A stretch of DNA of 64,000 nucleotides from Ischnura elegans (Eukaryota > Arthropoda > Insecta > Odonata > Coenagrionidae), in NCBI RefSeq assembly GCF_921293095.1, contig NC_060248.1, forward strand, positions 131,762,972-131,826,971, given 5' to 3'. Made by a program: the position numbers and the translations under genes. How positions within the stretch are numbered: the stretch's first letter is position 1; each line of letters opens with the position of its first letter. This document shows positions 1 through 64,000 of this stretch, in pieces. The notes below the pieces were generated by a model that saw only the letters and a list, made by a program, of their open reading frames with translations, did not search any database and was not told where the DNA came from.

Positions 1-508
1 AGGGTCGCTAATCCTCGACCCTTTCCTCGACGAACTCACCTTCGCTGGACCACGTCTTCCACCCTACCAGCGGGGGGCCTCCTTCCCTAAAAGTGACCGT
101 TCCCACTGCAATTTGAAAATCAATCAATCGATCCAATAATCAAAAAATAAATGTTTTCATCGTACTCCTGTCAAGCGTGCGATCAAGTACGTCTTTGAAC
201 CGTGTTTCTGCTATGAAAAATAACGATTTTGTTAACTTTGCTGAAAACGTGGTTTCGGACCACCGGAAAATGGCAACAGCGGTTTGAAATGGGCAAGGTA
301 GCGGGCTGTTTGAATGAGTTACGAGCGTGAGTTTGGCCATGTGGTACCGTTCAGTAGCACGCCAAGGCTTCAATTAATTTACCAGAGTATTTTCTTACTC
401 ACCAGCTACTGATACTAAGTTCGCAGGCTTTCAAAATGTCAATCTTCCATCGTACTGCAAATGATAGCAACGGTATCTCAATAAGTAGATCATTACGTTA
501 CTCGCTAT
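1..508 (-). repeat. Left arm of ~500-bp inverted repeat (open at window edge)
   Basis: This stretch is nearly identical, in reverse complement, to 6545-7050. Both arms share the same short open frame (140-373 minus, 6712-6912 plus), with no recognisable product. The left arm runs off the window start, so the repeat may be longer. The (TCTACA)n tail of the adjacent non-LTR element begins exactly where the similarity stops, so that retrotransposon probably inserted at the edge of, or within, an older repeat. Confidence 0.85.
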
Positions 509-2628
509 CTACATCTACATCTACATAATACCCTGCGAGCCACCTCTAGGGTGTTTGGCAGGGGGTGATTAATCACCAGCATGCATTTGGACTCCCACAT
601 GCACACCACACCGTCCAAAAAACGTCCCGTATAATAACAAACTATACTACTATATGTATGTTGTTAGAAATAGAATATAGAATAGAAATTCAGAAACATG
701 CATTAAGTTTTACACAGGTTAGTAGGCTACACTACAAGTCATGCAATCTATTTACGAGTTCTATTGCTGCCGTTAAAATCTCTTATTGATCGTGGAAAAA
801 ATGACATTCGGAATCTGTCTGTTCTGCAATCTATCTCTCTTATTTTATTTATATGATCTGATCTTCCGTAGTACGTTGGCGTCCGCAAGATATGGTTAAC
901 TTCGTCAGAAAAGACACTGCTCTTGAATTTATCTAAAAGGTTTAGTCTATTTTTCAATCTACGGTCCGACAGAGATTCCCATCCGAGTTTATCTAAGAGG
1001 TCAGTTACACTAACAAGACTATCGTAACGACCTTTCACATACCTGGCACCTCTTCTTTGCACGCGTTCTAACTCTGTTATTAAGCCTTTTTCATGAGGGT
1101 CCCAAACACTGGCAGCGTATTCCAAATGTGGTCCAACGAGGGAAAAGTAAGTAGCTAATTTCTCTCACTTTGTCGTCGCACTTTCCTAATATTCTTTTAA
1201 CAAAACCCATTTTACGATTAGCTTGACCGGTTATTTCTCGAATATGTTTATTCCACGATAGATCATTATTGAGTCTAACGCCTAGATATTTCACGGATTC
1301 AACTGCATTTAATTGGGTACCTCGAATGATATAGTTACGCTGTAGGGAGTTATTCTTCTTCCAGAAATTAATTACGACGCATTTTTCCAAATTTAATTCC
1401 AACTGCCAAGCATCGCACCAAGCTTGGATAGCAGCAAGGTCATTCGTTAGTTCATCCATATCTTTGCTGGAACGGATTTCTCTGTAAACTACAGCGTCGT
1501 CTGCAAATAATCGTAACTTACTGTGTACTACTTCGCCAATGTCGTTTGTGTAAAGAAGGAATAGGAGTGGGCCAATGACACTACCCTGAGGAACGCCAGA
1601 AGTGACTCTAACCTCATTGGAGACTGCACCGTCTAATACTACTCTTTGGACGCGGTCGCTCAAAAATTCTCTAATCCAGGAAATGACATCTTCGTCTAGA
1701 CCATAAGATTTCAGTTTTATTATTAACTTTCCGTAGGGTACTTTACTTAGGGTACTAGGGAAAGCATTTTTCAGATGACTCTTAAACCCATCAAAATCAG
1801 CTCTTTTAAAAATGAAAACTTTACGCTCTTTTTTAAAGTTTACAGCGGTATTTAGAGAAAACTTTGCAGTTACTACCCTGTGGTCACTAATTCCTTCGAC
1901 AGTGCCAACGTTTACTACCTGATGTGGTATATTTTTCGCTAATAAATCAAGAATACTTTCTCCTCTGTTTGGTGCGGATGCTATTTGAAACAATGAATTA
2001 GATGTAAATGTGTGTAATAAAGCCTCGCAGATCACTTTATCCCTTCCACCAGGAATGAAGCTATAAGTCTCCCAATTTATAGAAGGTACGTTGAAATCTC
2101 CACCCACAATCAAGTTTCTTTCAGGATACTTGGATGCTATGCTGTTTATTTGATTTTGAAAATCTAACATTGACGTTATATCTGAGTTAGGTGGTCTGTA
2201 ATACGAACATAATAAAATAGTTTTGAATTTTGGACATTTAATTAAACACCACACAGATTCAACGCTGGTCTCAGTTACGGTTATCGCTTGGCTGACGATT
2301 GAATTCTTTACAGCTATAAAAACTCCGCCCCCAACTCGATTAATTCTATCTTTCCGATAAACAGTGAACGATTTTGGGAAGATCTCATTGTCTGAATCAT
2401 CATCTGTTAGCCAACTTTCTGTTCCAAAAATGACGTTACACTTCGTACTATGAATTAAATGGTGGAATTCGGGAATCTTATTTCTTAAACTACGGCAATT
2501 AACCACAGCCACGATTAAAACTTCGGAAGCAGTATTATTGCGATTCGGGAATAATTCTGATTTGCTTTTGTCGAATAGACTATTCACAGGCTCTATACCG
2601 CTGATAAATGGAAATGCATGTCCCGTTT
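509..2628 (-). mobile_element. Non-LTR retrotransposon (CR1/Jockey-like), internally deleted copy
   Basis: On the minus strand the order is APE-type endonuclease, then reverse transcriptase, then a 3' UTR. The 3' UTR ends in a conserved CACCCCCTGCCAAACACCC segment and a short (ATGTAG)n tail at 509-525. Compared with the copy at 7108-9966, about 1 kb of linker and early RT is missing: the reading goes from a K.NAFP block straight to a VPYGKL block. The element keeps the endonuclease that the other copy lacks. The family assignment rests on domain order and the tandem-repeat tail. CR1 versus Jockey clade cannot be settled by eye. Confidence 0.85.
748..2587 (-). pseudogene. Endonuclease-RT polyprotein remnant of the non-LTR element
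   Basis: The main frame (1091-2587) begins with an APE endonuclease. Visible motifs are GTESWL, a GGGVF strand, GGDFNVP and ISDHR. It then jumps across the deletion into late RT motifs, GVPQGSVIGPLLF and the catalytic LFADDAVVY. The last ~125 codons (748-1125) lie in another frame, so a frameshift near 1100 separates the C-terminus. In the intact family this protein nicks target DNA and copies its own RNA from the nick. Here the missing early RT and the frameshift make it non-functional. Confidence 0.85.
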
Positions 2629-2848
2629 CACTTGTAGTGTAGCCTACTAACCTATGTAAAACTTAATGCATGCTTCTTAATTTTATTTTTATTTCTAACA
2701 GCATGTGGTGGTATAATTTGTTAGTATACGTGACGTTTTTTGGACCGTGTGGTGTGAATGTGGGAGTCCAATTGCATGCTGGTGATTTATCACCCCCTGC
2801 CAAACACCCTAGAGGTGGCTCGCAGATTATTACGTAGATGTACTTCCT
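2629..2848 (+). mobile_element. Solo 3' tail of the same non-LTR family, opposite orientation
   Basis: It begins at CTTGTAGTGTAGCCTACTAA, as in the 3' UTR of the copy near 9233. It runs through the GACGTTTTTTGGAC and CACCCCCTGCCAAACACCC blocks to a TACGTAGATG end. It is a strongly 5'-truncated insertion head-to-head with the element at 509-2628. Confidence 0.8.
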
Positions 2849-3346
2849 TTTGATTTTGATTAGTGATGTAGCTACGAGCGAAAGAAAAGCTTGCCAAGTA
2901 CCCTCTACATTTAACTTTATTAGTGATTATTGAAACGCGGGTAAAGCATTTTACATATGAATCGATGAAATGAAATTTACCGATCTAAATCAGCTCTTTT
3001 AAAAATGAAAACTACGTTCTTCTTTAAAATTTTCAAAAAATTGCTGTCTCATATGCTCATGGAAAAGTTATGAAAGCTTTTGTGTTATCGTTTGCACCAG
3101 CTAATTTTTTGTTACCTGTTGGAAACCCAAGCTAGTCCTGACCGACCGTCATTAGGCTGAGAGTCCAGATCGGAATTTCCGTCCTCGACTTCATTCCCAC
3201 GACCCTCCCTGTACAATGCAAATTGCACGACTAATCTGGATGGTCTTTCATGGGGTGCATTTTTGTTAGCGTTCTAGAGTCCTTGTCTACAAAGAACTTC
3301 GCCGCAATGGCTGAAATAGGACTTAGTGGTAGATAAATGCATTTAG
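2849..3346. other. Intergenic, with a short non-LTR scrap
   Basis: Positions ~2990-3035 match the minus-strand segment at ~1795-1835 of the neighbouring non-LTR element (CAGCTCTTTTAAAAATGAAA). Nothing else is recognised. The 5' terminus of the Merlin-like element to the right should lie here, but I could not pair its terminal repeats. Confidence 0.45.
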
Positions 3347-4429
3347 ATGTCACTGACGTCTGGCGAAATTCAAAGAATACTTGTCATTACGACAATTGAC
3401 GAATTCTTAAGAAAATATTCTTGCGAAAATACGTTAAGGTGCTCGCGTTCACTTTCCAACGCTCGCATGGCCCCTTATAAAAAGAGGGTTTTAAGTGCAA
3501 AGTTTTACTCTCTACTGAACTGCCAAACCAGTGACATGGAGTTCTGTAAGAGCATATCTGCGTTTAAGGCCCATATTAGGGTGGTGGGTATAGTGCAATT
3601 CTTGGTGCTTTGGGGCTTCATTCCGGACACCATTAGCTGCGTCTGTGGGAGCATGAGAACTACCCTCTCGAAGGGGAAGGGGAGGCTGCCTGTATTTAGA
3701 TGCCCGTTGGCTACATGCCGGAGATGTTCCTCCATCACAGTGGGAACCATTTTTCAATGGTTTGCCACTAGACCGGAGGATGTCCTTGCCGTAGTCATAG
3801 GCTGGATTAATCGCTATCCAGTCTGTGTAATTTCTAAGGAGATAGGCATCCAGCGGAGGACGGTTTCCAGCATCATCGGGGCCTTCCAAGAGATGGTCTT
3901 CACCTAGCTCCAGGAAACGAGTGTAGAAATAGGCGGTCCGGGGCACGTGGTCGAGATCGACGAGAGCGCATTCGGGCGTCGAAAATATAACCGCGGTCGT
4001 CTCTGCCAAACGAAGTGGGTCCTTATTGGTGTTGACCGGGAGACCAGGGAGACCTTTCTCTGCGTCGTGGAGAAAAGGGATGCCGCCACTCTCAACGAGG
4101 CAATAACAAAATACGTAAGAATGGGAACGACGATTAAAACAGATATGTGGCGAGGGTACGCCGGTCTGGAGAGTTTGGGGTACATCCATGATACCGTCAA
4201 CCACTCTCAGAATTTTGTTCGTCCCGGAGATAGAAGCACCCACATGCAAAACATCGAAAGCGTGTGGTCAGTAATGAAACGGGACTTGAGGAGGAGGACC
4301 GGCAGATTACGTGTGGGAAATCTGGAATCGTTCCTCACAGAATTTGTTTGGCGATCCAGGCTCTCAACGACGGAGGACCTATTTCGTGATTTGGTGAAAG
4401 CGCACAAGTGCTTTTACACAAATGTTTAG
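3347..4429 (+). pseudogene. Merlin / ISXO2-like (IS1016-related) DDE transposase, one in-frame stop
   Basis: Two consecutive open frames are in the same phase and separated only by a TAG at 3905-3907 (codon 187 of 360). The N-terminal part has a cysteine-rich zinc-ribbon-like region (CVCG, then CPLATCRRC) and a helix-turn-helix-like stretch. The C-terminal part has a complete-looking DDE catalytic core: EIDES (Asp about residue 205), KTDMWRGY (Asp about 266) and NIESVWSVMK (Glu about 304). The HSQNFV segment between them is typical of ISXO2-like proteins. Merlin elements are the eukaryotic cut-and-paste relatives of bacterial IS1016. One nonsense mutation in an otherwise open frame indicates recent activity. 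Terminal inverted repeats were not identified. Confidence 0.85.
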
Positions 4430-5179
4430 AAGTAGTATGTAAAGGAACTGAAAACGCTTATGGCTGCATCTATTCATCATAACAAAGCTCTTTTCAGGGC
4501 TGCTACCTATATTTTTTTGCTTTGCTTTGCATATTTTGGCTAATCAATTTCATAGTGGTAGCAGACTTGTTAATAATCATCAGTGTCACCCAGCTAGATG
4601 CCAACCAAACGCGATGGAGATGGTGGGTAGAGAAAATTATAGATATCAACAATATTTTGCCTTCTCCTCTACATTCTAGAATGAATCATTCGTTCTATAA
4701 CTTAACAACTTGGCAATGAAATGATGAAATAAAATGGCACATGCAGCATCATTTTACCTGTGTCTAACCCCAAGTACGTACTATACAATACCGTGGGAGC
4801 CACATCTTGGGTGTTTGGCAGGGGGTGGCCTCCGTTGACTTCATCCAGAAGAGTACCAAGTCCTTTCCCTCCGATGTGTAATCAGGGATGCCGACTTAAA
4901 AAAATATTGGGGGGGGGATCTTGCACTGGGAAATTTTATAATTAGTGAGTTTTAAGTTTATAAGAATTTTAGAAGAGTCATATGATCAACATTAGAATCG
5001 TGATAACTCGAATGTCGATATGTAGACAATCCGGGGAAAATCGACAAGCCTGACATTTTTTCCTCACACCCATAATGAATTTTTGAGGGGAGTCGGGCCC
5101 CCTCAAGCCCCAGCGAGTCGGCGCCACTGTTTTTTAATTACACTACAAACAAATAATTTGGGGAAAGTAGAAGCCAAAT
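4430..5179. other. Intergenic, with a minus-strand non-LTR tail scrap
   Basis: Positions ~4770-4830 carry the reverse complement of the non-LTR 3' tail (GTGTTTGGCAGGGGGTGG). The rest is AT-rich and featureless apart from a G8 run near 4911. No gene is recognised. Confidence 0.5.
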
Positions 5180-6015
5180 TCTTGTTTGATTCATTGAATT
5201 CGGTAATCGGCCCCCTGTTGTTCATTGTATACATTAATGATCTCTGCTCCCGCATACTAGTAAAATTCGTTTATTTGGTCACAACGCTGTCATCTATCGC
5301 GAAATTATGGACCACTCTGACTATGAAATTCTATCATCGGCGTTAAACAACGTTCATTTGTCGAGCCAAGAGTGGGGACTCGATCTTATCTGAGCAAATG
5401 CATGTCGGTACATTTCTTGCGAAATTCGTCCAATTATAGCCATATTTAATCTGTGGATGGTATTAACATAAAGGCAACATACTAAGTGAACTACCTGGGA
5501 GTTACGATAACCTCGAACCTCTACTTAGATTGCTAAAATCTTTCAGTAAAAGAACAGCACGGATTTAGAAAAGGGATAGGAAAAAAAAGATATTTTCTCA
5601 GACGACGAGAATCATATCCTTCGTTTACCACCGTAGTATAGTAGACGTGATCGTGAGAATAAAATAAAATAAATAAACTGCAGAACAGAGAGATTTAAAA
5701 TGTCATTCTTCCCTCGTTCTATTAAGGATAGCAACGTCGTCTCAATTGATAGGATTAATAGCGTCGCTCGCTAGGATCACTCATTGCATGTTTTTTTCAT
5801 AGTTCTAACCTTGTATGTATTTGCTCTACGAATAAATAACCATTAGCAATTTTTTTATGAACATGTATATTTTACTAGTATGCGTAATATTTATATGACC
5901 GTGCGGTGTGCATGTGGCGGTCCTCTTGCATGCTGCATGTTGGTGATTTGTCACCCCCTGCCAAACACCCTAGAGGTTGCTCGCGGGGTATTGTTAAAAT
6001 GTAGATGTAGAACAC
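5180..6015 (+). mobile_element. Highly degenerate copy of the 1-10 kb non-LTR element
   Basis: The RT motif around GPLLFIVYINDL is readable near 5205-5245, followed by scraps of the downstream RT. It ends with the family 3' tail (GTGCGGTGTGCATGTGG, then CACCCCCTGCCAAACACCC) and a TGTAGATGTAG end near 6010. Many stops and indels make this an old copy. Confidence 0.7.
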
Positions 6016-6370
6016 GTAGACGCGCAAAACTTGTTAATGAGAGCACAATATGTATTCAGGAAAAGTAGATCATGCGAAACCTCAATAATGATCTATCGTG
6101 GAAATGCTGTCGGTACAGTCTCATAAATCGTGGGAAAAAAGACAATGAATCTGTCTGTTCTACAGTCTATCTCTCTGATATTATTTATATGATTTGATCT
6201 ACCGTGGTATAATGGCGTTAATTGGTAACATATGTCTACCTTCGTCTGAAAATACACTCCTCTTGAATTTATCTAATAGGTTCAGTTTATTTTTCAGCCT
6301 GCGGTCTGATAGAGATTTCCATTCGAGTTCATCAATGAGGTATTTGCACTAACAAGACTAACGTAAAGAA
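6016..6370. mobile_element. Rearranged fragments of the same non-LTR family
   Basis: Positions 6018-6100 (+) match the RT segment around 8075-8125 and then the segment around 8700. Positions ~6125-6365 match, in minus orientation, the last ~250 bp of RT coding sequence (compare 797-1030). Two opposite scraps are joined, pointing to repeated truncated insertions or rearrangement. Confidence 0.65.
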
Positions 6371-6382
6371 TTTAGAATGGAT

Positions 6383-6455
6383 ATCTTTAAGGGGGTGTCC
6401 TAACGCCCCCTTCCACACGCCTTTTAGGCGGCTTGCGGGATTTTATGTAGACGTA
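6383..6455 (+). mobile_element. 3' tail of a second non-LTR family
   Basis: The segment CCACACGCCTTTTAGGCGGC, then TTGCGGG and a TATGTAGACGTAGACG end, recurs at ~34645-34712. The terminal GCGGG..TTATGTAGATG resembles the tail of the main family, so the two families appear related in their 3' ends only. Confidence 0.6.
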
Positions 6456-6544
6456 GACGAACCGTGAGGTATGTACGCACTCCGAAATATTCGCAGTCAC
6501 CGTCTAAAACTCACACCGCTTAGGCACCTCTAGGGTAGTCATCA

Positions 6545-7050
6545 TAGCGAGTAACGTAATGATCTACTTATTGAGATACCGTTGCTATCATTTGCAGTAC
6601 GATGGAAGATTGACATTTTGAAAGCCTGCGAACTTAGTATCAGTAGCTGGTGAGTAAGAAAATACTCTGGTAAATTAACTGAAGCCTTGGCGTGCTACTG
6701 AACGGTACCACATGGCCAAACTCACGCTCGTAACTCATTCAAACAGCCCGCTACCTTGCCCATTTCAAACCGCTGTTGCCATTTTCCGGTGGTCCGAAAC
6801 CACGTTTTCAGCAAAGTTAACAAAATCGTTATTTTTCATCGCAGAAACACGGTTCAAAGACGTACTTGATCGCACGCTTGACAGGAGTACGATGAAAACA
6901 TTTATTTTTTGATTATTGGATAGATTGATTGATTTTCAAATTGCAGTGGGAACGGTCACTTTTAGGGAAGGAGGCCCCCCGCTGGTAGGGTGGAAGGCGT
7001 GGGCCAGCGAAGGTGAGTTCGTCGAGGAAAGGGTCGAGGATTAGCGACCC
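6545..7050 (+). repeat. Right arm of ~500-bp inverted repeat
   Basis: Reverse-complement partner of 1-508, with only scattered differences. It lies just upstream of the right-hand non-LTR copy. The left arm sits at the 3' end of the left copy, so the arms enclose one non-LTR element and the Merlin-like gene. The origin of the repeat is unknown. Confidence 0.85.
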
Positions 7051-7114
7051 TTCCGAGGGTGGCCACGCCCAACCTGGGACTACCTGCTTCATGTCCCCAC
7101 CAAACGCACTTTAA

Positions 7115-9227
7115 CCCTGCAAAGTTTTCTCTAAATACCGCTGTAAACTTAAAAAAAGAGCGTAAAGTTTTCATTTTTAAAAGAGCTGATTTTGATGGGT
7201 TTAAGAGTCATCTGAAAAATGCTTTCCCCAAGTTTCAAGATTCAGTATTAAAGTTAAATGTAGAGAATACTTGGAAAGCTTTTCTTTCGCTCGTAACTTC
7301 GGGAATAAATAGCTACATCCCTAGTAAAATAGTAAAAGAAGGCAGCGAACCGAGATGGTACGACGCGGAAGTGAGAAAATCATTGAGGCGACAGAGAGCG
7401 TGTCATGCTAAAATGAAAAAAGTCAGCACGGATTTATCCGCTAATGAACGCGAGCTAATAATTAAAAAATATAGGATGACTAAAGCCGCCACGAAGGAAG
7501 CGTTCAGGAATGCGTTCACGAATTTTAAAAGAAAAACACTAGTAGAGCAGTTACAGGATAACCCAAAAGCATTATGGTCATATGTAAGGGAAGTTCAAGG
7601 TAAACGATCTACCGTATGTTCGCTGAGAAACGACAATGGAGATGTGTTGACAAGCAGTTACGATAAAGCCAATTTATTAAATTCCTACTTTAAGAGCGTG
7701 TTCATGGAGCCTTCCGAAAACTCACCCGAGACCGATGACAATCCCTGTATACGTAAGATGCCAGCTATTGACATTAGTACGCTCGGAATAGAAAATATAT
7801 TGAAATCGCTCAGTCCAAATAAATCACCTGGTCCAGACGAAATCCCTTCTCGCGTATATAAAGAACTAGCCTCAGAAATTGCCCATTACTTGCAGTTAAT
7901 ATTAAGTAAATCCACGAAGACGAAGTACCTGATGACTGGAAAATCGCTAATGTAACGCCAATATTTAAAAGTGGAGACAAGGAACAGCCATCTAATTACA
8001 GGCCGATATCTTTAACGTCCATCTCTTGCAAAGTCCTTGAACACATCGTAGTCAGCTCGGTAATGAAACACCTAGACGCGCAAAACTTATTAATGGGAAC
8101 TCAACATGGATTCAGGAAAAGCAGATAGTGCGAAACTCAGTAGGCGCTTTTCGCCCACGATATTTTAGTCTCCGGGGAAGACAACATTCCAGTAGACGCG
8201 ATTTTTCTTGATTTCAAAAAGGCATTTGATAAAGTACCCCACGGAAAGTTAATAATAAAACTGAAATCTTATGGTCTAGACGAAGATGTCATTTCCTGGA
8301 TTAGAGAATTTTTGAGCGACCGCGTCCAAAGAGTAGTATTAGACGGTGCAGTCTCCAATGAGGTTAGAGTCACTTCTGGCGTTCCTCAGGGTAGTGTCAT
8401 TGGCCCACTCCTATTCCTTCTTTACACAAACGACATTGGCGAAGTAGTACACAGTAAGTTACGATTATTTGCAGACGACGCTGTAGTTTACAGAGAAATC
8501 CGTTCCAGCAAAGATATGGATGAACTAACGAATGACCTTGCTGCTATCCAAGCTTGGTGCGATGCTTGGCAGTTGGAATTAAATTTGGAAAAATGCGTCG
8601 TAATTAATTTCTGGAAGAAGAATAACTCCCTACAGCGTAATTATATCATTCGAGGTACCCAATTAAATGCAGTTGAATCCGTGAAATATCTAGGCGTTAG
8701 ACTCAATAATGATCTATCGTGGAATAAACATATTCGAGAAATAACCGGTCAAGCTAATCGTAAAATGGGTTTTGTTAAAAGAATATTAGGAAAGTGCGAC
8801 GACAAAGTGAGAGAAATTAGCTACTTACTTTTCCCTCGTTGGACCACATTTGGAATACGCTGCCAGTGTTTGGGACCCTCATGAAAAAGGCTTAATAACA
8901 GAGTTAGAACGCGTGCAAAGAAGAGGTGCCAGGTATGTGAAAGGTCGTTACGATAGTCTTGTTAGTGTAACTGACCTCTTAGATAAAATCGGATGGGAAT
9001 CTCTGTCGGACCGTAGATTGAAAAATAGACTAAACCTTTTAGATAAATTCAAGAGCAGTGTCTTTTCTGACGAAGTTAACCATATCTTGCGGACGCCAAC
9101 GTACTACGGAAGATCAGATCATATAAATAAAATAAGAGAGATAGATTGCAGAACAGACAGATTCCGAATGTCATTTTTTCCACGATCAATAAGAGATTTT
9201 AACGGCAGCAATAGAACTCGTAAATAG
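7115..9227 (+). pseudogene. Reverse transcriptase remnant of the non-LTR element
   Basis: Three frame segments are visible. The first (to 7955) is the linker and RT start, including NKSPGPDEIPSRVYKEL. The middle (7956-8311) is broken by a frameshift and by TAG in what should be the GFRKS.S..T motif. The third (8312-8884) carries GVPQGSVIGPLLF and the LFADDAVVY active site. A further frameshift near 8870 moves the ~120-residue C-terminus into the frame at 8850-9227. The same C-terminal frameshift exists in the left copy, so it predates both insertions or was inherited from one master element. Confidence 0.85.
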
Positions 9228-9348
9228 ATTGCATGACTTGTAGTGTAGCCTACTAACCTGTGTAAAACTTAATGCATGTTTCTGAATTTCTATTCTATAT
9301 TCTATTTCTAACAACATACATATAGTAGTATAGTTTGTTATTATACGG

Positions 9349-9848
9349 CCCATTGAGAAATGGGTGGTGGAATCCACGTGGGTTCCACGTGGAGAATTAA
9401 CGTGGATACCACGTGTTTTTGGTCGTGGAATCAACGTGGAACCCACGTGGAAATTTGGTGGAAAAATTAAAACAGCAGTAGGTGCTGTCCTAAAACCATT
9501 AAAACCTCAACCACTCTATATCTAAACCTTCTATATATGTGTCTACGATTTTTCATGTGCTCTCATGGCTGCCTTTCCACGAATTATATAAAAATAGAAT
9601 GTGCGATACATTTTCACATAACTAGCGTGGTTTCAGGATGATAAATGACGAAATGTCACCAGAGAGTTAAGTTTCACAAATTAGAAATTCTGTTTAACAT
9701 TTTATGATAATCACCACAAATCCACTTGAAATCAACGTGGATTCCACGTGGGTCCAACCACTCAATATCCACCACCACCAAATATCCACCACTCAACGTG
9801 GATTCCACGTGGGTTCCACGTGGATTCCACCACCCATTTCTCACTGGG
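9349..9848. mobile_element. Foldback MITE with CACGTG-rich terminal inverted repeats
   Basis: The left end starts CCCATTGAGAAATGGGTGG. The right end, reverse-complemented, starts CCCAGTGAGAAATGGGTGG, and similarity extends ~45 bp. The empty site is visible in the left non-LTR copy (TATACGGGACG), which shows that the insertion duplicated only GG or GGG. Both arms are built from alternating TTCCACGTGG and ATCCACGTGG units. Seven CACGTG palindromes are present. There is no coding capacity. Confidence 0.85.
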
Positions 9849-9966
9849 GGGACGTTTTTTGGACGGTGTGGTGTGCATGTGGGAGTCCAAATGCATGCTG
9901 GTGATTGATCACCCCCTGCCAAACACCCTAGAGGTGGCTCGCAGGGTATTATGTAGATGTAGATGA

Positions 9967-11619
9967 TGGCTAAATGCGCAAAAGTACCGTTATGCCTGGC
10001 TTCACCTCAGAGCGCTTATCCCCCCTACAGATACCTCTATGGCCAGGGCAGCCGGCGGTTGTCCTCTGGCTGTCCTGAAAATCCGCGGACACTGAGAGGA
10101 CGCGGCGGATGCGCAGCGGACGTCCTTTGGCAACGATGTGCTGTGTGGGATATCTATAAGTTCATTTTTGCATACATGTATCATCAAGTAATTCATGTTT
10201 ATCACATTGCAAAATAATTACAAAAATATCTGCCTCGGTTGGAAGGTTGTGTGACTTAAAACTTTATAGGATTTTATTAAAACTTCAAATATTCCTTAGC
10301 CAGGTTTATCCCATGAAAATTTCTTTAAAATGCATTTCGGAGGATTGCCAAGGCACAGGGAGGATTTTCTGCAAGATATTCCATATCCTGCAGTAGAGAT
10401 CCCAGTCTCATATTTACAGAAAGTATTTCGCCTTCTGCGGGATACCAAAAACTTCAAAACGAGAAATTGTGTTTGAATGTGAAAGAATGTATAAGTATTA
10501 TGTCATTTTAAAAATGAGAACATTTCACGAAATGTTTGAAAAGCCGCCATCCAAATTTTTTTGTTAGTAGTGACATCTCTCGACTAATCCTTTTCTCTTT
10601 CAACTCGTGCCGATTGGCGCTTGCATACATTGGTCCAACATAATCTTTGGTCCATGTGGTCCATGTCCTCGATGTCCTCCAATCAATTTTGATCTGTGAA
10701 GATATAATCATATAATCGTGTGCCTGTTCCTGCAACACTGCACGCCCTCGCCCCTCGCCCTCGCTGTCAATGCTCCAAGCCATGTGAAGCAATAACGACG
10801 GATTTGAGTGGTGTGCAATCTTGTATGCCCGATTTTGATCTAGGAGTTAGCAATGGTCCAAACAGAAGTTCATAAGAGCGCAGGTAAATAAACAAACCGA
10901 AGGTATTATCCTTGACATGAAAATCATTATTCCAGGTATTTTGCATGGCTTTTGCTCTCCTTAAGGATTCTGTACCCGGCTCGTCAAATACTCGCCCATG
11001 GTAAATGTATCGTTAGTCGGTAGAATATCTGTTAGTTTCAGCGAGGGTACGGTCTTTTTCAGTTACTGGGTTTGGCTGGTTACTTCAATATCCTTGGTAA
11101 TTGATCATGCGGTTTTGTAAAGCATCGGTAAAGGTATGCTACCCGATTTTTCGATACTGCTCGATATCATATGCTTCACTGTTCATTACTATAGAATTGA
11201 GTCCTATTCCGAAAGTAACCCACGGCAACCACTTGTTGCTTCCGGAGCTATCTGTAAATATATTGCCCCAATAAACCATTAGCTTTGTGATATATGTTTT
11301 TAGATGAATTCGGAACGGTTAAATTCTTTCAGAATTGAAAAACAACTTTTTTTGTTCAAAGAACAACAATACTATGGGCGGTTGCCGAAATGTATTGTTT
11401 TTTATTTATATTTTAAGCGGTTATAAAAACAGCAGTTAATATCGTGCTACTATATTATGTACAAAATCGTCACTTAAGCAATTATGCTACAAGTGTAAAA
11501 CCCTCAATAGTTCCATGTGACACAAGTTTCAGTTGATTAATTAAAGTTCCGATTTTCTAACATTGTTGAGACCCTTTGTGCATCTGCTTCCGTATTTTTG
11601 TTCACACATAAGCAACAGC
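9967..11619. other. Intergenic, nothing recognised
   Basis: AT-rich sequence without a convincing coding frame, RNA gene or terminal repeat. Open frames at 9963-10217 and 10508-10792 have low-complexity, non-homologous-looking translations and are not called. Confidence 0.5.
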
Positions 11620-14020
11620 CCCTTTTACAGTATGATGCATATATGTTTCGATCTTTTCTTGATGTCTCCACAATTTGCATTTTTCACTGAAGACTGGTTA
11701 TGATTGTAAAATTGCACCGCATCTCTTTCGAGTAATTCAACGCAGTTCTTTCCAAGAGTTTCTTTTGTAATGGTAGAGAGATAATGCCCTAGTTTGTGCC
11801 AGTTGTCCAGCATACAAACTCAGCATCTGTTGTAGACAATGCTAAACATCCCTGCTTTTTGCTTTCTCAGGCAACTGCTCCATTGGCTAACTGAAACACA
11901 TGCGTACAATAAGACAATCTGATTTGTTTTGTCACAGGCGAAGTCAGAATTTGCATATCCCTCAGTAAATTTTCCTGATTTAGAATAAGCAATATTATAA
12001 TTTATATTTCCCTTCAGGTATTCAAATATCATTTTTGCATTGGTCCGGTGTTCCAATATGAAATCGTGGTTAAACCTACTTTACTTGGATACTGCAAAGG
12101 CAATATCGGGCCTCAAGCAAATCATTGCATACACGAGACAGCCAATTTACTCTTGATATGGAACTTCAGGGCAAGTTTTTGGGTCATCATGAGTTACATT
12201 CAAACCTTCTTCTATGGGAGTAGGAACAGTATCATCCATCATATCAAATTTAGACAATACGGCCAAGGTATTCCTCCTGATCCAACTCTATTCCCTGACT
12301 TTTCCTGTTTAATCTTATACCCAGAATTCCCGTAGCTTCTCCAAGGTTTATGATCTCAATATGTTTTCCCAATGATATAATTAATTCATCAACAATACCA
12401 TCATTTTTTCAGAACACTAGTCCATTAAACGCTAATAAATGCAACATAATTTCCATTTCGCTAAAAAAGTCCCCTTATGATTTCAGGTACAGTTTAAACT
12501 CCCTTCCCCTCAGACGAGTCTCCACCATCAAAGACTTAGGTGTCTTAATGGATCAAAAATTAAATTACTGTGAGCATATTACAAAAATTAAAAACAAAGC
12601 TATGTCTCTCCTTGGCCTCCTCTACCGCTTCTCAGAAATTGCAGACCCGATAGCATTACGCCCATATTTTTCAACTATTGTCATTCCCGTTATAATGTAT
12701 TGCTCCCCCATTTGGACAATCTCAGCCCCATCCAATATTTTGGCTCTTAAAAGTGTGACAAATTTTTTCACTAATATAGTTAAGTGCAGAGCCCCTCATC
12801 TTCGTAATATGTCCGCTGATACTGTTTTGCACACTCTCTCTGTATCTAATATTCCAAATTTAATCCTAAAATCTGATTTAAAACTAATACATAGCATTCT
12901 AAACTCTTCCATAGACTGTCCCGATCTCATCTCCGATCTAAACTTTAAAGTTCCATGCTGACCCACTCGAACGCATTCGCTCCTCCATGTGCCCATTCCC
13001 AGATTATCACTAACCAAACGTTCCATCCTCTCCCGCCTCTCTTCCCTCATAAATTCCCTTCCAGATCACATTGACCCGTTCTCCTTTCCAAACCACTCCT
13101 TTACAAACCGTGCTCTTTCCTACCTTAATAGAAACTCTTAAGGTCAAAGAGCTTACTTCAATGTATTGTTATTTGTTTAAATTAATTATGTTTGATTGTG
13201 TTTGTGCTTTTATTTTTGTTATACTGTGTCACTATAAAATGGCAAACTATGCTGTATGTGGACTATTTGATAAATAAATAAATATAAATCAGTGACTTAG
13301 CACAGCAGTGGTAGAAAGGGTAGGGCCACTTGTCTTTTTTGTGGAAACGTGACTCAATAGATAGATTCTTAGAACCTAGGCCTCTGAGTATACCTGTATG
13401 CGTATCATACTAAGACTCCTATGCCTATTTTGAGCCATAGATAGCTTTATGCAGTTTATACATACATACATCTTTTTCTCGGACTCCTCAACTACAAATC
13501 CTTCTGGCTGCTCCGTATAGATTGTTTCTTTAAGATCACCATTTGGAACCAATGGTGCTGTCACTTCCAATTGATAGATTATTAAGACCAATTCTAATGA
13601 TAAAGTGCTCTGCTACCCCATGGTGGAATTGCTTGCAATCAGGGAGAACGCTTCATGGTAATCTGTACCATACCTTTGTGTGAATCCCTTTGCTACCAAC
13701 CTGGCCTTATGAGGCACAAATTCCCTTTCAGCATTCTTTTTCTGCTTAAACACCCATGTACACAGAATCGTCTCCTTATCTTCTGGCAAGTTCAAAAGAG
13801 GCAAAACTCCTTTCTTAATCAGTGAATCTCATTCAGCACTTCCCCAGTGTTTTATTTGTTTTGGGATAAAGCTTCTTGTATTGCCTGAGGGTCACTGCAA
13901 AGGGACAAAGGTTGATTGCAGGTCGAAATTTTCTAGCCAATCTATTCCTAATAGGATACCTGCTTGCTTCCGCTTCTCCTTCCTTGCTTCCTCCCTCCCT
14001 CTGACTCACTTTCTTCATTA
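11620..14020 (-). mobile_element. Decayed Copia-type LTR retrotransposon, pol remnant
   Basis: Read on the minus strand, a linker with a YPIRNR motif (13833-14018) is followed by RT. The RT shows WVFKQKKNA, ARLVAKGFTQRYGTDYHEAF (13613-13804) and then YTEQPEGFVVEE (near 13500). After a non-LTR insertion the Copia reading resumes with YLGRIV, VPTP and [11 protein letters not shown] (~12080-12250). RNase H follows with YLKGNINYNIAYSK and GYANSDFACDK (11900-12056). Frameshifts and stops are frequent. LTRs were not recognised. Confidence 0.85.
12335..13290 (+). mobile_element. 5'-truncated non-LTR (Jockey-like) fragment inserted in the Copia element
   Basis: The frame 12350-12961 is a late-RT segment: LNANKCNIISI, a TIKDLGVLMDQKLNYCEHI block, and the SPIWTISAPSNI C-terminal region. 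Coding is followed by a 3' UTR and an (AAAT)n-like end, GATAAATAAATAAATATAAA, near 13270-13290. It belongs to a different family from the elements at 1-10 kb. It splits Copia RT from RNase H and is therefore younger than that element. Confidence 0.8.
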
Positions 14021-14354
14021 CTCTGAAAAGTAATGTCTACACTACTTGGAACTTAAACATTACTCTCGCTACTTTATTCAGAACTGGAGTCAACATCACG
14101 TGGAATTCGACCATTACCCTCACGACTTGGTTTCTTTTCCTTTTTGACTTAAGCATTGCCAATCTCTCCAGTCTGAGGGTGGGGCAGGGAACTTCGGCCA
14201 TGCCCCATTATCAAAGGTGCTCAATGTCTTAACCGCCCTTGGGAAATATTGTTCTCTTCATGCTCTTGCAATTGATATCAGCTCTATGTGAGGAATTTGC
14301 TGTTGTATGAATTACAAACAAATGAGCTAAGATTTCTGAAAATGCAGATTTTGT
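14021..14354. other. Intergenic between Copia remnant and hAT MITE
   Basis: No gene recognised. It may hold the upstream end of the decayed Copia element, but no LTR could be paired. Confidence 0.4.
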
Positions 14355-14362
14355 GTTAAAAC

Positions 14363-14751
14363 TAGGGATGGACTGATTCCGGATTTTTTTGGATCCGGAT
14401 TCGGATCAGATCCTTGATTTTCGGAGCCGGATCTTTTGGATCAGATATTTTTAGAATCGAATGCATTTTCAAATTCCTGACGCTGAGATTCCCAGTCGTA
14501 TTTTGCTATTTTTATTTTCCGCGGCTGAAATTCTCCTTTGTAACCTCTGCGAGAGTTTTCAAACAAAACGGTTCATGAGTTGGAAAAAATCGCATGCCAC
14601 GGTGCATTCGAAGATAGATTTGGAACTATTTCCACCCTTATTGCATTCACTGAAGCTATTGTTCAAAATTTTGGATCCAGATCCGATGTATCCGATGATG
14701 GGCAATATCTGCGGATATTTGGATCCGAGGTATCCGATCCGACCATCCCTA
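14363..14751. mobile_element. hAT-type MITE, 389 bp
   Basis: The ends are TAGGGATGG... and ...CCATCCCTA. They are flanked by 8-bp near-duplications GTTAAAAC (14355-14362) and CTTAAAAC (14752-14759). The interior is rich in GGATCCGGAT-type repeats. An 8-bp target duplication with TAGGGATGG termini is the hAT signature. There is no coding capacity. Confidence 0.85.
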
Positions 14752-15349
14752 CTTAAAACTGGTTGAAATTACTGTAATAAATAATTTCGAAATAGTCCTC
14801 ATGAAATTAATAAGGTAAAGATTACATGCCAAATAGCATTGAGTGTCCACACACGGTTAACACATTCAATGCGGATGATATTTTCACCGAAACCTCCAGT
14901 GACGGAAGGGTGATTTTCCTTTATAACGGTGGTCTTGTAAGTAATGCAACAGAATTTGCAATTTTTTTTGTTTCTATTTCACGCAATTTGTAAAAAACCT
15001 TAATGACATACATGTATGCCACCCGTCACCAGTAATTGAGAATTCACGCAACCCACATTACACGCATGCAATTTCCCTTGTATGAAGGAGTGAACTTTTC
15101 ATATTTCCGTTTATAATACTTCTTCTACCGTTGATTCCTTAGGTTAATGACGAAAATATCTTGGAATTAGTCTTTTCGTGTATTTTTTTGTTTCACCGGC
15201 CGTAGATTTAATTTTTTCAGGTCACCGAAGTAGAGCACACAATGAACGGCAAGAAAAATATAAATTTATGGAATAAGCATTTTTTTAATCAAAGCAAATC
15301 TATGTTACCTCAGAGTTATTGCAAAATTGAAACATTTCAACAAAAATTC

Positions 15350-15550
15350 TCACAAATTTTTATGATATATTTGAAAGCAAGGCCTTAGACAGAGCCCTGG
15401 TTGACCTTCACATTCTGGGCAAATCGTAGTCACTGTCCTACGGATGCCTTCACGGTTAGCGTAGAAATGAAGAGCATGCATCATTCCTAAAAACCTATCA
15501 CGGCACATTTTCTCCTGAATATCGGTACTGGCACTAATTCTGACCTCCAA
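15350..15550 (-). pseudogene. Fused remnant of a piggyBac transposase
   Basis: This 66-codon frame joins two distant parts of a piggyBac transposase. The first half, MCRDRFLGMMHALHF, resembles the early conserved SRDRF...LHF block. The second half, CPECEGQPGLCLRPCFQIYH, is the C-terminal cysteine-rich zinc-binding tail (C-x2-C...LC...PCF..YH). The whole DDD catalytic core between them is missing. It therefore cannot catalyse transposition. It could at most be a DNA- or zinc-binding peptide, which is speculative. Confidence 0.75.
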
Positions 15551-15824
15551 TCGTTAGAAATCGTGTTAAACCTAATTGCGCCCATGTGGAGAAGAAGACC
15601 GAGTCAAGTTTCCAGTTCCCCCTGCCCAACGGCTTCCAATCCATTATGCCCTTAGTGAAGGCCCTTGGTGAAGGATTTTGTAGGAAAATGCTTTCTGCAT
15701 TTTTCTCCGTCTATGAGAGGATTATTTCAAAGAAAATATCATTTGCAAGTTGAATAATCCCTGGGAGTGCCGCTGGTAGGGAGGGACTCCAACCTTGAGC
15801 CTTGAGCCAGCAAAATAGTACAAT

Positions 15825-16800
15825 TTGTGTAATGGAGTGTTGCATATGTGATTAATATGTTAGTTTTTATGAAAATTAAGACTGTATCTGTACCTAACAC
15901 TAGAATGTATTAATGACCTACAAAACGAAAACACCATAATGAACAGAGGACAAGTAATTGATGTGGAGCATTGACTGAAAATATGCCGTAAAATTAGGAA
16001 ATAAACCCAAAATATGTAAAAAAAACGTAATTTGCAATAATGGCTTACAAAATTATTAATAAAGTATAAAATACGACCTTATGGACGGCATGGAAACATT
16101 TTGGAATAAAATAGTAAGTTTTGAAACGGGAATATGTACACGTTATTAACAAAAACTAAGTCTGATCATAATTTTTGTGGTTGCGCATAAGATATGAATA
16201 AATTAAAAAATAAGATAAAAATACTATTTAAAGGGAATAAATAATGGTTAAATGCCGTAATGCTTAAAATACCTCTCAGTTTATCTATTTATTTCCGCAA
16301 TTTCGTTTACAAAGCTAAGGAAACAAATAAACGATTTAAAAAAATACAGACCAATACTGCACATAATGCAATGCAGTGTTGCATACGCGATTAATATGTT
16401 ATTTTTTTATGAAAAGGAAGAAAATCTGCAACTAACCCCAACACGTATGAATAACTCAGAAAATGAAATAAAATCAAAATGAATTAGAGGATTGGTAATT
16501 GACCTAGAGAAACGCATGAGAAAATATGCCGTAAAAGTTGGAAAAAGACCCAAAAAAATCACCCAGGATAAACGTAATTTGCAATAATAAAAAAGTTCCT
16601 AAAGAAAGAAATTCAAATATAACATAATTAACTGAACCACCGCACTAAGATCATTTTTTTATAATGTAGTGAGAATGAAACGGGGATAAATATCTTAAAC
16701 AAAAAAATTAGTCTACTAATAATTGTTGTGATAGCACATAAAATATGAATAAATAAAAAATGAAGGTAAAAAAAAACAAATTAAAAAAATAATCTATATG
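15825..16800 (+). repeat. Diverged tandem duplication inside the piggyBac derivative
   Basis: Positions ~15825-16260 and ~16362-16800 align in direct orientation. Anchor strings such as GATTAATATGTTA, AAATATGCCGTAAAA and CGTAATTTGCAATAAT occur in both halves with the same spacing. The two units have diverged by many substitutions. Neither half has a convincing coding frame. Confidence 0.75.
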
Positions 16801-17138
16801 TAAGACATGATGATGATATTTAGGATAAGAATAATGAAAAAGAGGTGAAAGAAATGAAAAGAAAAATCTCAACCTGCCAAATTGTTCCAAAAATAGCACT
16901 AAAGTAAACAAAAAAACACTAAAAATGAAGGAACACACAGAACTAGAAACGGACACTTCCGCATTGGTGTAAGGTCACTCCCGAACTGCGGGAGGGTGAA
17001 AAAGTAACGCTAGGCGTGCTCGGAGCACCCCAGTGACCAGCGGAAAAACGAACTCCCAAAGACATACATTTATGTCATCCGCCTGAGTGGAAAAGCCCTC
17101 ATGACATATATATATGTCATCCGCCCTGAAAGTGTTAA

Positions 17139-17488
17139 AGTATCATCAAGAGTAAATATGTAGTTATATGTGAAATATTTATATTAATAGCATGAAAAGA
17201 ATTCCTCAATGTAATAAAAGGATTTTTAGTGTGTCCTGAAGGTAACATAAGTCTAATTTTATTGACGATGGTGATGTTTATGAGTACAACACTTTAATTA
17301 CGGCGTGAGTAGTGTTTGGCGATGTAGCTGTCAACAAACCAGTGCCAATAGCACTTTAAACCACTCCACCTCATGGAGATCATTATCCAAGTATGGCTAG
17401 GTGGTGGTGACAAAAATATCCCCTTGCATTGGTCACCTGATATCTGTGCTGATAAAAATATCCATGTCGATTGCATTGGTCGCCTGAG
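17139..17488. other. Short intergenic with repeated 17-mers
   Basis: TTGCATTGGTCACCTGA (17424-17440) and TTGCATTGGTCGCCTGA (17471-17487) form a 47-bp-spaced direct pair. The reverse complement TCAGGTGACCAATGCAA recurs at 18399-18415, just past the adjacent hAT-like element. The last bases (CGCCTGAG, 17481-17488) are the left target duplication of that element. No gene is seen. Confidence 0.6.
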
Positions 17489-18371
17489 TAGTGATGGCGT
17501 AAACGACTCTTTTTGTGGAGCTGCCTCACCGCTCATAGCACTCCTGACAGCTGCTCGCACAGTGTAACTCAGCAAAGCATTTCTGGGTTGAGGGGATGGG
17601 GAAGAGGGGAGTGGAAGAAAGGGAAGAAGGGAATGTGGTGAGGGGGGATTTCTGAGCGAAAATTTAAAATGCAACATATCCGAAATCACAATTTGAAAAA
17701 TTGTATTTAAATCAATCACGCATTGCAAAGTCACAATGTTTAAGAGGTGATATATTAACTGAGGAACTATTTCTGGCGATATGTTATATCTTTCATGGAA
17801 GACGGAAAATGTATTCCGTCTCCTGTGCTCAGATATGACAGCAATTTAAAAAATTCTGTGGAGACAAAATATTCTTGCCGAAACTAAATGATCATGAAAG
17901 CAATTCATAAATAGTTTCATCGATTAATCTTAGTTTTTCGTGTTTGAACGAATGTTCATTTTTGTCTCGTATTATTTTCATAAATTTGCCATTGCCGAAC
18001 AACTTTACATGAGCATCTTCCATCATTTCTCTTTCACGATGCATAAAACACGCAGGAGAGAGAATTACGATAAGGGTCATGTGAGGTTCTTTAGAGTAAT
18101 GCCCAGAAAATGAATCAGGAGAATCTTTCAAGAGGCGCTAAAAGGTGAGCAGTGAATAGCGCCATGTGCTCCCTTTGATCCGCCAAACGTGCAATGAGCC
18201 TCGTACGGAAAATGATTGTGGAAGGAGTCATGTGCGCATGGAGTCCAACGGAGGGAGTTGTCTGCGGAGGGGAGAGAGTTGCGACTCACCGAATAAGACT
18301 CTTATCGCCCCACAGCTCTATCTGCTGAGTCGCACATTTGAACTGACTCACTTGCACAGTGCCCATCACTG
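17489..18371 (+). mobile_element. Non-autonomous hAT-like element, 883 bp (left copy)
   Basis: The right terminus in reverse complement reads CAGTGATGGGCACTG, a classical hAT end. The left terminus reads TAGTGATGGCG. Flanks are CGCCTGAG (17481-17488) and CACCTGAG (18372-18379), matching at 7 of 8 bases. A second copy lies in reverse orientation at 26733-27524. Open frames inside (for example 17892-18131 minus) have no recognisable product. Confidence 0.75.
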
Positions 18372-18379
18372 CACCTGAG

Positions 18380-18930
18380 TGCAATCAGATAGTCGCAGTC
18401 AGGTGACCAATGCAAACGACACAAACTGAAGGTGAACAAATGGATGATACACACTATGGAAGGATTAGTATATGCATGCTTCATCTACTTTTTACCCTTT
18501 TAGTGCAGTGGGCTGATATATCAGCTCTTATGTAGTCCATTATTTAATTTGCTATGACTTATTTTTCCACCTTCTCAGGTCATTATCATTATCATTAACG
18601 TCTTGATAAAGACCTGAAAAGGTCGAAACTGGTTGAGTTTTTTCATAAATACTGTACGGAATACTAAAAGGTTTAATTTTGAATCTATAATGTCACCATA
18701 CCGCAAAATGAATTCACAAAAAATTATTTCAAATATATTTATGTATATGTTCGTGATCGTCTATTTCATCACCTGGTGTGGTTCTAAAAGTAAAATTGAG
18801 TAAAAATTGGTCTCGATAGGAGATGGAATCTCTCAACTAGGAAATCCGTAATTATGAGTTCATTTTTAATGAGAAGGAAGTGTTCTTTTAGACTCAAAAT
18901 TGAAGAATGTTTTGGAAAGAAAAAAAGATT
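18380..18930. other. Intergenic, nothing recognised
   Basis: Contains the 17-mer TCAGGTGACCAATGCAA (18399-18415), inverted relative to those at 17424 and 17471. It also holds a short AGGTC..ACCT-type hairpin near 18575-18625 (TTCTCAGGTCATTATC and AAAGACCTGAAAAGG). No gene. Confidence 0.4.
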
Positions 18931-18932
18931 TA

Positions 18933-19083
18933 CCGTATATGTCTGAATATAGTCCCCCTTTTTTTCCAAAAATGCCCATGGTAAAAGTAAAGGGGGGGAC
19001 TATATTCAAACTCATATTTTTACTTTTCCCGAAACTGAAGCCTCAAAATTAGGGGGGGGGGGACTATATTCGGAGAAATACAG
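18933..19083. mobile_element. Small MITE, 151 bp, TA-flanked
   Basis: The left end CCGTATATGTCTGAATATAG and the inverted right end CTGTATTTCTCCGAATATAG are flanked by TA (18931-18932, 19084-19085). AATATAGTCCCCC-type motifs occur at both ends and once more internally, inverted, near 18990-19005. It is non-coding. Confidence 0.75.
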
Positions 19084-19085
19084 TA

Positions 19086-22060
19086 CTTAAGGTATTGAGG
19101 CCGAATTCTACAGGTTAGCTTTGTGGAGGGCATGCGATTCTGAGCGAGCAAGCAGCTGGAGATATGACTAATATGACATGAGGATGATACCTGTGAAACC
19201 CTACAGCTGCCTGTTTTGAACACTATGATTGTAGGATAAAGACCTTATTTTTTGCTACTGCTCAATTAGGAGAGAAAAAAATGTGATCTCGATGCAGGTT
19301 TACAGCACTATTCATAACATCATCTCAGCTAAAATGTCCATCATTTATAAATAATATTTTCTTTACGGGAATAAACTGCCTCACGTTTGTATCCTGACGT
19401 TTCACTCTGCCCTCAACCTTACTGATGAGGGACATGAAAATATCTTCACCCATCGTCAATTAATGTCAATAATTATGGGAACATCGGCAACCGACTCCTT
19501 CTCCAGCATGGTGAGCACGCATATTCCAATGCATTCATATCCCCTTACTGGCCAAGGCCAAGTCCAACACTCCCTCAGTTTTCTTTTTTTCGCCTCTTTA
19601 ATGTTCAAGAGGCGAAATTGCTCAGAAGGACAGAATCCTCCACTTCACAAGCTTCCACATTTGTTTACTTAAATATCATCTTTCGTTCGTTTGCCATCTT
19701 TTGGTCCAAATGAGATGGATTGTTGGAGACCCCCATTCCGTTGCATACAAATTTATGCGTCAAAATTTTTAGTCCAAAAATTTTGATGCAAATTTGACCG
19801 TGGGACACCGGCTTTAGCCCAAACTTGTGATGCAATGTTGCGTTCTGCGGGATAACAGCACCTCTCAGGCGGTACACCATGCGCCAACATGGTTTGCAGC
19901 CAATCGCTGTCCCACAAACGCACCTCACACCCTCGCCTAGTCATACAATGTTGTCACGTGCATATGGAGCACTGAAACGAGCCTGAACCACCAAAACAAG
20001 CCCTTTCTTCGAATCACCTGAACAAAGGATTCTTCCTTTGGGTCCTTCACGCTCGTCGTCCCTCTTTACGGAACTCTTTTGTTCACAAGTGATGTAGGTG
20101 TTTCCCTTTCTTACCTGGCTACATTGTACCTAACTAGACCCTTCTACCTGTCATCGGACGCAACATTTTCTAAAATCTTATGAAATTTCTGAGCTTTGAG
20201 AATTTTCAATATCCTTCAGGATATTTTTCAATTGGTAATTAGGATCCTCAAGACTTATATAGTAAACCTGCTAATTTTCATAGCAATTGGATGAAAAGTT
20301 TGGCTGAGACAAATTTTTTCCCTCTGGAGGTACAAGTACCCCTGGAGACCGCATTCATTGAAAAACTGCAGTTTCGCCCAAACTTCAAATGGTTGTGAAA
20401 AAAAACTAGTGGAGATAGCCAAGAAATATTTTACACTGTTTCATTCCTATATGGAAGGATGAAATTTGCCAAGTTTCATCAAAATTCGAGTCGGTGGGTG
20501 TCATGCCTGGATGAACTGACATGGAATGACCCATCTTGTTCGTACAGACTGTCCCAAGGGTCGTGTGTCATTTTTGACCTCTAATTTTAGTAACTTCCCC
20601 TCGAGCAATATTCTTGAAAATTTGCATACTTATGGGGATAGGTCCTAAGTTTTGTAGAGTGTATGCAAAATTTTACAATTTTGACCTCACAATGTGGGCC
20701 CAAACCAAAATTTTGAATTTGCCTTATGGGGTTTCAATGTTAAAAAATTCGAGAGAGAAAATAGTCTGAATTTCACTGACCAAGATGTCCATTCTTAGGT
20801 TTTCGGACATGAGTAAACCGAAAATAACACTTTTATTTACGAAAATTCAATCGTTGACCCAGTAAGGTCACTGTCAAGGTCATAAGGGTGGCAAAAAGAA
20901 TAGAATACCAACAAAGGTGTCGATCCATGGGTTTTAAATGGTGCTCAACTCATTGGTATTGTCCAAATACTTGTCTTATCCACTATTGGACCTCCAAGGC
21001 TAATACTGAGGTCGAAGGTCATAGAAGTAAACGTCGGGCCATCGTGACAACCAACGTGTTGAACCATAGATTTTAAAGGGTGCTCAAGTCAGTTTTGCAG
21101 TTCATTTATCAGTGTTTTTGATTTTTTGACCTCCAAAGGTCGTAATGGGGTCAAAGGCATGATTTGATATATCAGGGAAACTAATGTCTCCTTGGTCGGG
21201 TCTTCTTGGTGGCCACTCATTTTCATGCAAGCCACCTTACCTGAGCAGCAATGTCACCCATTTGAGGAACTCTTCTGCTGCATGTCTCTTTGGAATTAGT
21301 TCGTTGCTAGTCATAGTGGAAAGAGGCACCATGAAGAGCCTTACTCCCACGATCAGGGCGGATATAATTGAGACGTATTAAACGGAATGTCAGTTATCAT
21401 AACGATTCGTAAAATTTTCTTTGAGCATGGTGTTCACCTTAGAAGAACAGTGGTCCACAGGTTATATGACAAATTTAGGAAGGGAAGTTGTTTCAACGTG
21501 GAACACCTTAAGAAGAGGAATGTTTATAGAGGCTCTGTTTATGGGAAGACCATAATTAAAAGACTTCCAATACCTTTATGGATGAGAATTATTTCTTCAA
21601 TTTCTGAAAGTCTTCATCAAAACTTTTCTCTGAAACTTAGGCTGCATATTGTTCTGAATATGTATGTATGTATTTTGAAAATGCATATGTTTATTCCTTT
21701 CAACTGTATATGGCTGGAATACCTCAAGTTTTGTAAGCATCCTCTTATCTCATGAAATCTTATCTTCTAACCTTATCTTATAAGCTACTAATACCAGACC
21801 CCTAACCTTGAAATAAGTCAAAACCTGGGTCAACAGTATAGTAGTTGGTCATAATTTCTCGTTAATCATTATTTTGTAAATTGTAATTTCTCAAAATACC
21901 ATTCTATTACACTACATGTCTACTAAGACCTAGTAGCTTTTTCTGTTTCATCACACTGATTCAAAATTTATTTCCTGTTTTCTTTTCCTTTAAAATTAAC
22001 CATTGTTATAAAGTGTAATTCAATGTTGTCCGATGCTGACATTATTTGAATTAATTCTTT
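19086..22060. other. Intergenic, degenerate repeats, no supported gene
   Basis: No frame here reads as a known protein. Around 20870-21150 a degenerate direct repeat is visible (GTGTCGATCCATGGGTTTTA with AATGGTGCTCAA, versus GTGTTGAACCATAGATTTTA with AAGGGTGCTCAA). Repeated AAGGTCATA phrases accompany it. The frame 21387-21755 has a vaguely helix-turn-helix-like stretch but is not called. The promoter or an upstream exon of the gene at 22182 may lie here. Confidence 0.45.
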
Positions 22061-22065
22061 CCAGG
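22049..22065 (+). promoter_or_regulatory. Possible 3' splice site upstream of the NACHT gene
   Basis: A pyrimidine tract followed by CAG (TTAATTCTTTCCAG|GATT, ending at 22064) is a good acceptor and precedes the start codon by ~117 bp. If used, the gene has at least one upstream non-coding exon, and 22065 is the first base of its main exon. Transcript evidence is needed to confirm it. Confidence 0.4.
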
Positions 22066-22181
22066 ATTATTGATTACTCGAGAAAGTGATAGGTGGATAA
22101 GGATTTTATGAGCACTGATTTGTAAATGGAGGATGTTGATTTGTGGTCTCGTCTGGAATTTGTTGTGGCAGTCCATTTATC

Positions 22182-25100
22182 ATGGCCTCAGTGAATATAA
22201 TTGAAAAACTAAGATCTGCAGTCAAAGCAAATGGAAAGGAGGAGGTGAAGGAAATATTAATGAGTGATCATGGAACATCGCTAGATCTTGCAGTGTTTGC
22301 TCCTAGTGGAAAGGGGAGCATAATCAATGATGCCATTGAGGAAACTGATGTTGCCATGCTGGCCCTACTTCTTGGCATTCAGTATCCTTCAGACGAATGT
22401 GCATCATTGATTTCAGACTCAAAACGATACCTATTGACCAGTAGGTGTGATTCTGAAGGATTGACACCACTCCTGAAAGCTGTGAAACTTGGCAAACTGG
22501 AAATGGTCTCCTTGCTGTTGTCATGTGGTGCAGAGGTGAATGACTTGTTAGCGAATGGCAGGACAGCTGTGGATCTTTCGAGTGACCCAAAGGTAGTGCG
22601 CGTCTTGTTTGATAATGACTCAAAATTCCCCCGAGGAGAGAGTAAAGTGAAAGACCTTCAAAGTCTCATCTCAGCAGATGGCGACTTGAGGGCACTATTC
22701 CATGAGAGGGATGAAGTTCATGGGTCCACCAAGGGTGAAGGCCTTAGCCCAGACCTGAAGAAAGCCTTTGAGCGAGGAAAGTGGGTTTATTATGTGAACA
22801 GTGAGGGCCACTCTCTTTTGTACACAGCTCTTGCGAATGGTAACTTTGATGCTTGGGCCTACTTGCTGGACCAAGACATGGAGTATGTGTCATCTGATGA
22901 GAAGGAGAAGGAAAAATTGAATGAGGTGATGTGTGAATGTGCTTTAAGGAATCTGCTCGTTCCAATGGAAGGGTGTCATGTGATGAAACTCATGTCCAAA
23001 GCCACTGTTAGGGGGAGTACCAGTTACGGGAAGGATTTGCTGGCCCTTGCCTTTGACTACTTCAAGTACCTGGATGAGAACGAGATCACCAGAACATTGA
23101 TGCAGGTGTTGCAGGACGTCCCTGGTTTGCAGATTGCCTTTGATTTTGGCAGTGCTAGTATCAACAGGATACAAGCCTCCTGCTATGAGGGAGACCATGG
23201 TGCATCAGACTTTGATCGCTGTAAAATAAGCATTGCTGCTCTGGCAAATGAACTCACTGGTATGGCAGAGATAGCTAGCAATATGGCTCACGAAATGTGC
23301 CACTTTGCCATGACACTGGTTTTCAAGAACAGGGGTCTTCCGTACGCATCTGATGATGCAAAAAGTAAAGAGAAATATGACGGAGTGATTGAAGAAGTGA
23401 GACATTTAACTAACTGTGATGAAATAATCCGGAAGGTGTGGAATTATGACAGAAGCCATCATGGAATGGAGCTTATAGTTCGTGTGCCTGAAATGATTGT
23501 GAAGTATGGCAGAAGTCCACAAGATGGCTTCTTTCTTCTGGAAGAGCAGGCCAGATCATTGTTAGACTTTTATCTGGAAGATGTCCAGCCTGTTTTCATG
23601 GAATACATGGATGGAATAATTACTAGTGATAGGATCATAGGAAGGTGGGTGATAGAGCATCAGAAGCTTATATCTCAAGTAGATTGGGTTCGGGTGAATG
23701 ATGACATTGACAAGAAAATTTCTGATTTTGTTGGTAAGCACAATCATCTACAAGTAATTAGATCAACCAATGTGAAGCTGGCTCAGAGCCACCTGACATT
23801 AATGTTCCAGAAACATGGTAAGGTTGCCCCATTCTTTGTCAACTGGTCTCTATACCAAAATTCTCCAGACTTTTTCATAAAGAGCCTCAAGTCCAGGGAC
23901 ATTGAGACTCTGGTAATATCCTGGGATGAAGACAGGCCACCTCAATTTTGTAGGTATCGTGACTGTAGACATCACTTATGCCCTGGTTATGATTTCAGAG
24001 ATTTTAGTGATTGCATTTACATACTTGTAAATTCAAAGTTTCAAGTTCCTAAAAACGTTGCTAATCTTGAATATTTTTGGAGTGATCTGTCTCAAAAAAC
24101 CAAACACAGTGCCCTAGGGAAGGTGGTCCAATTTGGTGGAAAATCAGTGAGACTGGAGTCTTTAATCTCTGTTTCTGTGAGTGGAGGTGATGTTGAGAAT
24201 TTCATGCTGCAGAATTTGGATGTTAACGACATAAGTTTGCTTTTGGAGAATGAGGACATAGCAATGTGCAAACCACCCTCCTTGGTCAATGATATTGGGG
24301 ATAATGTAGTTTTAAAACATCCTGGATGGTTTGTACCCCGAAAACTAACCCAGAAGTATGTGGATTTCTCTGAAGATATGCTTCAGAGATTTCCAAAAGA
24401 TGTTTTCTTTGTGAGCAGTGTGGAACTCACTTATCTTCACAGTCTTGGGATTCATAATTCATTGGTCGAGCAGTGGGTTGGCATTTCCACCGAGAATCCT
24501 GTTCGCTGCTATGTCTTGCATCCATTACCTGAAAATAAGACTATGGAGTCGGTTATTCAGGAAATATCATTAAACCTTAGCACTGTGAGAATGTATAATA
24601 TGTTACATTGCTTGAAATTCAGGCAGGGCATGTTTGCCTATGTTAAATCTGTGAGTGTCAAAAATGACAATGGCGGAGTGCAGTGCCATGCTATGGGTTT
24701 AATGTCTTCAAAGTTAGTGGAGAGTCTTCTTGAACCCTCTGTCTTTGAAAGCATTGATTCATGTTTGATAGCTGATGATCCAGGTACTGGTAAGACCACG
24801 TACCTGCACTTCCTTGCGAGGGAAATGAAGGATTGTCATCCAGAGAAATGGGTTTCCATCATTGATTTAAGTTTAGAAACAAATCAGAAACATCTTCAGG
24901 CCAATGCTAGCAGAGTTTCATTTTCAAAGACAGAGGTGCTGGATCTATTATATGAGATGGTTGGATGTGCTGATTCCACACTTGAGAGAACAGTTTTTGA
25001 GGCATATTCTGAGGCAAAAAGTAACATTGTAGTCATTTTTGATGCATTTGATGAAATCTGTCCAAAGTATAAAGCTGTCGTAACTTCATTAATCAAGAAT

Positions 25101-26453
25101 CTCCGCGGACATAATCAAAATATCAAATTGTTTGTCTCAACTCGACTTCATGAGAAAGATGATCTTGAGGAGGCTTTGGATGTGATATCTTTCCAGTTGA
25201 TCCCATTTAGTGAGGATGACCAAGTGACCTTTCTGAATAAATATTGGAACCAGCTCCTGAATAGCCTTCCATTTCTCGCATGGCAGGTGAAGCTGGAGAA
25301 GTCTATTGAGACCTTTGAGAAATGGGTTGAAAATGACAGTGATGGAGAAATAAAAAAACTAATGTGTGGGATGAAGGAAGTGCTGGCCTGCTCTCAAAAG
25401 GAGCAAAGACTGTTAAAAAAGAGATTCAAGTTCACTCAAGTGGCCAGAAGAGCTGTACTTTGCCATAAAACCTCATTGCATAGACTTGATAGATTCACTG
25501 AGACACCATTGCATATCCAAATGGCTGCTGCCCTCATTTTTGATGACTCATTTGCAATGAACTTGATTATGAACCTAGGGCATCTCTACCAGAGATTCTT
25601 TGACCTAAAGATGAAAATATATGGCAGGGAAAAGGCCGGTGGTTCTGGCAATGTCCAGTCGGAAGACTTCATCAGGCTGGGTCAGGAGAGACTTGCTGAG
25701 ACAATGGAGGAGTTTGCTCTCAAGTTGATGCTGGAAAAAACTTCAACTGAAATGGATAGTGATGAACTGAGAAGAGTTTGTAACATTGGTTTGGTGACCA
25801 GAAAGGGTGAAGAATACCAGTTTATCCACAGGACCTTTGCAGAGTTCTTTTTTGCAAGGAAGATGCTGAAAGATGCTTACAAAGAAAGTATAGCTAAGCT
25901 GTGGCTAAATAGTCTTTTCATCAGTAATCATTTTGAAAGGGTTGTAAGTTTCCTGGAAGATACATTGCGTCTTTTTTCAGTTGGTTTTATCGATTCCAAA
26001 AAGGTTGAAGTGTTTTTAATGTTCAAGAAGGTTCACTTGAACAAATTGGTCATTAGTGATCAATCTACCTGTAGTGGGTTGACAAGCACTCTCCAGAACA
26101 TTATTTGGCATATTGCTATCAACACGCTTCAGTATTTTGCTGACTCTTTTGGAGAAATTGTTGCCAGAGTCTTGATAGGAGAGTCAGAGTGTGGTCTTCG
26201 TAGAAAACCTTGTGGTTCAGCCATGGAAATTGCAGAAAGGCTTTATGGAGACGAAATTACGGATACACTGTTATTTCTTAAATGGAATTTGGAGCGAAAA
26301 TATGCACAAATGAATGCCAGGTTGGATGCCTTTCCTCCCCCCAGTACTTCATGTCGCCATGATTTATTCCTGTATGAAATGAGAAGGAATTCCCAAGATG
26401 AACATGCTCTTGGTAAGGACGATCCATTAAATCTAAACATCTGTTGGTGGTAA
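22182..26453 (+). CDS. Ankyrin / HExxH metallopeptidase-like / NACHT STAND protein (NLR-like)
   Basis: One uninterrupted 1,423-codon frame. ATG at 22182 has an A at -3 and G at +4 and is the first ATG after an in-frame stop at 22137. Domains in order: ankyrin repeats (about residues 50-150 and 200-235, GLTPLLKAVKLGKLEMVSLL); a region with NMAHEMCHFAM containing HExxH at 370-374, with a candidate third ligand Glu about 437 in ELIVRVPEMI; a long linker; NACHT with Walker A DDPGTGKTT (Lys about 871), Walker B VIFDAFDEI (954-958), an FVSTR sensor strand (about 985) and the winged-helix FIHRTFAEFFFA block (about 1214); then ~200 residues without leucine-rich repeats. Inference: a cytoplasmic signal-operated NTPase switch, possibly immune, with a peptidase-like module. 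No signal peptide or membrane segment is evident. The peptidase call rests on HExxH plus context and could be a pseudo-enzyme. Confidence 0.9.
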   Translation: MASVNIIEKLRSAVKANGKEEVKEILMSDHGTSLDLAVFAPSGKGSIINDAIEETDVAMLALLLGIQYPSDECASLISDSKRYLLTSRCDSEGLTPLLKAVKLGKLEMVSLLLSCGAEVNDLLANGRTAVDLSSDPKVVRVLFDNDSKFPRGESKVKDLQSLISADGDLRALFHERDEVHGSTKGEGLSPDLKKAFERGKWVYYVNSEGHSLLYTALANGNFDAWAYLLDQDMEYVSSDEKEKEKLNEVMCECALRNLLVPMEGCHVMKLMSKATVRGSTSYGKDLLALAFDYFKYLDENEITRTLMQVLQDVPGLQIAFDFGSASINRIQASCYEGDHGASDFDRCKISIAALANELTGMAEIASNMAHEMCHFAMTLVFKNRGLPYASDDAKSKEKYDGVIEEVRHLTNCDEIIRKVWNYDRSHHGMELIVRVPEMIVKYGRSPQDGFFLLEEQARSLLDFYLEDVQPVFMEYMDGIITSDRIIGRWVIEHQKLISQVDWVRVNDDIDKKISDFVGKHNHLQVIRSTNVKLAQSHLTLMFQKHGKVAPFFVNWSLYQNSPDFFIKSLKSRDIETLVISWDEDRPPQFCRYRDCRHHLCPGYDFRDFSDCIYILVNSKFQVPKNVANLEYFWSDLSQKTKHSALGKVVQFGGKSVRLESLISVSVSGGDVENFMLQNLDVNDISLLLENEDIAMCKPPSLVNDIGDNVVLKHPGWFVPRKLTQKYVDFSEDMLQRFPKDVFFVSSVELTYLHSLGIHNSLVEQWVGISTENPVRCYVLHPLPENKTMESVIQEISLNLSTVRMYNMLHCLKFRQGMFAYVKSVSVKNDNGGVQCHAMGLMSSKLVESLLEPSVFESIDSCLIADDPGTGKTTYLHFLAREMKDCHPEKWVSIIDLSLETNQKHLQANASRVSFSKTEVLDLLYEMVGCADSTLERTVFEAYSEAKSNIVVIFDAFDEICPKYKAVVTSLIKNLRGHNQNIKLFVSTRLHEKDDLEEALDVISFQLIPFSEDDQVTFLNKYWNQLLNSLPFLAWQVKLEKSIETFEKWVENDSDGEIKKLMCGMKEVLACSQKEQRLLKKRFKFTQVARRAVLCHKTSLHRLDRFTETPLHIQMAAALIFDDSFAMNLIMNLGHLYQRFFDLKMKIYGREKAGGSGNVQSEDFIRLGQERLAETMEEFALKLMLEKTSTEMDSDELRRVCNIGLVTRKGEEYQFIHRTFAEFFFARKMLKDAYKESIAKLWLNSLFISNHFERVVSFLEDTLRLFSVGFIDSKKVEVFLMFKKVHLNKLVISDQSTCSGLTSTLQNIIWHIAINTLQYFADSFGEIVARVLIGESECGLRRKPCGSAMEIAERLYGDEITDTLLFLKWNLERKYAQMNARLDAFPPPSTSCRHDLFLYEMRRNSQDEHALGKDDPLNLNICWW

Positions 26454-26732
26454 TTCCATTCACAACAAGTGTCCAGTGTAGCCACAACTTATCATCTGTT
26501 GTCAACGAATAAGCCTTTTAAGCCGAATAAGTCTTTACTCCGTTCCCTTTTTTTGTCAGCCATTATAACCATTCAACCAAGTTCAACCATTTGAATTTAT
26601 CATTAAATTTCATTTTAATTACTATTATTAATATATTTAGCAAGGACGGTGAATGCAGTGAAATAATAGTCACCGTGATTTGCTCACTATGAACCTTAAG
26701 TACTGCAATGGTAACAAAAAAATATTCCGCAC
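26454..26732. other. 3' flank of the NACHT gene
   Basis: AT-rich and presumably includes the 3' UTR. No canonical AATAAA stands out directly after the stop, but ATTAAA occurs near 26603. No other feature is seen. Confidence 0.35.
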
Positions 26733-27524
26733 ACAGTGAATGTTGGAGTCGTGAGTGGTGGAAGTCAGCTCCATGTGCACACGACTCCTTCCACAATCAT
26801 TTTCCGTACGAGGCTCATCGCACGTTTGGCGGATCAAAGGGAGCACATGGCGCTATTCACTGCTCACCTTTTAGCGCCTCTTGAAAGATTCTCCTGATTC
26901 ATTTTCTGGACATTACTCTAAAGAACCTCACATGACCCTTATCGTAATTCTCTCTCTTGCGTGTTTCATGCATCGTGAAAGAGAAATGATGGAAGATGCT
27001 CATGTAAAAGTTTTTGGCAACGGCAATGTATGAAAATAATACGAGACAAAAATGAACATTTGTTCAAACACAAACAACTAAGATAAATCGATTAAATTAA
27101 CTATGAATTGTTAACATGATCATGTAGTTTCGGAGAGAATATTTTGTTACAACAGAATTTTTAAAATTGCCGTCATCTCTAAGCATAGGAGACAGAATAC
27201 ATTTTCCGTCTTCCATGCAAGATACAACGTATTGGCAGAAATGGTTCCTCAGTTATATCACGTGTTAAACATTGTGACTATGCAATATGTGATTGATTTG
27301 AAATCATTTTTTTCAAATTGTGATCCAGGAAATGTTGCATTTTAAATGGGTGTTCAGAAATCCCCCCTAAACACCACCTTCCCCTCCTCCTCTTTCTTCC
27401 AATCCCCTCCTCCCCCTCCCCTCAACCCAGAAATGCTTTGCTGAGTCGCATTGTGCGAGCGGCTCTCAGGAGTGCTATGAGTGGTGAGGCAGCTTCACAA
27501 AAAGAGTCATTTATGCCATCACCA
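26733..27524 (-). mobile_element. Non-autonomous hAT-like element, inverted second copy
   Basis: Reverse-complement relative of 17489-18371. For example, the segments spanning CGTACGAGGCTCATCGCACG and GAAAGAGAAATGATGGAAGA have inverted counterparts there. The outer end (CCATCACCA, ending 27524) matches the TAGTGATGG terminus of the left copy. The inner end is rearranged or diverged, and no target duplication was found. The pair places the NACHT gene between inverted repeats of about 0.75 kb. Confidence 0.7.
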
Positions 27525-28180
27525 TTTTAATTGCATTGACTTTAGCTGCAGTTTATTCGTGTTGTGGATTATCTGTGCATGAGTTCATGCTCCATTGACA
27601 TTTTCCACGATCTTTATAAAAAATGAAATCAGATTTAAAAGCACTGAGATATTTGAATTGAAATGAAAGGCTACACGGGGCTAATTATTTCCATTCCCCC
27701 TCGGAAGAATTATTCCCCCTGGAATTATTTTATTTACTTGCTGCCAAGAAATGTTTCAAGTGTACTTGTACGTCTACTCTAACTGTTGGCATGATCGAGT
27801 GCCCATTGCCTTCTCGGGAGTTCTGTGTTCATGTTTTCCAAGCATCGTGATGGGTAATCGTGCCCAGTGGTCACAGATCCACGTCCTACAGCAGTTGCAT
27901 CCCAGGCAACTTGTGCGAGACGCAATTATGCAGCATTGTGCCTAAGAGTGTAGTTTGTGACGTCACGCAGTGGTTTCGAAGCATTCGTGCAAACCACTTT
28001 TCTGAATCCGTGATATTGTAGCCACGGGTGCTTGGTTTTCGGAAATGAGGCATTGCACAGAGTATTAGGAATATGAATACAATTACATCATCGCTGCTAA
28101 ATAAATCGCGGTTGGGAAAAGAAAGCTCTTAATGATTCCGGAAAGCAATCTAAAATAACAGACAATGTGTGTTTAAAAAA
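27525..28180. other. Intergenic, nothing recognised
   Basis: No coding, RNA or terminal-repeat signal supported. The frame 27751-27945 is short and unrecognised. Confidence 0.45.
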
Positions 28181-28481
28181 TAAGGTTCCCACAGTTTTTT
28201 AGACAAGGAAATTTTTTGTTTTTCGAAAAAACTAGGGATGGGTCGAATAGTAGATTTCTCGAATTCGAATATCGAATTCGAATATTAAATCATTGCTCGA
28301 ATATTCGAATACCTCGAATTTCGAATACCTCGAATACTAAACGATGAATGTGAAAATGTTTGACTAGGTCGCCTATGCAGCAGGAAACCCAAGATTTTGG
28401 CGAGTAATTGTGATTGCCTTTAAAGGATTCAAACAGGAATTTAGCTGATTAATGGAATATTTTAATTTTATGTAAACAATA

Positions 28482-29111
28482 GGGTAGTTTCATTCATTAA
28501 AGAAAACGAAAGGTATTGATTGTGATTCGTTACCCACCAGTAGTGTATTCATAATATACAAATTATTTCGTTCTAGAAATACCGGTTTAGACTAATGGCA
28601 ATGTTCAATTTTACCTCATTTGAAAAAGGCCAGATTGGCGCCTATGCGATGCCACTCCACGTGACATCACAGGGACTTAGTTTTTACACGAGAGGATCAG
28701 AGTTTTACATCGTCTGAGGTTACCAATGCATGCATGAGGCACAGAGCTCAGGGAGACATGTCTTAATAATCACACAGTCTGTTTGATAAGGTATTAATAA
28801 ACCTTATTTAAGCCAAGCGCTACCAGCTAGCATGGTACTCGGCTACCTGCTAGCATCCTGCGTCGTAATAGCGCTCAGAGCCTCGCCCCAAGGTCACCTC
28901 ACTTGCGGCAGCGGGAACCAGAACGACGTCACGCGGAGTTTTTCCCGGCATTCATACTTACCCGTCGCGTTTTCGTGCGCTTGAAAATTTTCACTTTTAA
29001 TTTAATCGCGAAAAATAGATATCGTCTTATAAAACTCTAAAAGCGTTAAATACGTACTTCAGGAGTATTAATATTTCGATTTAGGCAATAAAAAATAATA
29101 GGAAACCACCC
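28482..29111. mobile_element. TA-flanked MITE, 630 bp (copy 1), nested in the hAT-like element
   Basis: It starts GGGTAGTTTC and ends GGAAACCACCC, with TA on each side (28480-28481, 29112-29113). A related copy in opposite orientation lies at 49768-50348. There is no coding capacity. It contains CG-rich patches with GACGTCACG, unusual for this AT-rich region. Confidence 0.85.
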
Positions 29112-29344
29112 TATTTGAGCATTACGCCTCCGTCGTATTTCTTCTTCTTCCCGGTATTTATTTTCCTGCGCAAAATGCTTAAATAAAGTCAGAAATATGT
29201 CGTGTTTGGTCTTATTCTTTTTTAAATTACGCGCACATTACTAATATTTCAATCCAATAAAGGTGTAATAACAATTGCCGAAAGTCATTGTTAGACACCT
29301 TTCGGGCTAGTAGATGACTCATGCAGCAGTTGACCTCGAGAAAG

Positions 29345-29965
29345 GGGGAAATTCGAAGCAGGTAGGTAGAAAAAGGTCAGTGGGTGAGAAAAGGGGGTGG
29401 GTGCAAGACACGTTTTTATTTTTCTCGCGTAACTTGATATTTTTTGAAGCTAAGGTTTTTGTAATACAATCCCTGCGCGAGCTGGGATCTTTTGTTTGAT
29501 TTCGGAGAAGAGGAAATCGTCAAGAGTGGGTGAGGCGAATGCTGAATGGAGGGGAATAGCAGATCGTGGGAAATGCGCCAATGTCACTATCCCACGGCAC
29601 TGAGTTCCTCCCTATGGTAGTTTCATCTCCTGGGGAAGATTCAAAATAAGTGCCTGTCATTATTAGCCACAAAGGACACACGGCAAACACCTCCTCTCAT
29701 TTTATCAAAAGATGGATGCGGGAAAATGGTCAGTGGGGAGAAAGAGGGAAGGGTGAAACAAGATTCTATTATTTTCCGGTAACTTGATATTTTTTTCAAA
29801 GCTGAGGTCTTCGTAATACGATCCCTGCACGAGCCGGGACCTTTTTTTGTTTTCGGGGAAGAGGAAATCGATTGAGGGGATGGGGCGAACGCTGAATGGA
29901 TGGGGATAGCGGATCGTGGGAAATGCGCCAATGTTGCTATCCCACGGAACTGAGGTTCTCCTGAT
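29345..29965 (+). repeat. Tandem duplication (~353-bp period) inside the hAT-like element
   Basis: Units begin near 29345 and 29700. Shared strings include AACTTGATATTTTTT, GAAGAGGAAATCG and GATCGTGGGAAATGCGCCAA (29562 and 29912). Divergence between units is moderate. No coding potential. Confidence 0.8.
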
Positions 29966-30372
29966 AAGGGACACCTGGGAATTTCGGATTTTTTTCATCC
30001 GATCAATTTCGGTTCCCCACGTCGAACTCTTTTCACCGCTCGAACCCGTGAATTTGATGAATTTCGTCAGCTTGCTTAAAACGGCGCTGCATGCACTAGA
30101 CGACTAGAGTTCTCATTTTTCCGAGTCAACTACCAACGACATGCGAGCGATAGTGTATGACGCGAAATTCATAGTATTCGAGGTATTCGAGACGGTACCT
30201 TTGGCATAACTATTCGAGATCTCGAATATCGAATACTTTCTATTATTCGAGGTATTCGAGTATTCGCGGATACTATTCGCACATCTCTAGAAAAAACAAT
30301 TACACCACTGGAAACGTTGATCTTTCTGTTACTTTAGTTTTAGTCGCCATTTTTTTCTATACATTTTGTTTG

Positions 30373-31586
30373 TCAAGTAATCCACTTCTGCATTCTCGCC
30401 TCAAAGAAGTCAGCCACCAACCCGTTGAGAAACTTGAAAACTTCCTCTTGCCACTCCTTGTCTGTCTGGAATCGTTGACTGCCTAGGTGCTCCTTCAACT
30501 TTGGAAACAGATGGAAATGGCTGGGTGCTAAATCAGGACTGTAAGGGGGGTAGTCAATGACATCCCTGCCAAATTTTTCAATTAACTCCTTCGTTTGTTG
30601 CAACACATGCGGACGGGCATTATCGTGCTGCAGCTTCACGCCTATGCTGAGTTTTCCCCTACGACGATTTTGGATTGCCTGTCTTGAGCTTTTTCAAGGT
30701 CTCGCAATTAATTGTTGTGTTTATGGTGGTCCCTCTAGGTATAAACTCAATGAGTAGTACACCACGGCGGTCCCAAAACACCGATGCCATGATTTTTCAT
30801 GCTGACAGCTGCTGCTTAAACTTCTTTGGTGGTGGTGGTGATCTGGCGTGTTTCCATTGGCACAATTGTTGTTTTGTTTCCAGAGTGAGGTAATGGCACC
30901 GCAATTCGTCCCCCGTAACAATGAAGTCCAAGAAGTCTTCGCTATTCTCGTCGTATTCACTCAAGAACTTCCGAGCACAGTTGATGTGCTGTTTCTGGAC
31001 TTCTGAAAGCATGTGTGGCACCCAGCGTGCGCACACCTTGTGCTAGCCTAGCTTTTCATTCAAAATCCTGACAGTTGAAGCTTCAGAAACGTCAGGAATT
31101 TAAGCAGCCAGTTGCCAAATGGTGATTCGCTGATCTTCAAGCAGGATTTGCTCAATTATCGCCACAACTTCGTCGGAGATCGACGGCCTCTTGCTTCTTT
31201 GTTCGTCGTGGATGTCTGTGCGGCCGTTGGTAAACTCCCTACACCATTTGTGGGCATGTTGAATGTTTATTAGAGATGGGTCGAAAAGTAGATTTCTCAA
31301 ACTCGAATATCGCAATAATTATTCGAGATCTCGAATGTCAAATACTTTCTAGTATTAGAGGTATTCGAGTATTTGCAGATACTATTCGCGCATCTCTAAT
31401 GCTTATACATGTTTCCCCATACAATTCAATCAATTGCCGATGAATTTCTACAGGTGGTAACTCTTTTGCATGCAAAAATCGGATGACCGCATGAATTTCG
31501 CACCTGGTGGTGAGGGAGATGACGGGCGCCATCGTGCGTGCTGAGCCACGCTGTTTGTTGGCTATCGGTGGTGGGGTATCCGGCAA
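30373..31586 (-). pseudogene. mariner transposase, inactivated
   Basis: Minus-strand fragments in order: N-terminal helix-turn-helix region (31405-31586, then 31100-31262 after the insertion); a central catalytic part with FIVTGDELRCHY; and a C-terminal part with LQHDNARPH and PPYSPDLAPSHFHLFPKLK. The family uses a DD34D triad. Here the third Asp, normally in PSDFH or PSDYH, reads His in PSHFH. Together with frameshifts and a nested insertion, this shows the enzyme is dead. It would have moved the host element by cut-and-paste into TA sites. Confidence 0.85.
31271..31398. mobile_element. Short hAT-like MITE, 128 bp, inserted in mariner transposase
   Basis: The ends TAGAGATGGGTCGAA and ...GCGCATCTCTA match those of the 28233-30289 element. 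Flanks ATGTTTAT (31263-31270) and ATGCTTAT (31399-31406) agree at 7 of 8. The interior is almost only ATTCGAG-type repeats, so it is a minimal internal-deletion relative of the larger element. Confidence 0.85.
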
Positions 31587-31652
31587 ACACAGCAGTGTTG
31601 CCAGATTTTGTCTAGCACCAGGTACGGCAAAGTTAAAGAGTTGGGAACCTTA

Positions 31653-32765
31653 CTTTTGAGACAATCCTCGTAGTAATAGATTGTTTGACATGCGTAAATT
31701 ATGAAAATCAAAAGAAATTAAAGTGAAAATTGGGATTATTTGTTATTTGTGTTTTCCAATTATTTGTGCCACCTCTTCCCATAATTAGCCCTGATAATTG
31801 GTAATTTGCTGTAAATCGATTTTTTTCATAGAGGTAGAGAGTTGGAAGTTGGTCACATGGGACGCTACATGTAATTATGAGAACAGCATCATACTGTTGA
31901 AAGTAATAGGTTTTTGAGATTCTTGCTGGGGTGAGTTCTGGGTTTATAGGATTTGTGAAAGATTTTCTTGCAAAGAAGGTGGTCAGGATATCCTCAAGGA
32001 AGAAGAGATTGGTGTAGATTTTAAGAAAACTTCCAGGTAGTCAGGGTTATTGCAGATTCTATGGCCTCGTAAAGAAAGAGAGCAAGGTGGGGGTTGTAAG
32101 GTGTGTGATGGGTGACAGCTTGTCTCTCACCCTAACTAAATTCCTGTAATCCTCTCACTTTCCACCTCCTACTGCCCTGGCATGTACTCATTGAATAGAA
32201 TTATTAAAAGCCTCTTTTCTCTTCTTTCTGATAACCTCACTGCTGGAAACATATTCAGTAATTGACCATTCTTAGCCCTCTAACAGTCACCAAATCTCTC
32301 TTCCTTTCTTAAAACCACCAAACCGTTCTCAAGGTTCATAACCTGTGCAAAAACTTTATGTACCCCATGCAAATGACCTCTTTGAAAAACCTGTACAATC
32401 CTCATAATCTGATCACTCCCAAAAAAATTTCTCGCCTTTATGCTTCCTATCACTCCATTCCTCGCTTGCATTCCTAATATTGTATCATTGCTAACGGCTT
32501 TCATGAGCAGCTGCGTGTTGCGCTTTTTTGTGCCAGCTTTCGCGTCCATTGCAGGGCACGTCATCAGGCGATGAATGAAAATATGGAATTGGTTGTCAAT
32601 TAATATACTCGTCCACCCTCCCCCATCCACCGCAGTAGTGGGGGAGGAGGGCGATGCGGACATCAGCACAACTCTCAGCCCTGTCCTTGAGCAGCGGGTG
32701 GACTCTTCCACATAGCCGGTGAATAACCTTGCTGGAAACATAGTCGCCATTTTCTCTTCCTGAAG
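31653..32765. other. Intergenic, nothing firmly recognised
   Basis: The minus-strand frame 32280-32750 lies downstream of the Penelope-like fragment. It may be non-coding sequence of that element. It shows no known domain and is not called. Confidence 0.4.
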
Positions 32766-32770
32766 ATTCT

Positions 32771-32959
32771 TTAACAGGTCTGGCTGACTTTAACGCTGTC
32801 AACTCGGTTGAAATTCTGGGGGCATTTCTCAGTTTCAATAGCCTCTCGAATCAGTCGTCTATTATAAAATTTCTCTTGGGCTAACACCTGCATCTTGTTG
32901 ATTAAAATTTGATGCCCGTCTTCCGAGTAAGCATTCTCCACTACAGCTGACTTCTCCAT
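32771..32959 (-). pseudogene. C-terminal fragment of a Penelope-like (GIY-YIG) retroelement protein
   Basis: The ~60-residue frame contains SAVVENAYSEDGHQI, QVLAQEKFYNRRLIREAIET and PQNFNRVDS. This follows the usual end of Penelope-like proteins: a GH..., then a vLa....R.iREAiEi, then NFNReDG. Only this tail is readable. RT and most of the GIY-YIG domain are not seen, and the terminal NREDG and SxxW residues are altered. Confidence 0.6.
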
Positions 32960-34644
32960 GTCACGATGTATCCTTCGTCACGATGTACAATATTTTTCCC
33001 CATCTGCCTCACTTCCTGTCCCCAACCACCCTATTTCCCACAGTGTAGATTTTGATGATTGTTTCAACCTAGGAATTCTTGCCTCCCTAGCAACCTCAGC
33101 CTCACCACTAGAATGGGGAACTTGCATGAATTTTTTTTATTTCACAGGCGGACAGAAAATTATTTTCTGAATACAACAAAGAAACCCGCATGTAAATCTG
33201 AGTTTTCCATCGCGAGATATTTAATGATAAATATAACGAATTTTAAAGCGCGGGAAAAACTCCCTCACCCCCCAAGCCACTGCCGACAAAGCCTCGATGA
33301 CGTCAAAGGTACCTAAACATCACGCGAAGCTATTGTTGTGATTGTTTGTAATACATAGTTGCCAGCAGTTGTGAGAGCTTCGTTTGTTAGACGTGTTGAT
33401 TATTTTATATTTAAAGATAAATATCCGACGATAGAGGCTTGGAAGCCCTCATATTTTGCATTATTAATAATATTAATATCTGAGTAAGGGCATAAAATAT
33501 AAAACTGGAGCAGTTAAACCAAAAATTTTATAATACCTAAATAACATCGTTGTAGGAGTCTGAGCCACGCCCATTGGAAGGGGGATACGTAAATTGTAAG
33601 TTGATGTTATCAACGGCATATCATTCATTTAAGTATGTAATTAGAACGATTTTGATGTTTACTAATGTCCGCTTAGCTTTTATATACAATAACTTCATCC
33701 GTTTATTCATAGGTACCGGAGAATTCGTCGTTTAGGACTGTATGTGCTTGTATTATGGGGTGTATTCCAGTCATTGCAACTTGTGCTCGCTGATTGGAGA
33801 CATCTAGGAACATTTTTGTGCCAAAATAGTGTTATTTTCAACGTGACATCTCCCGTTAAGCTACTACTAATAATCACAGTGCCAGTGGTTGTAATGCACA
33901 AAGTTTGACAAGGTTGAAAAATATCGGCCAAGAGTTATCAGTGTTCCATCGTGATTGAATTGTAAAAGGTGCTATTACGCTATCGATAAATGTCTAACAG
34001 TAGTGTAAAAATTGTCAGTGGCGTGCTAATCTCCGTTGTTCACCGTAGATATGACATTTCACGATCACGCTATTGAAATAAAAACTGTGAGTGAAGTTTG
34101 TTATTCCATTATTTCAACGAATAGTAGTGAGAAAAGTCACTTGTGTGGGCTAATTTAAGGGTTTAAATCAGTGAATAAATAGTTGTTTTCATCATAACGA
34201 GTTCTGTTATTGTAAGTTATGTACGTGATGAATATAAGAATGTGACAGTGACATCCAGTTTTTGATAAGAGTATTTGCCTATTTCCCACTATATTTTTAT
34301 GGTATATGCTAGTACATTGTTTATGGATTTACCTACATTATTGAAATAGGTTATAGCTTGTGTGTGTGTTGGCAGCGGAACCGATTCACGATCTCACATG
34401 TGGATTGTGCAGACTGCTCTGCTGTGAATTCGTACCGTAGGACGGATAGGACTACCTTCTCCGTTAATTCGGTGTTGCCAAATTCAACAGCACAGCTTAC
34501 TCTAATGTCAACAGCACAGCTACGGATCGTTATCCTCCAGTATTAAAAGTTTCTTTTACAACTCGATTTGCCGCCGACGTATAGCAATAATTTGTCTTAA
34601 CAAATTCCATGAGGGTCGTGGCATCAATTTTTGGTGTCCTAAAA
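32960..34644. other. Intergenic, nothing recognised
   Basis: AT-rich with no supported gene. Frames at 33059-33316, 33707-33931 and 34358-34546 are short and unrecognised. Confidence 0.4.
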
Positions 34645-34712
34645 AAAGGCTGGTGTCCTAACACCCCATGCCACACGCCTTTTAGGCGGCTTGCGGGGTA
34701 TTATGTAGATGA
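34645..34712 (+). mobile_element. 3' tail of the second non-LTR family (copy 2)
   Basis: GGTGTCCTAACACCCC, then CCACACGCCTTTTAGGCGGC and TTGCGGGGTATTATGTAGATG. It matches 6383-6455. It is truncated to its last ~65 bp. Confidence 0.65.
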
Positions 34713-37700
34713 ATTTCAGGTGTACTATTCGAACGAGTGGCAACGTTATCATCCATTTTTCTGATCACTAAAACATACGAAGTGAAACGCTTGTACTTCA
34801 TCATCCCGATGCCGCATTATTAATATCCCCAGTAATAATCTAGGCACAATAGCAATAGGAAAACTTGCCCAAGAATAACAGAACAAAATAAAGTGACGAT
34901 GAGCGGCTAAATACTCCCTCAAAACAAATTTTACACCATGCGCTCAGGGTATTTCCCTACTCCCTACGGTTGTTTAGGCACCTATGACGTCACGCCTGGC
35001 CTCGGCAACGCTCGGGTGTCTTCGCGCAGTGGTCGGCTCAGAGAAATTTTTCTCGATTTTAAATGCAATTTTTTTATTTATTTTGATGTTGAATGGAGAA
35101 ACTGAAGGTATTTTTGCGAGCTAATGTATCCATTTGACTTATTCAAAATAGTTTTTAGAGCAATCTACGACCCATGCAAGTTCCTCATTGTTAAACTGGG
35201 TGCAGTTTTGCATATGGCTCCACCAAGCATTCAATCGTCCTAGCCGTAACAGGGCCCTCTTAATCTATGTATATGTAAACATTAATGATACCAATAATTC
35301 AAATGATACAAATAGTGGGTAAAGAAATAAAAATGGGGATACTGCAATATTTTATGTATTCGTGCCAAAAACTTGTGCTCGAGAGTTATTATTGACCTAC
35401 ATTTTATATCAAACGCAGTTACTTTGATGTGAATAAAAATTTTGTGGATAAATTTCAAGAGTTTATATCCTAATATATTAGCTATTCTTAGATATGAAAA
35501 TTATACATGTACAGTCAGATCAAAAGTATTGCAATGAATGAAGTGGTGCCACTTTGGCCATAGTTTGGAAATTGAGTTGCGGTATTTTCTATTGAACCAG
35601 TATACGGGAAATTTGAACAATCCAACTATAGCAATATTTTTATTGTCATATCATTTAAAGGAAAAGTATGCAGAATGTGTGCAATGTTTAATACACATAA
35701 ATTGTGCAGCTCTTGCTAGATTTAAAAATCCACCTCCAGAATATGTATCCACCTCCTTGGATGGAGTAGCTGTTTTTTCTTGTGCAGCCATTTTTCTACT
35801 TTGACAAAAGTAAAAAAAATATTACTATACAAAAAAATAATTAAAATGTAAATATATATCTTACTAGATACAGAATGACAGGTTTTCGTTTTCCTATGAT
35901 CAGCTTTTAGTTGTTCGGAGAGAACTCTGATTTTCAGCGTAATCCATATCATATCCTTAGCAACCCTAGGTCTAGCATGCTTAACCCTTTCATGCTGAAC
36001 ATTGGCCATTTTCATACTCAAAAGACCTATTGTTGAATATCATGGGCGTGGATTTTTCAATGCAAATGAACGGATGTCAGCTATAGCTGATGTGGGGAAA
36101 GGAAGTGACCGCTGAGGCACCAATGGTCGGAGGCTTTCAGGCACTGACTGAGACCCTAGTGCCACTCTTTGTCAATTGGGCCAGACTCATTTATGATCCT
36201 GGAATCCATATCAGCAGGAATCTATTGTGAAGTGGGGTTGTATTATCAATGATTTTAGCAAAGAAATTTTTTTTTGCATTCTCCAATTTTTTATATTTTG
36301 AAATTCTTTGTTTTCATTTGTGAATAGGGGATTTTTCAATTAAATTTTTAGCATTACTGTTAACTGGGCTTTATTGAGACTTCTGGAGTAAAAATCTTAG
36401 TACTTTACTAAATTTTTTGTTATCAACTCTAGAAATCTGTTAAAAATTTATATTGCTTAAAAAATTAAGTTATTCTTATATAAGTGTGAATTGCAAAAAA
36501 TCAGTAGGATTGTCTCTTATAAAAATACTGCTTATGTAAAAAGTTGACCGAGGACTCCTGCTTAGAAAGAGTTTGAGCCTCTAGTCCATTGGCTAGAGAA
36601 TGGCTGGGCACCCCATTGAGTTATGTGTCCCAAATTGAAGGGAAGGAACTAGGGTAACTCCACCCCAGGAAAGAACTCAGCAGAGAGATCTTCAAAATAT
36701 TATCATGCTACTTGAAGCACTGAAAACATTTTTCACTCTTACGTCCCACCAGTAGTGGTGTAGCGAAGAGGGGGGTCCGAGGGGTCCGGACCCCCCACCA
36801 AAATATAAAAACACTTACTTTGCTTTATATAAGAAAACAAAATATTGGAAAATAATAAATTTAAAAAGGATTTCTTTGACAAAGTAAGTGTTTTCGGCGA
36901 TGATAAGTGTAAAAATTAGTTAAAACCCTCTTCTTACTATCCTGTTTTTTTAAAAGTCTTGGACAACTGCAAACGGAATTCCTGGCCACCCAACGGCTGC
37001 CAGTTAAGGGTTAAAACTTTCAAATGAAAAGTTGCAATTAAAATAAAATTTAAAAACTGTTAAGAAATAGTTCAAATTCTCATCAAATGGGATATCAAAA
37101 TGTCACCAATGGTAGTAGTATGGTAATAATGACTAATCTTAGAATAACCTTTTCGATTGTAACTGACAAATTCATTTGAGTTCATCCATTGCTTGGATAA
37201 ACGCATTACATCAATAAGGATGTGGTAGTTCAGAAAAATTGCTCATTGATCAATTTTAGAACATATAAACTTCGAATATTTACATGCATGACTTTTACAT
37301 GCACATTTGGTGAAGGGCTTTTTTTTGTACGTGCTGATAGTTAAGAAGGGTAAAATTTTAACCCTTGACAGTTGTGGGGGACATTGCATGTCACTTTGTA
37401 TTCTTGAACACTCGGAAGGACATGACTGATGGACGGTATTATAATTTTTATAAATATTTTTATAGTAATATATTTTATAAAATGGTTTCTTTTACAGATT
37501 TAATACAGAAAGGCTTTAAAAATGGTAGATTTATTGTATTTATGGTAGATGTACACCCATTACCTTTTCTGGAGTGTCCTAGTCGTGTTTGTCTTCATTC
37601 TTTGACCGTGTCACTATCTGACTCCTTGTACCACGATTGCAAAGACTCCACAGAAACAGATTTTTGTAATACCCCATTTACTTAGCATTTATGAGTAAAA

Positions 37701-37843
37701 TGGCCAGCATTTATCACTCTCTGTAAGAATTTGTCACTAGCTCTGAGCAACAGCGTTTAAATTAGTGAAATTAAGTATTCACTTGAGTATTGTGACCCGT
37801 GTAGTATCATGGAAGAAGGACTCCTTCCATGGTAGCATCGTAG
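34713..37843. other. Intergenic, nothing firmly recognised
   Basis: No supported gene. A CG-richer patch lies near 34970-35040. A (G)n(C)n-type segment at ~36765-36800 (GTAGCGAAGAGG, then GGTCCGAGGGGTCCGGACCC) resembles one end of a hAT-like element, but no partner end was found. Confidence 0.4.
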
Positions 37844-38657
37844 CAGATGGCGCAGCGAGGAAGGGGTTTGGGGATTAAACCCCCCTCCAGAGCTCAGAAG
37901 TATTTTAAGTCTATTCCATTTCACTTAATTGGATTAATATTACTTATTGAATAGTGCAAGGATAGGTAAATTATCTCTCAGAAAGCCATTAAACTCACCA
38001 TTTTGAACCACCCACATAGCAACGTTCCTCTCAGAGACGTCTCACTATGGTCTCAAATGTCTCGAATATCGCAAATGTCTCGGAGATGTAATTATGAGAC
38101 GTTCAGGAATTAAAAATGAAAAAACGTATTTAAACACCATCAATGCCTTCCATAAATATTTTTCGGTGCAATTCTGCAGTTTCAACTATTAAAATCACGA
38201 CTTTTAATATGGGTTTCTTATTTTCAAAAGGTCATCCATCACAAAATTTATTGCTAAAAATGATCGAGAAAAGTAGGCCATAACTGTATAATTTAAATTT
38301 AATTATTTTTTTGCCTAAATTTAAAGCATACCAGAGTACAAACTCTTATGAGACATCTCAGAGACTTATCTGAGACGTCTCATAGACCATTTTTTTGGAC
38401 ATAGTGACATCTCAGAGAAGTCTCAGAGATGCCTCTGAAGCTCTCAGAATGTCTCTGAGACGCAACATGTGATATTCGAGACGTCTCAGAGATGTATCCG
38501 AGACGTATTTCTGCTATGTGGGCATTTACCTGAAAAAATTTCTGGGGGAGAGCCCAGGCACCTCCCGTTTACCCTGGCGGGTATTCCATACTTTCAGCCC
38601 CCCAGTATCAGTTTCGCCTAAAACCCCCCTTACCCTTAATTCCTAGCTGCGCCCCTG
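37844..38657. mobile_element. Possible hAT-like element interrupted by a MITE
   Basis: The left CAGATGGCGCAGCGAGG and the inverted right CAGGGGCGCAGCTAGGA are similar 17-bp ends of the CAGGGGCG type common in hAT elements. Flanking 8-mers (CATCGTAG and TATTACGA) do not match, so the boundaries are uncertain. The interior carries the MITE 38011-38522. Confidence 0.45.
38011..38522. mobile_element. MITE built of GAGACGTCTC-like palindromes, 512 bp
   Basis: It starts CCCACATAGCA and ends TGCTATGTGGG, a perfect 11-bp inverted terminus. Both arms (38030-38105 and 38340-38510) consist of many variants of GTCTCAGAGACG / GAGACGTCTC. The middle is AT-rich. It is non-coding and can fold into a long hairpin. 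Confidence 0.8.
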
Positions 38658-39122
38658 TATTACGAACGCAATATAACTTCTATTTCAAAGTTCCGCCTCG
38701 AATGCATCACGTGACCCACCTGGGTCACTTTCGTTCACTGGGATGAGTCGTATCGTGCATGCTAACTAGCGCATTAAGTGACGACTAAATTATTTCGTTT
38801 GGAAATAAGGCTCTATGACGTTTAGTTATTATCAGCCAGCTCCACGCTCATTTAAAACACTATCACCTGGCAAATATGCCGTTTCATACTTGCATATTAT
38901 TTTATGTATTATTTCATTGAAAACGTTCGCAAGCGCGAACGACTCATTCTCAATTCAATCATCCGATGTGTTTTTGTTGTTGTTTCTCAGATTTTCTTGC
39001 ATAATGGCGCCATCGGTGTTGGCTTCGCGAATGTGGCTGAAGCCTGCGGTACACTGCTGAAGCCATTGTTTGTTATTCTGAATTTTTGTGACCCCCCCCG
39101 AGTAAGTTGTGTAAAAAGTAGA

Positions 39123-39178
39123 ATGTTTGACAGCATACGAGATAAAATACACACAGTTCATGAGGGTATAGCTGCTAG
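39123..39178 (+). CDS. Dysb: Dysbindin exon 1 (start codon)
   Basis: ATG at 39123 with A at -3; encodes [18 protein letters not shown] plus two bases. The donor AG|GTAAGT at 39178/39179 is a perfect consensus. The open frame extends upstream of this ATG without resemblance to dysbindin, so the internal ATG is chosen. Confidence 0.85.
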
Positions 39179-42100
39179 GTAAGTTCACGATGAAGATTAA
39201 TATTCTGAGTCGGAACCATCTAGTTTATGGTCAGAACTTTCTTTATTGTTTTCGTCCTTACCGAGGTCTTTTGATTTTTATCTGTTATATCTATATGTTC
39301 TTTGTACGAAAAATACATGTTCACATGCAAACGGAAATGAAAGTTAATTGTTTGCCTCCGGAAAGGGGTCTACAGGAGCGGACCTAATCCCTCCTCAATA
39401 GTGGCTGTAGATTCCTTTGCTAAACGTGGATAATTTTAACCGTAGTAGTTTCTGTTGCTTTCAGTTTTCGTGGCTTGAATGTAAATGATGCTCCAAGGCG
39501 TTCGGCGCGAACGAGTAACAACGTTAACTACAATGCTGGTGCCGACGTACTCAATAAATATCAAAGTAATTGGAGTGAACTTCATCAGCTAACGGAGGAA
39601 AACTCGAAGAAAGCAGAGGTCATTGATGGGGTCTATATTTTAACATCTTGAATCTCAATTATTTCGTGACAATTTCTTCGGCTCTAACAGTTGTAAACCT
39701 TTCAGGGAATCGATGCTACGATAAAAAGCCTTCACGAAAGCTTCGAGAAACAGTGGGTGGCCGTGGGCCACATATGTGCGTCTATTTCTACAGTCCCTCA
39801 ATTGCTTAATGGAGTGCAGGAGTTAATGGAGCAAATAGGTAATTGACTTCGTTAGAGTTTCTATTTGCAGTATTATGTAATTGTGGATGCGACAAACAAG
39901 ACTTGATTCCTAAGAAGCAAATAATGCATTTAAAGATTTATTTTGAGTAACTTGTGAACGAATATGCCTTCGAAAACATTTTTATCCTCTTCTTCAATGG
40001 CTTGATCATTGTATATCAGGTTGGTGATATTTACACTCCATTCTTTTTTTATATTTGCCTTTGCTAGGGACTCTTCAGACACTATTTGCTGATGTGGAAG
40101 GATCGTTACTAAAGCTGGAAGATATGATTGAAACTCAGGAGTTGCAAGAGAAGCAGCTAGATCATAGATTTCAACTGGCCATGTTTAAAGAAAAGAAGTT
40201 GGGGGAAATTGAACAAGTTAAAGGTAATTTTCATTCTGAATTAATATCTGCATGATTGATGTGAGTGCCAGGTGTAATGTTAAATCACTTTCAGGTCTTG
40301 ATTAGTAGTTAGTGAAATATATTGCTCTGTTAAGTCTTCCTTTGTTGAATAAGCTTTTCATCCCCATTATGTTTGTGATCTATCACTTTCATAACTGTTG
40401 ACAGAAGGGAACATATTTGTTTTTTGGAATTCGTTGGGAATGCGGAGATGGTAGGAAGCCTTAAGAACTTTTATGGTGTTATTTTAATGGTTATGGTGTT
40501 TATGGTAGTCACGAAGATTTAACCTGTATCAATTTTGTGAATGTAATTTTTGGTATATTATTTTTGTCTTTTATTATCTCACTTTCATTCTGATTCAAAA
40601 AACGACAACAGTCCGATCATCGAATGATCAAGTACACATAAACAACAAAACAAAAGAACACAAATCGCGTGAATGCGAAACATTGCTAATGTGACCAACA
40701 AACACACAGGAACCCTTGTATTTAACACCTCTCCATGTTGGTCACACAAAATACGATTTAAAAAAATTCAAATTAATAATCAATGTTATAGTTCACTTAA
40801 GCCTTTTGTTATAGTTCACTTAAGCATTTTACACCAATATTTTCTGACTTAGAGTTTACATGCATCAGAATTATGAAATTATTTTTGATCAGTTCTGTAA
40901 CATGATGATATTTGATGTCTATTTGTTTGGATTTGTCTCGGGTACAAAGCAATTCTCAGAAGCAGCAGTGGCTCCCTGGTTGTCAGCATAGACGGTAATA
41001 GGTTTTGCTACCAGATGTTTGAGCCCAATGTCTTCAAGTAATCCACAGATCCAGGTGACCTCCCTTTACACATCACTTAGGGCTATGTACTCTGCTCCCA
41101 TGGTAGACAGACTCACAGATGTCTGCTTCTTACTACTCCAGCTAACTGCTCCACCTGATAGGGATAGACAAAAACCTGTAGTAGGTCTTCTGTCAGTATT
41201 TTTATTTGCCCCATGTGCATCCACATAAACTTCTAGTTGATGACCATTTCTCTTGTAGACTAATTTCAGATTTTTGGTGCCTTTCAGATATCTGTAAAGG
41301 GTTTTTACTTCATTCCAGTCCTTTCTTGATGGGTTTTGGTTCTTCTGACAAAGTTTGTTTACAGCAAAAGCTATGTCAGGTCTCGAGTTGCTGGATAAAT
41401 GTAATAGAGAGCCAGTTCCTGCTCTGTATAATTTTGGGTTGAATGGGCAGACAGCATGTTGCTTTTCTTGATCCTGTGGCAATGAAAGTTGGACCATAAC
41501 TTCTGTAGTATTTTGCAAGTGGAAATGTTTCAGTCTTTCCTCAATGTACATTTCATGATCCAGGTACACAGCTCCATCATGATCCCTTGCAACCCTCATG
41601 GAAAGAATATTCTTCACCAATTTCAAGTCGTCTCCCAACGGAGTATGCTCCACCAAACCCCTTCTTATAAAGCTTCTGATGGCCACTTTTGTTCCAGTGA
41701 GATAACAATCATCCATGCAAATACACATGCAAGAATCATACCCTGATCCTTTCAAGTTCATGCTTTCCATAGTCTTGTTAAGGTCCTCCTTCCAATTTTT
41801 GACAGATTGATGTAGACCATTGGTGCTCCATTTTAATTTGCATATGTAAGAGTTCGGATTCTTCACTTCCAAATGAGGTGGTTGTTCCATGAACACCTCT
41901 TCTTTAAGTTTACTACTAAAATAAGCTGCATTAACATCTACATGGTGTATTTCCTAACTCTTCTTAGTGGCAACAGCAATCATACATCTAAGTTTAGTCC
42001 TTTCAACCATTTAACTGTACCTAAGTGTTGTAAAAATCTTAATTTTCTTTCTGAAATTTTTTTAATTTTATTCTTGTGTTAGCAAGGCATATGTTGTCTT

Positions 42101-45100
42101 TCTCATAATTTTGCAGGTTCCGCTTCAGCTCCACTACTTCCTTCTTTGTAATGCAAAGATATTCAATCAGAGAACTGTTCTCATTTTCCATATCTCGTGC
42201 ATGCCTCTGTATCATTTCGCTTTGCTGCTTCAGAGTTTCCGGTTCTTCCTTAAGACTTCCAATTACAGAGATTGTTGAGGGTGATATAATTGTAATAATT
42301 CTTTGCATCAGCGAATGCTTGTTCATGGTTTTGAATGAGTGTTTCAATTTGTTGATGTTTTCGCTCTTCAACCTCTGTTAGTTCCATTCGATGAATAAGT
42401 AATAACTCATCTTGCAAGGCAGTAAGATCTCACTCAGCCTTGTCTTCAATTCTCTTAGTCTCCTTGAGGAATTTTTCTTGCAACTCTACTATCTCCTCAC
42501 CATGCTTCTCGTGGAATGTTTGCAACTGTTCCTGATGATCTTTTTCCTTTTCTTCTAACTTTTCCTTCAGTTTCTGTATGTCTCTCCCGAGACAGCTTAA
42601 GGGACACCATATTTTCAGCCTTAAGTTCTGCCAAGTTATTTTGATGCTCATAGAGGAGATGCTTCATCTGCTGCCTGTTCATTTCAGAGTGATGAGCCTC
42701 TTCTTCCATGTCACGATCTTTATTTCGAAATTTGGCCTTAGTTTCTTCCAATTCCTTTCTTGTAATATCCTAGAAAGATTTTAACATATCTCCTTGAATT
42801 TGAAAGAGGCTTTGCTCTTCTCTTTCCCTCTCCAATTCTTCCCTCAGCCGATAACAATGAGCCTCAAGTTGCTTGCGGTTCATTTCATTGGTAGCTATCC
42901 CATTGGCTGCTTTTATTTCCTCTTAAGGTGTTAGGTGGTCTCTTGCTGTGTTACAGAACCTAGTTCTCTTAACTAATGTGTTCACACCTGCCCTAAAAAC
43001 CTTTGCCTCAATGGTTTTGAATGATGCTTTCCTTACCATGCCTTTCCTTTTTCGTGGTCTTTCTTCTTCAAATTCACTGTCAGTTGCATTACTTGAGCTA
43101 GAGTCTGATTCCATGTCTGCAGATCTTGCTGTTCTTTTTGGTGATTGGTACTTCCTACCCTTATTATGATATGTATTTCTTTCCTCAAAATACGGGCATT
43201 CGTGAGCAGTATGCCCTGCCTCTTTGCATGCAAAGCATACAAACCTTCTTTCATTAAAATTAGCATACTTATCATCGTTTCTCCCAGAATAGTCCCTCTA
43301 GCCTCCCCTCAAATCATTACTCTGTCCTCCCATGGATCACTTCTCCAGCCTCTCCTGCTTCCAAAATTGATACTTCTATCAAGTCTAGAAGCTAGAGCAG
43401 TGATGTCACTGGAATCTTCATTAGTTTTATGCAAGGACTTGTGGCTCTTCCTTCTTGCCTCTTTGGCCATTAATCTAGCCATCACTTCCTCTAGATCAAT
43501 GTCTTCCCCTTGGTCTATTGTGGTGATTAGTACTTCATATTTCTCTATTGGGAGACCATCGTCGATAAATCTTGCGATTGTTTTCTCGTCAAAATTAGCC
43601 TTGGGTGCCTTCAATCTCCTGTGTAAATTGAAGAAAGAATTTGCAAAATATTCTTCCATATGTTCATCCTCTTCTTTTTTAATGGAAATCGGTTCTGGAA
43701 GTGATAGGGTTTGATTGATGGGTCCAGCCTTAGTACATATATAATTTTTCTAATTTCTGCCACATAAATTCCGCGACACTAACATCGCCAACAAAATCTA
43801 TTGTCTTAGAATTTAAGGTCAATAATATGAGGGACACTGCCCTATCATTCTTCTTTATCTCTTCTGATGTGAATGTATCAATTTCATCAGCATCACCTTC
43901 TTGCAAATAACCTGGGGAGACAGCTTCCCAACATCTTCTTTGACACAATATTGCTTTAGTGGTCAGCGACCATGAAAAGTAATTCGTTTTATTCAACTTC
44001 ACGTACTTTCGTACTTTCGCTTTGTCCTCCGCCATTTCAATTCATTTGGATTTATCCGCTTTGGCATCGCTCGCTTCAACTTATTACTTTTTCCGGCTTT
44101 ACCCCTTTTTCTTTCGCTTTACTTACTAATTCTTTCTTTCTTCCAAGCACTTTGTCTCATAGTCCGTTAGATTATTCATGTCTTGTATTATCTCACTTTC
44201 ATAGACTCAAAATACGACAACAAACCGTTCATCGAATAATCGAGTAAATATAAACAACAAAACAAAAGAAGAACACAAATCGCGTGAATGCAAAACATTA
44301 CCAGTGTGATCAACACACACGAAAAACCCTTGTAAATTTTCTACAATTTTATGGTACACAATGCCCAGGTTTGTACCACAAGCACCAGGTCACTTAATAT
44401 TCTGTTTCGGACCTGATCTCTGAGGGAATCTGTTCCTATTTTATGAATGTAATAATCATTTTGATTGGGTGCCACTGTAAAATTTTAATGGATATGTGAT
44501 TTAGTGTTTCCATTTATTTTTTTTGACAATAGTGTTTTTCAGTATTTAATGGTCACCATTTTCTGAATTTCTTGCTCCCCAAATGTCTGTTTTGATGAAT
44601 TGGCGCGAGACTTTTTGGATTGAGGTCCATGCAATTCACTCCTGGGGAAATATTTGTGAGGAAATATGGGAAAAATTTGTGCTCAAGCCCGAATCACACA
44701 ATCATTTTTTCCTTCGAGGGACACATCCAGTGATTGCTCTGATGACGGCTGAAAAAAATGTCATTGCACACGTTCATTTTCCCCAATGGCTCCAAGGATG
44801 GGAATCACATCCCTTTTTCCATCACTTGCCATGCCCCTTTTTCCATTGTTGAAACCATCACTGGCACTGCCCTTCGGCCAATCAGGACGAATGGCTGCTC
44901 ACAGTGATTGAAGTGCCACACTTGGCTTTTAATTGAATTAAAGTTGTAAATAGGGAAAGTGATGGAATGGGAAAAGGGCAGTGGGAATGTCCGTGTGATT
45001 CAGAAAATGATGGCTCGTTAATCTATCACTCTTTTGGTCCCTGTAAACCAATCGCTAGGGCTATAATATTGAGGGATGGAAAAAATGATTATCTGATCCA

Positions 45101-48100
45101 GGCTTTGTCTGACCTTGACTTTCGTACTATTCACAATTTCATACGTTCCAAATTGACACCTTTTACTAGACTTTCATACGCCTAGTCTGCACTTTTGGAC
45201 GCTTGTCTGTAATTAATTTTTTGAAATGCCCACGATGTATTTTGTGCATTGCAACATTCAAGTGTTTCATATGGCAGTATGTATGGACAATACGATGTCT
45301 AATGTGTGTTCTCTTTGTGTTCAAACAGAAGAGTTGGTGCGCAATCACGCAGAGAAGGTTCGAGACCATGAGCAGCGACGCCAGCAGGTGTTGAAGGAAA
45401 GGCAGGAGGCATTTGGAAAAGTGTTTGAGGAAGATATGCAGCAGTACAAGACATCAGGAAGGATTCCCAGTAAGACACCAGAGTTGTATAATTGAAACAG
45501 TTAAATGCTCAGTTATTGTGGAGTTGGAGTTAGAGATATGTCGTAGGGAAAATGTAAATAGTTGTTAACAAATTAGAAATTAAAGGTTGTGAATTTTGGG
45601 GCGGTTTGTAGGGCATGCTTGTTTTGTCTGTCTTGCTCTTTGTCCTCTTTTGTCATTATCATGACTGAATACTTCTGTGTCTGCTCATTGTGTACTTTCT
45701 CACTCTCATTACCTCCTCCGTCCATCCCTACGTTGTGCTGTGTTGCTCACTCACTTGTTGGGTTTTCCCAGAATACTTCTCCTTGAGCATTTTTTAACCT
45801 GTTTTTGCTCCTCCTGGGATTCCAGTTACCGCAACTGCCCAAATCTGAGATGACACTTATTAATCCCTTCAAGACTGCACAGGGATATTAGATTTGTCTT
45901 TCTCTTGACTCAAGGATCATCTTGATTTGTGTAAAGGCTGACCCTGAGTTATGGAAAACTTAGAGCATTTCATAGTTAGGGGCCCTGAAGGCTCCATATG
46001 AGCATGCATTAAATTCATTCATTTGGTAAAAATTTGAATTGTTGAAAGGTATGGCAACTGTTATAAAAATTTTTTGCAATCAAATTTTGGTTAAATCATT
46101 ATAAGAAATTCCAATGTTCATCGAACAATGGTGCAATGTGAGATAGCCAGTTCAAAGTAGATAGTGTAGTCCCAATTATGTATGTGCTAGTCATTAAAAT
46201 TTGAGTCATGAACAAATTCGGAAATAATGGTATGCTTCTATTGTGGAGTATCTAATGAGAGGATTACGTTGGAATTGTGTTGAACTAAGATTGATGCAAG
46301 TTCGGTAATCTCATCCCATTAACATTTGTATTCTAAAATCCTTCAGCCTTTTCCTCTGTGATCAATTTTTAATACTGGATCCATTTTGTTATTGTTTCTG
46401 TATGTGACTTTCAACTGTTTTACTTCCTGTAAGCTTTGAGACATCGGTAAATATGCACTTTTGGGAACAATCAGATAGGATTAGATTTAGTGAAAAATTT
46501 TATTTTTCTCAGTACATTTACATATTGATCGTAAAAATGAAAGTTTGGAGATTGAAAGGTTGTGGGATATTTCTGGTTATATTGAGCATTTAAGGGCCAA
46601 ATATTTGAAAAATTAGTTGTTATTCCATGCTGCCGGGCATTTATGTGTCTCGTTGCCAAGGCAGAGGTATAGCGTCTGATTTCAGTTGTTCCATACAGTT
46701 CTTCCCTTCTTCCAAAAGAAATATATGCTCTACAATATGATTTCATATTTGAGGAAGGACTTGAGCGTTATTAATACGTTTTCGTGGTAGCAGTCAGAAC
46801 AGGCAAAAAAGTTGAGTGCAAGAAATGATCTAAAAGATTGTGTACCTGAGTGTCCCCGAAAGTGCAAACACAGTGTACTCCAGCATGAATAACTCATGTG
46901 GCTTTTGTGCATAATTAAATTATTGATTGTCACTTGTGAAATCTATTGGAATATTGTTACTAAAATGTTTTGATTGTGCAGTGATATAGAAATAATTTGC
47001 AGTTTTCTCTCAGGTTTAATCTGTTGTGACACTTGGTCATCACGCGTAAATGTTTTTATTTGATCCCTCGAAAATTGGATAATAATTTTTATGCTAGATT
47101 TGTATGTTGGGGCAGTCTACTGTGCTCACTGCTTTGTTTTAGGTCTGAACTTAACGATAACAATAAGTTGGGAATTACGTGATGTTTAGAGGAGTTGAGT
47201 AGGGATTGAGGTATTTCCTTTTAGTGTTGAATGGATGGTTTTAATAGTCCCTTCAGAAATTGAAATGCCGCAATGACTTAATGGTGCTGTTTAATATCAG
47301 TGAGTTAGGAAAAGCTGATTGTAGACTCCTAAAGTGCTTGGCAAGATGAGTGATTTTCACTTGATCGATTCATAGACACATGCTATTCCTGCAAACAAAT
47401 TATTCTCATGAGTAATACGTATCTTTTAGCTGTGAAGCTCAAATAAGAAGCAGCTTGATTGTGCTGAGTTATCTTGCGCAATGGGTTGCCATGGTGGTAA
47501 TGCATATTTTTATCTGGCATATGGTGGTGAGTTATGCTTTGGGTTCTTGGGCAATACTTAATTTTTAGGTTGTTTGCACCCCATTGTAAAAAAATATGCT
47601 GATGCATTAATCATGCCAACTGGAATCGTTGAGCTTAAATGAAGGCTTTTAATTAGCTCTGTTAATAGTGCATTAGTTTGGAAGTTTCATTTCACACAAA
47701 ATATTTGTGGATATAAGTGATCGATGGGTCATCTTTCAGTTGGACAACTAAAGGCCGTTGCTTGTTTTTCGTCCATAACTCTCCATGCTGCGCTCACTTT
47801 TCTTGCCATTTGTTGCCTTAATGTGTTGTTCTCTCCCCTATATTCTTTTTCTCTTAGCATTGTGTTTTCTAGTTCACTAGATTCCATATATACGTTATTT
47901 GACTGATTGTCTCTCAGTTTATCTGCCAGTCAATTCTGTCGCCAATCTACCCATACTTTCCCAACATGTCAACAATGAGAGGAAATTTCACTCGGTACCA
48001 ATGGAATTTTTGTTTTTATTTTTTTAACTTTTATTTACATTTTCTGCGTATTTTCAAAAGAAATGACATAATGTGAGGAATATTATTAATTTATTATTAA

Positions 48101-51100
48101 ACATTACCTAATTAAAGTAAAATTGTGCAAAAAATAAGGTTTTTGTATGAATATTTCACTCTTTTGGAACGTAACCCCTAATTAGGATGGAACTAAATGG
48201 TTCGATTTTTGTGCACGTTTTCAGGAACAAATAGTGTGCGAAAGCCAGGGACAGCCTGTAGAATGTCTATTTCAAGGGCAGGTTGCGTAAGCACTTAGTG
48301 GTTTGGGTGTCAGAATTCAAAGAATTTACCTCTTCATTGCTGCTGCGAAGGTCAGTTTGAGTTAAGGGTGGAAGTATTGGGCTAAGATCAAATGTTGTTG
48401 TATGTCAATGACCTTATAAGACTTAACATTAGAAGCATTAGATTCCACTTATTCTCCCTACTTTGGCTTCAGATTGTGATAACTGGAACATGTGGATTTG
48501 TTTTAAAATACTTACTGGCTGGTGTGTACTGTAATTAGGTGTGTGCAGTGAAAAGGTGATGCATATTTGCTCAGCCAATGTATAAAAATCGCTATTTAAA
48601 TCTCCCTCAAATTGATGAAGAATTATCGGTGTGCACCAATCATCATTTCCAATGATTTCTTAGATCGTCTTTTGTAATTTCTTACATTGCCCATGTTCCG
48701 CTCTTAGCAAGGTGGCTTGTTAGTGGCAAGTCGGTTGAGATAATCTGCCCGTTTTCAGGCGCCTTGCCAGCATTGGTATTAATAGCAGTTTTGTCAACAT
48801 TTGAAGGTGTAGTTCACCGTAGGCCTACTCCATGGAATGCATGACATTTCTGTCGGCAGATGAATGGTGTCGTATGGCCAAGGTTGGATTACGTGTAAAT
48901 AGATAAGTGTGGCAAGGCTTTTTGTGTCGTACAACTGGGAAAGTGGTGTAACTGAAGGTGGTACAATTGAGGGTGACTTCCCGTAGAAAGGCAGGCATTT
49001 ACAGTGGGCGAATCCATGTTCATTGTGCAACTGGGAGAGTGGTACAATGGAAGGTCATTTGATGGGAGGTTCCACTGTAAATGAGACTACTGATGCAGCC
49101 ATGTGTTAAAACGTACGTAGTTGGTTGGCTGCCAAAATTGTAAGTTAACATTTAATTATGGTTTCAGGGAGTAAATCATTAATGAGTTAGGATGGCTATG
49201 GAAAAATATAGTTTTGAAGGATGTTTGATGTGGTAGAATGGCTTTGTTGATGAGGAATAGTTGTAGTTGTCCAGTGTAGTAGTCATAAGTGGGCTCCACT
49301 GTAGGGGTGGCGAAAAAGTTTGGAGGAATAAATTTAGAAAGCCATTCATTCTTTCTCAAATTGTTAAGAAATGGTAGTTGTAGTTGATAAGATACAATTA
49401 ATGCAGATAAAGTATTGTATGGAAATCAAGACTAAAACAACAAAAGTGATCATGTACAGTTTATTTGATTGGGCATCTCCACTATTGCCTGGGGTAGTCT
49501 ACTCCCTACTTCATTTTCTCGTTTATCAGAATTTCATATTTTTATTGTTATTCTAAGAGTATACCTATGTTTTTGAGGAATGCAAGTTGGAATGAAGACG
49601 TGTAGATTTGTTTGGATTCTGGGGTTTTGGATTTTTTATTGGTATGCAACTTGGATGAAGTCCAGGTTCACAGTGATGATGGTTAAAAAAAACCTGATAG
49701 AATATTCTGCACAGGAATGCAATGGACAGTAGATGAAAGCAATAGAAGATGATATGCATCATTAATAGGGTGGTTTCCTATTATTTTTTTATTGCCTAAA
49801 TCGAAAGATATTGCTCCTGGAGTACGAGTTTCACACTTTTAGATTTTTAAATGACGATATCTATTTTTTGCAATTAAACGAAAAGTGAAAAATTTCAAGC
49901 GCGCAAAAACACGACGGCTAAGTAGGAATAATGGGAAAAAGTCCGTGTGACGTATTTCTGAGTACCCTGCTAGCTGGTAGCGTTTGGCTTAAATAAGGAT
50001 TATTATACCCCTATCAAACGAAGGAAACTTTCCGAACTTAGGTGTTTTTAATGTGTGATTATTAAGAGATGTTTCCCTGAGCTCTGTGCCTCATGCATGC
50101 ATTGGTATTCTCAGACGATGTAAAACTCCTATCTACTCGTATAGAAACTAGGTCCCTGTGACGTCATGTAGAGCGGAATCGCATTGGCGCCAATCTGGCC
50201 TTGTTCAAATGAGGTTAAAATTGACCGTTGCCATTTGTCTAAACTGGGATTTCTAAAACCAAATAATTTGTATATTATGAATACACTAACGGTGGGTAAG
50301 GAATCGCAAATCATTGCATTTCGATTTCTTTGATGGAGGAAACTACCCTATTGAATGATTGTTTGTTGAAGTGGGATGTTAGTATGTTTATGTGAATGTG
50401 AACAAAACTCAACACATTTTTCATTTTATCTGTCACAGTAATCGGTGATGGTTGGCATCTGCTAGGTTTCGTGCTAGCGGTTTTTGATGGGCAGGCAGCA
50501 AATATTTGTGCAAAGTTCTTGAATGGAAGATAGAGTGGTTCCATTGAAGGAAAATTTTCACCGGGTGCTTATTAAAAGAGTTTCTAGGAGTGTGGAGTCT
50601 CGGAAATGCTTTATTAAAGTTACGGTGGTGAAAACTCATCTATCCCTTGCAATATTGAATAGCTACCTGTATAGTTAATTGTATGGGTGCCATTATGAGC
50701 TTTTTCAAATGAATAAATGGTAACGGTGCTCACTTTGTGGAATTCCATTAGTTATATTAGTAACTTTTACAATCCATTATGGCTAAAGAAAAAACTTGCG
50801 CAATCTGGATTTCAATGCTGGAGCATCATCATCATTGGGTTCTATATTTCAAGTGTAAAGTTTTTTCTTTGACCTTAGTGGATTGTAGAAGATACCATTA
50901 TAATATTTTTCAAATGAGTTTCAGTAGGCATTTGATTTTCATTTAATCCAGGATTTCTTAATTTAAATCACTTGTGCATGACTCGGGGTGGAATGCAAGT
51001 CTCAGCTTACGAATTCTGATTTCTTTGACGAGGGAAGCAATCACTCACATCAGCTTGGTTGTTTTGTGCGCTCTTTACAAGTTCAGTTGTGAATTATTAT

Positions 51101-54100
51101 GCCATTGTCCCGGTGATTTGTTTAGTGCATGCCTCCATTTCTGCCTTGGCTTTCTTTTCTGTGATTCTAAAACTTAGTTAGTGCTTAGTCTGTAACCATT
51201 ATGGCATCATCAGATGTGTGCATTGTGTTTCCTATTTATGAGTGTGCCAGTAAATTTTTTTGGAACGTTATGCCATATTGACATTTTTGCTTCTCAATAA
51301 GAAGTAAGGTCCTCAAATGTGTTGAACATTTATAATGCATTTGTTGTCACAAAATTGTCTTGCTGTCATTAATTTCTTCTTCATATTTGCTAATTACGTG
51401 TGAATTTATTTTAACATTATCAATGAAAACTTTCAATTTGAAATTTTTCTGAGCTTTTAGTAAGAAATTTCATCGTTTAAAATGTATGTAGGTATTTCCT
51501 GTGTGTAGATTCTTTCCACTCCCATCTTTGTAGTTTTAACAGGAAGAGTGAACATGAGTACCAGTCATACCTTTCAGTTGATTTTACCTTCTCTTCACTC
51601 ATTTGCTTTACCTTCCTCGTCAACATTTTTGATAGAAAAAGTTTTGTATCGGAATTGTGTTTGGGACTATTTTTTTTTATAAGGTTAATTCCTGAAATCC
51701 TGATTTTGGCCTAAATGTATTAATATTTGGGCAAGTGTGACAAATATTTATATCAAAACCTTAAACATCTAAGAATTGAGGCTTACTTAGTGGGCTTCAA
51801 TTTTTTTGGTAAATTACTTTATAAGAGAATAATAAAAAAATGTATTTGGCATTCACTATTGGGATGAACCATGCATTTTTGCAGTACATGCTAGGGCGTG
51901 TTGGCTTAGGGACCCTCTTGTCGATTAAACCGTGACCATCAAACCCAAGTACAGATATGAATACGTCATTAAGATCATTGTGGCACCTCAGCGGAAGCCT
52001 TCAAACTTGCACCCACCGTAAATATTTTATATTTTTGTCATTGTATTGTTAAAAGGAATTGGTAAATTATTTTATCAGATGTAATTCATATCTTGCACTT
52101 CATATTTCTGTCTTTTACGGAGTAATACTGCATTGGCCTCTTTGAAGCTCATTTATATCTCCTATTGTGCATTGGAATACTTCTTTGTCCCCTTTTGTTG
52201 GCATTTAGATGAAAGAAGTGTAACTTAATGCTGGTGCCATACACTTGGTTTGGAACAAGAGTGGTGTAGCATTTGTGTTAAATTTCAATCATTGGTGAGG
52301 TTTCAAAGTATCTTAGGAAGGGAAATTTGTGCATGTTAGTGTGAGGCCGTATTGTGTGGAAAGTTATAGGTGAAAATCGTGATTCTTATTTGAGGTTTTT
52401 AGTGGTTCTCTTTTGGTATGTAATGTTGCTCATAGAGTTCAAGCTAATCATATTTTGGCTTGAAAATAACCTTATCCTGGGACTTAGTTTCCAGCGCATG
52501 TCCAATTCCTTAGCTCCTAATTGTGAGGGAAGATATTACGTTTCCCCTTTGTTGAGGTTTTCTTGTTTCTATTAAAAAAATGAAATCATCTAGCTCAAAT
52601 CTGAATGTGGAATCCATTTCAGTTGTGGTTGGCAAAGCTGATTTTTATTCCAATGGAGAAAAATGATATGACGAGTGATTTTTCTGCACAAATATTGAAC
52701 TCGCTGACAATATTGTTCGGGAGATGCTCCTTAAAGTGGAATTATTTGTGTGTAGAGAAATTGTTGGCATATAGTCTATGTGCAGTGCAATTCATGTGCT
52801 CGTATCCGGTGGGACGTTTTCTCACCCCTTTAGACTTTTCAGATGTACATATAGGTATTATTGCTTTATGCATTGCATATGTTATTTTTCCATGATTTTA
52901 GCCTTTCAGTTCCAATTTTAAGGTTGGTATATTTTTAGTTTTATTTATATTGAATGATTCAGAAAATATTAATTTTATCAAGTTTCTGTATTCCTATCAG
53001 CAGAAATGTTATGAATAAAAAGTGAAGTGTTCTGAATGTTTTTCATTGTATATGAGTGTAATATTTCAATCTGATATCATTTAGTAGTGGCTTGATGCAA
53101 CTCTGACCCTGTTGGATTTGACTTAAGAGTAGATTAATGAATTTACTCTTTAAGAGTTACTCTTCAGTTAGGGAAATGAATTGTTTGAAGACAGCTTTTC
53201 ATAGGCTAAATACAGTGGAACCTCGTTAAAGCGAGTACGGGATATAGCGACACCCCCGCTATTACGAGAGATAGCCGATGCACCGTCAATTGACCCTATA
53301 ATAAGCGTGTTAAAAAATTCGTTTTTACGAGACCCTTTCGGTGTTGGCTCTCGCCATAGCGAGAGTTTCACCGCCGGAAGACTTACATGAAGATTCCTTA
53401 ACCTCTGTAATGCTAGCGATCTGTTAGAAATGAAGTTAAAGTAGTGCTCAGTCTCAAATTTATGTGGTAAACTGTCGTTCGATAAATATAATGATTGACG
53501 AAACAATGCTTTGCATGATTTTTATTCAGTGCGGCGCTTATAAATTCTTTGAATAGTTAGTCGTTATTTGAGTAAGGAAATTTAGTGATGCAAAAAAACA
53601 TCGCCTTTCGTCTGGATTTATGCTTACGTTTATCGAATAGATGTTTATCTGTCGCCGCACCACTCCTGTTCCTGTATATCTGTTCGCAACAGGTATATTG
53701 GCTATTATTTGCTCCACCTCCGGTAAAGTGACAATTCGCTATAGCGAGTGTTTATTAGTGCACCGTGAGGTGTCGTTATATCGAGGTTTCACTGTACTAT
53801 ACAAAATTGGCTTCTCTACTATCATTTAGCATCACCATCACGAAATGTCCCGAGTATGGATTGAAACTTCAGCCCTGAGGCATGCTAATAATTAGGTCCA
53901 GAAATTCAACCGTGGAAACATTGTTCAAATATCCAAAACTAGTTTCTCTATTGATAGCATGAACATTTGTGGTGTTGGATGTGAGTACACAAGATTATTA
54001 GGCTTCATTTTCCTGCCTCCAAATGTATAATTTCCACCTGAAAACAAAGCAGACCTAATTGAGAAGGGTTTCATGCTCCCTAGCCTTAAAACTTCCCTTA

Positions 54101-55266
54101 TGAATGTGAAACATTTTTCACATCTAAAAAGTTTAATAAACTGGAAACAAATAATCAATGAAAGTTTTCTTTCATAGTAAAAGTTATCATCAAGCATGGT
54201 GCTAGTGCCTCGAATCCGTTTCCTCTTGAAAACTGTTTTAGAATGGACTGCATATTAATGTGGGAGTGGGGAGAAGCTGTCGGCTTGTTTTGCTGAAAGG
54301 CTAACTGTGACTGGTGTTGATTAATTCCTTCCATTATCAAACTTTGATACTTACATCTCTGTAGCATTGTGGGCCATATGACTAATTCATGGGTAAATAT
54401 TGAGGCACAGACTTACTTTTCAGCTGATATTTTGTACTTAGCCACACTTATTTTTATTGACCTTACTACCAGTTACACAGCCTAGTAGTTTTGCAGCCAG
54501 GCGTCTTCAGAAACAGCATCAATTAAAATACGATACACATTGTATGTCCTTACGGTTAATTTTTAGATTGGTTACAGAGGTTGTTATTGTAAGCATTTTT
54601 GCCAAAAAGATTAAAAATTATAAAATGAAACAATTTTGATGGAAAAATGTAAAAGGTATAATGTAAGGAATAGAAAAACAAATGACGATGAACATTTTGT
54701 GATGATAATATGATTTAGGAGAGGACAGGGACGTAGTTGGTTGGCTGCAAAAATTGTAAGTTAACATTGCATGTTGGTTTTCGGGAGTATGTCATTAATG
54801 AGTTAGGATGGCTAGGGAAAAATGGAGTTTTGAAGGTTTATAATTTATTAAGTATCAGCATGAGAATTTGTTAGCGTAATACCGTAAATTCATGCTTAAT
54901 ATGGTTAAAAATGAACTTCGGTGTTTCACTGAGAGTAGGTACTGTGTTTTGGTGTTTAGAGAATTTCATATATTTTAGTGTAATTTTTGGTCTGTTTGGT
55001 TTGCATTATTTAGCTATTTTTAAAATTTGTTTTATTATTTTTTAATTCTGTTCATAGTATCAAAGCGTGCTCCTTGAAATTGGAGTAATTATGTTTTTTG
55101 CAATGGATTATGAACATGTGATTGATCATGGACTTTTTCAGAAGTTGAGTCAGTTCTGGAGCACCGTGGTTTGGTTGAAGGTCCAGCGATATCGTTAGAT
55201 GATGTGGAGCTTGATGACGGTGGGGAGGAGGCAAAGGCAGCTCTGGATGAATTCCTCATGCAGTGA
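39123..55266 (+). CDS. Dysb: Dysbindin (dystrobrevin-binding protein 1, BLOC-1 subunit), six coding exons
   Basis: Exons 39123-39178, 39465-39630, 39706-39838, 40068-40223, 45329-45469 and 55142-55266 join in frame to 258 codons. Introns are 286, 75, 229, 5,105 and 9,672 bp. Dysbindin is a coiled-coil subunit of BLOC-1, which directs cargo to lysosome-related organelles and acts in synaptic homeostasis. The translation follows the family from start to end: [29 protein letters not shown]; then the conserved coiled coil (about residues 120-215), with [14 protein letters not shown] and [19 protein letters not shown]; and an acidic C-terminus with ALDEFLMQ. The length is slightly below that of human DTNBP1. 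Intron 4 hosts the Copia-DRC4 chimera. Intron 5 hosts two MITEs. The exon 2 donor is uncertain between 39618 and 39630, both in phase. Confidence 0.9.
39465..39630 (+). CDS. Dysb: Dysbindin exon 2
   Basis: The acceptor TTGCTTTCAG ends at 39464. The exon encodes the [13 protein letters not shown] to [11 protein letters not shown] part. The donor is weak: GGG|GTCTAT at 39630 is chosen because the residues EVIDG fit the ELVDSE position of vertebrate dysbindin. GAG|GTCATT at 39618 is equally in phase. Confidence 0.75.
39706..39838 (+). CDS. Dysb: Dysbindin exon 3
   Basis: The acceptor AACCTTTCAG ends at 39705; the donor ATAG|GTAATT is at 39838. It encodes [20 protein letters not shown] and on to [12 protein letters not shown]. 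It leaves one base for the next codon. Confidence 0.88.
40068..40223 (+). CDS. Dysb: Dysbindin exon 4
   Basis: The acceptor TGCCTTTGCTAG ends at 40067; the donor AAAG|GTAATT is at 40223. It encodes [19 protein letters not shown] and the first half of the conserved coiled coil, ending near GEIEQVK. Confidence 0.88.
40565..40727 (-). repeat. Copia LTR (3' LTR of the minus-strand element)
   Basis: TG at 40565 and CA at 40727. It shares TTATCTCACTTTCAT, AAACAACAAAACAAAAGAA and ACACAAATCGCGTGAATGC with the right LTR. It is preceded by ATTTT. Confidence 0.87.
40830..42000 (-). pseudogene. Copia RT C-terminus and RNase H remnant
   Basis: Coding resumes within RT ([20 protein letters not shown]), with a degraded catalytic motif reading CMDD. 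It continues through [11 protein letters not shown] and [14 protein letters not shown] to RNase H ([33 protein letters not shown]). The final part after 41066 is shifted but readable ([16 protein letters not shown]). In an intact element these domains copy RNA to DNA and remove the template. Confidence 0.87.
42036..42922 (-). pseudogene. Drc4: DRC4 / GAS8 (dynein regulatory complex subunit 4) retrocopy inside the Copia element
   Basis: Intronless coiled-coil coding sequence, colinear with roughly the first two thirds of DRC4/GAS8. Landmarks in order: [85 protein letters not shown]; and [18 protein letters not shown]4 is an axonemal nexin-dynein regulatory complex protein needed for ciliary and sperm motility. 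The copy has two in-frame stops and about two frameshifts, so it is a pseudogene. The gag frame runs into it in phase, separated only by one TAA codon. No poly(A) tail or target duplication brackets it inside the Copia unit, unlike a LINE-made pseudogene. Confidence 0.88.
42923..44035 (-). pseudogene. Copia Gag remnant with zinc knuckle
   Basis: The start [20 protein letters not shown] leads into a typical Copia Gag ([17 protein letters not shown]), continued at 43309-43659 in another frame ([15 protein letters not shown]). A CCHC knuckle [14 protein letters not shown] follows near 43190-43240. The last stretch (42923-43114) is basic and serine-rich and ends at TAA 42923-42925. Frameshifts separate the segments. 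Gag packages the retrotransposon RNA into particles. Confidence 0.85.
44179..44345 (-). repeat. Copia LTR (5' LTR of the minus-strand element)
   Basis: TG at 44179 and CA at 44345, followed by ATTTT. It differs from the left LTR by scattered substitutions and small indels, so the insertion is not recent. Confidence 0.87.
44351..45328 (+). other. Dysbindin intron 4, right remainder
   Basis: Non-coding. Around 44785-44845 and 44960-44990 there are inverted partly matching segments (CACATCCCTTTTTCCATCAC and GTGATGGAATGGGAAAAGGG), a possible hairpin. Without the Copia unit, intron 4 would be ~1.3 kb. Confidence 0.5.
45329..45469 (+). CDS. Dysb: Dysbindin exon 5
   Basis: The acceptor GTGTTCAAACAG ends at 45328; the donor CCCA|GTAAGA is at 45469. 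It encodes the second half of the coiled coil, with [17 protein letters not shown] and [16 protein letters not shown]. If the donor is skipped the frame reads KTPELYN and stops at 45495, a possible short isoform lacking the acidic tail. Confidence 0.9.
48895..49075 (+). repeat. Short local duplication in intron 5
   Basis: ACAACTGGGAAAGTGGTGTAACTGAAGG (48930s) and GCAACTGGGAGAGTGGTACAATGGAAGG (49025s) are similar units ~100 bp apart. Confidence 0.5.
49112..49212 (+). repeat. Dispersed direct repeat, copy 1
   Basis: GTACGTAGTTGGTTGGCTGC, then AAAATTGTAAGTTAACATT, and on to GAGTTAGGATGGCTA. About 100 bp recurs at 54729-54830 with a few differences. No terminal structure was found. Confidence 0.7.
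49768..50348. mobile_element. TA-flanked MITE, 581 bp (copy 2)
   Basis: It starts GGGTGGTTTCC, ends GGAAACTACCC, and is flanked by TA (49766-49767, 50349-50350). It is the reverse-orientation relative of 28482-29111: GCCTCATGCATGCATTGG and GCGCCAATCTGGCCTT have inverted counterparts there. Confidence 0.87.
53213..53794. mobile_element. pogo/Tigger-type MITE, 582 bp
   Basis: The left end CAGTGGAACCTCGTTAAAGC and the inverted right end CAGTGAAACCTCGATATAAC are flanked by TA (53211-53212, 53795-53796). CAGTGAAACCTCGATATAACG-type ends are typical of pogo/Tigger elements. Subterminal CGCTATAGCGAG palindromes are present. There is no transposase. Confidence 0.85.
54729..54830 (+). repeat. Dispersed direct repeat, copy 2
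   Basis: Partner of 49112-49212, same strand, ~5.6 kb away in the same intron. Confidence 0.7.
55142..55266 (+). CDS. Dysb: Dysbindin exon 6 (C-terminal acidic tail and stop)
   Basis: The acceptor GACTTTTTCAG ends at 55141. It encodes [20 protein letters not shown], an acidic stretch and ALDEFLMQ, then TGA at 55264-55266. Phase and the terminal ALD.FL motif shared with vertebrate dysbindin support linking it to exon 5 across 9.7 kb. Confidence 0.85.
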
Positions 55267-56600
55267 GTGGGTGAGGGTGGTCCGCTGTCGTCAGTTATAT
55301 TCTTTGGACTTGAGCAAAACCATCTGGGATCAATTCATGATGGCCACTACAGATGTAGGAATTCAATTTTTTTTACTTCCATTCTATGATGTAATAGCTT
55401 TTATGTGGTGCAACATCACAATGCTCAGTTTTCTATTATGATATGTGAAAATTCCACAGTGAAAAAATTATTTATATTGACTTTGTCGGAGTTGAAGGAA
55501 TTAATACTTTGCTTTTTCCACTGGGTGATTAATGTTGTCCTATCATGGATTCGTTACAGCATAAGATTTTCAATATTCTCGGACCTTGGAAATGTTACGC
55601 TGTTACGAAAAGAAACCAACGTCGTACAAAATAGATTGCCGAGTGGAAAAAGTAAAGTTTTTTTCCTTCAACTCCTATGAATAAGGACTTCCACCAAGTC
55701 ATGCCCTCTACTATTACTTATATTGACTTGATTTTAGGAGCTTGGTTTTCGTATTGGTTTGAGCTGTAAGGCCGGTTTATGGAAAAAAGTTGAAGAATTA
55801 AATTGAACACTTATTAAAAAATCACCCCAGCTCAGCAGTGTTTCAGATAAATGACATGAGCTGGATACCATCTATCACTCTTTTTATGAATGACAGCAAA
55901 CTGCTGTGTGCTTAGTATTGAGTTTAGTTGTTCTTTTGCTGCCTTTTGTGGAGCTTATTATGCCAATCCAATATTAATATGCGTGTTATTTTTCATTCCA
56001 GAAAAAGTGCACATGAAACATGCATTGTGTGCTCTCGAGGCAGTTCATGCTAATTCAAAATCGATAAAACTTTATGCCAATACGCTAGCATCTTTGTACT
56101 GAATTGCTCATATTTTGCTCTCATTTTATTTTTGAGCATCCATTGGCGACCATTCAGCATTGGTGGAATGGCACCATAATGCCTCGCTATGTCCTCCCTA
56201 TCAATGACTTATCACTAATATGCACGTATTTAATATAAACAGGGTTTGAGGTCTTGATTGAAGGGTTCTTGGCTCAAATCGTGGGTGATGCGTTGGAATG
56301 TCCCTGACTTAAATTTCTATTCTGTTGGGTGGCAAAGGGAAGTGAATTTCTCACAATCTGCCCAGCCATTAATCATGTTTCCCTCAATTGGTGCCAAGTG
56401 TAATAGTGCTGCTCAGGCTGGATCTTGTTCAATTTTGGAGTTTTGGTGGCAATTTTACACTAAGCCTCATATATGATGTCCTTCCTGGCAAAATATTTTC
56501 CTTGCATATCACACGGTCATATAAAATTATTTAATCTGGTGGAAATTCCAAGAAGACTTTCTGATGAAAGCTTTTTATGTCTCCTCATGGCTCTGGAAGT
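55267..56600 (+). other. Presumed dysbindin 3' UTR and flank
   Basis: No AATAAA occurs close to the stop. An ATTAAA variant lies at 55812-55817. The first canonical AATAAA I saw is at 57011. No gene is seen. Confidence 0.4.
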
Positions 56601-56604
56601 CAGT

Positions 56605-56710
56605 GTTGGAAAATGTCCAGGTGTCAAATTGGTTAATGCAGTTGGCACAGACTCGAGGGATCTGGTGTCGAATCCAGGTGACGGTGAATAATTTTTCCTC
56701 TGTGGAGTGC
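56605..56710 (+). mobile_element. tRNA-derived SINE-like sequence
   Basis: A box A-like TTGGTTAATGCAGTTGG (56630s) and a box B-like GGTGTCGAATCCAGG (about 56664-56680) are spaced as in a tRNA. They are embedded in ACTCGAGGGATCTGG and GTGACGGTGA context often seen in arthropod SINE heads. It cannot fold into a proper tRNA, so it is called a SINE fragment. Its tail was not delimited. Confidence 0.5.
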
Positions 56711-59700
56711 ATATCATGTGTATTTGTGTGACCTTGTAAAAGGTCACTGCTGACTAGTCTGTGGTTGTTGCTAAAATTTGCCTTTTATAATATTGGCGCA
56801 GTGTAATAATGCCACAAAATTAGCTGAATTCAAGTTATGGGGCGACTATGGAAGATAAAGCATATTTTAATCAAATGAAATAATTTTTAAATTACAATTA
56901 CATACTGGAAATGATCAAATTTCCATTTGTTCCTTACTCCAATTAATGCATATTGTGCTGTGATCATTGGTGGCCTTCTTGTGATAATGTTAATTTGTAC
57001 ATTTTTTGTTAATAAATAATATTTTTATTCTTTGATAAGCTTCGGATTTTCTTCACTGGTTTCTAATCAGGTTATTGCCTCATGTTCATAGCACAAGAAA
57101 TGGTGAGGTCGTAGGAAATATAAAGTGCCCTCAGAATGGTACTTTGACTATTGTCATATTCAATGTCTCCCATAGTTCAACTTATTCTTATTTAGTTGAT
57201 GGAAAGGGGATGAGTTATAGCTGAGTTGTTGATCTTGCATAAAGGGGTGTGCGTCTTTTGCTAAGTGAAAACTATAATGTGACTTTTCCTTAGTTCTGTC
57301 ACTTATACCACATTTTGTATTTCAGTGTGGGTTTGAGTATTTCATCTCAGTATCTTCAAAATTAATATGTCATCATGGTAAAATTAGCAGTGCTGGATTG
57401 CACTTACAGTACACTACAGCGGTATATGTACTCCAGCACCAATTTTTCAGCTAATATAGAAGGAACAAATCGGAAAAAAAATTTAGTTGTGAATGTATAT
57501 ATTAGAAATTTTGTGGCACGAAAATTGATAAAAAGTGTTACTTCACTATTATGTCTTTAGTTAACCACAGCCGGAATGGCGTTCTTGCACCGTGGCACCA
57601 GTGCTATGGGGTCATTCACCCATATCTGAAATCGCAACTCCGACAAAGAGTTTGGCAACTGGCAGGGATTGATTTCTTGTTGGATTGAAACAATTTTTTC
57701 AGTCATTCACTTATTCATTCATAAGTTAAAAATGCAAAAGTTGCCATGCTCATTATTTGGGCTTTTCACGCTTTTCATGGGTTGTGACTTCATTAGAGTA
57801 ATGGTTCATGTACTCAATCTGAAAGCATATTTCACAGAGGGCAGGAATCATTAGCAACTCAAGAGTGTAAACAACAGAATATAAGATGGGTCTTTTTGTT
57901 TACCCAATTCCATTGCGATCAATGATATGTATAAGGAAATTGGTGAGCAAGCCCTTTTTGTTGATTTTTTGCGGCATGGGGAATTCCCAATTTACAGCTT
58001 TAGTCTTGGAACTCCTGTGTTTATTGTTGTGTAACCCATCATGAGTAGTTGTGTTGCGCATATTCCTCTTTGCATCAAATTACTTGCTAGAGGCCGGCCC
58101 TCTGAGTGGCAGAGCATCTAGAGCATGGCCATTTTAGTGACGGAGTAATGGAACTAACCATTTCACTGACAATTTTTCTAGTGGTTGTAGATCTACACAA
58201 TTTAATGAGGTTTCTTTTGCTTTTTTCTGTTAACTTGGATACTGAGCACCCAAGGAAATCCATTTCTATTTACTCAGTAGCAGTCCATCCGGTATTGCTC
58301 TGGAAAGATAGTACCCAGAGAAGTGGGAAACTTGTAATTCATAATCTCATAGCTGGATTTTTTGGCACACTGAACAGCAAACAATGCAAAAACGAGTTCT
58401 GTATAACGCACGCAGGATCAGCTTATACACTGCTCCACAGCAGTGATGGCAATGTGTCTGTACATATGTAGACCAAAAGCATCTTGTGAACTCATACCCC
58501 AGCAAAATTGTTTGCACCAAGAGGATAATAATAGTCAAATGTGGAATCATCCGAGGTATGTTTTCCTTTTGAATGTGTTAAGAGGTGTGCCTATGAGGCA
58601 GGATGTCCAACTGCAGAAGTTGTATGACGTGACGTAAAAATTGAAATGAGAAAGCAATGCATAGGATGCGTCAGGCAGCACCAGAAGTGGCACTATGGGC
58701 TTTGGGAGCATGAGAGGTACGTATGTATTAACTTTGGTTGCAATTGCTGCAGCTGTGTGAAATGCATGGCAGACAGACAAACCGACATCCTCTTTTTTTA
58801 CATACATGGATTTCTAAAGAGATTTATAGAGCACATAGGAAATTGATGGAACATAGGTTTGTAGCTCATGGGAATGAAATAACTCCTTTGTTTGCCATGG
58901 GAGGGACAATTTTGGTTGAGAAGGGAACTTTGTCAATGGCACCTCTCGGCGTTTTCAGTGTTTCAACAAGAGATTCCTGGCTGTTTACTCACCACATTTT
59001 TATCTGGGGACCTTTCTTTTTGTGTGAATTGCATTCATTAAATCTCTGTTTGGTGTTTTGTTAATTGTTTATGAGCTATTATTAAGGTCGCTAAGAAAGT
59101 GTTCTGTCAAAGTCAGTACCTCCCTTGGGAAAGTAAAATTAATAATTTATAAGGATATTTAGCAGTAATAAAGTCAGTAACTCTCTTGGAAGATGGATCG
59201 CAACATTTTGTCTTTCGCAGTCCTAGATGCTTTCCTGATGACATTAAAACAGGTAATATTGTGCTGTTTCATTCTTTTCCTATTCATCAATCAGGTAAAG
59301 GTATAGTCGAGAACATACTTAAACCTCATTTACATGTTGTTCACACAAAAAACTGCTTTTATTTCAGAGATATGCCTAGGCTTTGTTTGAGCTGAAACAT
59401 TACCTGGCTACATATTCTGAATGCATTGATGATTTTTTAAAACAGATATCTTTTTTAGGATCAATGAAATATTTATCTTATGTTGTATTTTATTCATTAT
59501 ATGTTAAAAATAAGTTAGGGATGGTTATAGATAAAAACTCCATGGTAATAGTTTGGCCCTTCATCTTCCTATTTAGTATTCTGTGACCTTATTTGTTTAT
59601 ATGATGAAATTATAAAGATAAAAATATTATATTAAGTAAATGACCGTACACCTGGCCTTTGGCTTCTTCTCTTTTTTTTCTCTGTTGTTTTGTGTTTTAT

Positions 59701-59730
59701 GTCTTTGTTCCAAGCTAGCATTAGAGAGGG
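56711..59730. other. Intergenic, nothing recognised
   Basis: AT-rich. AATAAA at 57011-57016 is the best candidate polyadenylation signal for a long dysbindin 3' UTR. The frames at 58106-58471 and 58738-59064 are not recognisable proteins and are not called. Confidence 0.4.
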
Positions 59731-59739
59731 TACATATAT

Positions 59740-59830
59740 ATTGTGAGATGTCCACCCCTGCGGGATGGGGGTAGAAGAATACTCCCGCAGTATCCCTGCT
59801 TGTCGTATGAGGCGACTAAAAGGGTGACTG
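59740..59830 (+). repeat. Probable dispersed-repeat fragment (GTCGTATGAGGCGACTAAAA motif)
   Basis: CACCCCTGCGGGATGGGG, then CTCCCGCAGTATCCCTGC and TTGTCGTATGAGGCGACTAA. It contains a CTCCCGCAG..CTGCGGGA inverted pair and a GTCGTATGAGGCGAC near-palindrome. It is GC-richer than its surroundings and looks like part of a dispersed repeat, but I saw no second copy in the window. Confidence 0.4.
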
Positions 59831-60283
59831 CATGCAGAGAATCCACGCATGCAGTATTGAAAGCATGTAGTATTACATGTGTTTGTAAGTGCATAATTGC
59901 CTATCTGTTAATAAGGATATTTAGCAATGTGCATCATTTGCTGCAGTCTGTCCATCTCGTGGTGGGCATTTAATTTTACACTGAACCCAAATTTCTAGTT
60001 TTATCAGCCGTCTGCTGCTGATTGCTAATCTGAGCCCCAATCGCACAATTTTGGTGGCAGGAAGCATGACCCGAGAGGGCCTGTGAGCAAGGTTAGCAGA
60101 GGTCAGGACCAGTGACCAGGTCACTGTGTGTGACTGATCTACTTTTATTCACATGTACACCTACATAAGTATTAACATGTTCATAGTACAAAAATAAGTC
60201 CTTTGCCTTTCTGTAAGGAGTACAATGCAGCAGAATTGGAAGCATGAATAGCGATACAAATATTTCTCAATTGAATATGCTTT

Positions 60284-60411
60284 TACAAGTCAAATGTTAA
60301 TTCTAACAAGTCAAATGTTAATTCTAACAAGTCAAATGTTAATTCTAACAAGTCAAATGTTAATTCTAACAAGTCAAATGTTAATTCTAACAAGTCAAAT
60401 GTTAATTCTAA
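60284..60411 (+). repeat. 21-bp tandem repeat, six copies
   Basis: The unit ACAAGTCAAATGTTAATTCTA is repeated about six times with essentially no variation. It directly adjoins the 3' side of the minus-strand RT fragment. Identity between units indicates recent expansion. Confidence 0.95.
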
Positions 60412-60610
60412 GCCCTAAAAGTGGATAGCCTTCTCTTAAGGAATTTCTAATTTCAACGGCTGGGGTGAGGCCATTGTTGATTTTTATCCTGGCATTCATG
60501 TTTGAATATAGAGTGTTAATGAAGCCAATGAATTTGTTGGGAAAGAGCATGCGTTTAATTATCTTTACAATATATTGAACGCGAGATGCTTTCTCAAAAG
60601 GACCACCTAC
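60412..60610 (-). pseudogene. Non-LTR (L1-like) reverse transcriptase fragment
   Basis: Reads FEKASRVQYIVKIIKRM, then PNKFIGFINTLYSNMNARIK and NNGLTPAVEIRNSLREGYPL. This is the FEKAFD...FI.WI..LY....V..NG......GVRQGCPL block of L1-type RT. Both the upstream and downstream parts are missing. The 21-bp tandem repeat replaces the downstream part. Confidence 0.75.
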
Positions 60611-61172
60611 ATCACACTGGACAATTCCCAGGCTGTCTTTTACTGCCTCGCTTTGAGAACTCAAGTCCAGCTCTTTTGCCTTTCAGACATGTAATGCGTG
60701 CACTTGGTTTAACACCACCGGAATTCATACACGAGACCAAGCCTCTTCTCAGTTCGTACATTCTCCTATGATACAAGTGGCTCAGTTGTTAGTGCCAAAG
60801 GTCAGCATTTGAAATATCAGCAGGCATTGCTTTTTCTTGTCGAGAAACACCCACTTTTGCAACATATCGACATTTACTTTTGCAATCTGTGAAGTCAACA
60901 TTTCCTTTAACCAAAAAAATCATTATTGAGGTACTCTTAATATTGTTTATGGTCAAACAGCACAACAGAGCCCTTTTTGGTCATCTTTTTGACTGACAAC
61001 AAATTCATTGCAAGATGTGTAACATGCAAGTGGTCACGGTATTAACATTATTTCCATTTAACTTAATCTTTACTTCACCAGTACCATGGTACAACATTCT
61101 ACTGTTATTATCGACAAAAATGTCCCCACTATTCTCTTCTCTGACATTGGTCATTGAACTTTTTTAGGATGC
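60611..61172 (-). pseudogene. Copia protease / pre-integrase fragment joined to the RT fragment
   Basis: Minus-strand reading: GTGEVKIKLNGNNVNTVTTC, a frameshift, then LAMNLLSVKKMTKKGSVVLFD (the region after the Copia protease), then scraps of the pre-integrase zinc region (WH..L.HL...; C..C..GK) up to an IVQCDVGGPF integrase start. It joins the non-LTR RT fragment at about 60,610 in the same orientation. Heavily mutated. Confidence 0.65.
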
Positions 61173-61783
61173 ATAAATAAAAATCATAACTTCTTTCCTT
61201 TGCAATACATTCTTATACCGTTTTCAATAACTGCATCATATACCGTCAGTCTTTGCTCCATTTTTGAGTATTTGATTTCATTATTTTATAAAAAAACACC
61301 ACTTTTTGCCACTTAAATTCAGGGATAAATACTGATGTGTACTCTACACTAATGTGAAAGTGTAGTGCTACCCTCAAAACACATGAAAATCAACTGTTTA
61401 TTGTGTTTTTTTATTTTTTAAGTGGGACAAAGTAACCCATGGGAGTGGGTTACTTTGCTCCATCTAAATAATTCCTCAATATTATTATTTGTAAAGGCAT
61501 TGGGGTAAAGTTAAACGTGCTGATTTTGTAGAGAAAATATCTCTGAACAAGATGGATCATATCATTGGACCAAAAAATAAATTTTACACGTAAATTATTG
61601 AAAAAAAACAAAAGAAAATTATATTTTTTTAACTAAATTAATGAAGGAAAGTGAACAGCTTTAAATTAACACTACTTGGGTGTCTTGTTCAGTTCATTAA
61701 AATATGCTGCCCCTAAGGGAATGTCTCTCTTAAGTATGTATCTTAAAAAAAAATTACCTGAGCTGAAAACTTAAAAAAAAAAT
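61173..61783. other. Intergenic, nothing recognised
   Basis: AT-rich, with an inverted short motif AAGTAACCCATGGGAGTGGGTTACTTTG near 61430-61457. It is non-coding and presumably contains the 3' side of the pogo-like element. Confidence 0.45.
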
Positions 61784-63390
61784 TCACTTAAATACAGTTT
61801 TAGAACAAACCATAGAAGAGCTCAGGCACAGCAAAACAACTCTTCTATTCAACATTTTTGGAGGTTCTATACCTCCTAGTACATCCTCCCACTTGTAGTA
61901 CAGTTCATCTTTGTTCTCGGGCCACTTCCAGTTGTTCACAGACCTTTTCATTGCGCTTATAGAAACTCCTTCGTCATCAAATGATTCAATTACGCCTGGA
62001 AATATGTTGTCCTCATACTTAAAAACAACAAAAGATCCAATTTGTTTGTTGATTATGTTGAAGGTTGGTAGAAATTCTGAATACACCGGATCAAGTTCAT
62101 CTTCTTGATCTTGTTCCATTTTTTCTAAGTTTCCTTTTTGCTGTTTCCCAGTCATCATCGGAGCTAGAATCTTAGATTTCTTCTCCGCAGTCTTTACCCT
62201 TCTTTTTTAATTTCTGTAGTCTGTGCTTGGTAGAGGAAATCGTTTTCTTATATCTCTTCTGATGTTGAGTAACCGTTCCACTTAAGCTAGGTTGCGGTTC
62301 TGATGGTTGTGCACTTACTTCAGCTAGTTCGGCATGAGAAAGTGACTTTCCTGCAGCCATATTGATCTTTTTCTTCTTAATCAGTTTTATGGGTTGAACA
62401 GGCTTCCCTAGACATCTGAAAGTGTTCAAGGAATGCTTCACTCACTGCGGAAGGTTCTACTTCTTTTCTGGCAATCCTGTCAAGAAGGGGCTAAACATCG
62501 CAAGGGTATATGCCACTCTTTTTAAAGCCACTTTCAAGATTTTGTTGTAATTTTGGCTCAAGCTCTTCCGTAGCACGTTTGAGGAGAGGCGGGAAGTGGT
62601 GTTTGGGCAATACTGAACAACTTAGTCCATCAGGTGTTGCCTTCCATTCACTAAGAACTTTTCTCCAGGCAAAGAATGGGCCTGAAGAATGCAACATCCA
62701 AGGGTTGCGTCAAATGTGTGCTGTTAGGGGGTAAGCACACAAAGTGAACGTCCTGGTCACGGCATTTCTTTAATAGGTCCATATTTATGTGTGTTGAGAG
62801 GTTATCAGCGATGACAACTCTCTTACCGCTTTGCTTCTTCAATCTAGGCATCAAAGTACTCTCAAACCACTCCGTAAAACACTGTATCAAACCAGCCAGT
62901 TTTACTGCTCACTTGGGGGAACCACCTTCAGTCCACGTGTTCCAAAGTTGTGTTGCTTTGTATACCACAAATGGGGGCAGAAGTTCTCCTGCGGCATTTC
63001 CACACAGCATTAATGAAGTGCTTGATTTAGAAAAATTCCACTCTTTCTCTGGGTATTTAGTTCCACGGTGACAGATGACTTTTTCTAGGGGTCGTCTGTA
63101 AGGTTGGTCTCGTCAAGGTTCCACACATTTTCTGCAGGACAGTCTTTTACAGCCTCTTCCAAATTGGATATGTATTCACGCACAGTCTGCTCATTCACAG
63201 CAGCTCGGCTTCATTTGATGTTCGACGCAAGACGCTCTTGAACATGAGGATAACGCCTTAGGAAACCTTTTTTCCAGTCGTTTCCAGGGAGATTAATATT
63301 AAACTGGTTGACTTTTCTGTCAATCTTGTCCAAATAGGCCTTTTAATCCTACTTTGTGTGCAACATTAGGTATTGCTGTAGTCAAACTTT
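61784..63390 (-). pseudogene. pogo/Tigger-like DDE transposase, inactivated
   Basis: Minus-strand segments in order: VNEQTVREYISNLEEAVKDC with VWNLDETNLTDDP (first Asp); MLCGNAAGELLPPFVVYKA and LWNTWTEGG; VVIADNLSTHIN (second Asp); HFVCLPPNSTHLTQPLDV (third Asp); FAWRKVLSEWK; GFKKSGIYPC; and a C-terminal SFVVFKYEDNIFPGVIES...WKWPENKDELYYKWEDVL region common at the end of such insect proteins. Stops and frameshifts (for example near 62917 and 62690) inactivate it. The N-terminal DNA-binding part is missing. The triad residues themselves are retained. Confidence 0.82.
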
Positions 63391-63402
63391 GCGTTGGCAT
63401 CC

Positions 63403-64000
63403 TTAAACAATGGTGATGGAAAAAGTCTTGCCATCTCTATTCACCGCAGAATGATTGCCCAAGTTCTCCCCAAATAGTGAATCTTCAGTGTATATTATAT
63501 TAATACAGTCACTGCAAGTCACAGATGTCATCACAGACTTGAGGACTGTATTACACAATTCCAACCTCTGCATTTCACCGGAAATTGGGTTGATATCATC
63601 GGGGTTGTCAGTTGTTTCAAAATTTAATTCAATGTTCAATTCCTCATCCTGAGGAACTTCAACAGGAATTTGCTGCACGAGCTCCTCTAAATCTGATAAA
63701 AAAGTGTCATCAACTAGTTGACAATTTCCACCTTTTCTTACGACCTTGGGAGTTCCGTGCAGCATGGATGTCTTAATCGAGGACGCAAATTGCTGAGTGG
63801 TAGGGTTACTATTGCATCCACTGTGGAACCTTATGCTCCTAAACAAATTCTCTAGTGGATCTTGATTCGGCCTCCTTGTTTCCAGTTTTTTCAACCTCTC
63901 CTTTTTTAGCCTTCCCCACAGCAATTTCACAGCCCTAATAGTGGACATCCATCCGTCCTGGGACCTAGGTCTTATTACTTTTATGATGCTTGGCAGGCCA
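63403..64000 (-). pseudogene. P-element / THAP9-like transposase C-terminus (partial, runs off window)
   Basis: Open from the window edge to a stop at 63403. SQDGWMSTIRAVKLLWGRL, then TRRPNQDPLENLFRSIR and NPTTQQFASSIKT, match the conserved C-terminal block of P-element and THAP9-type transposases (DG...I.....W, then TRRLNQDPLENFF..IR, then NPT..QF). The remainder is acidic and less conserved. The THAP finger and catalytic core would lie beyond 64000. It could be an intact C-terminal exon of a domesticated THAP9-like gene or a transposon copy. The window cannot decide, so pseudogene is a tentative label. Confidence 0.7.

Follow-up and report, generated by a model that had tools for sequence, protein, structure and literature searches.

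A single minus-strand element bounded by long terminal repeats (LTRs; 40565-44340, Table 1) combines a Copia-type gag and the late part of a Copia reverse transcriptase (RT) with RNase H, and carries between them an intron-free piece of the host cilium gene DRC4/GAS8. It is located in the window, i.e. the whole stretch of 64,000 nucleotides that was analyzed. We consider it likely that this structure arose by LTR-mediated retroposition, namely by a template switch onto a co-packaged DRC4 mRNA, and that the chimera was integrated as one unit. The element is a clear example of a kind of event that is known from maize Bs1 and from animal LTR retrocopies, and it represents a new member rather than a new principle.

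Table 1. Features of the Copia/DRC4 chimera and its surroundings (window positions; sequences on the sense strand of the element)
Feature	Positions	Strand	Basis and remarks
Intron of a weakly dysbindin-like gene, element inside in antisense	40224..45328	+	GT/AG exon borders by eye
Target-site duplication ATTTT, left copy	40560..40564	.	
3' LTR	40565..40727	-	TGTTAAAT...AAGACA; inner end from sequence reading
Putative polypurine tract GGAGAGG, abutting the 3' LTR	40728..40734	-	Sequence reading; function inferred
Copia RT (from about profile position 50) and RNase H, broken	40851..42053	-	RVT_2, tblastn of Copia relatives, alignment A1
3' junction DRC4/Copia	42045..42060	-	42045-42053 codes QKE, in register with both DRC4 and Copia profiles
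Coiled-coil cDNA piece of DRC4/GAS8 (core 42060-42907); 2 stops, 2 frame changes	42045..42922	-	PF13851, PDB DRC4 chains
5' junction Copia/DRC4	42905..42928	-	Same frame on either side; TAA at 42923-42925 between
Probable Copia protease remnant, compared with the active-site motif D-S-G-A-x-x-H	42926..42956	-	Motif in relatives L003, L006, L007, L010
Copia-type gag with CCHC zinc knuckle; 2 frame changes, 0 stops inside the frames used	42926..44041	-	
5' LTR	44179..44340	-	TGTAGA...AAGACA; LTR alignment
Target-site duplication ATTTT, right copy	44341..44345	.	

The LTR pair (40565-40723 versus 44179-44340) is identical in 136 of 156 aligned columns (K2P 0.142), with 12 transitions, 8 transversions and 9 gap columns. 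Its TG...CA ends and the 5-bp target-site duplication (TSD) are those of a Copia element, and equal 5-mers at the same spacing are found at 78 of 60,200 window positions (0.13%). In the Pfam comparison, Retrotran_gag_2 was recovered in one open piece above the cut-off (E 4.2e-8) and in a second one below it (E 8.3e-6, 25.8 bits, cut-off 27 bits), and the zinc knuckle zf-CCHC exceeded its cut-off (E 1.9e-4). RVT_2 matched with E 3.9e-14, or with E 1.4e-15 from profile position 55 of 244 when the upstream piece of the same frame was included, and Copia relatives match through RNase H (tblastn); a search of the PDB with the RT returned no hits. An earlier note on this DNA had described matching LTRs with a perfect 5-bp ATTTT duplication, gag on the 5' side and late RT/RNase H on the 3' side. 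The LTR alignment and the 5-mer spacing count confirm the former, and the latter two are borne out by Retrotran_gag_2 and zf-CCHC and by RVT_2 and the tblastn matches, respectively.

The middle part of a Copia element is missing. None of 29 pieces of relatives matched upstream of 42061 (E 1e-3), and gag was likewise unmatched by them. No integrase family was recovered when the open pieces were compared with Pfam, and DRC4 occupies the place of the integrase. The element is an incomplete deletion derivative of Copia in which the order PR-IN-RT-RH is not present. Judging from the remnant of the active-site motif, the 5' Copia part probably extends into the first protease residues. A firm protease call was dropped, given a short piece that matched no Pfam family and a rank of 25 of 127,966 in the half-motif scan (42926-42956). 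The replacement of protease, integrase and early RT by DRC4, as previously proposed, thus holds overall with the exception of these first protease residues, which probably remain on the 5' side.

The DRC4 block has a length of 0.86-0.89 kb and is collinear with residues 18-324 of the DRC4 chain 8j07_0 (PDB; E 7.6e-57), with gaps of merely 1-9 residues; for this comparison, X was put in place of the stops and of the first frame change. All nine PDB matches at E 1e-5 are named DRC4, trypanin, T-lymphocyte triggering factor or growth-arrest-specific protein. One of the three open pieces given to Pfam contains the GAS domain PF13851 (E 8.4e-11, above the curated cut-off), and the other two match no family above cut-off. 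The homology spans the N-terminal and GAS regions of the protein, and the block contains no insertion of intron size. The block is oriented in the sense of the element and lacks both ends of the gene, including the final third of the coding region; with these losses, two stops and two frame changes, it contains no functional ORF. It has no poly(A), the longest A-run on its 3' side being 7, and its borders (42880-42990 versus 41990-42110) are not joined by any exact direct repeat of more than 7 bp. About 880 bp of intronless DRC4 in the same orientation, lacking an internal poly(A) and a target duplication of its own, had been noticed before, and PF13851 together with the match to 8j07_0, the repeat search and the A-run count agree with this description. 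The bounds originally given (42036-42922) need a small correction, the borders being best set near 42907-42922 and 42045-42060. When four DRC4 pieces were compared with 11 Copia loci by tblastn (E 0.01), no match was obtained, thus indicating that the block is not a regular part of Copia in those loci.

Both Copia/DRC4 junctions are probably in frame, as far as can be read from the sequence. The Copia block that adjoins the 3' junction scores 18.7 in frame 1 (rank 6 of 127,936 positions) versus -9.1 in frame 2. Five other window positions outscore it in this 11-column Copia scan; one of these, 13649-13681, is a Copia RT relic. The 32-residue frame-1 piece at the junction matched no Pfam family. 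The exact position of the 3' junction is uncertain because tblastn with the relative L004 extended the RT match to 42061 in frame 2 and not in frame 1. At the protein level, DRC4 and Copia appear to have a Q/E-K-E stretch in common here, as a switch guided by microsimilarity would leave it.

The element lies within the intron of a weakly dysbindin-like gene, a name that is based on a weak Pfam match (PF04440, E 0.0077, under the cut-off). The joined exons of this gene matched no dysbindin chain in the PDB, where the best match (E 0.049) was another protein. LINE-type RTs are located within the window at 1091-2662 and 8144-8884 (RVT_1). The element itself is dead and was inserted long ago. Its gag, DRC4 and RT parts are all broken, with two disablements in 1.1 kb of gag, four in 0.88 kb of DRC4 and six plus one deletion in 1.2 kb of RT/RNase H; the latter comprise four stops and two frame changes, and the deletion is a gap of 12 residues that lies a short way ahead of the catalytic DD.

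In the mechanism that we favor, spliced DRC4 mRNA and Copia RNA would have been packaged together. During minus-strand synthesis, RT would have begun with the 3' part of Copia (RNase H, late RT), switched to the DRC4 mRNA where the two templates had a short stretch in common and copied about 0.87 kb of it; a second jump, at the protease start, would have returned it to the Copia template. The two-LTR chimeric cDNA would then have been integrated as one unit into the intron of the dysbindin-like gene and have decayed since. Gag and Pol may have been supplied by intact sister elements, and the capture may have happened in this or in an earlier cycle of the same lineage. A precedent for template switching is described in PMC5408686. 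One LTR pair and one 5-bp TSD enclose everything, Copia segments are absent where DRC4 sits, disablements are found in all three parts, and DRC4 is intron-free over residues 18-324, whereas three exons of the surrounding gene measure about 133-156 bp as read by eye. The sense orientation of DRC4 fits minus-strand switching, which requires it. The lower number of disablements in gag than in DRC4 (2 versus 4, both small numbers) speaks against a joint capture. The one-unit template switch of the earlier note is partly supported: it agrees with the TSD, the sense orientation, the intron-free truncated DRC4 and the protein-level microsimilarity at the 3' junction, and it is from these traits that we infer the mechanism itself.

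Alternatively, Copia may have been integrated first, and a later double-strand break may have been filled with free DRC4 cDNA while protease, integrase and early RT were lost. Such a repair would likewise yield an intron-free DRC4 without poly(A) or TSD of its own, and borders without a common exact repeat longer than 7 bp are compatible with it. However, it predicts a random orientation and frame, whereas DRC4 has the sense orientation and seems to be in frame at either end (a joint chance of about 1 in 18), and it needs a source of cDNA plus a coincident deletion of ~1.7-1.9 kb, as estimated from the spacing in L006, L007 and L010. We regard the repair scenario as unlikely.

A still clearly lower probability is assigned to a processed DRC4 pseudogene that was made by a LINE, inserted into an older Copia copy with an internal deletion and trimmed thereafter. 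The LINE-type RTs of the window (RVT_1) are in its favor, but poly(A) and exact flanking duplications of more than 7 bp are missing, and Copia is absent where DRC4 sits. LINE copies are as a rule truncated at the 5' end and intact at the 3' end, and the loss of the 3' coding third of DRC4 therefore counts against a LINE origin. A fragment of an intron-containing gene was also considered and rejected. Finally, the similarity might be fortuitous, with a low-complexity coiled coil of the element itself resembling DRC4. Coiled coils do give weak spurious matches, and two of the three DRC4 pieces hit unrelated families under the cut-offs (E 0.0015-0.096). For practical purposes, chance similarity is refuted by the uniformly DRC4-type PDB matches with their collinear best hit, by the GAS domain above its curated cut-off and by the lack of tblastn matches to the Copia loci.

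Wider searches for relatives gave few matches. With the three-row alignment A1, 9 of 66 stretches were confirmed among genome contigs and none of 34 among viral contigs; with the RT alone, none of 26 stretches in genome contigs and none in viral contigs, where one stretch fit the pattern, was confirmed. A plasmid search returned two records, and there was no match in the phage search, no PHROGs family for two proteins, no Rfam match at the gathering threshold and no ARAGORN prediction. In the literature searched, mostly papers outside subscription, no previous description of a Copia/DRC4 chimera came up.

The structure resembles the LTR-mediated retroposition known from animals (Tan et al. 2016, as presented in PMC5408686), where intron-free partial mRNA copies lie in LTR elements; the switches described there occur at microsimilarities, to which the Q/E-K-E stretch at the 3' junction would correspond at the protein level. 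Unlike those animal cases, it involves a Copia-type element with DRC4 as the donor, and a probable double switch by which the region from protease to early RT was replaced. Maize Bs1 also has pieces of host genes inside an LTR element (PMC13317346, PMC5408686), but its pieces of three plant genes formed a new chimeric gene, whereas the piece carried here stems from a single gene, in an animal-like host, and has decayed. Full-length LTR elements of rice and sorghum contain 672 and 1,343 host genes, respectively (PMC3726574); these captures are from plants, and the abstract does not state the mRNA origin of each. In complex template-switch elements of Triticeae (PMC1950507), the similarity of the outer LTRs and the 5-bp TSD are likewise taken to show that the composite preceded integration, but two retrotransposon RNAs are joined in them, in contrast to the host mRNA in the Copia/DRC4 case.

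The donor is a gene of the sperm axoneme, which fits a capture in the male germ line: Gas8 of Drosophila is expressed in testis and needed for male fertility (PMC6367277). It is highly improbable that the capture either founded a mobile chimeric family or left an antisense intronic copy that gives rise to small RNAs directed at the parental DRC4 gene. A model for the small-RNA reading is provided by Plutella, where W-linked retrocopies act on Masculinizer (PMC9674220). If a mobile family existed, an in-frame fusion of Gag-protease start, DRC4 and RT would have spread in trans, and virus-like particles would have gained a piece of an axonemal protein, namely the N-terminal and central coiled coil of DRC4 (residues 18 to about 320 of 478). 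The Copia/DRC4 chimera is a compact and well-delimited example, of the animal type, of the capture of a host mRNA, an event that is legible at one locus from its junctions, orientation, TSD and decay, and it fits the view that particles of LTR elements package and copy host mRNAs. Should other copies have the same junctions, it would represent an element family moving with a piece of a host gene, a step that resembles retroviral gene capture.

The minus-strand element (Table) consists, in this order, of a 5′ LTR, gag, the DRC4 piece, reverse transcriptase (RT), RNase H, a polypurine stretch and a 3′ LTR. The LTRs of ~162 and 163 bp start with TGT and end with ACA; their alignment shows 20 substitutions over 156 columns, plus 9 gap columns (K2P 0.142). 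The 5-bp duplication ATTTT is exact at both element ends; across the window, 78 of 60,200 positions have equal 5-mers at the same spacing. The single LTR pair and the single target-site duplication (TSD) bear out the claim of the earlier note that this is one LTR-bounded element. It is located antisense in an intron of a host gene, whose joined exons are weakly dysbindin-like (PF04440, E 0.0077, under the cut-off). Spliced genes and the elements present suggest that the window is eukaryotic DNA.

Features of the window (positions in window coordinates)
Feature	Position	Strand	Observation
Copia/DRC4 element	40565-44340	minus
gag open piece	43730-44041	minus	Retrotran_gag_2 E 8.3e-6, under curated cut-off
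gag open piece	43309-43749	minus	Retrotran_gag_2 E 4.2e-8, over curated cut-off
Tandem duplication	40784-40830		23 bp, near-perfect; within element near 3′ LTR
Host intron	40224-45328		5.1 kb, ~1.3 kb without element; GT and AG borders intact
Inverted-repeat pair	28520-29070 / 49809-50309		82-89% complementary, ~21 kb apart; encloses Copia/DRC4 element
Second, different Copia RT/RNase H relic	11810-13893	minus
Open frame	12299-12961	plus	LINE-like by eye; no Pfam family at 1e-3
Inverted repeats	17491-27522		~755 bp, 89% identical
Open frame between these repeats	22140-26453		1437 aa, intron-free; ankyrin repeats and NACHT domain
LINE-type copies	1-1869, 2702-2842, 6544-9965		inverted orientation
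LINE arms	627-1745 and 8230-9348		100% complementary
IS1595/ISXO2-type transposase	3347-4429	plus	DDE domain E 1.7e-19 in second open piece; one stop
TNP-like RNase H domain	63403-63999	minus	E 2.2e-10
Tandem array	60285-60411		perfect, 21 bp, six copies

The second Copia relic is split between ~12472 and 13340 by the stretch with the LINE-like open frame, and the ~755-bp inverted repeats possibly delimit a large terminal-inverted-repeat element with an NLR-like gene as cargo. The perfect complementarity of the LINE arms suggests that they were duplicated or converted recently, or that the assembly produced the identity. Eukaryotic relatives of the IS1595/ISXO2-type transposase go by the name Merlin, and we take the TNP-like domain to be P-element-like.

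The open piece next after those of gag contains a CCHC knuckle, and the 3′ piece matches RVT_2 (E 3.9e-14; both Pfam). Adding the same-frame upstream piece improves the RVT_2 match to E 1.4e-15, starting at position 55 of the 244-position profile. The Copia relatives used for comparison came from 11 records with Copia sequence, two of them listed as ‘plasmid’ and nine being prokaryote contigs, and 29 of their open pieces served as tblastn queries (E 1e-3; L002 was left out as a near twin of L001). These pieces match across RT and RNase H, between 42061 and ~40851, and none of them matches the element upstream of 42061. The element's gag is likewise unmatched, so that a missing match alone is no proof of absence. 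Integrase is a conserved part; the Pfam scan of the element's open pieces retrieved no integrase family, and DRC4 occupies the space. On these grounds the element lacks integrase, the initial ~50 residues of the RT domain and, a probable remnant aside, the protease, a stretch of ~1.7-1.9 kb as judged by the spacing in the relatives L006, L007 and L010. Directly before DRC4, 11 residues resemble the protease motif D-S-G-A-x-x-H, which is present in L003, L006, L007 and L010. As this candidate ranks 25th of 127,966 positions when half of the motif (six columns) is used for scanning and matched no Pfam family, we regard it as a probable protease remnant only.

Two of the relatives, L001 (NZ_CP115454.1; 4.6 kb) and L002 (NZ_CP115302.1; 5.2 kb), are labelled as Streptomycetaceae plasmids from rhizosphere soil. 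Since they encode Copia pol, the two records probably represent DNA of a plant or another eukaryote inside bacterial assemblies. Copia RT is likewise found on the nine prokaryote contigs (L003-L011).

In three minus-strand frames, the middle block of the element matches DRC4. One frame piece contains a GAS domain over the Pfam cut-off (E 8.4e-11) and alone retrieves four DRC4/trypanin chains among the PDB sequences (E 6.8e-6 to 7.5e-4); the two other pieces yielded nothing over any Pfam cut-off. A read-through with X placed at the stops and at the first frame change aligns with residues 18-324 of the DRC4 chain 8j07_0 (E 7.6e-57) and matches eight more PDB sequences of the DRC4/trypanin kind. 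The gaps in the alignment to 8j07_0 comprise only 1 to 9 residues, and the absence of any intron-sized insertion across it agrees with the proposed intronless state; three exons of the surrounding host gene measure ~133-156 bp (read by eye). The block lacks the gene's first codons and its last third. It lies in the element's sense and has no poly(A), and no exact direct repeat >7 bp links its two borders; the earlier note had likewise described the same orientation and no internal poly(A) or target duplication. A comparison of four DRC4 pieces with the 11 Copia loci gave no match (tblastn, E 0.01).

The reading frame is the same on the Copia and DRC4 sides of the 5′ border, with a TAA (42923-42925) in between. 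At the 3′ border the DRC4 end is followed in frame 1 by FQKENxDFYNT, which fits a block of ten Copia relatives (e.g., TQKEGIDYEET) with a score of 18.7 (rank 6 of 127,936; the five higher-scoring positions include 13649-13681, a Copia relic in its own right), whereas frame 2 scores -9.1 at the same columns. After FYNT, a frame change leads to 11 residues in register with the relatives. Counter to frame 1, tblastn with L004 extends the RT match in frame 2 to 42061, and the 32-residue frame-1 junction piece alone has no Pfam match. According to the column scores (four-row DRC4 profile), the DRC4 fit reaches ~42060 and the Copia fit starts from 42053 downward, the QKE codons (42045-42053) suiting both. 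A switch guided by a brief stretch of common sequence would leave such a shared QKE, which is seen here at the protein level only.

Judged from the reading frames, every part is broken and none looks maintained. Gag shows the fewest disablements: its 1.1 kb contain no stop, and the frame changes twice. The 0.88 kb of DRC4 contain two stops, and here too the frame changes twice. Over the 1.2 kb of RT/RNase H there are four stops and two frame changes, and 12 residues are deleted before the catalytic DD. These tallies exclude the TAA at the 5′ border.

The earlier note proposed capture by template switching. Its observable components hold, whereas the mechanism itself is what we infer: a single event of template switching with DRC4 mRNA during reverse transcription, with integration of the chimera, would account for the sense orientation, the lack of introns, poly(A) and an own TSD, the truncation of both gene ends, the replaced Copia segment and the single outer TSD. 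The review PMC5408686 describes such a route, in which an mRNA is packaged by chance, the enzyme switches templates at microsimilarities and only a limited part of the mRNA is copied. The main alternative is that a break arose later in the Copia element and was repaired with DRC4 cDNA. Orientation and frame should then be random and would look as seen in only about 1 of 18 cases; we consider this alternative improbable. In Drosophila, Gas8 (DRC4) shows testis expression and knocking it down impairs male fertility (PMC6367277), so that by analogy a germ-line supply of DRC4 mRNA is a reasonable assumption. The capture may date from the replication cycle behind this copy or from an ancestral one, a single copy being compatible with either. 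The literature searched contained no report of a prior Copia/DRC4 chimera. The present one, with its neat anatomy, is a further case of an already known kind of event.
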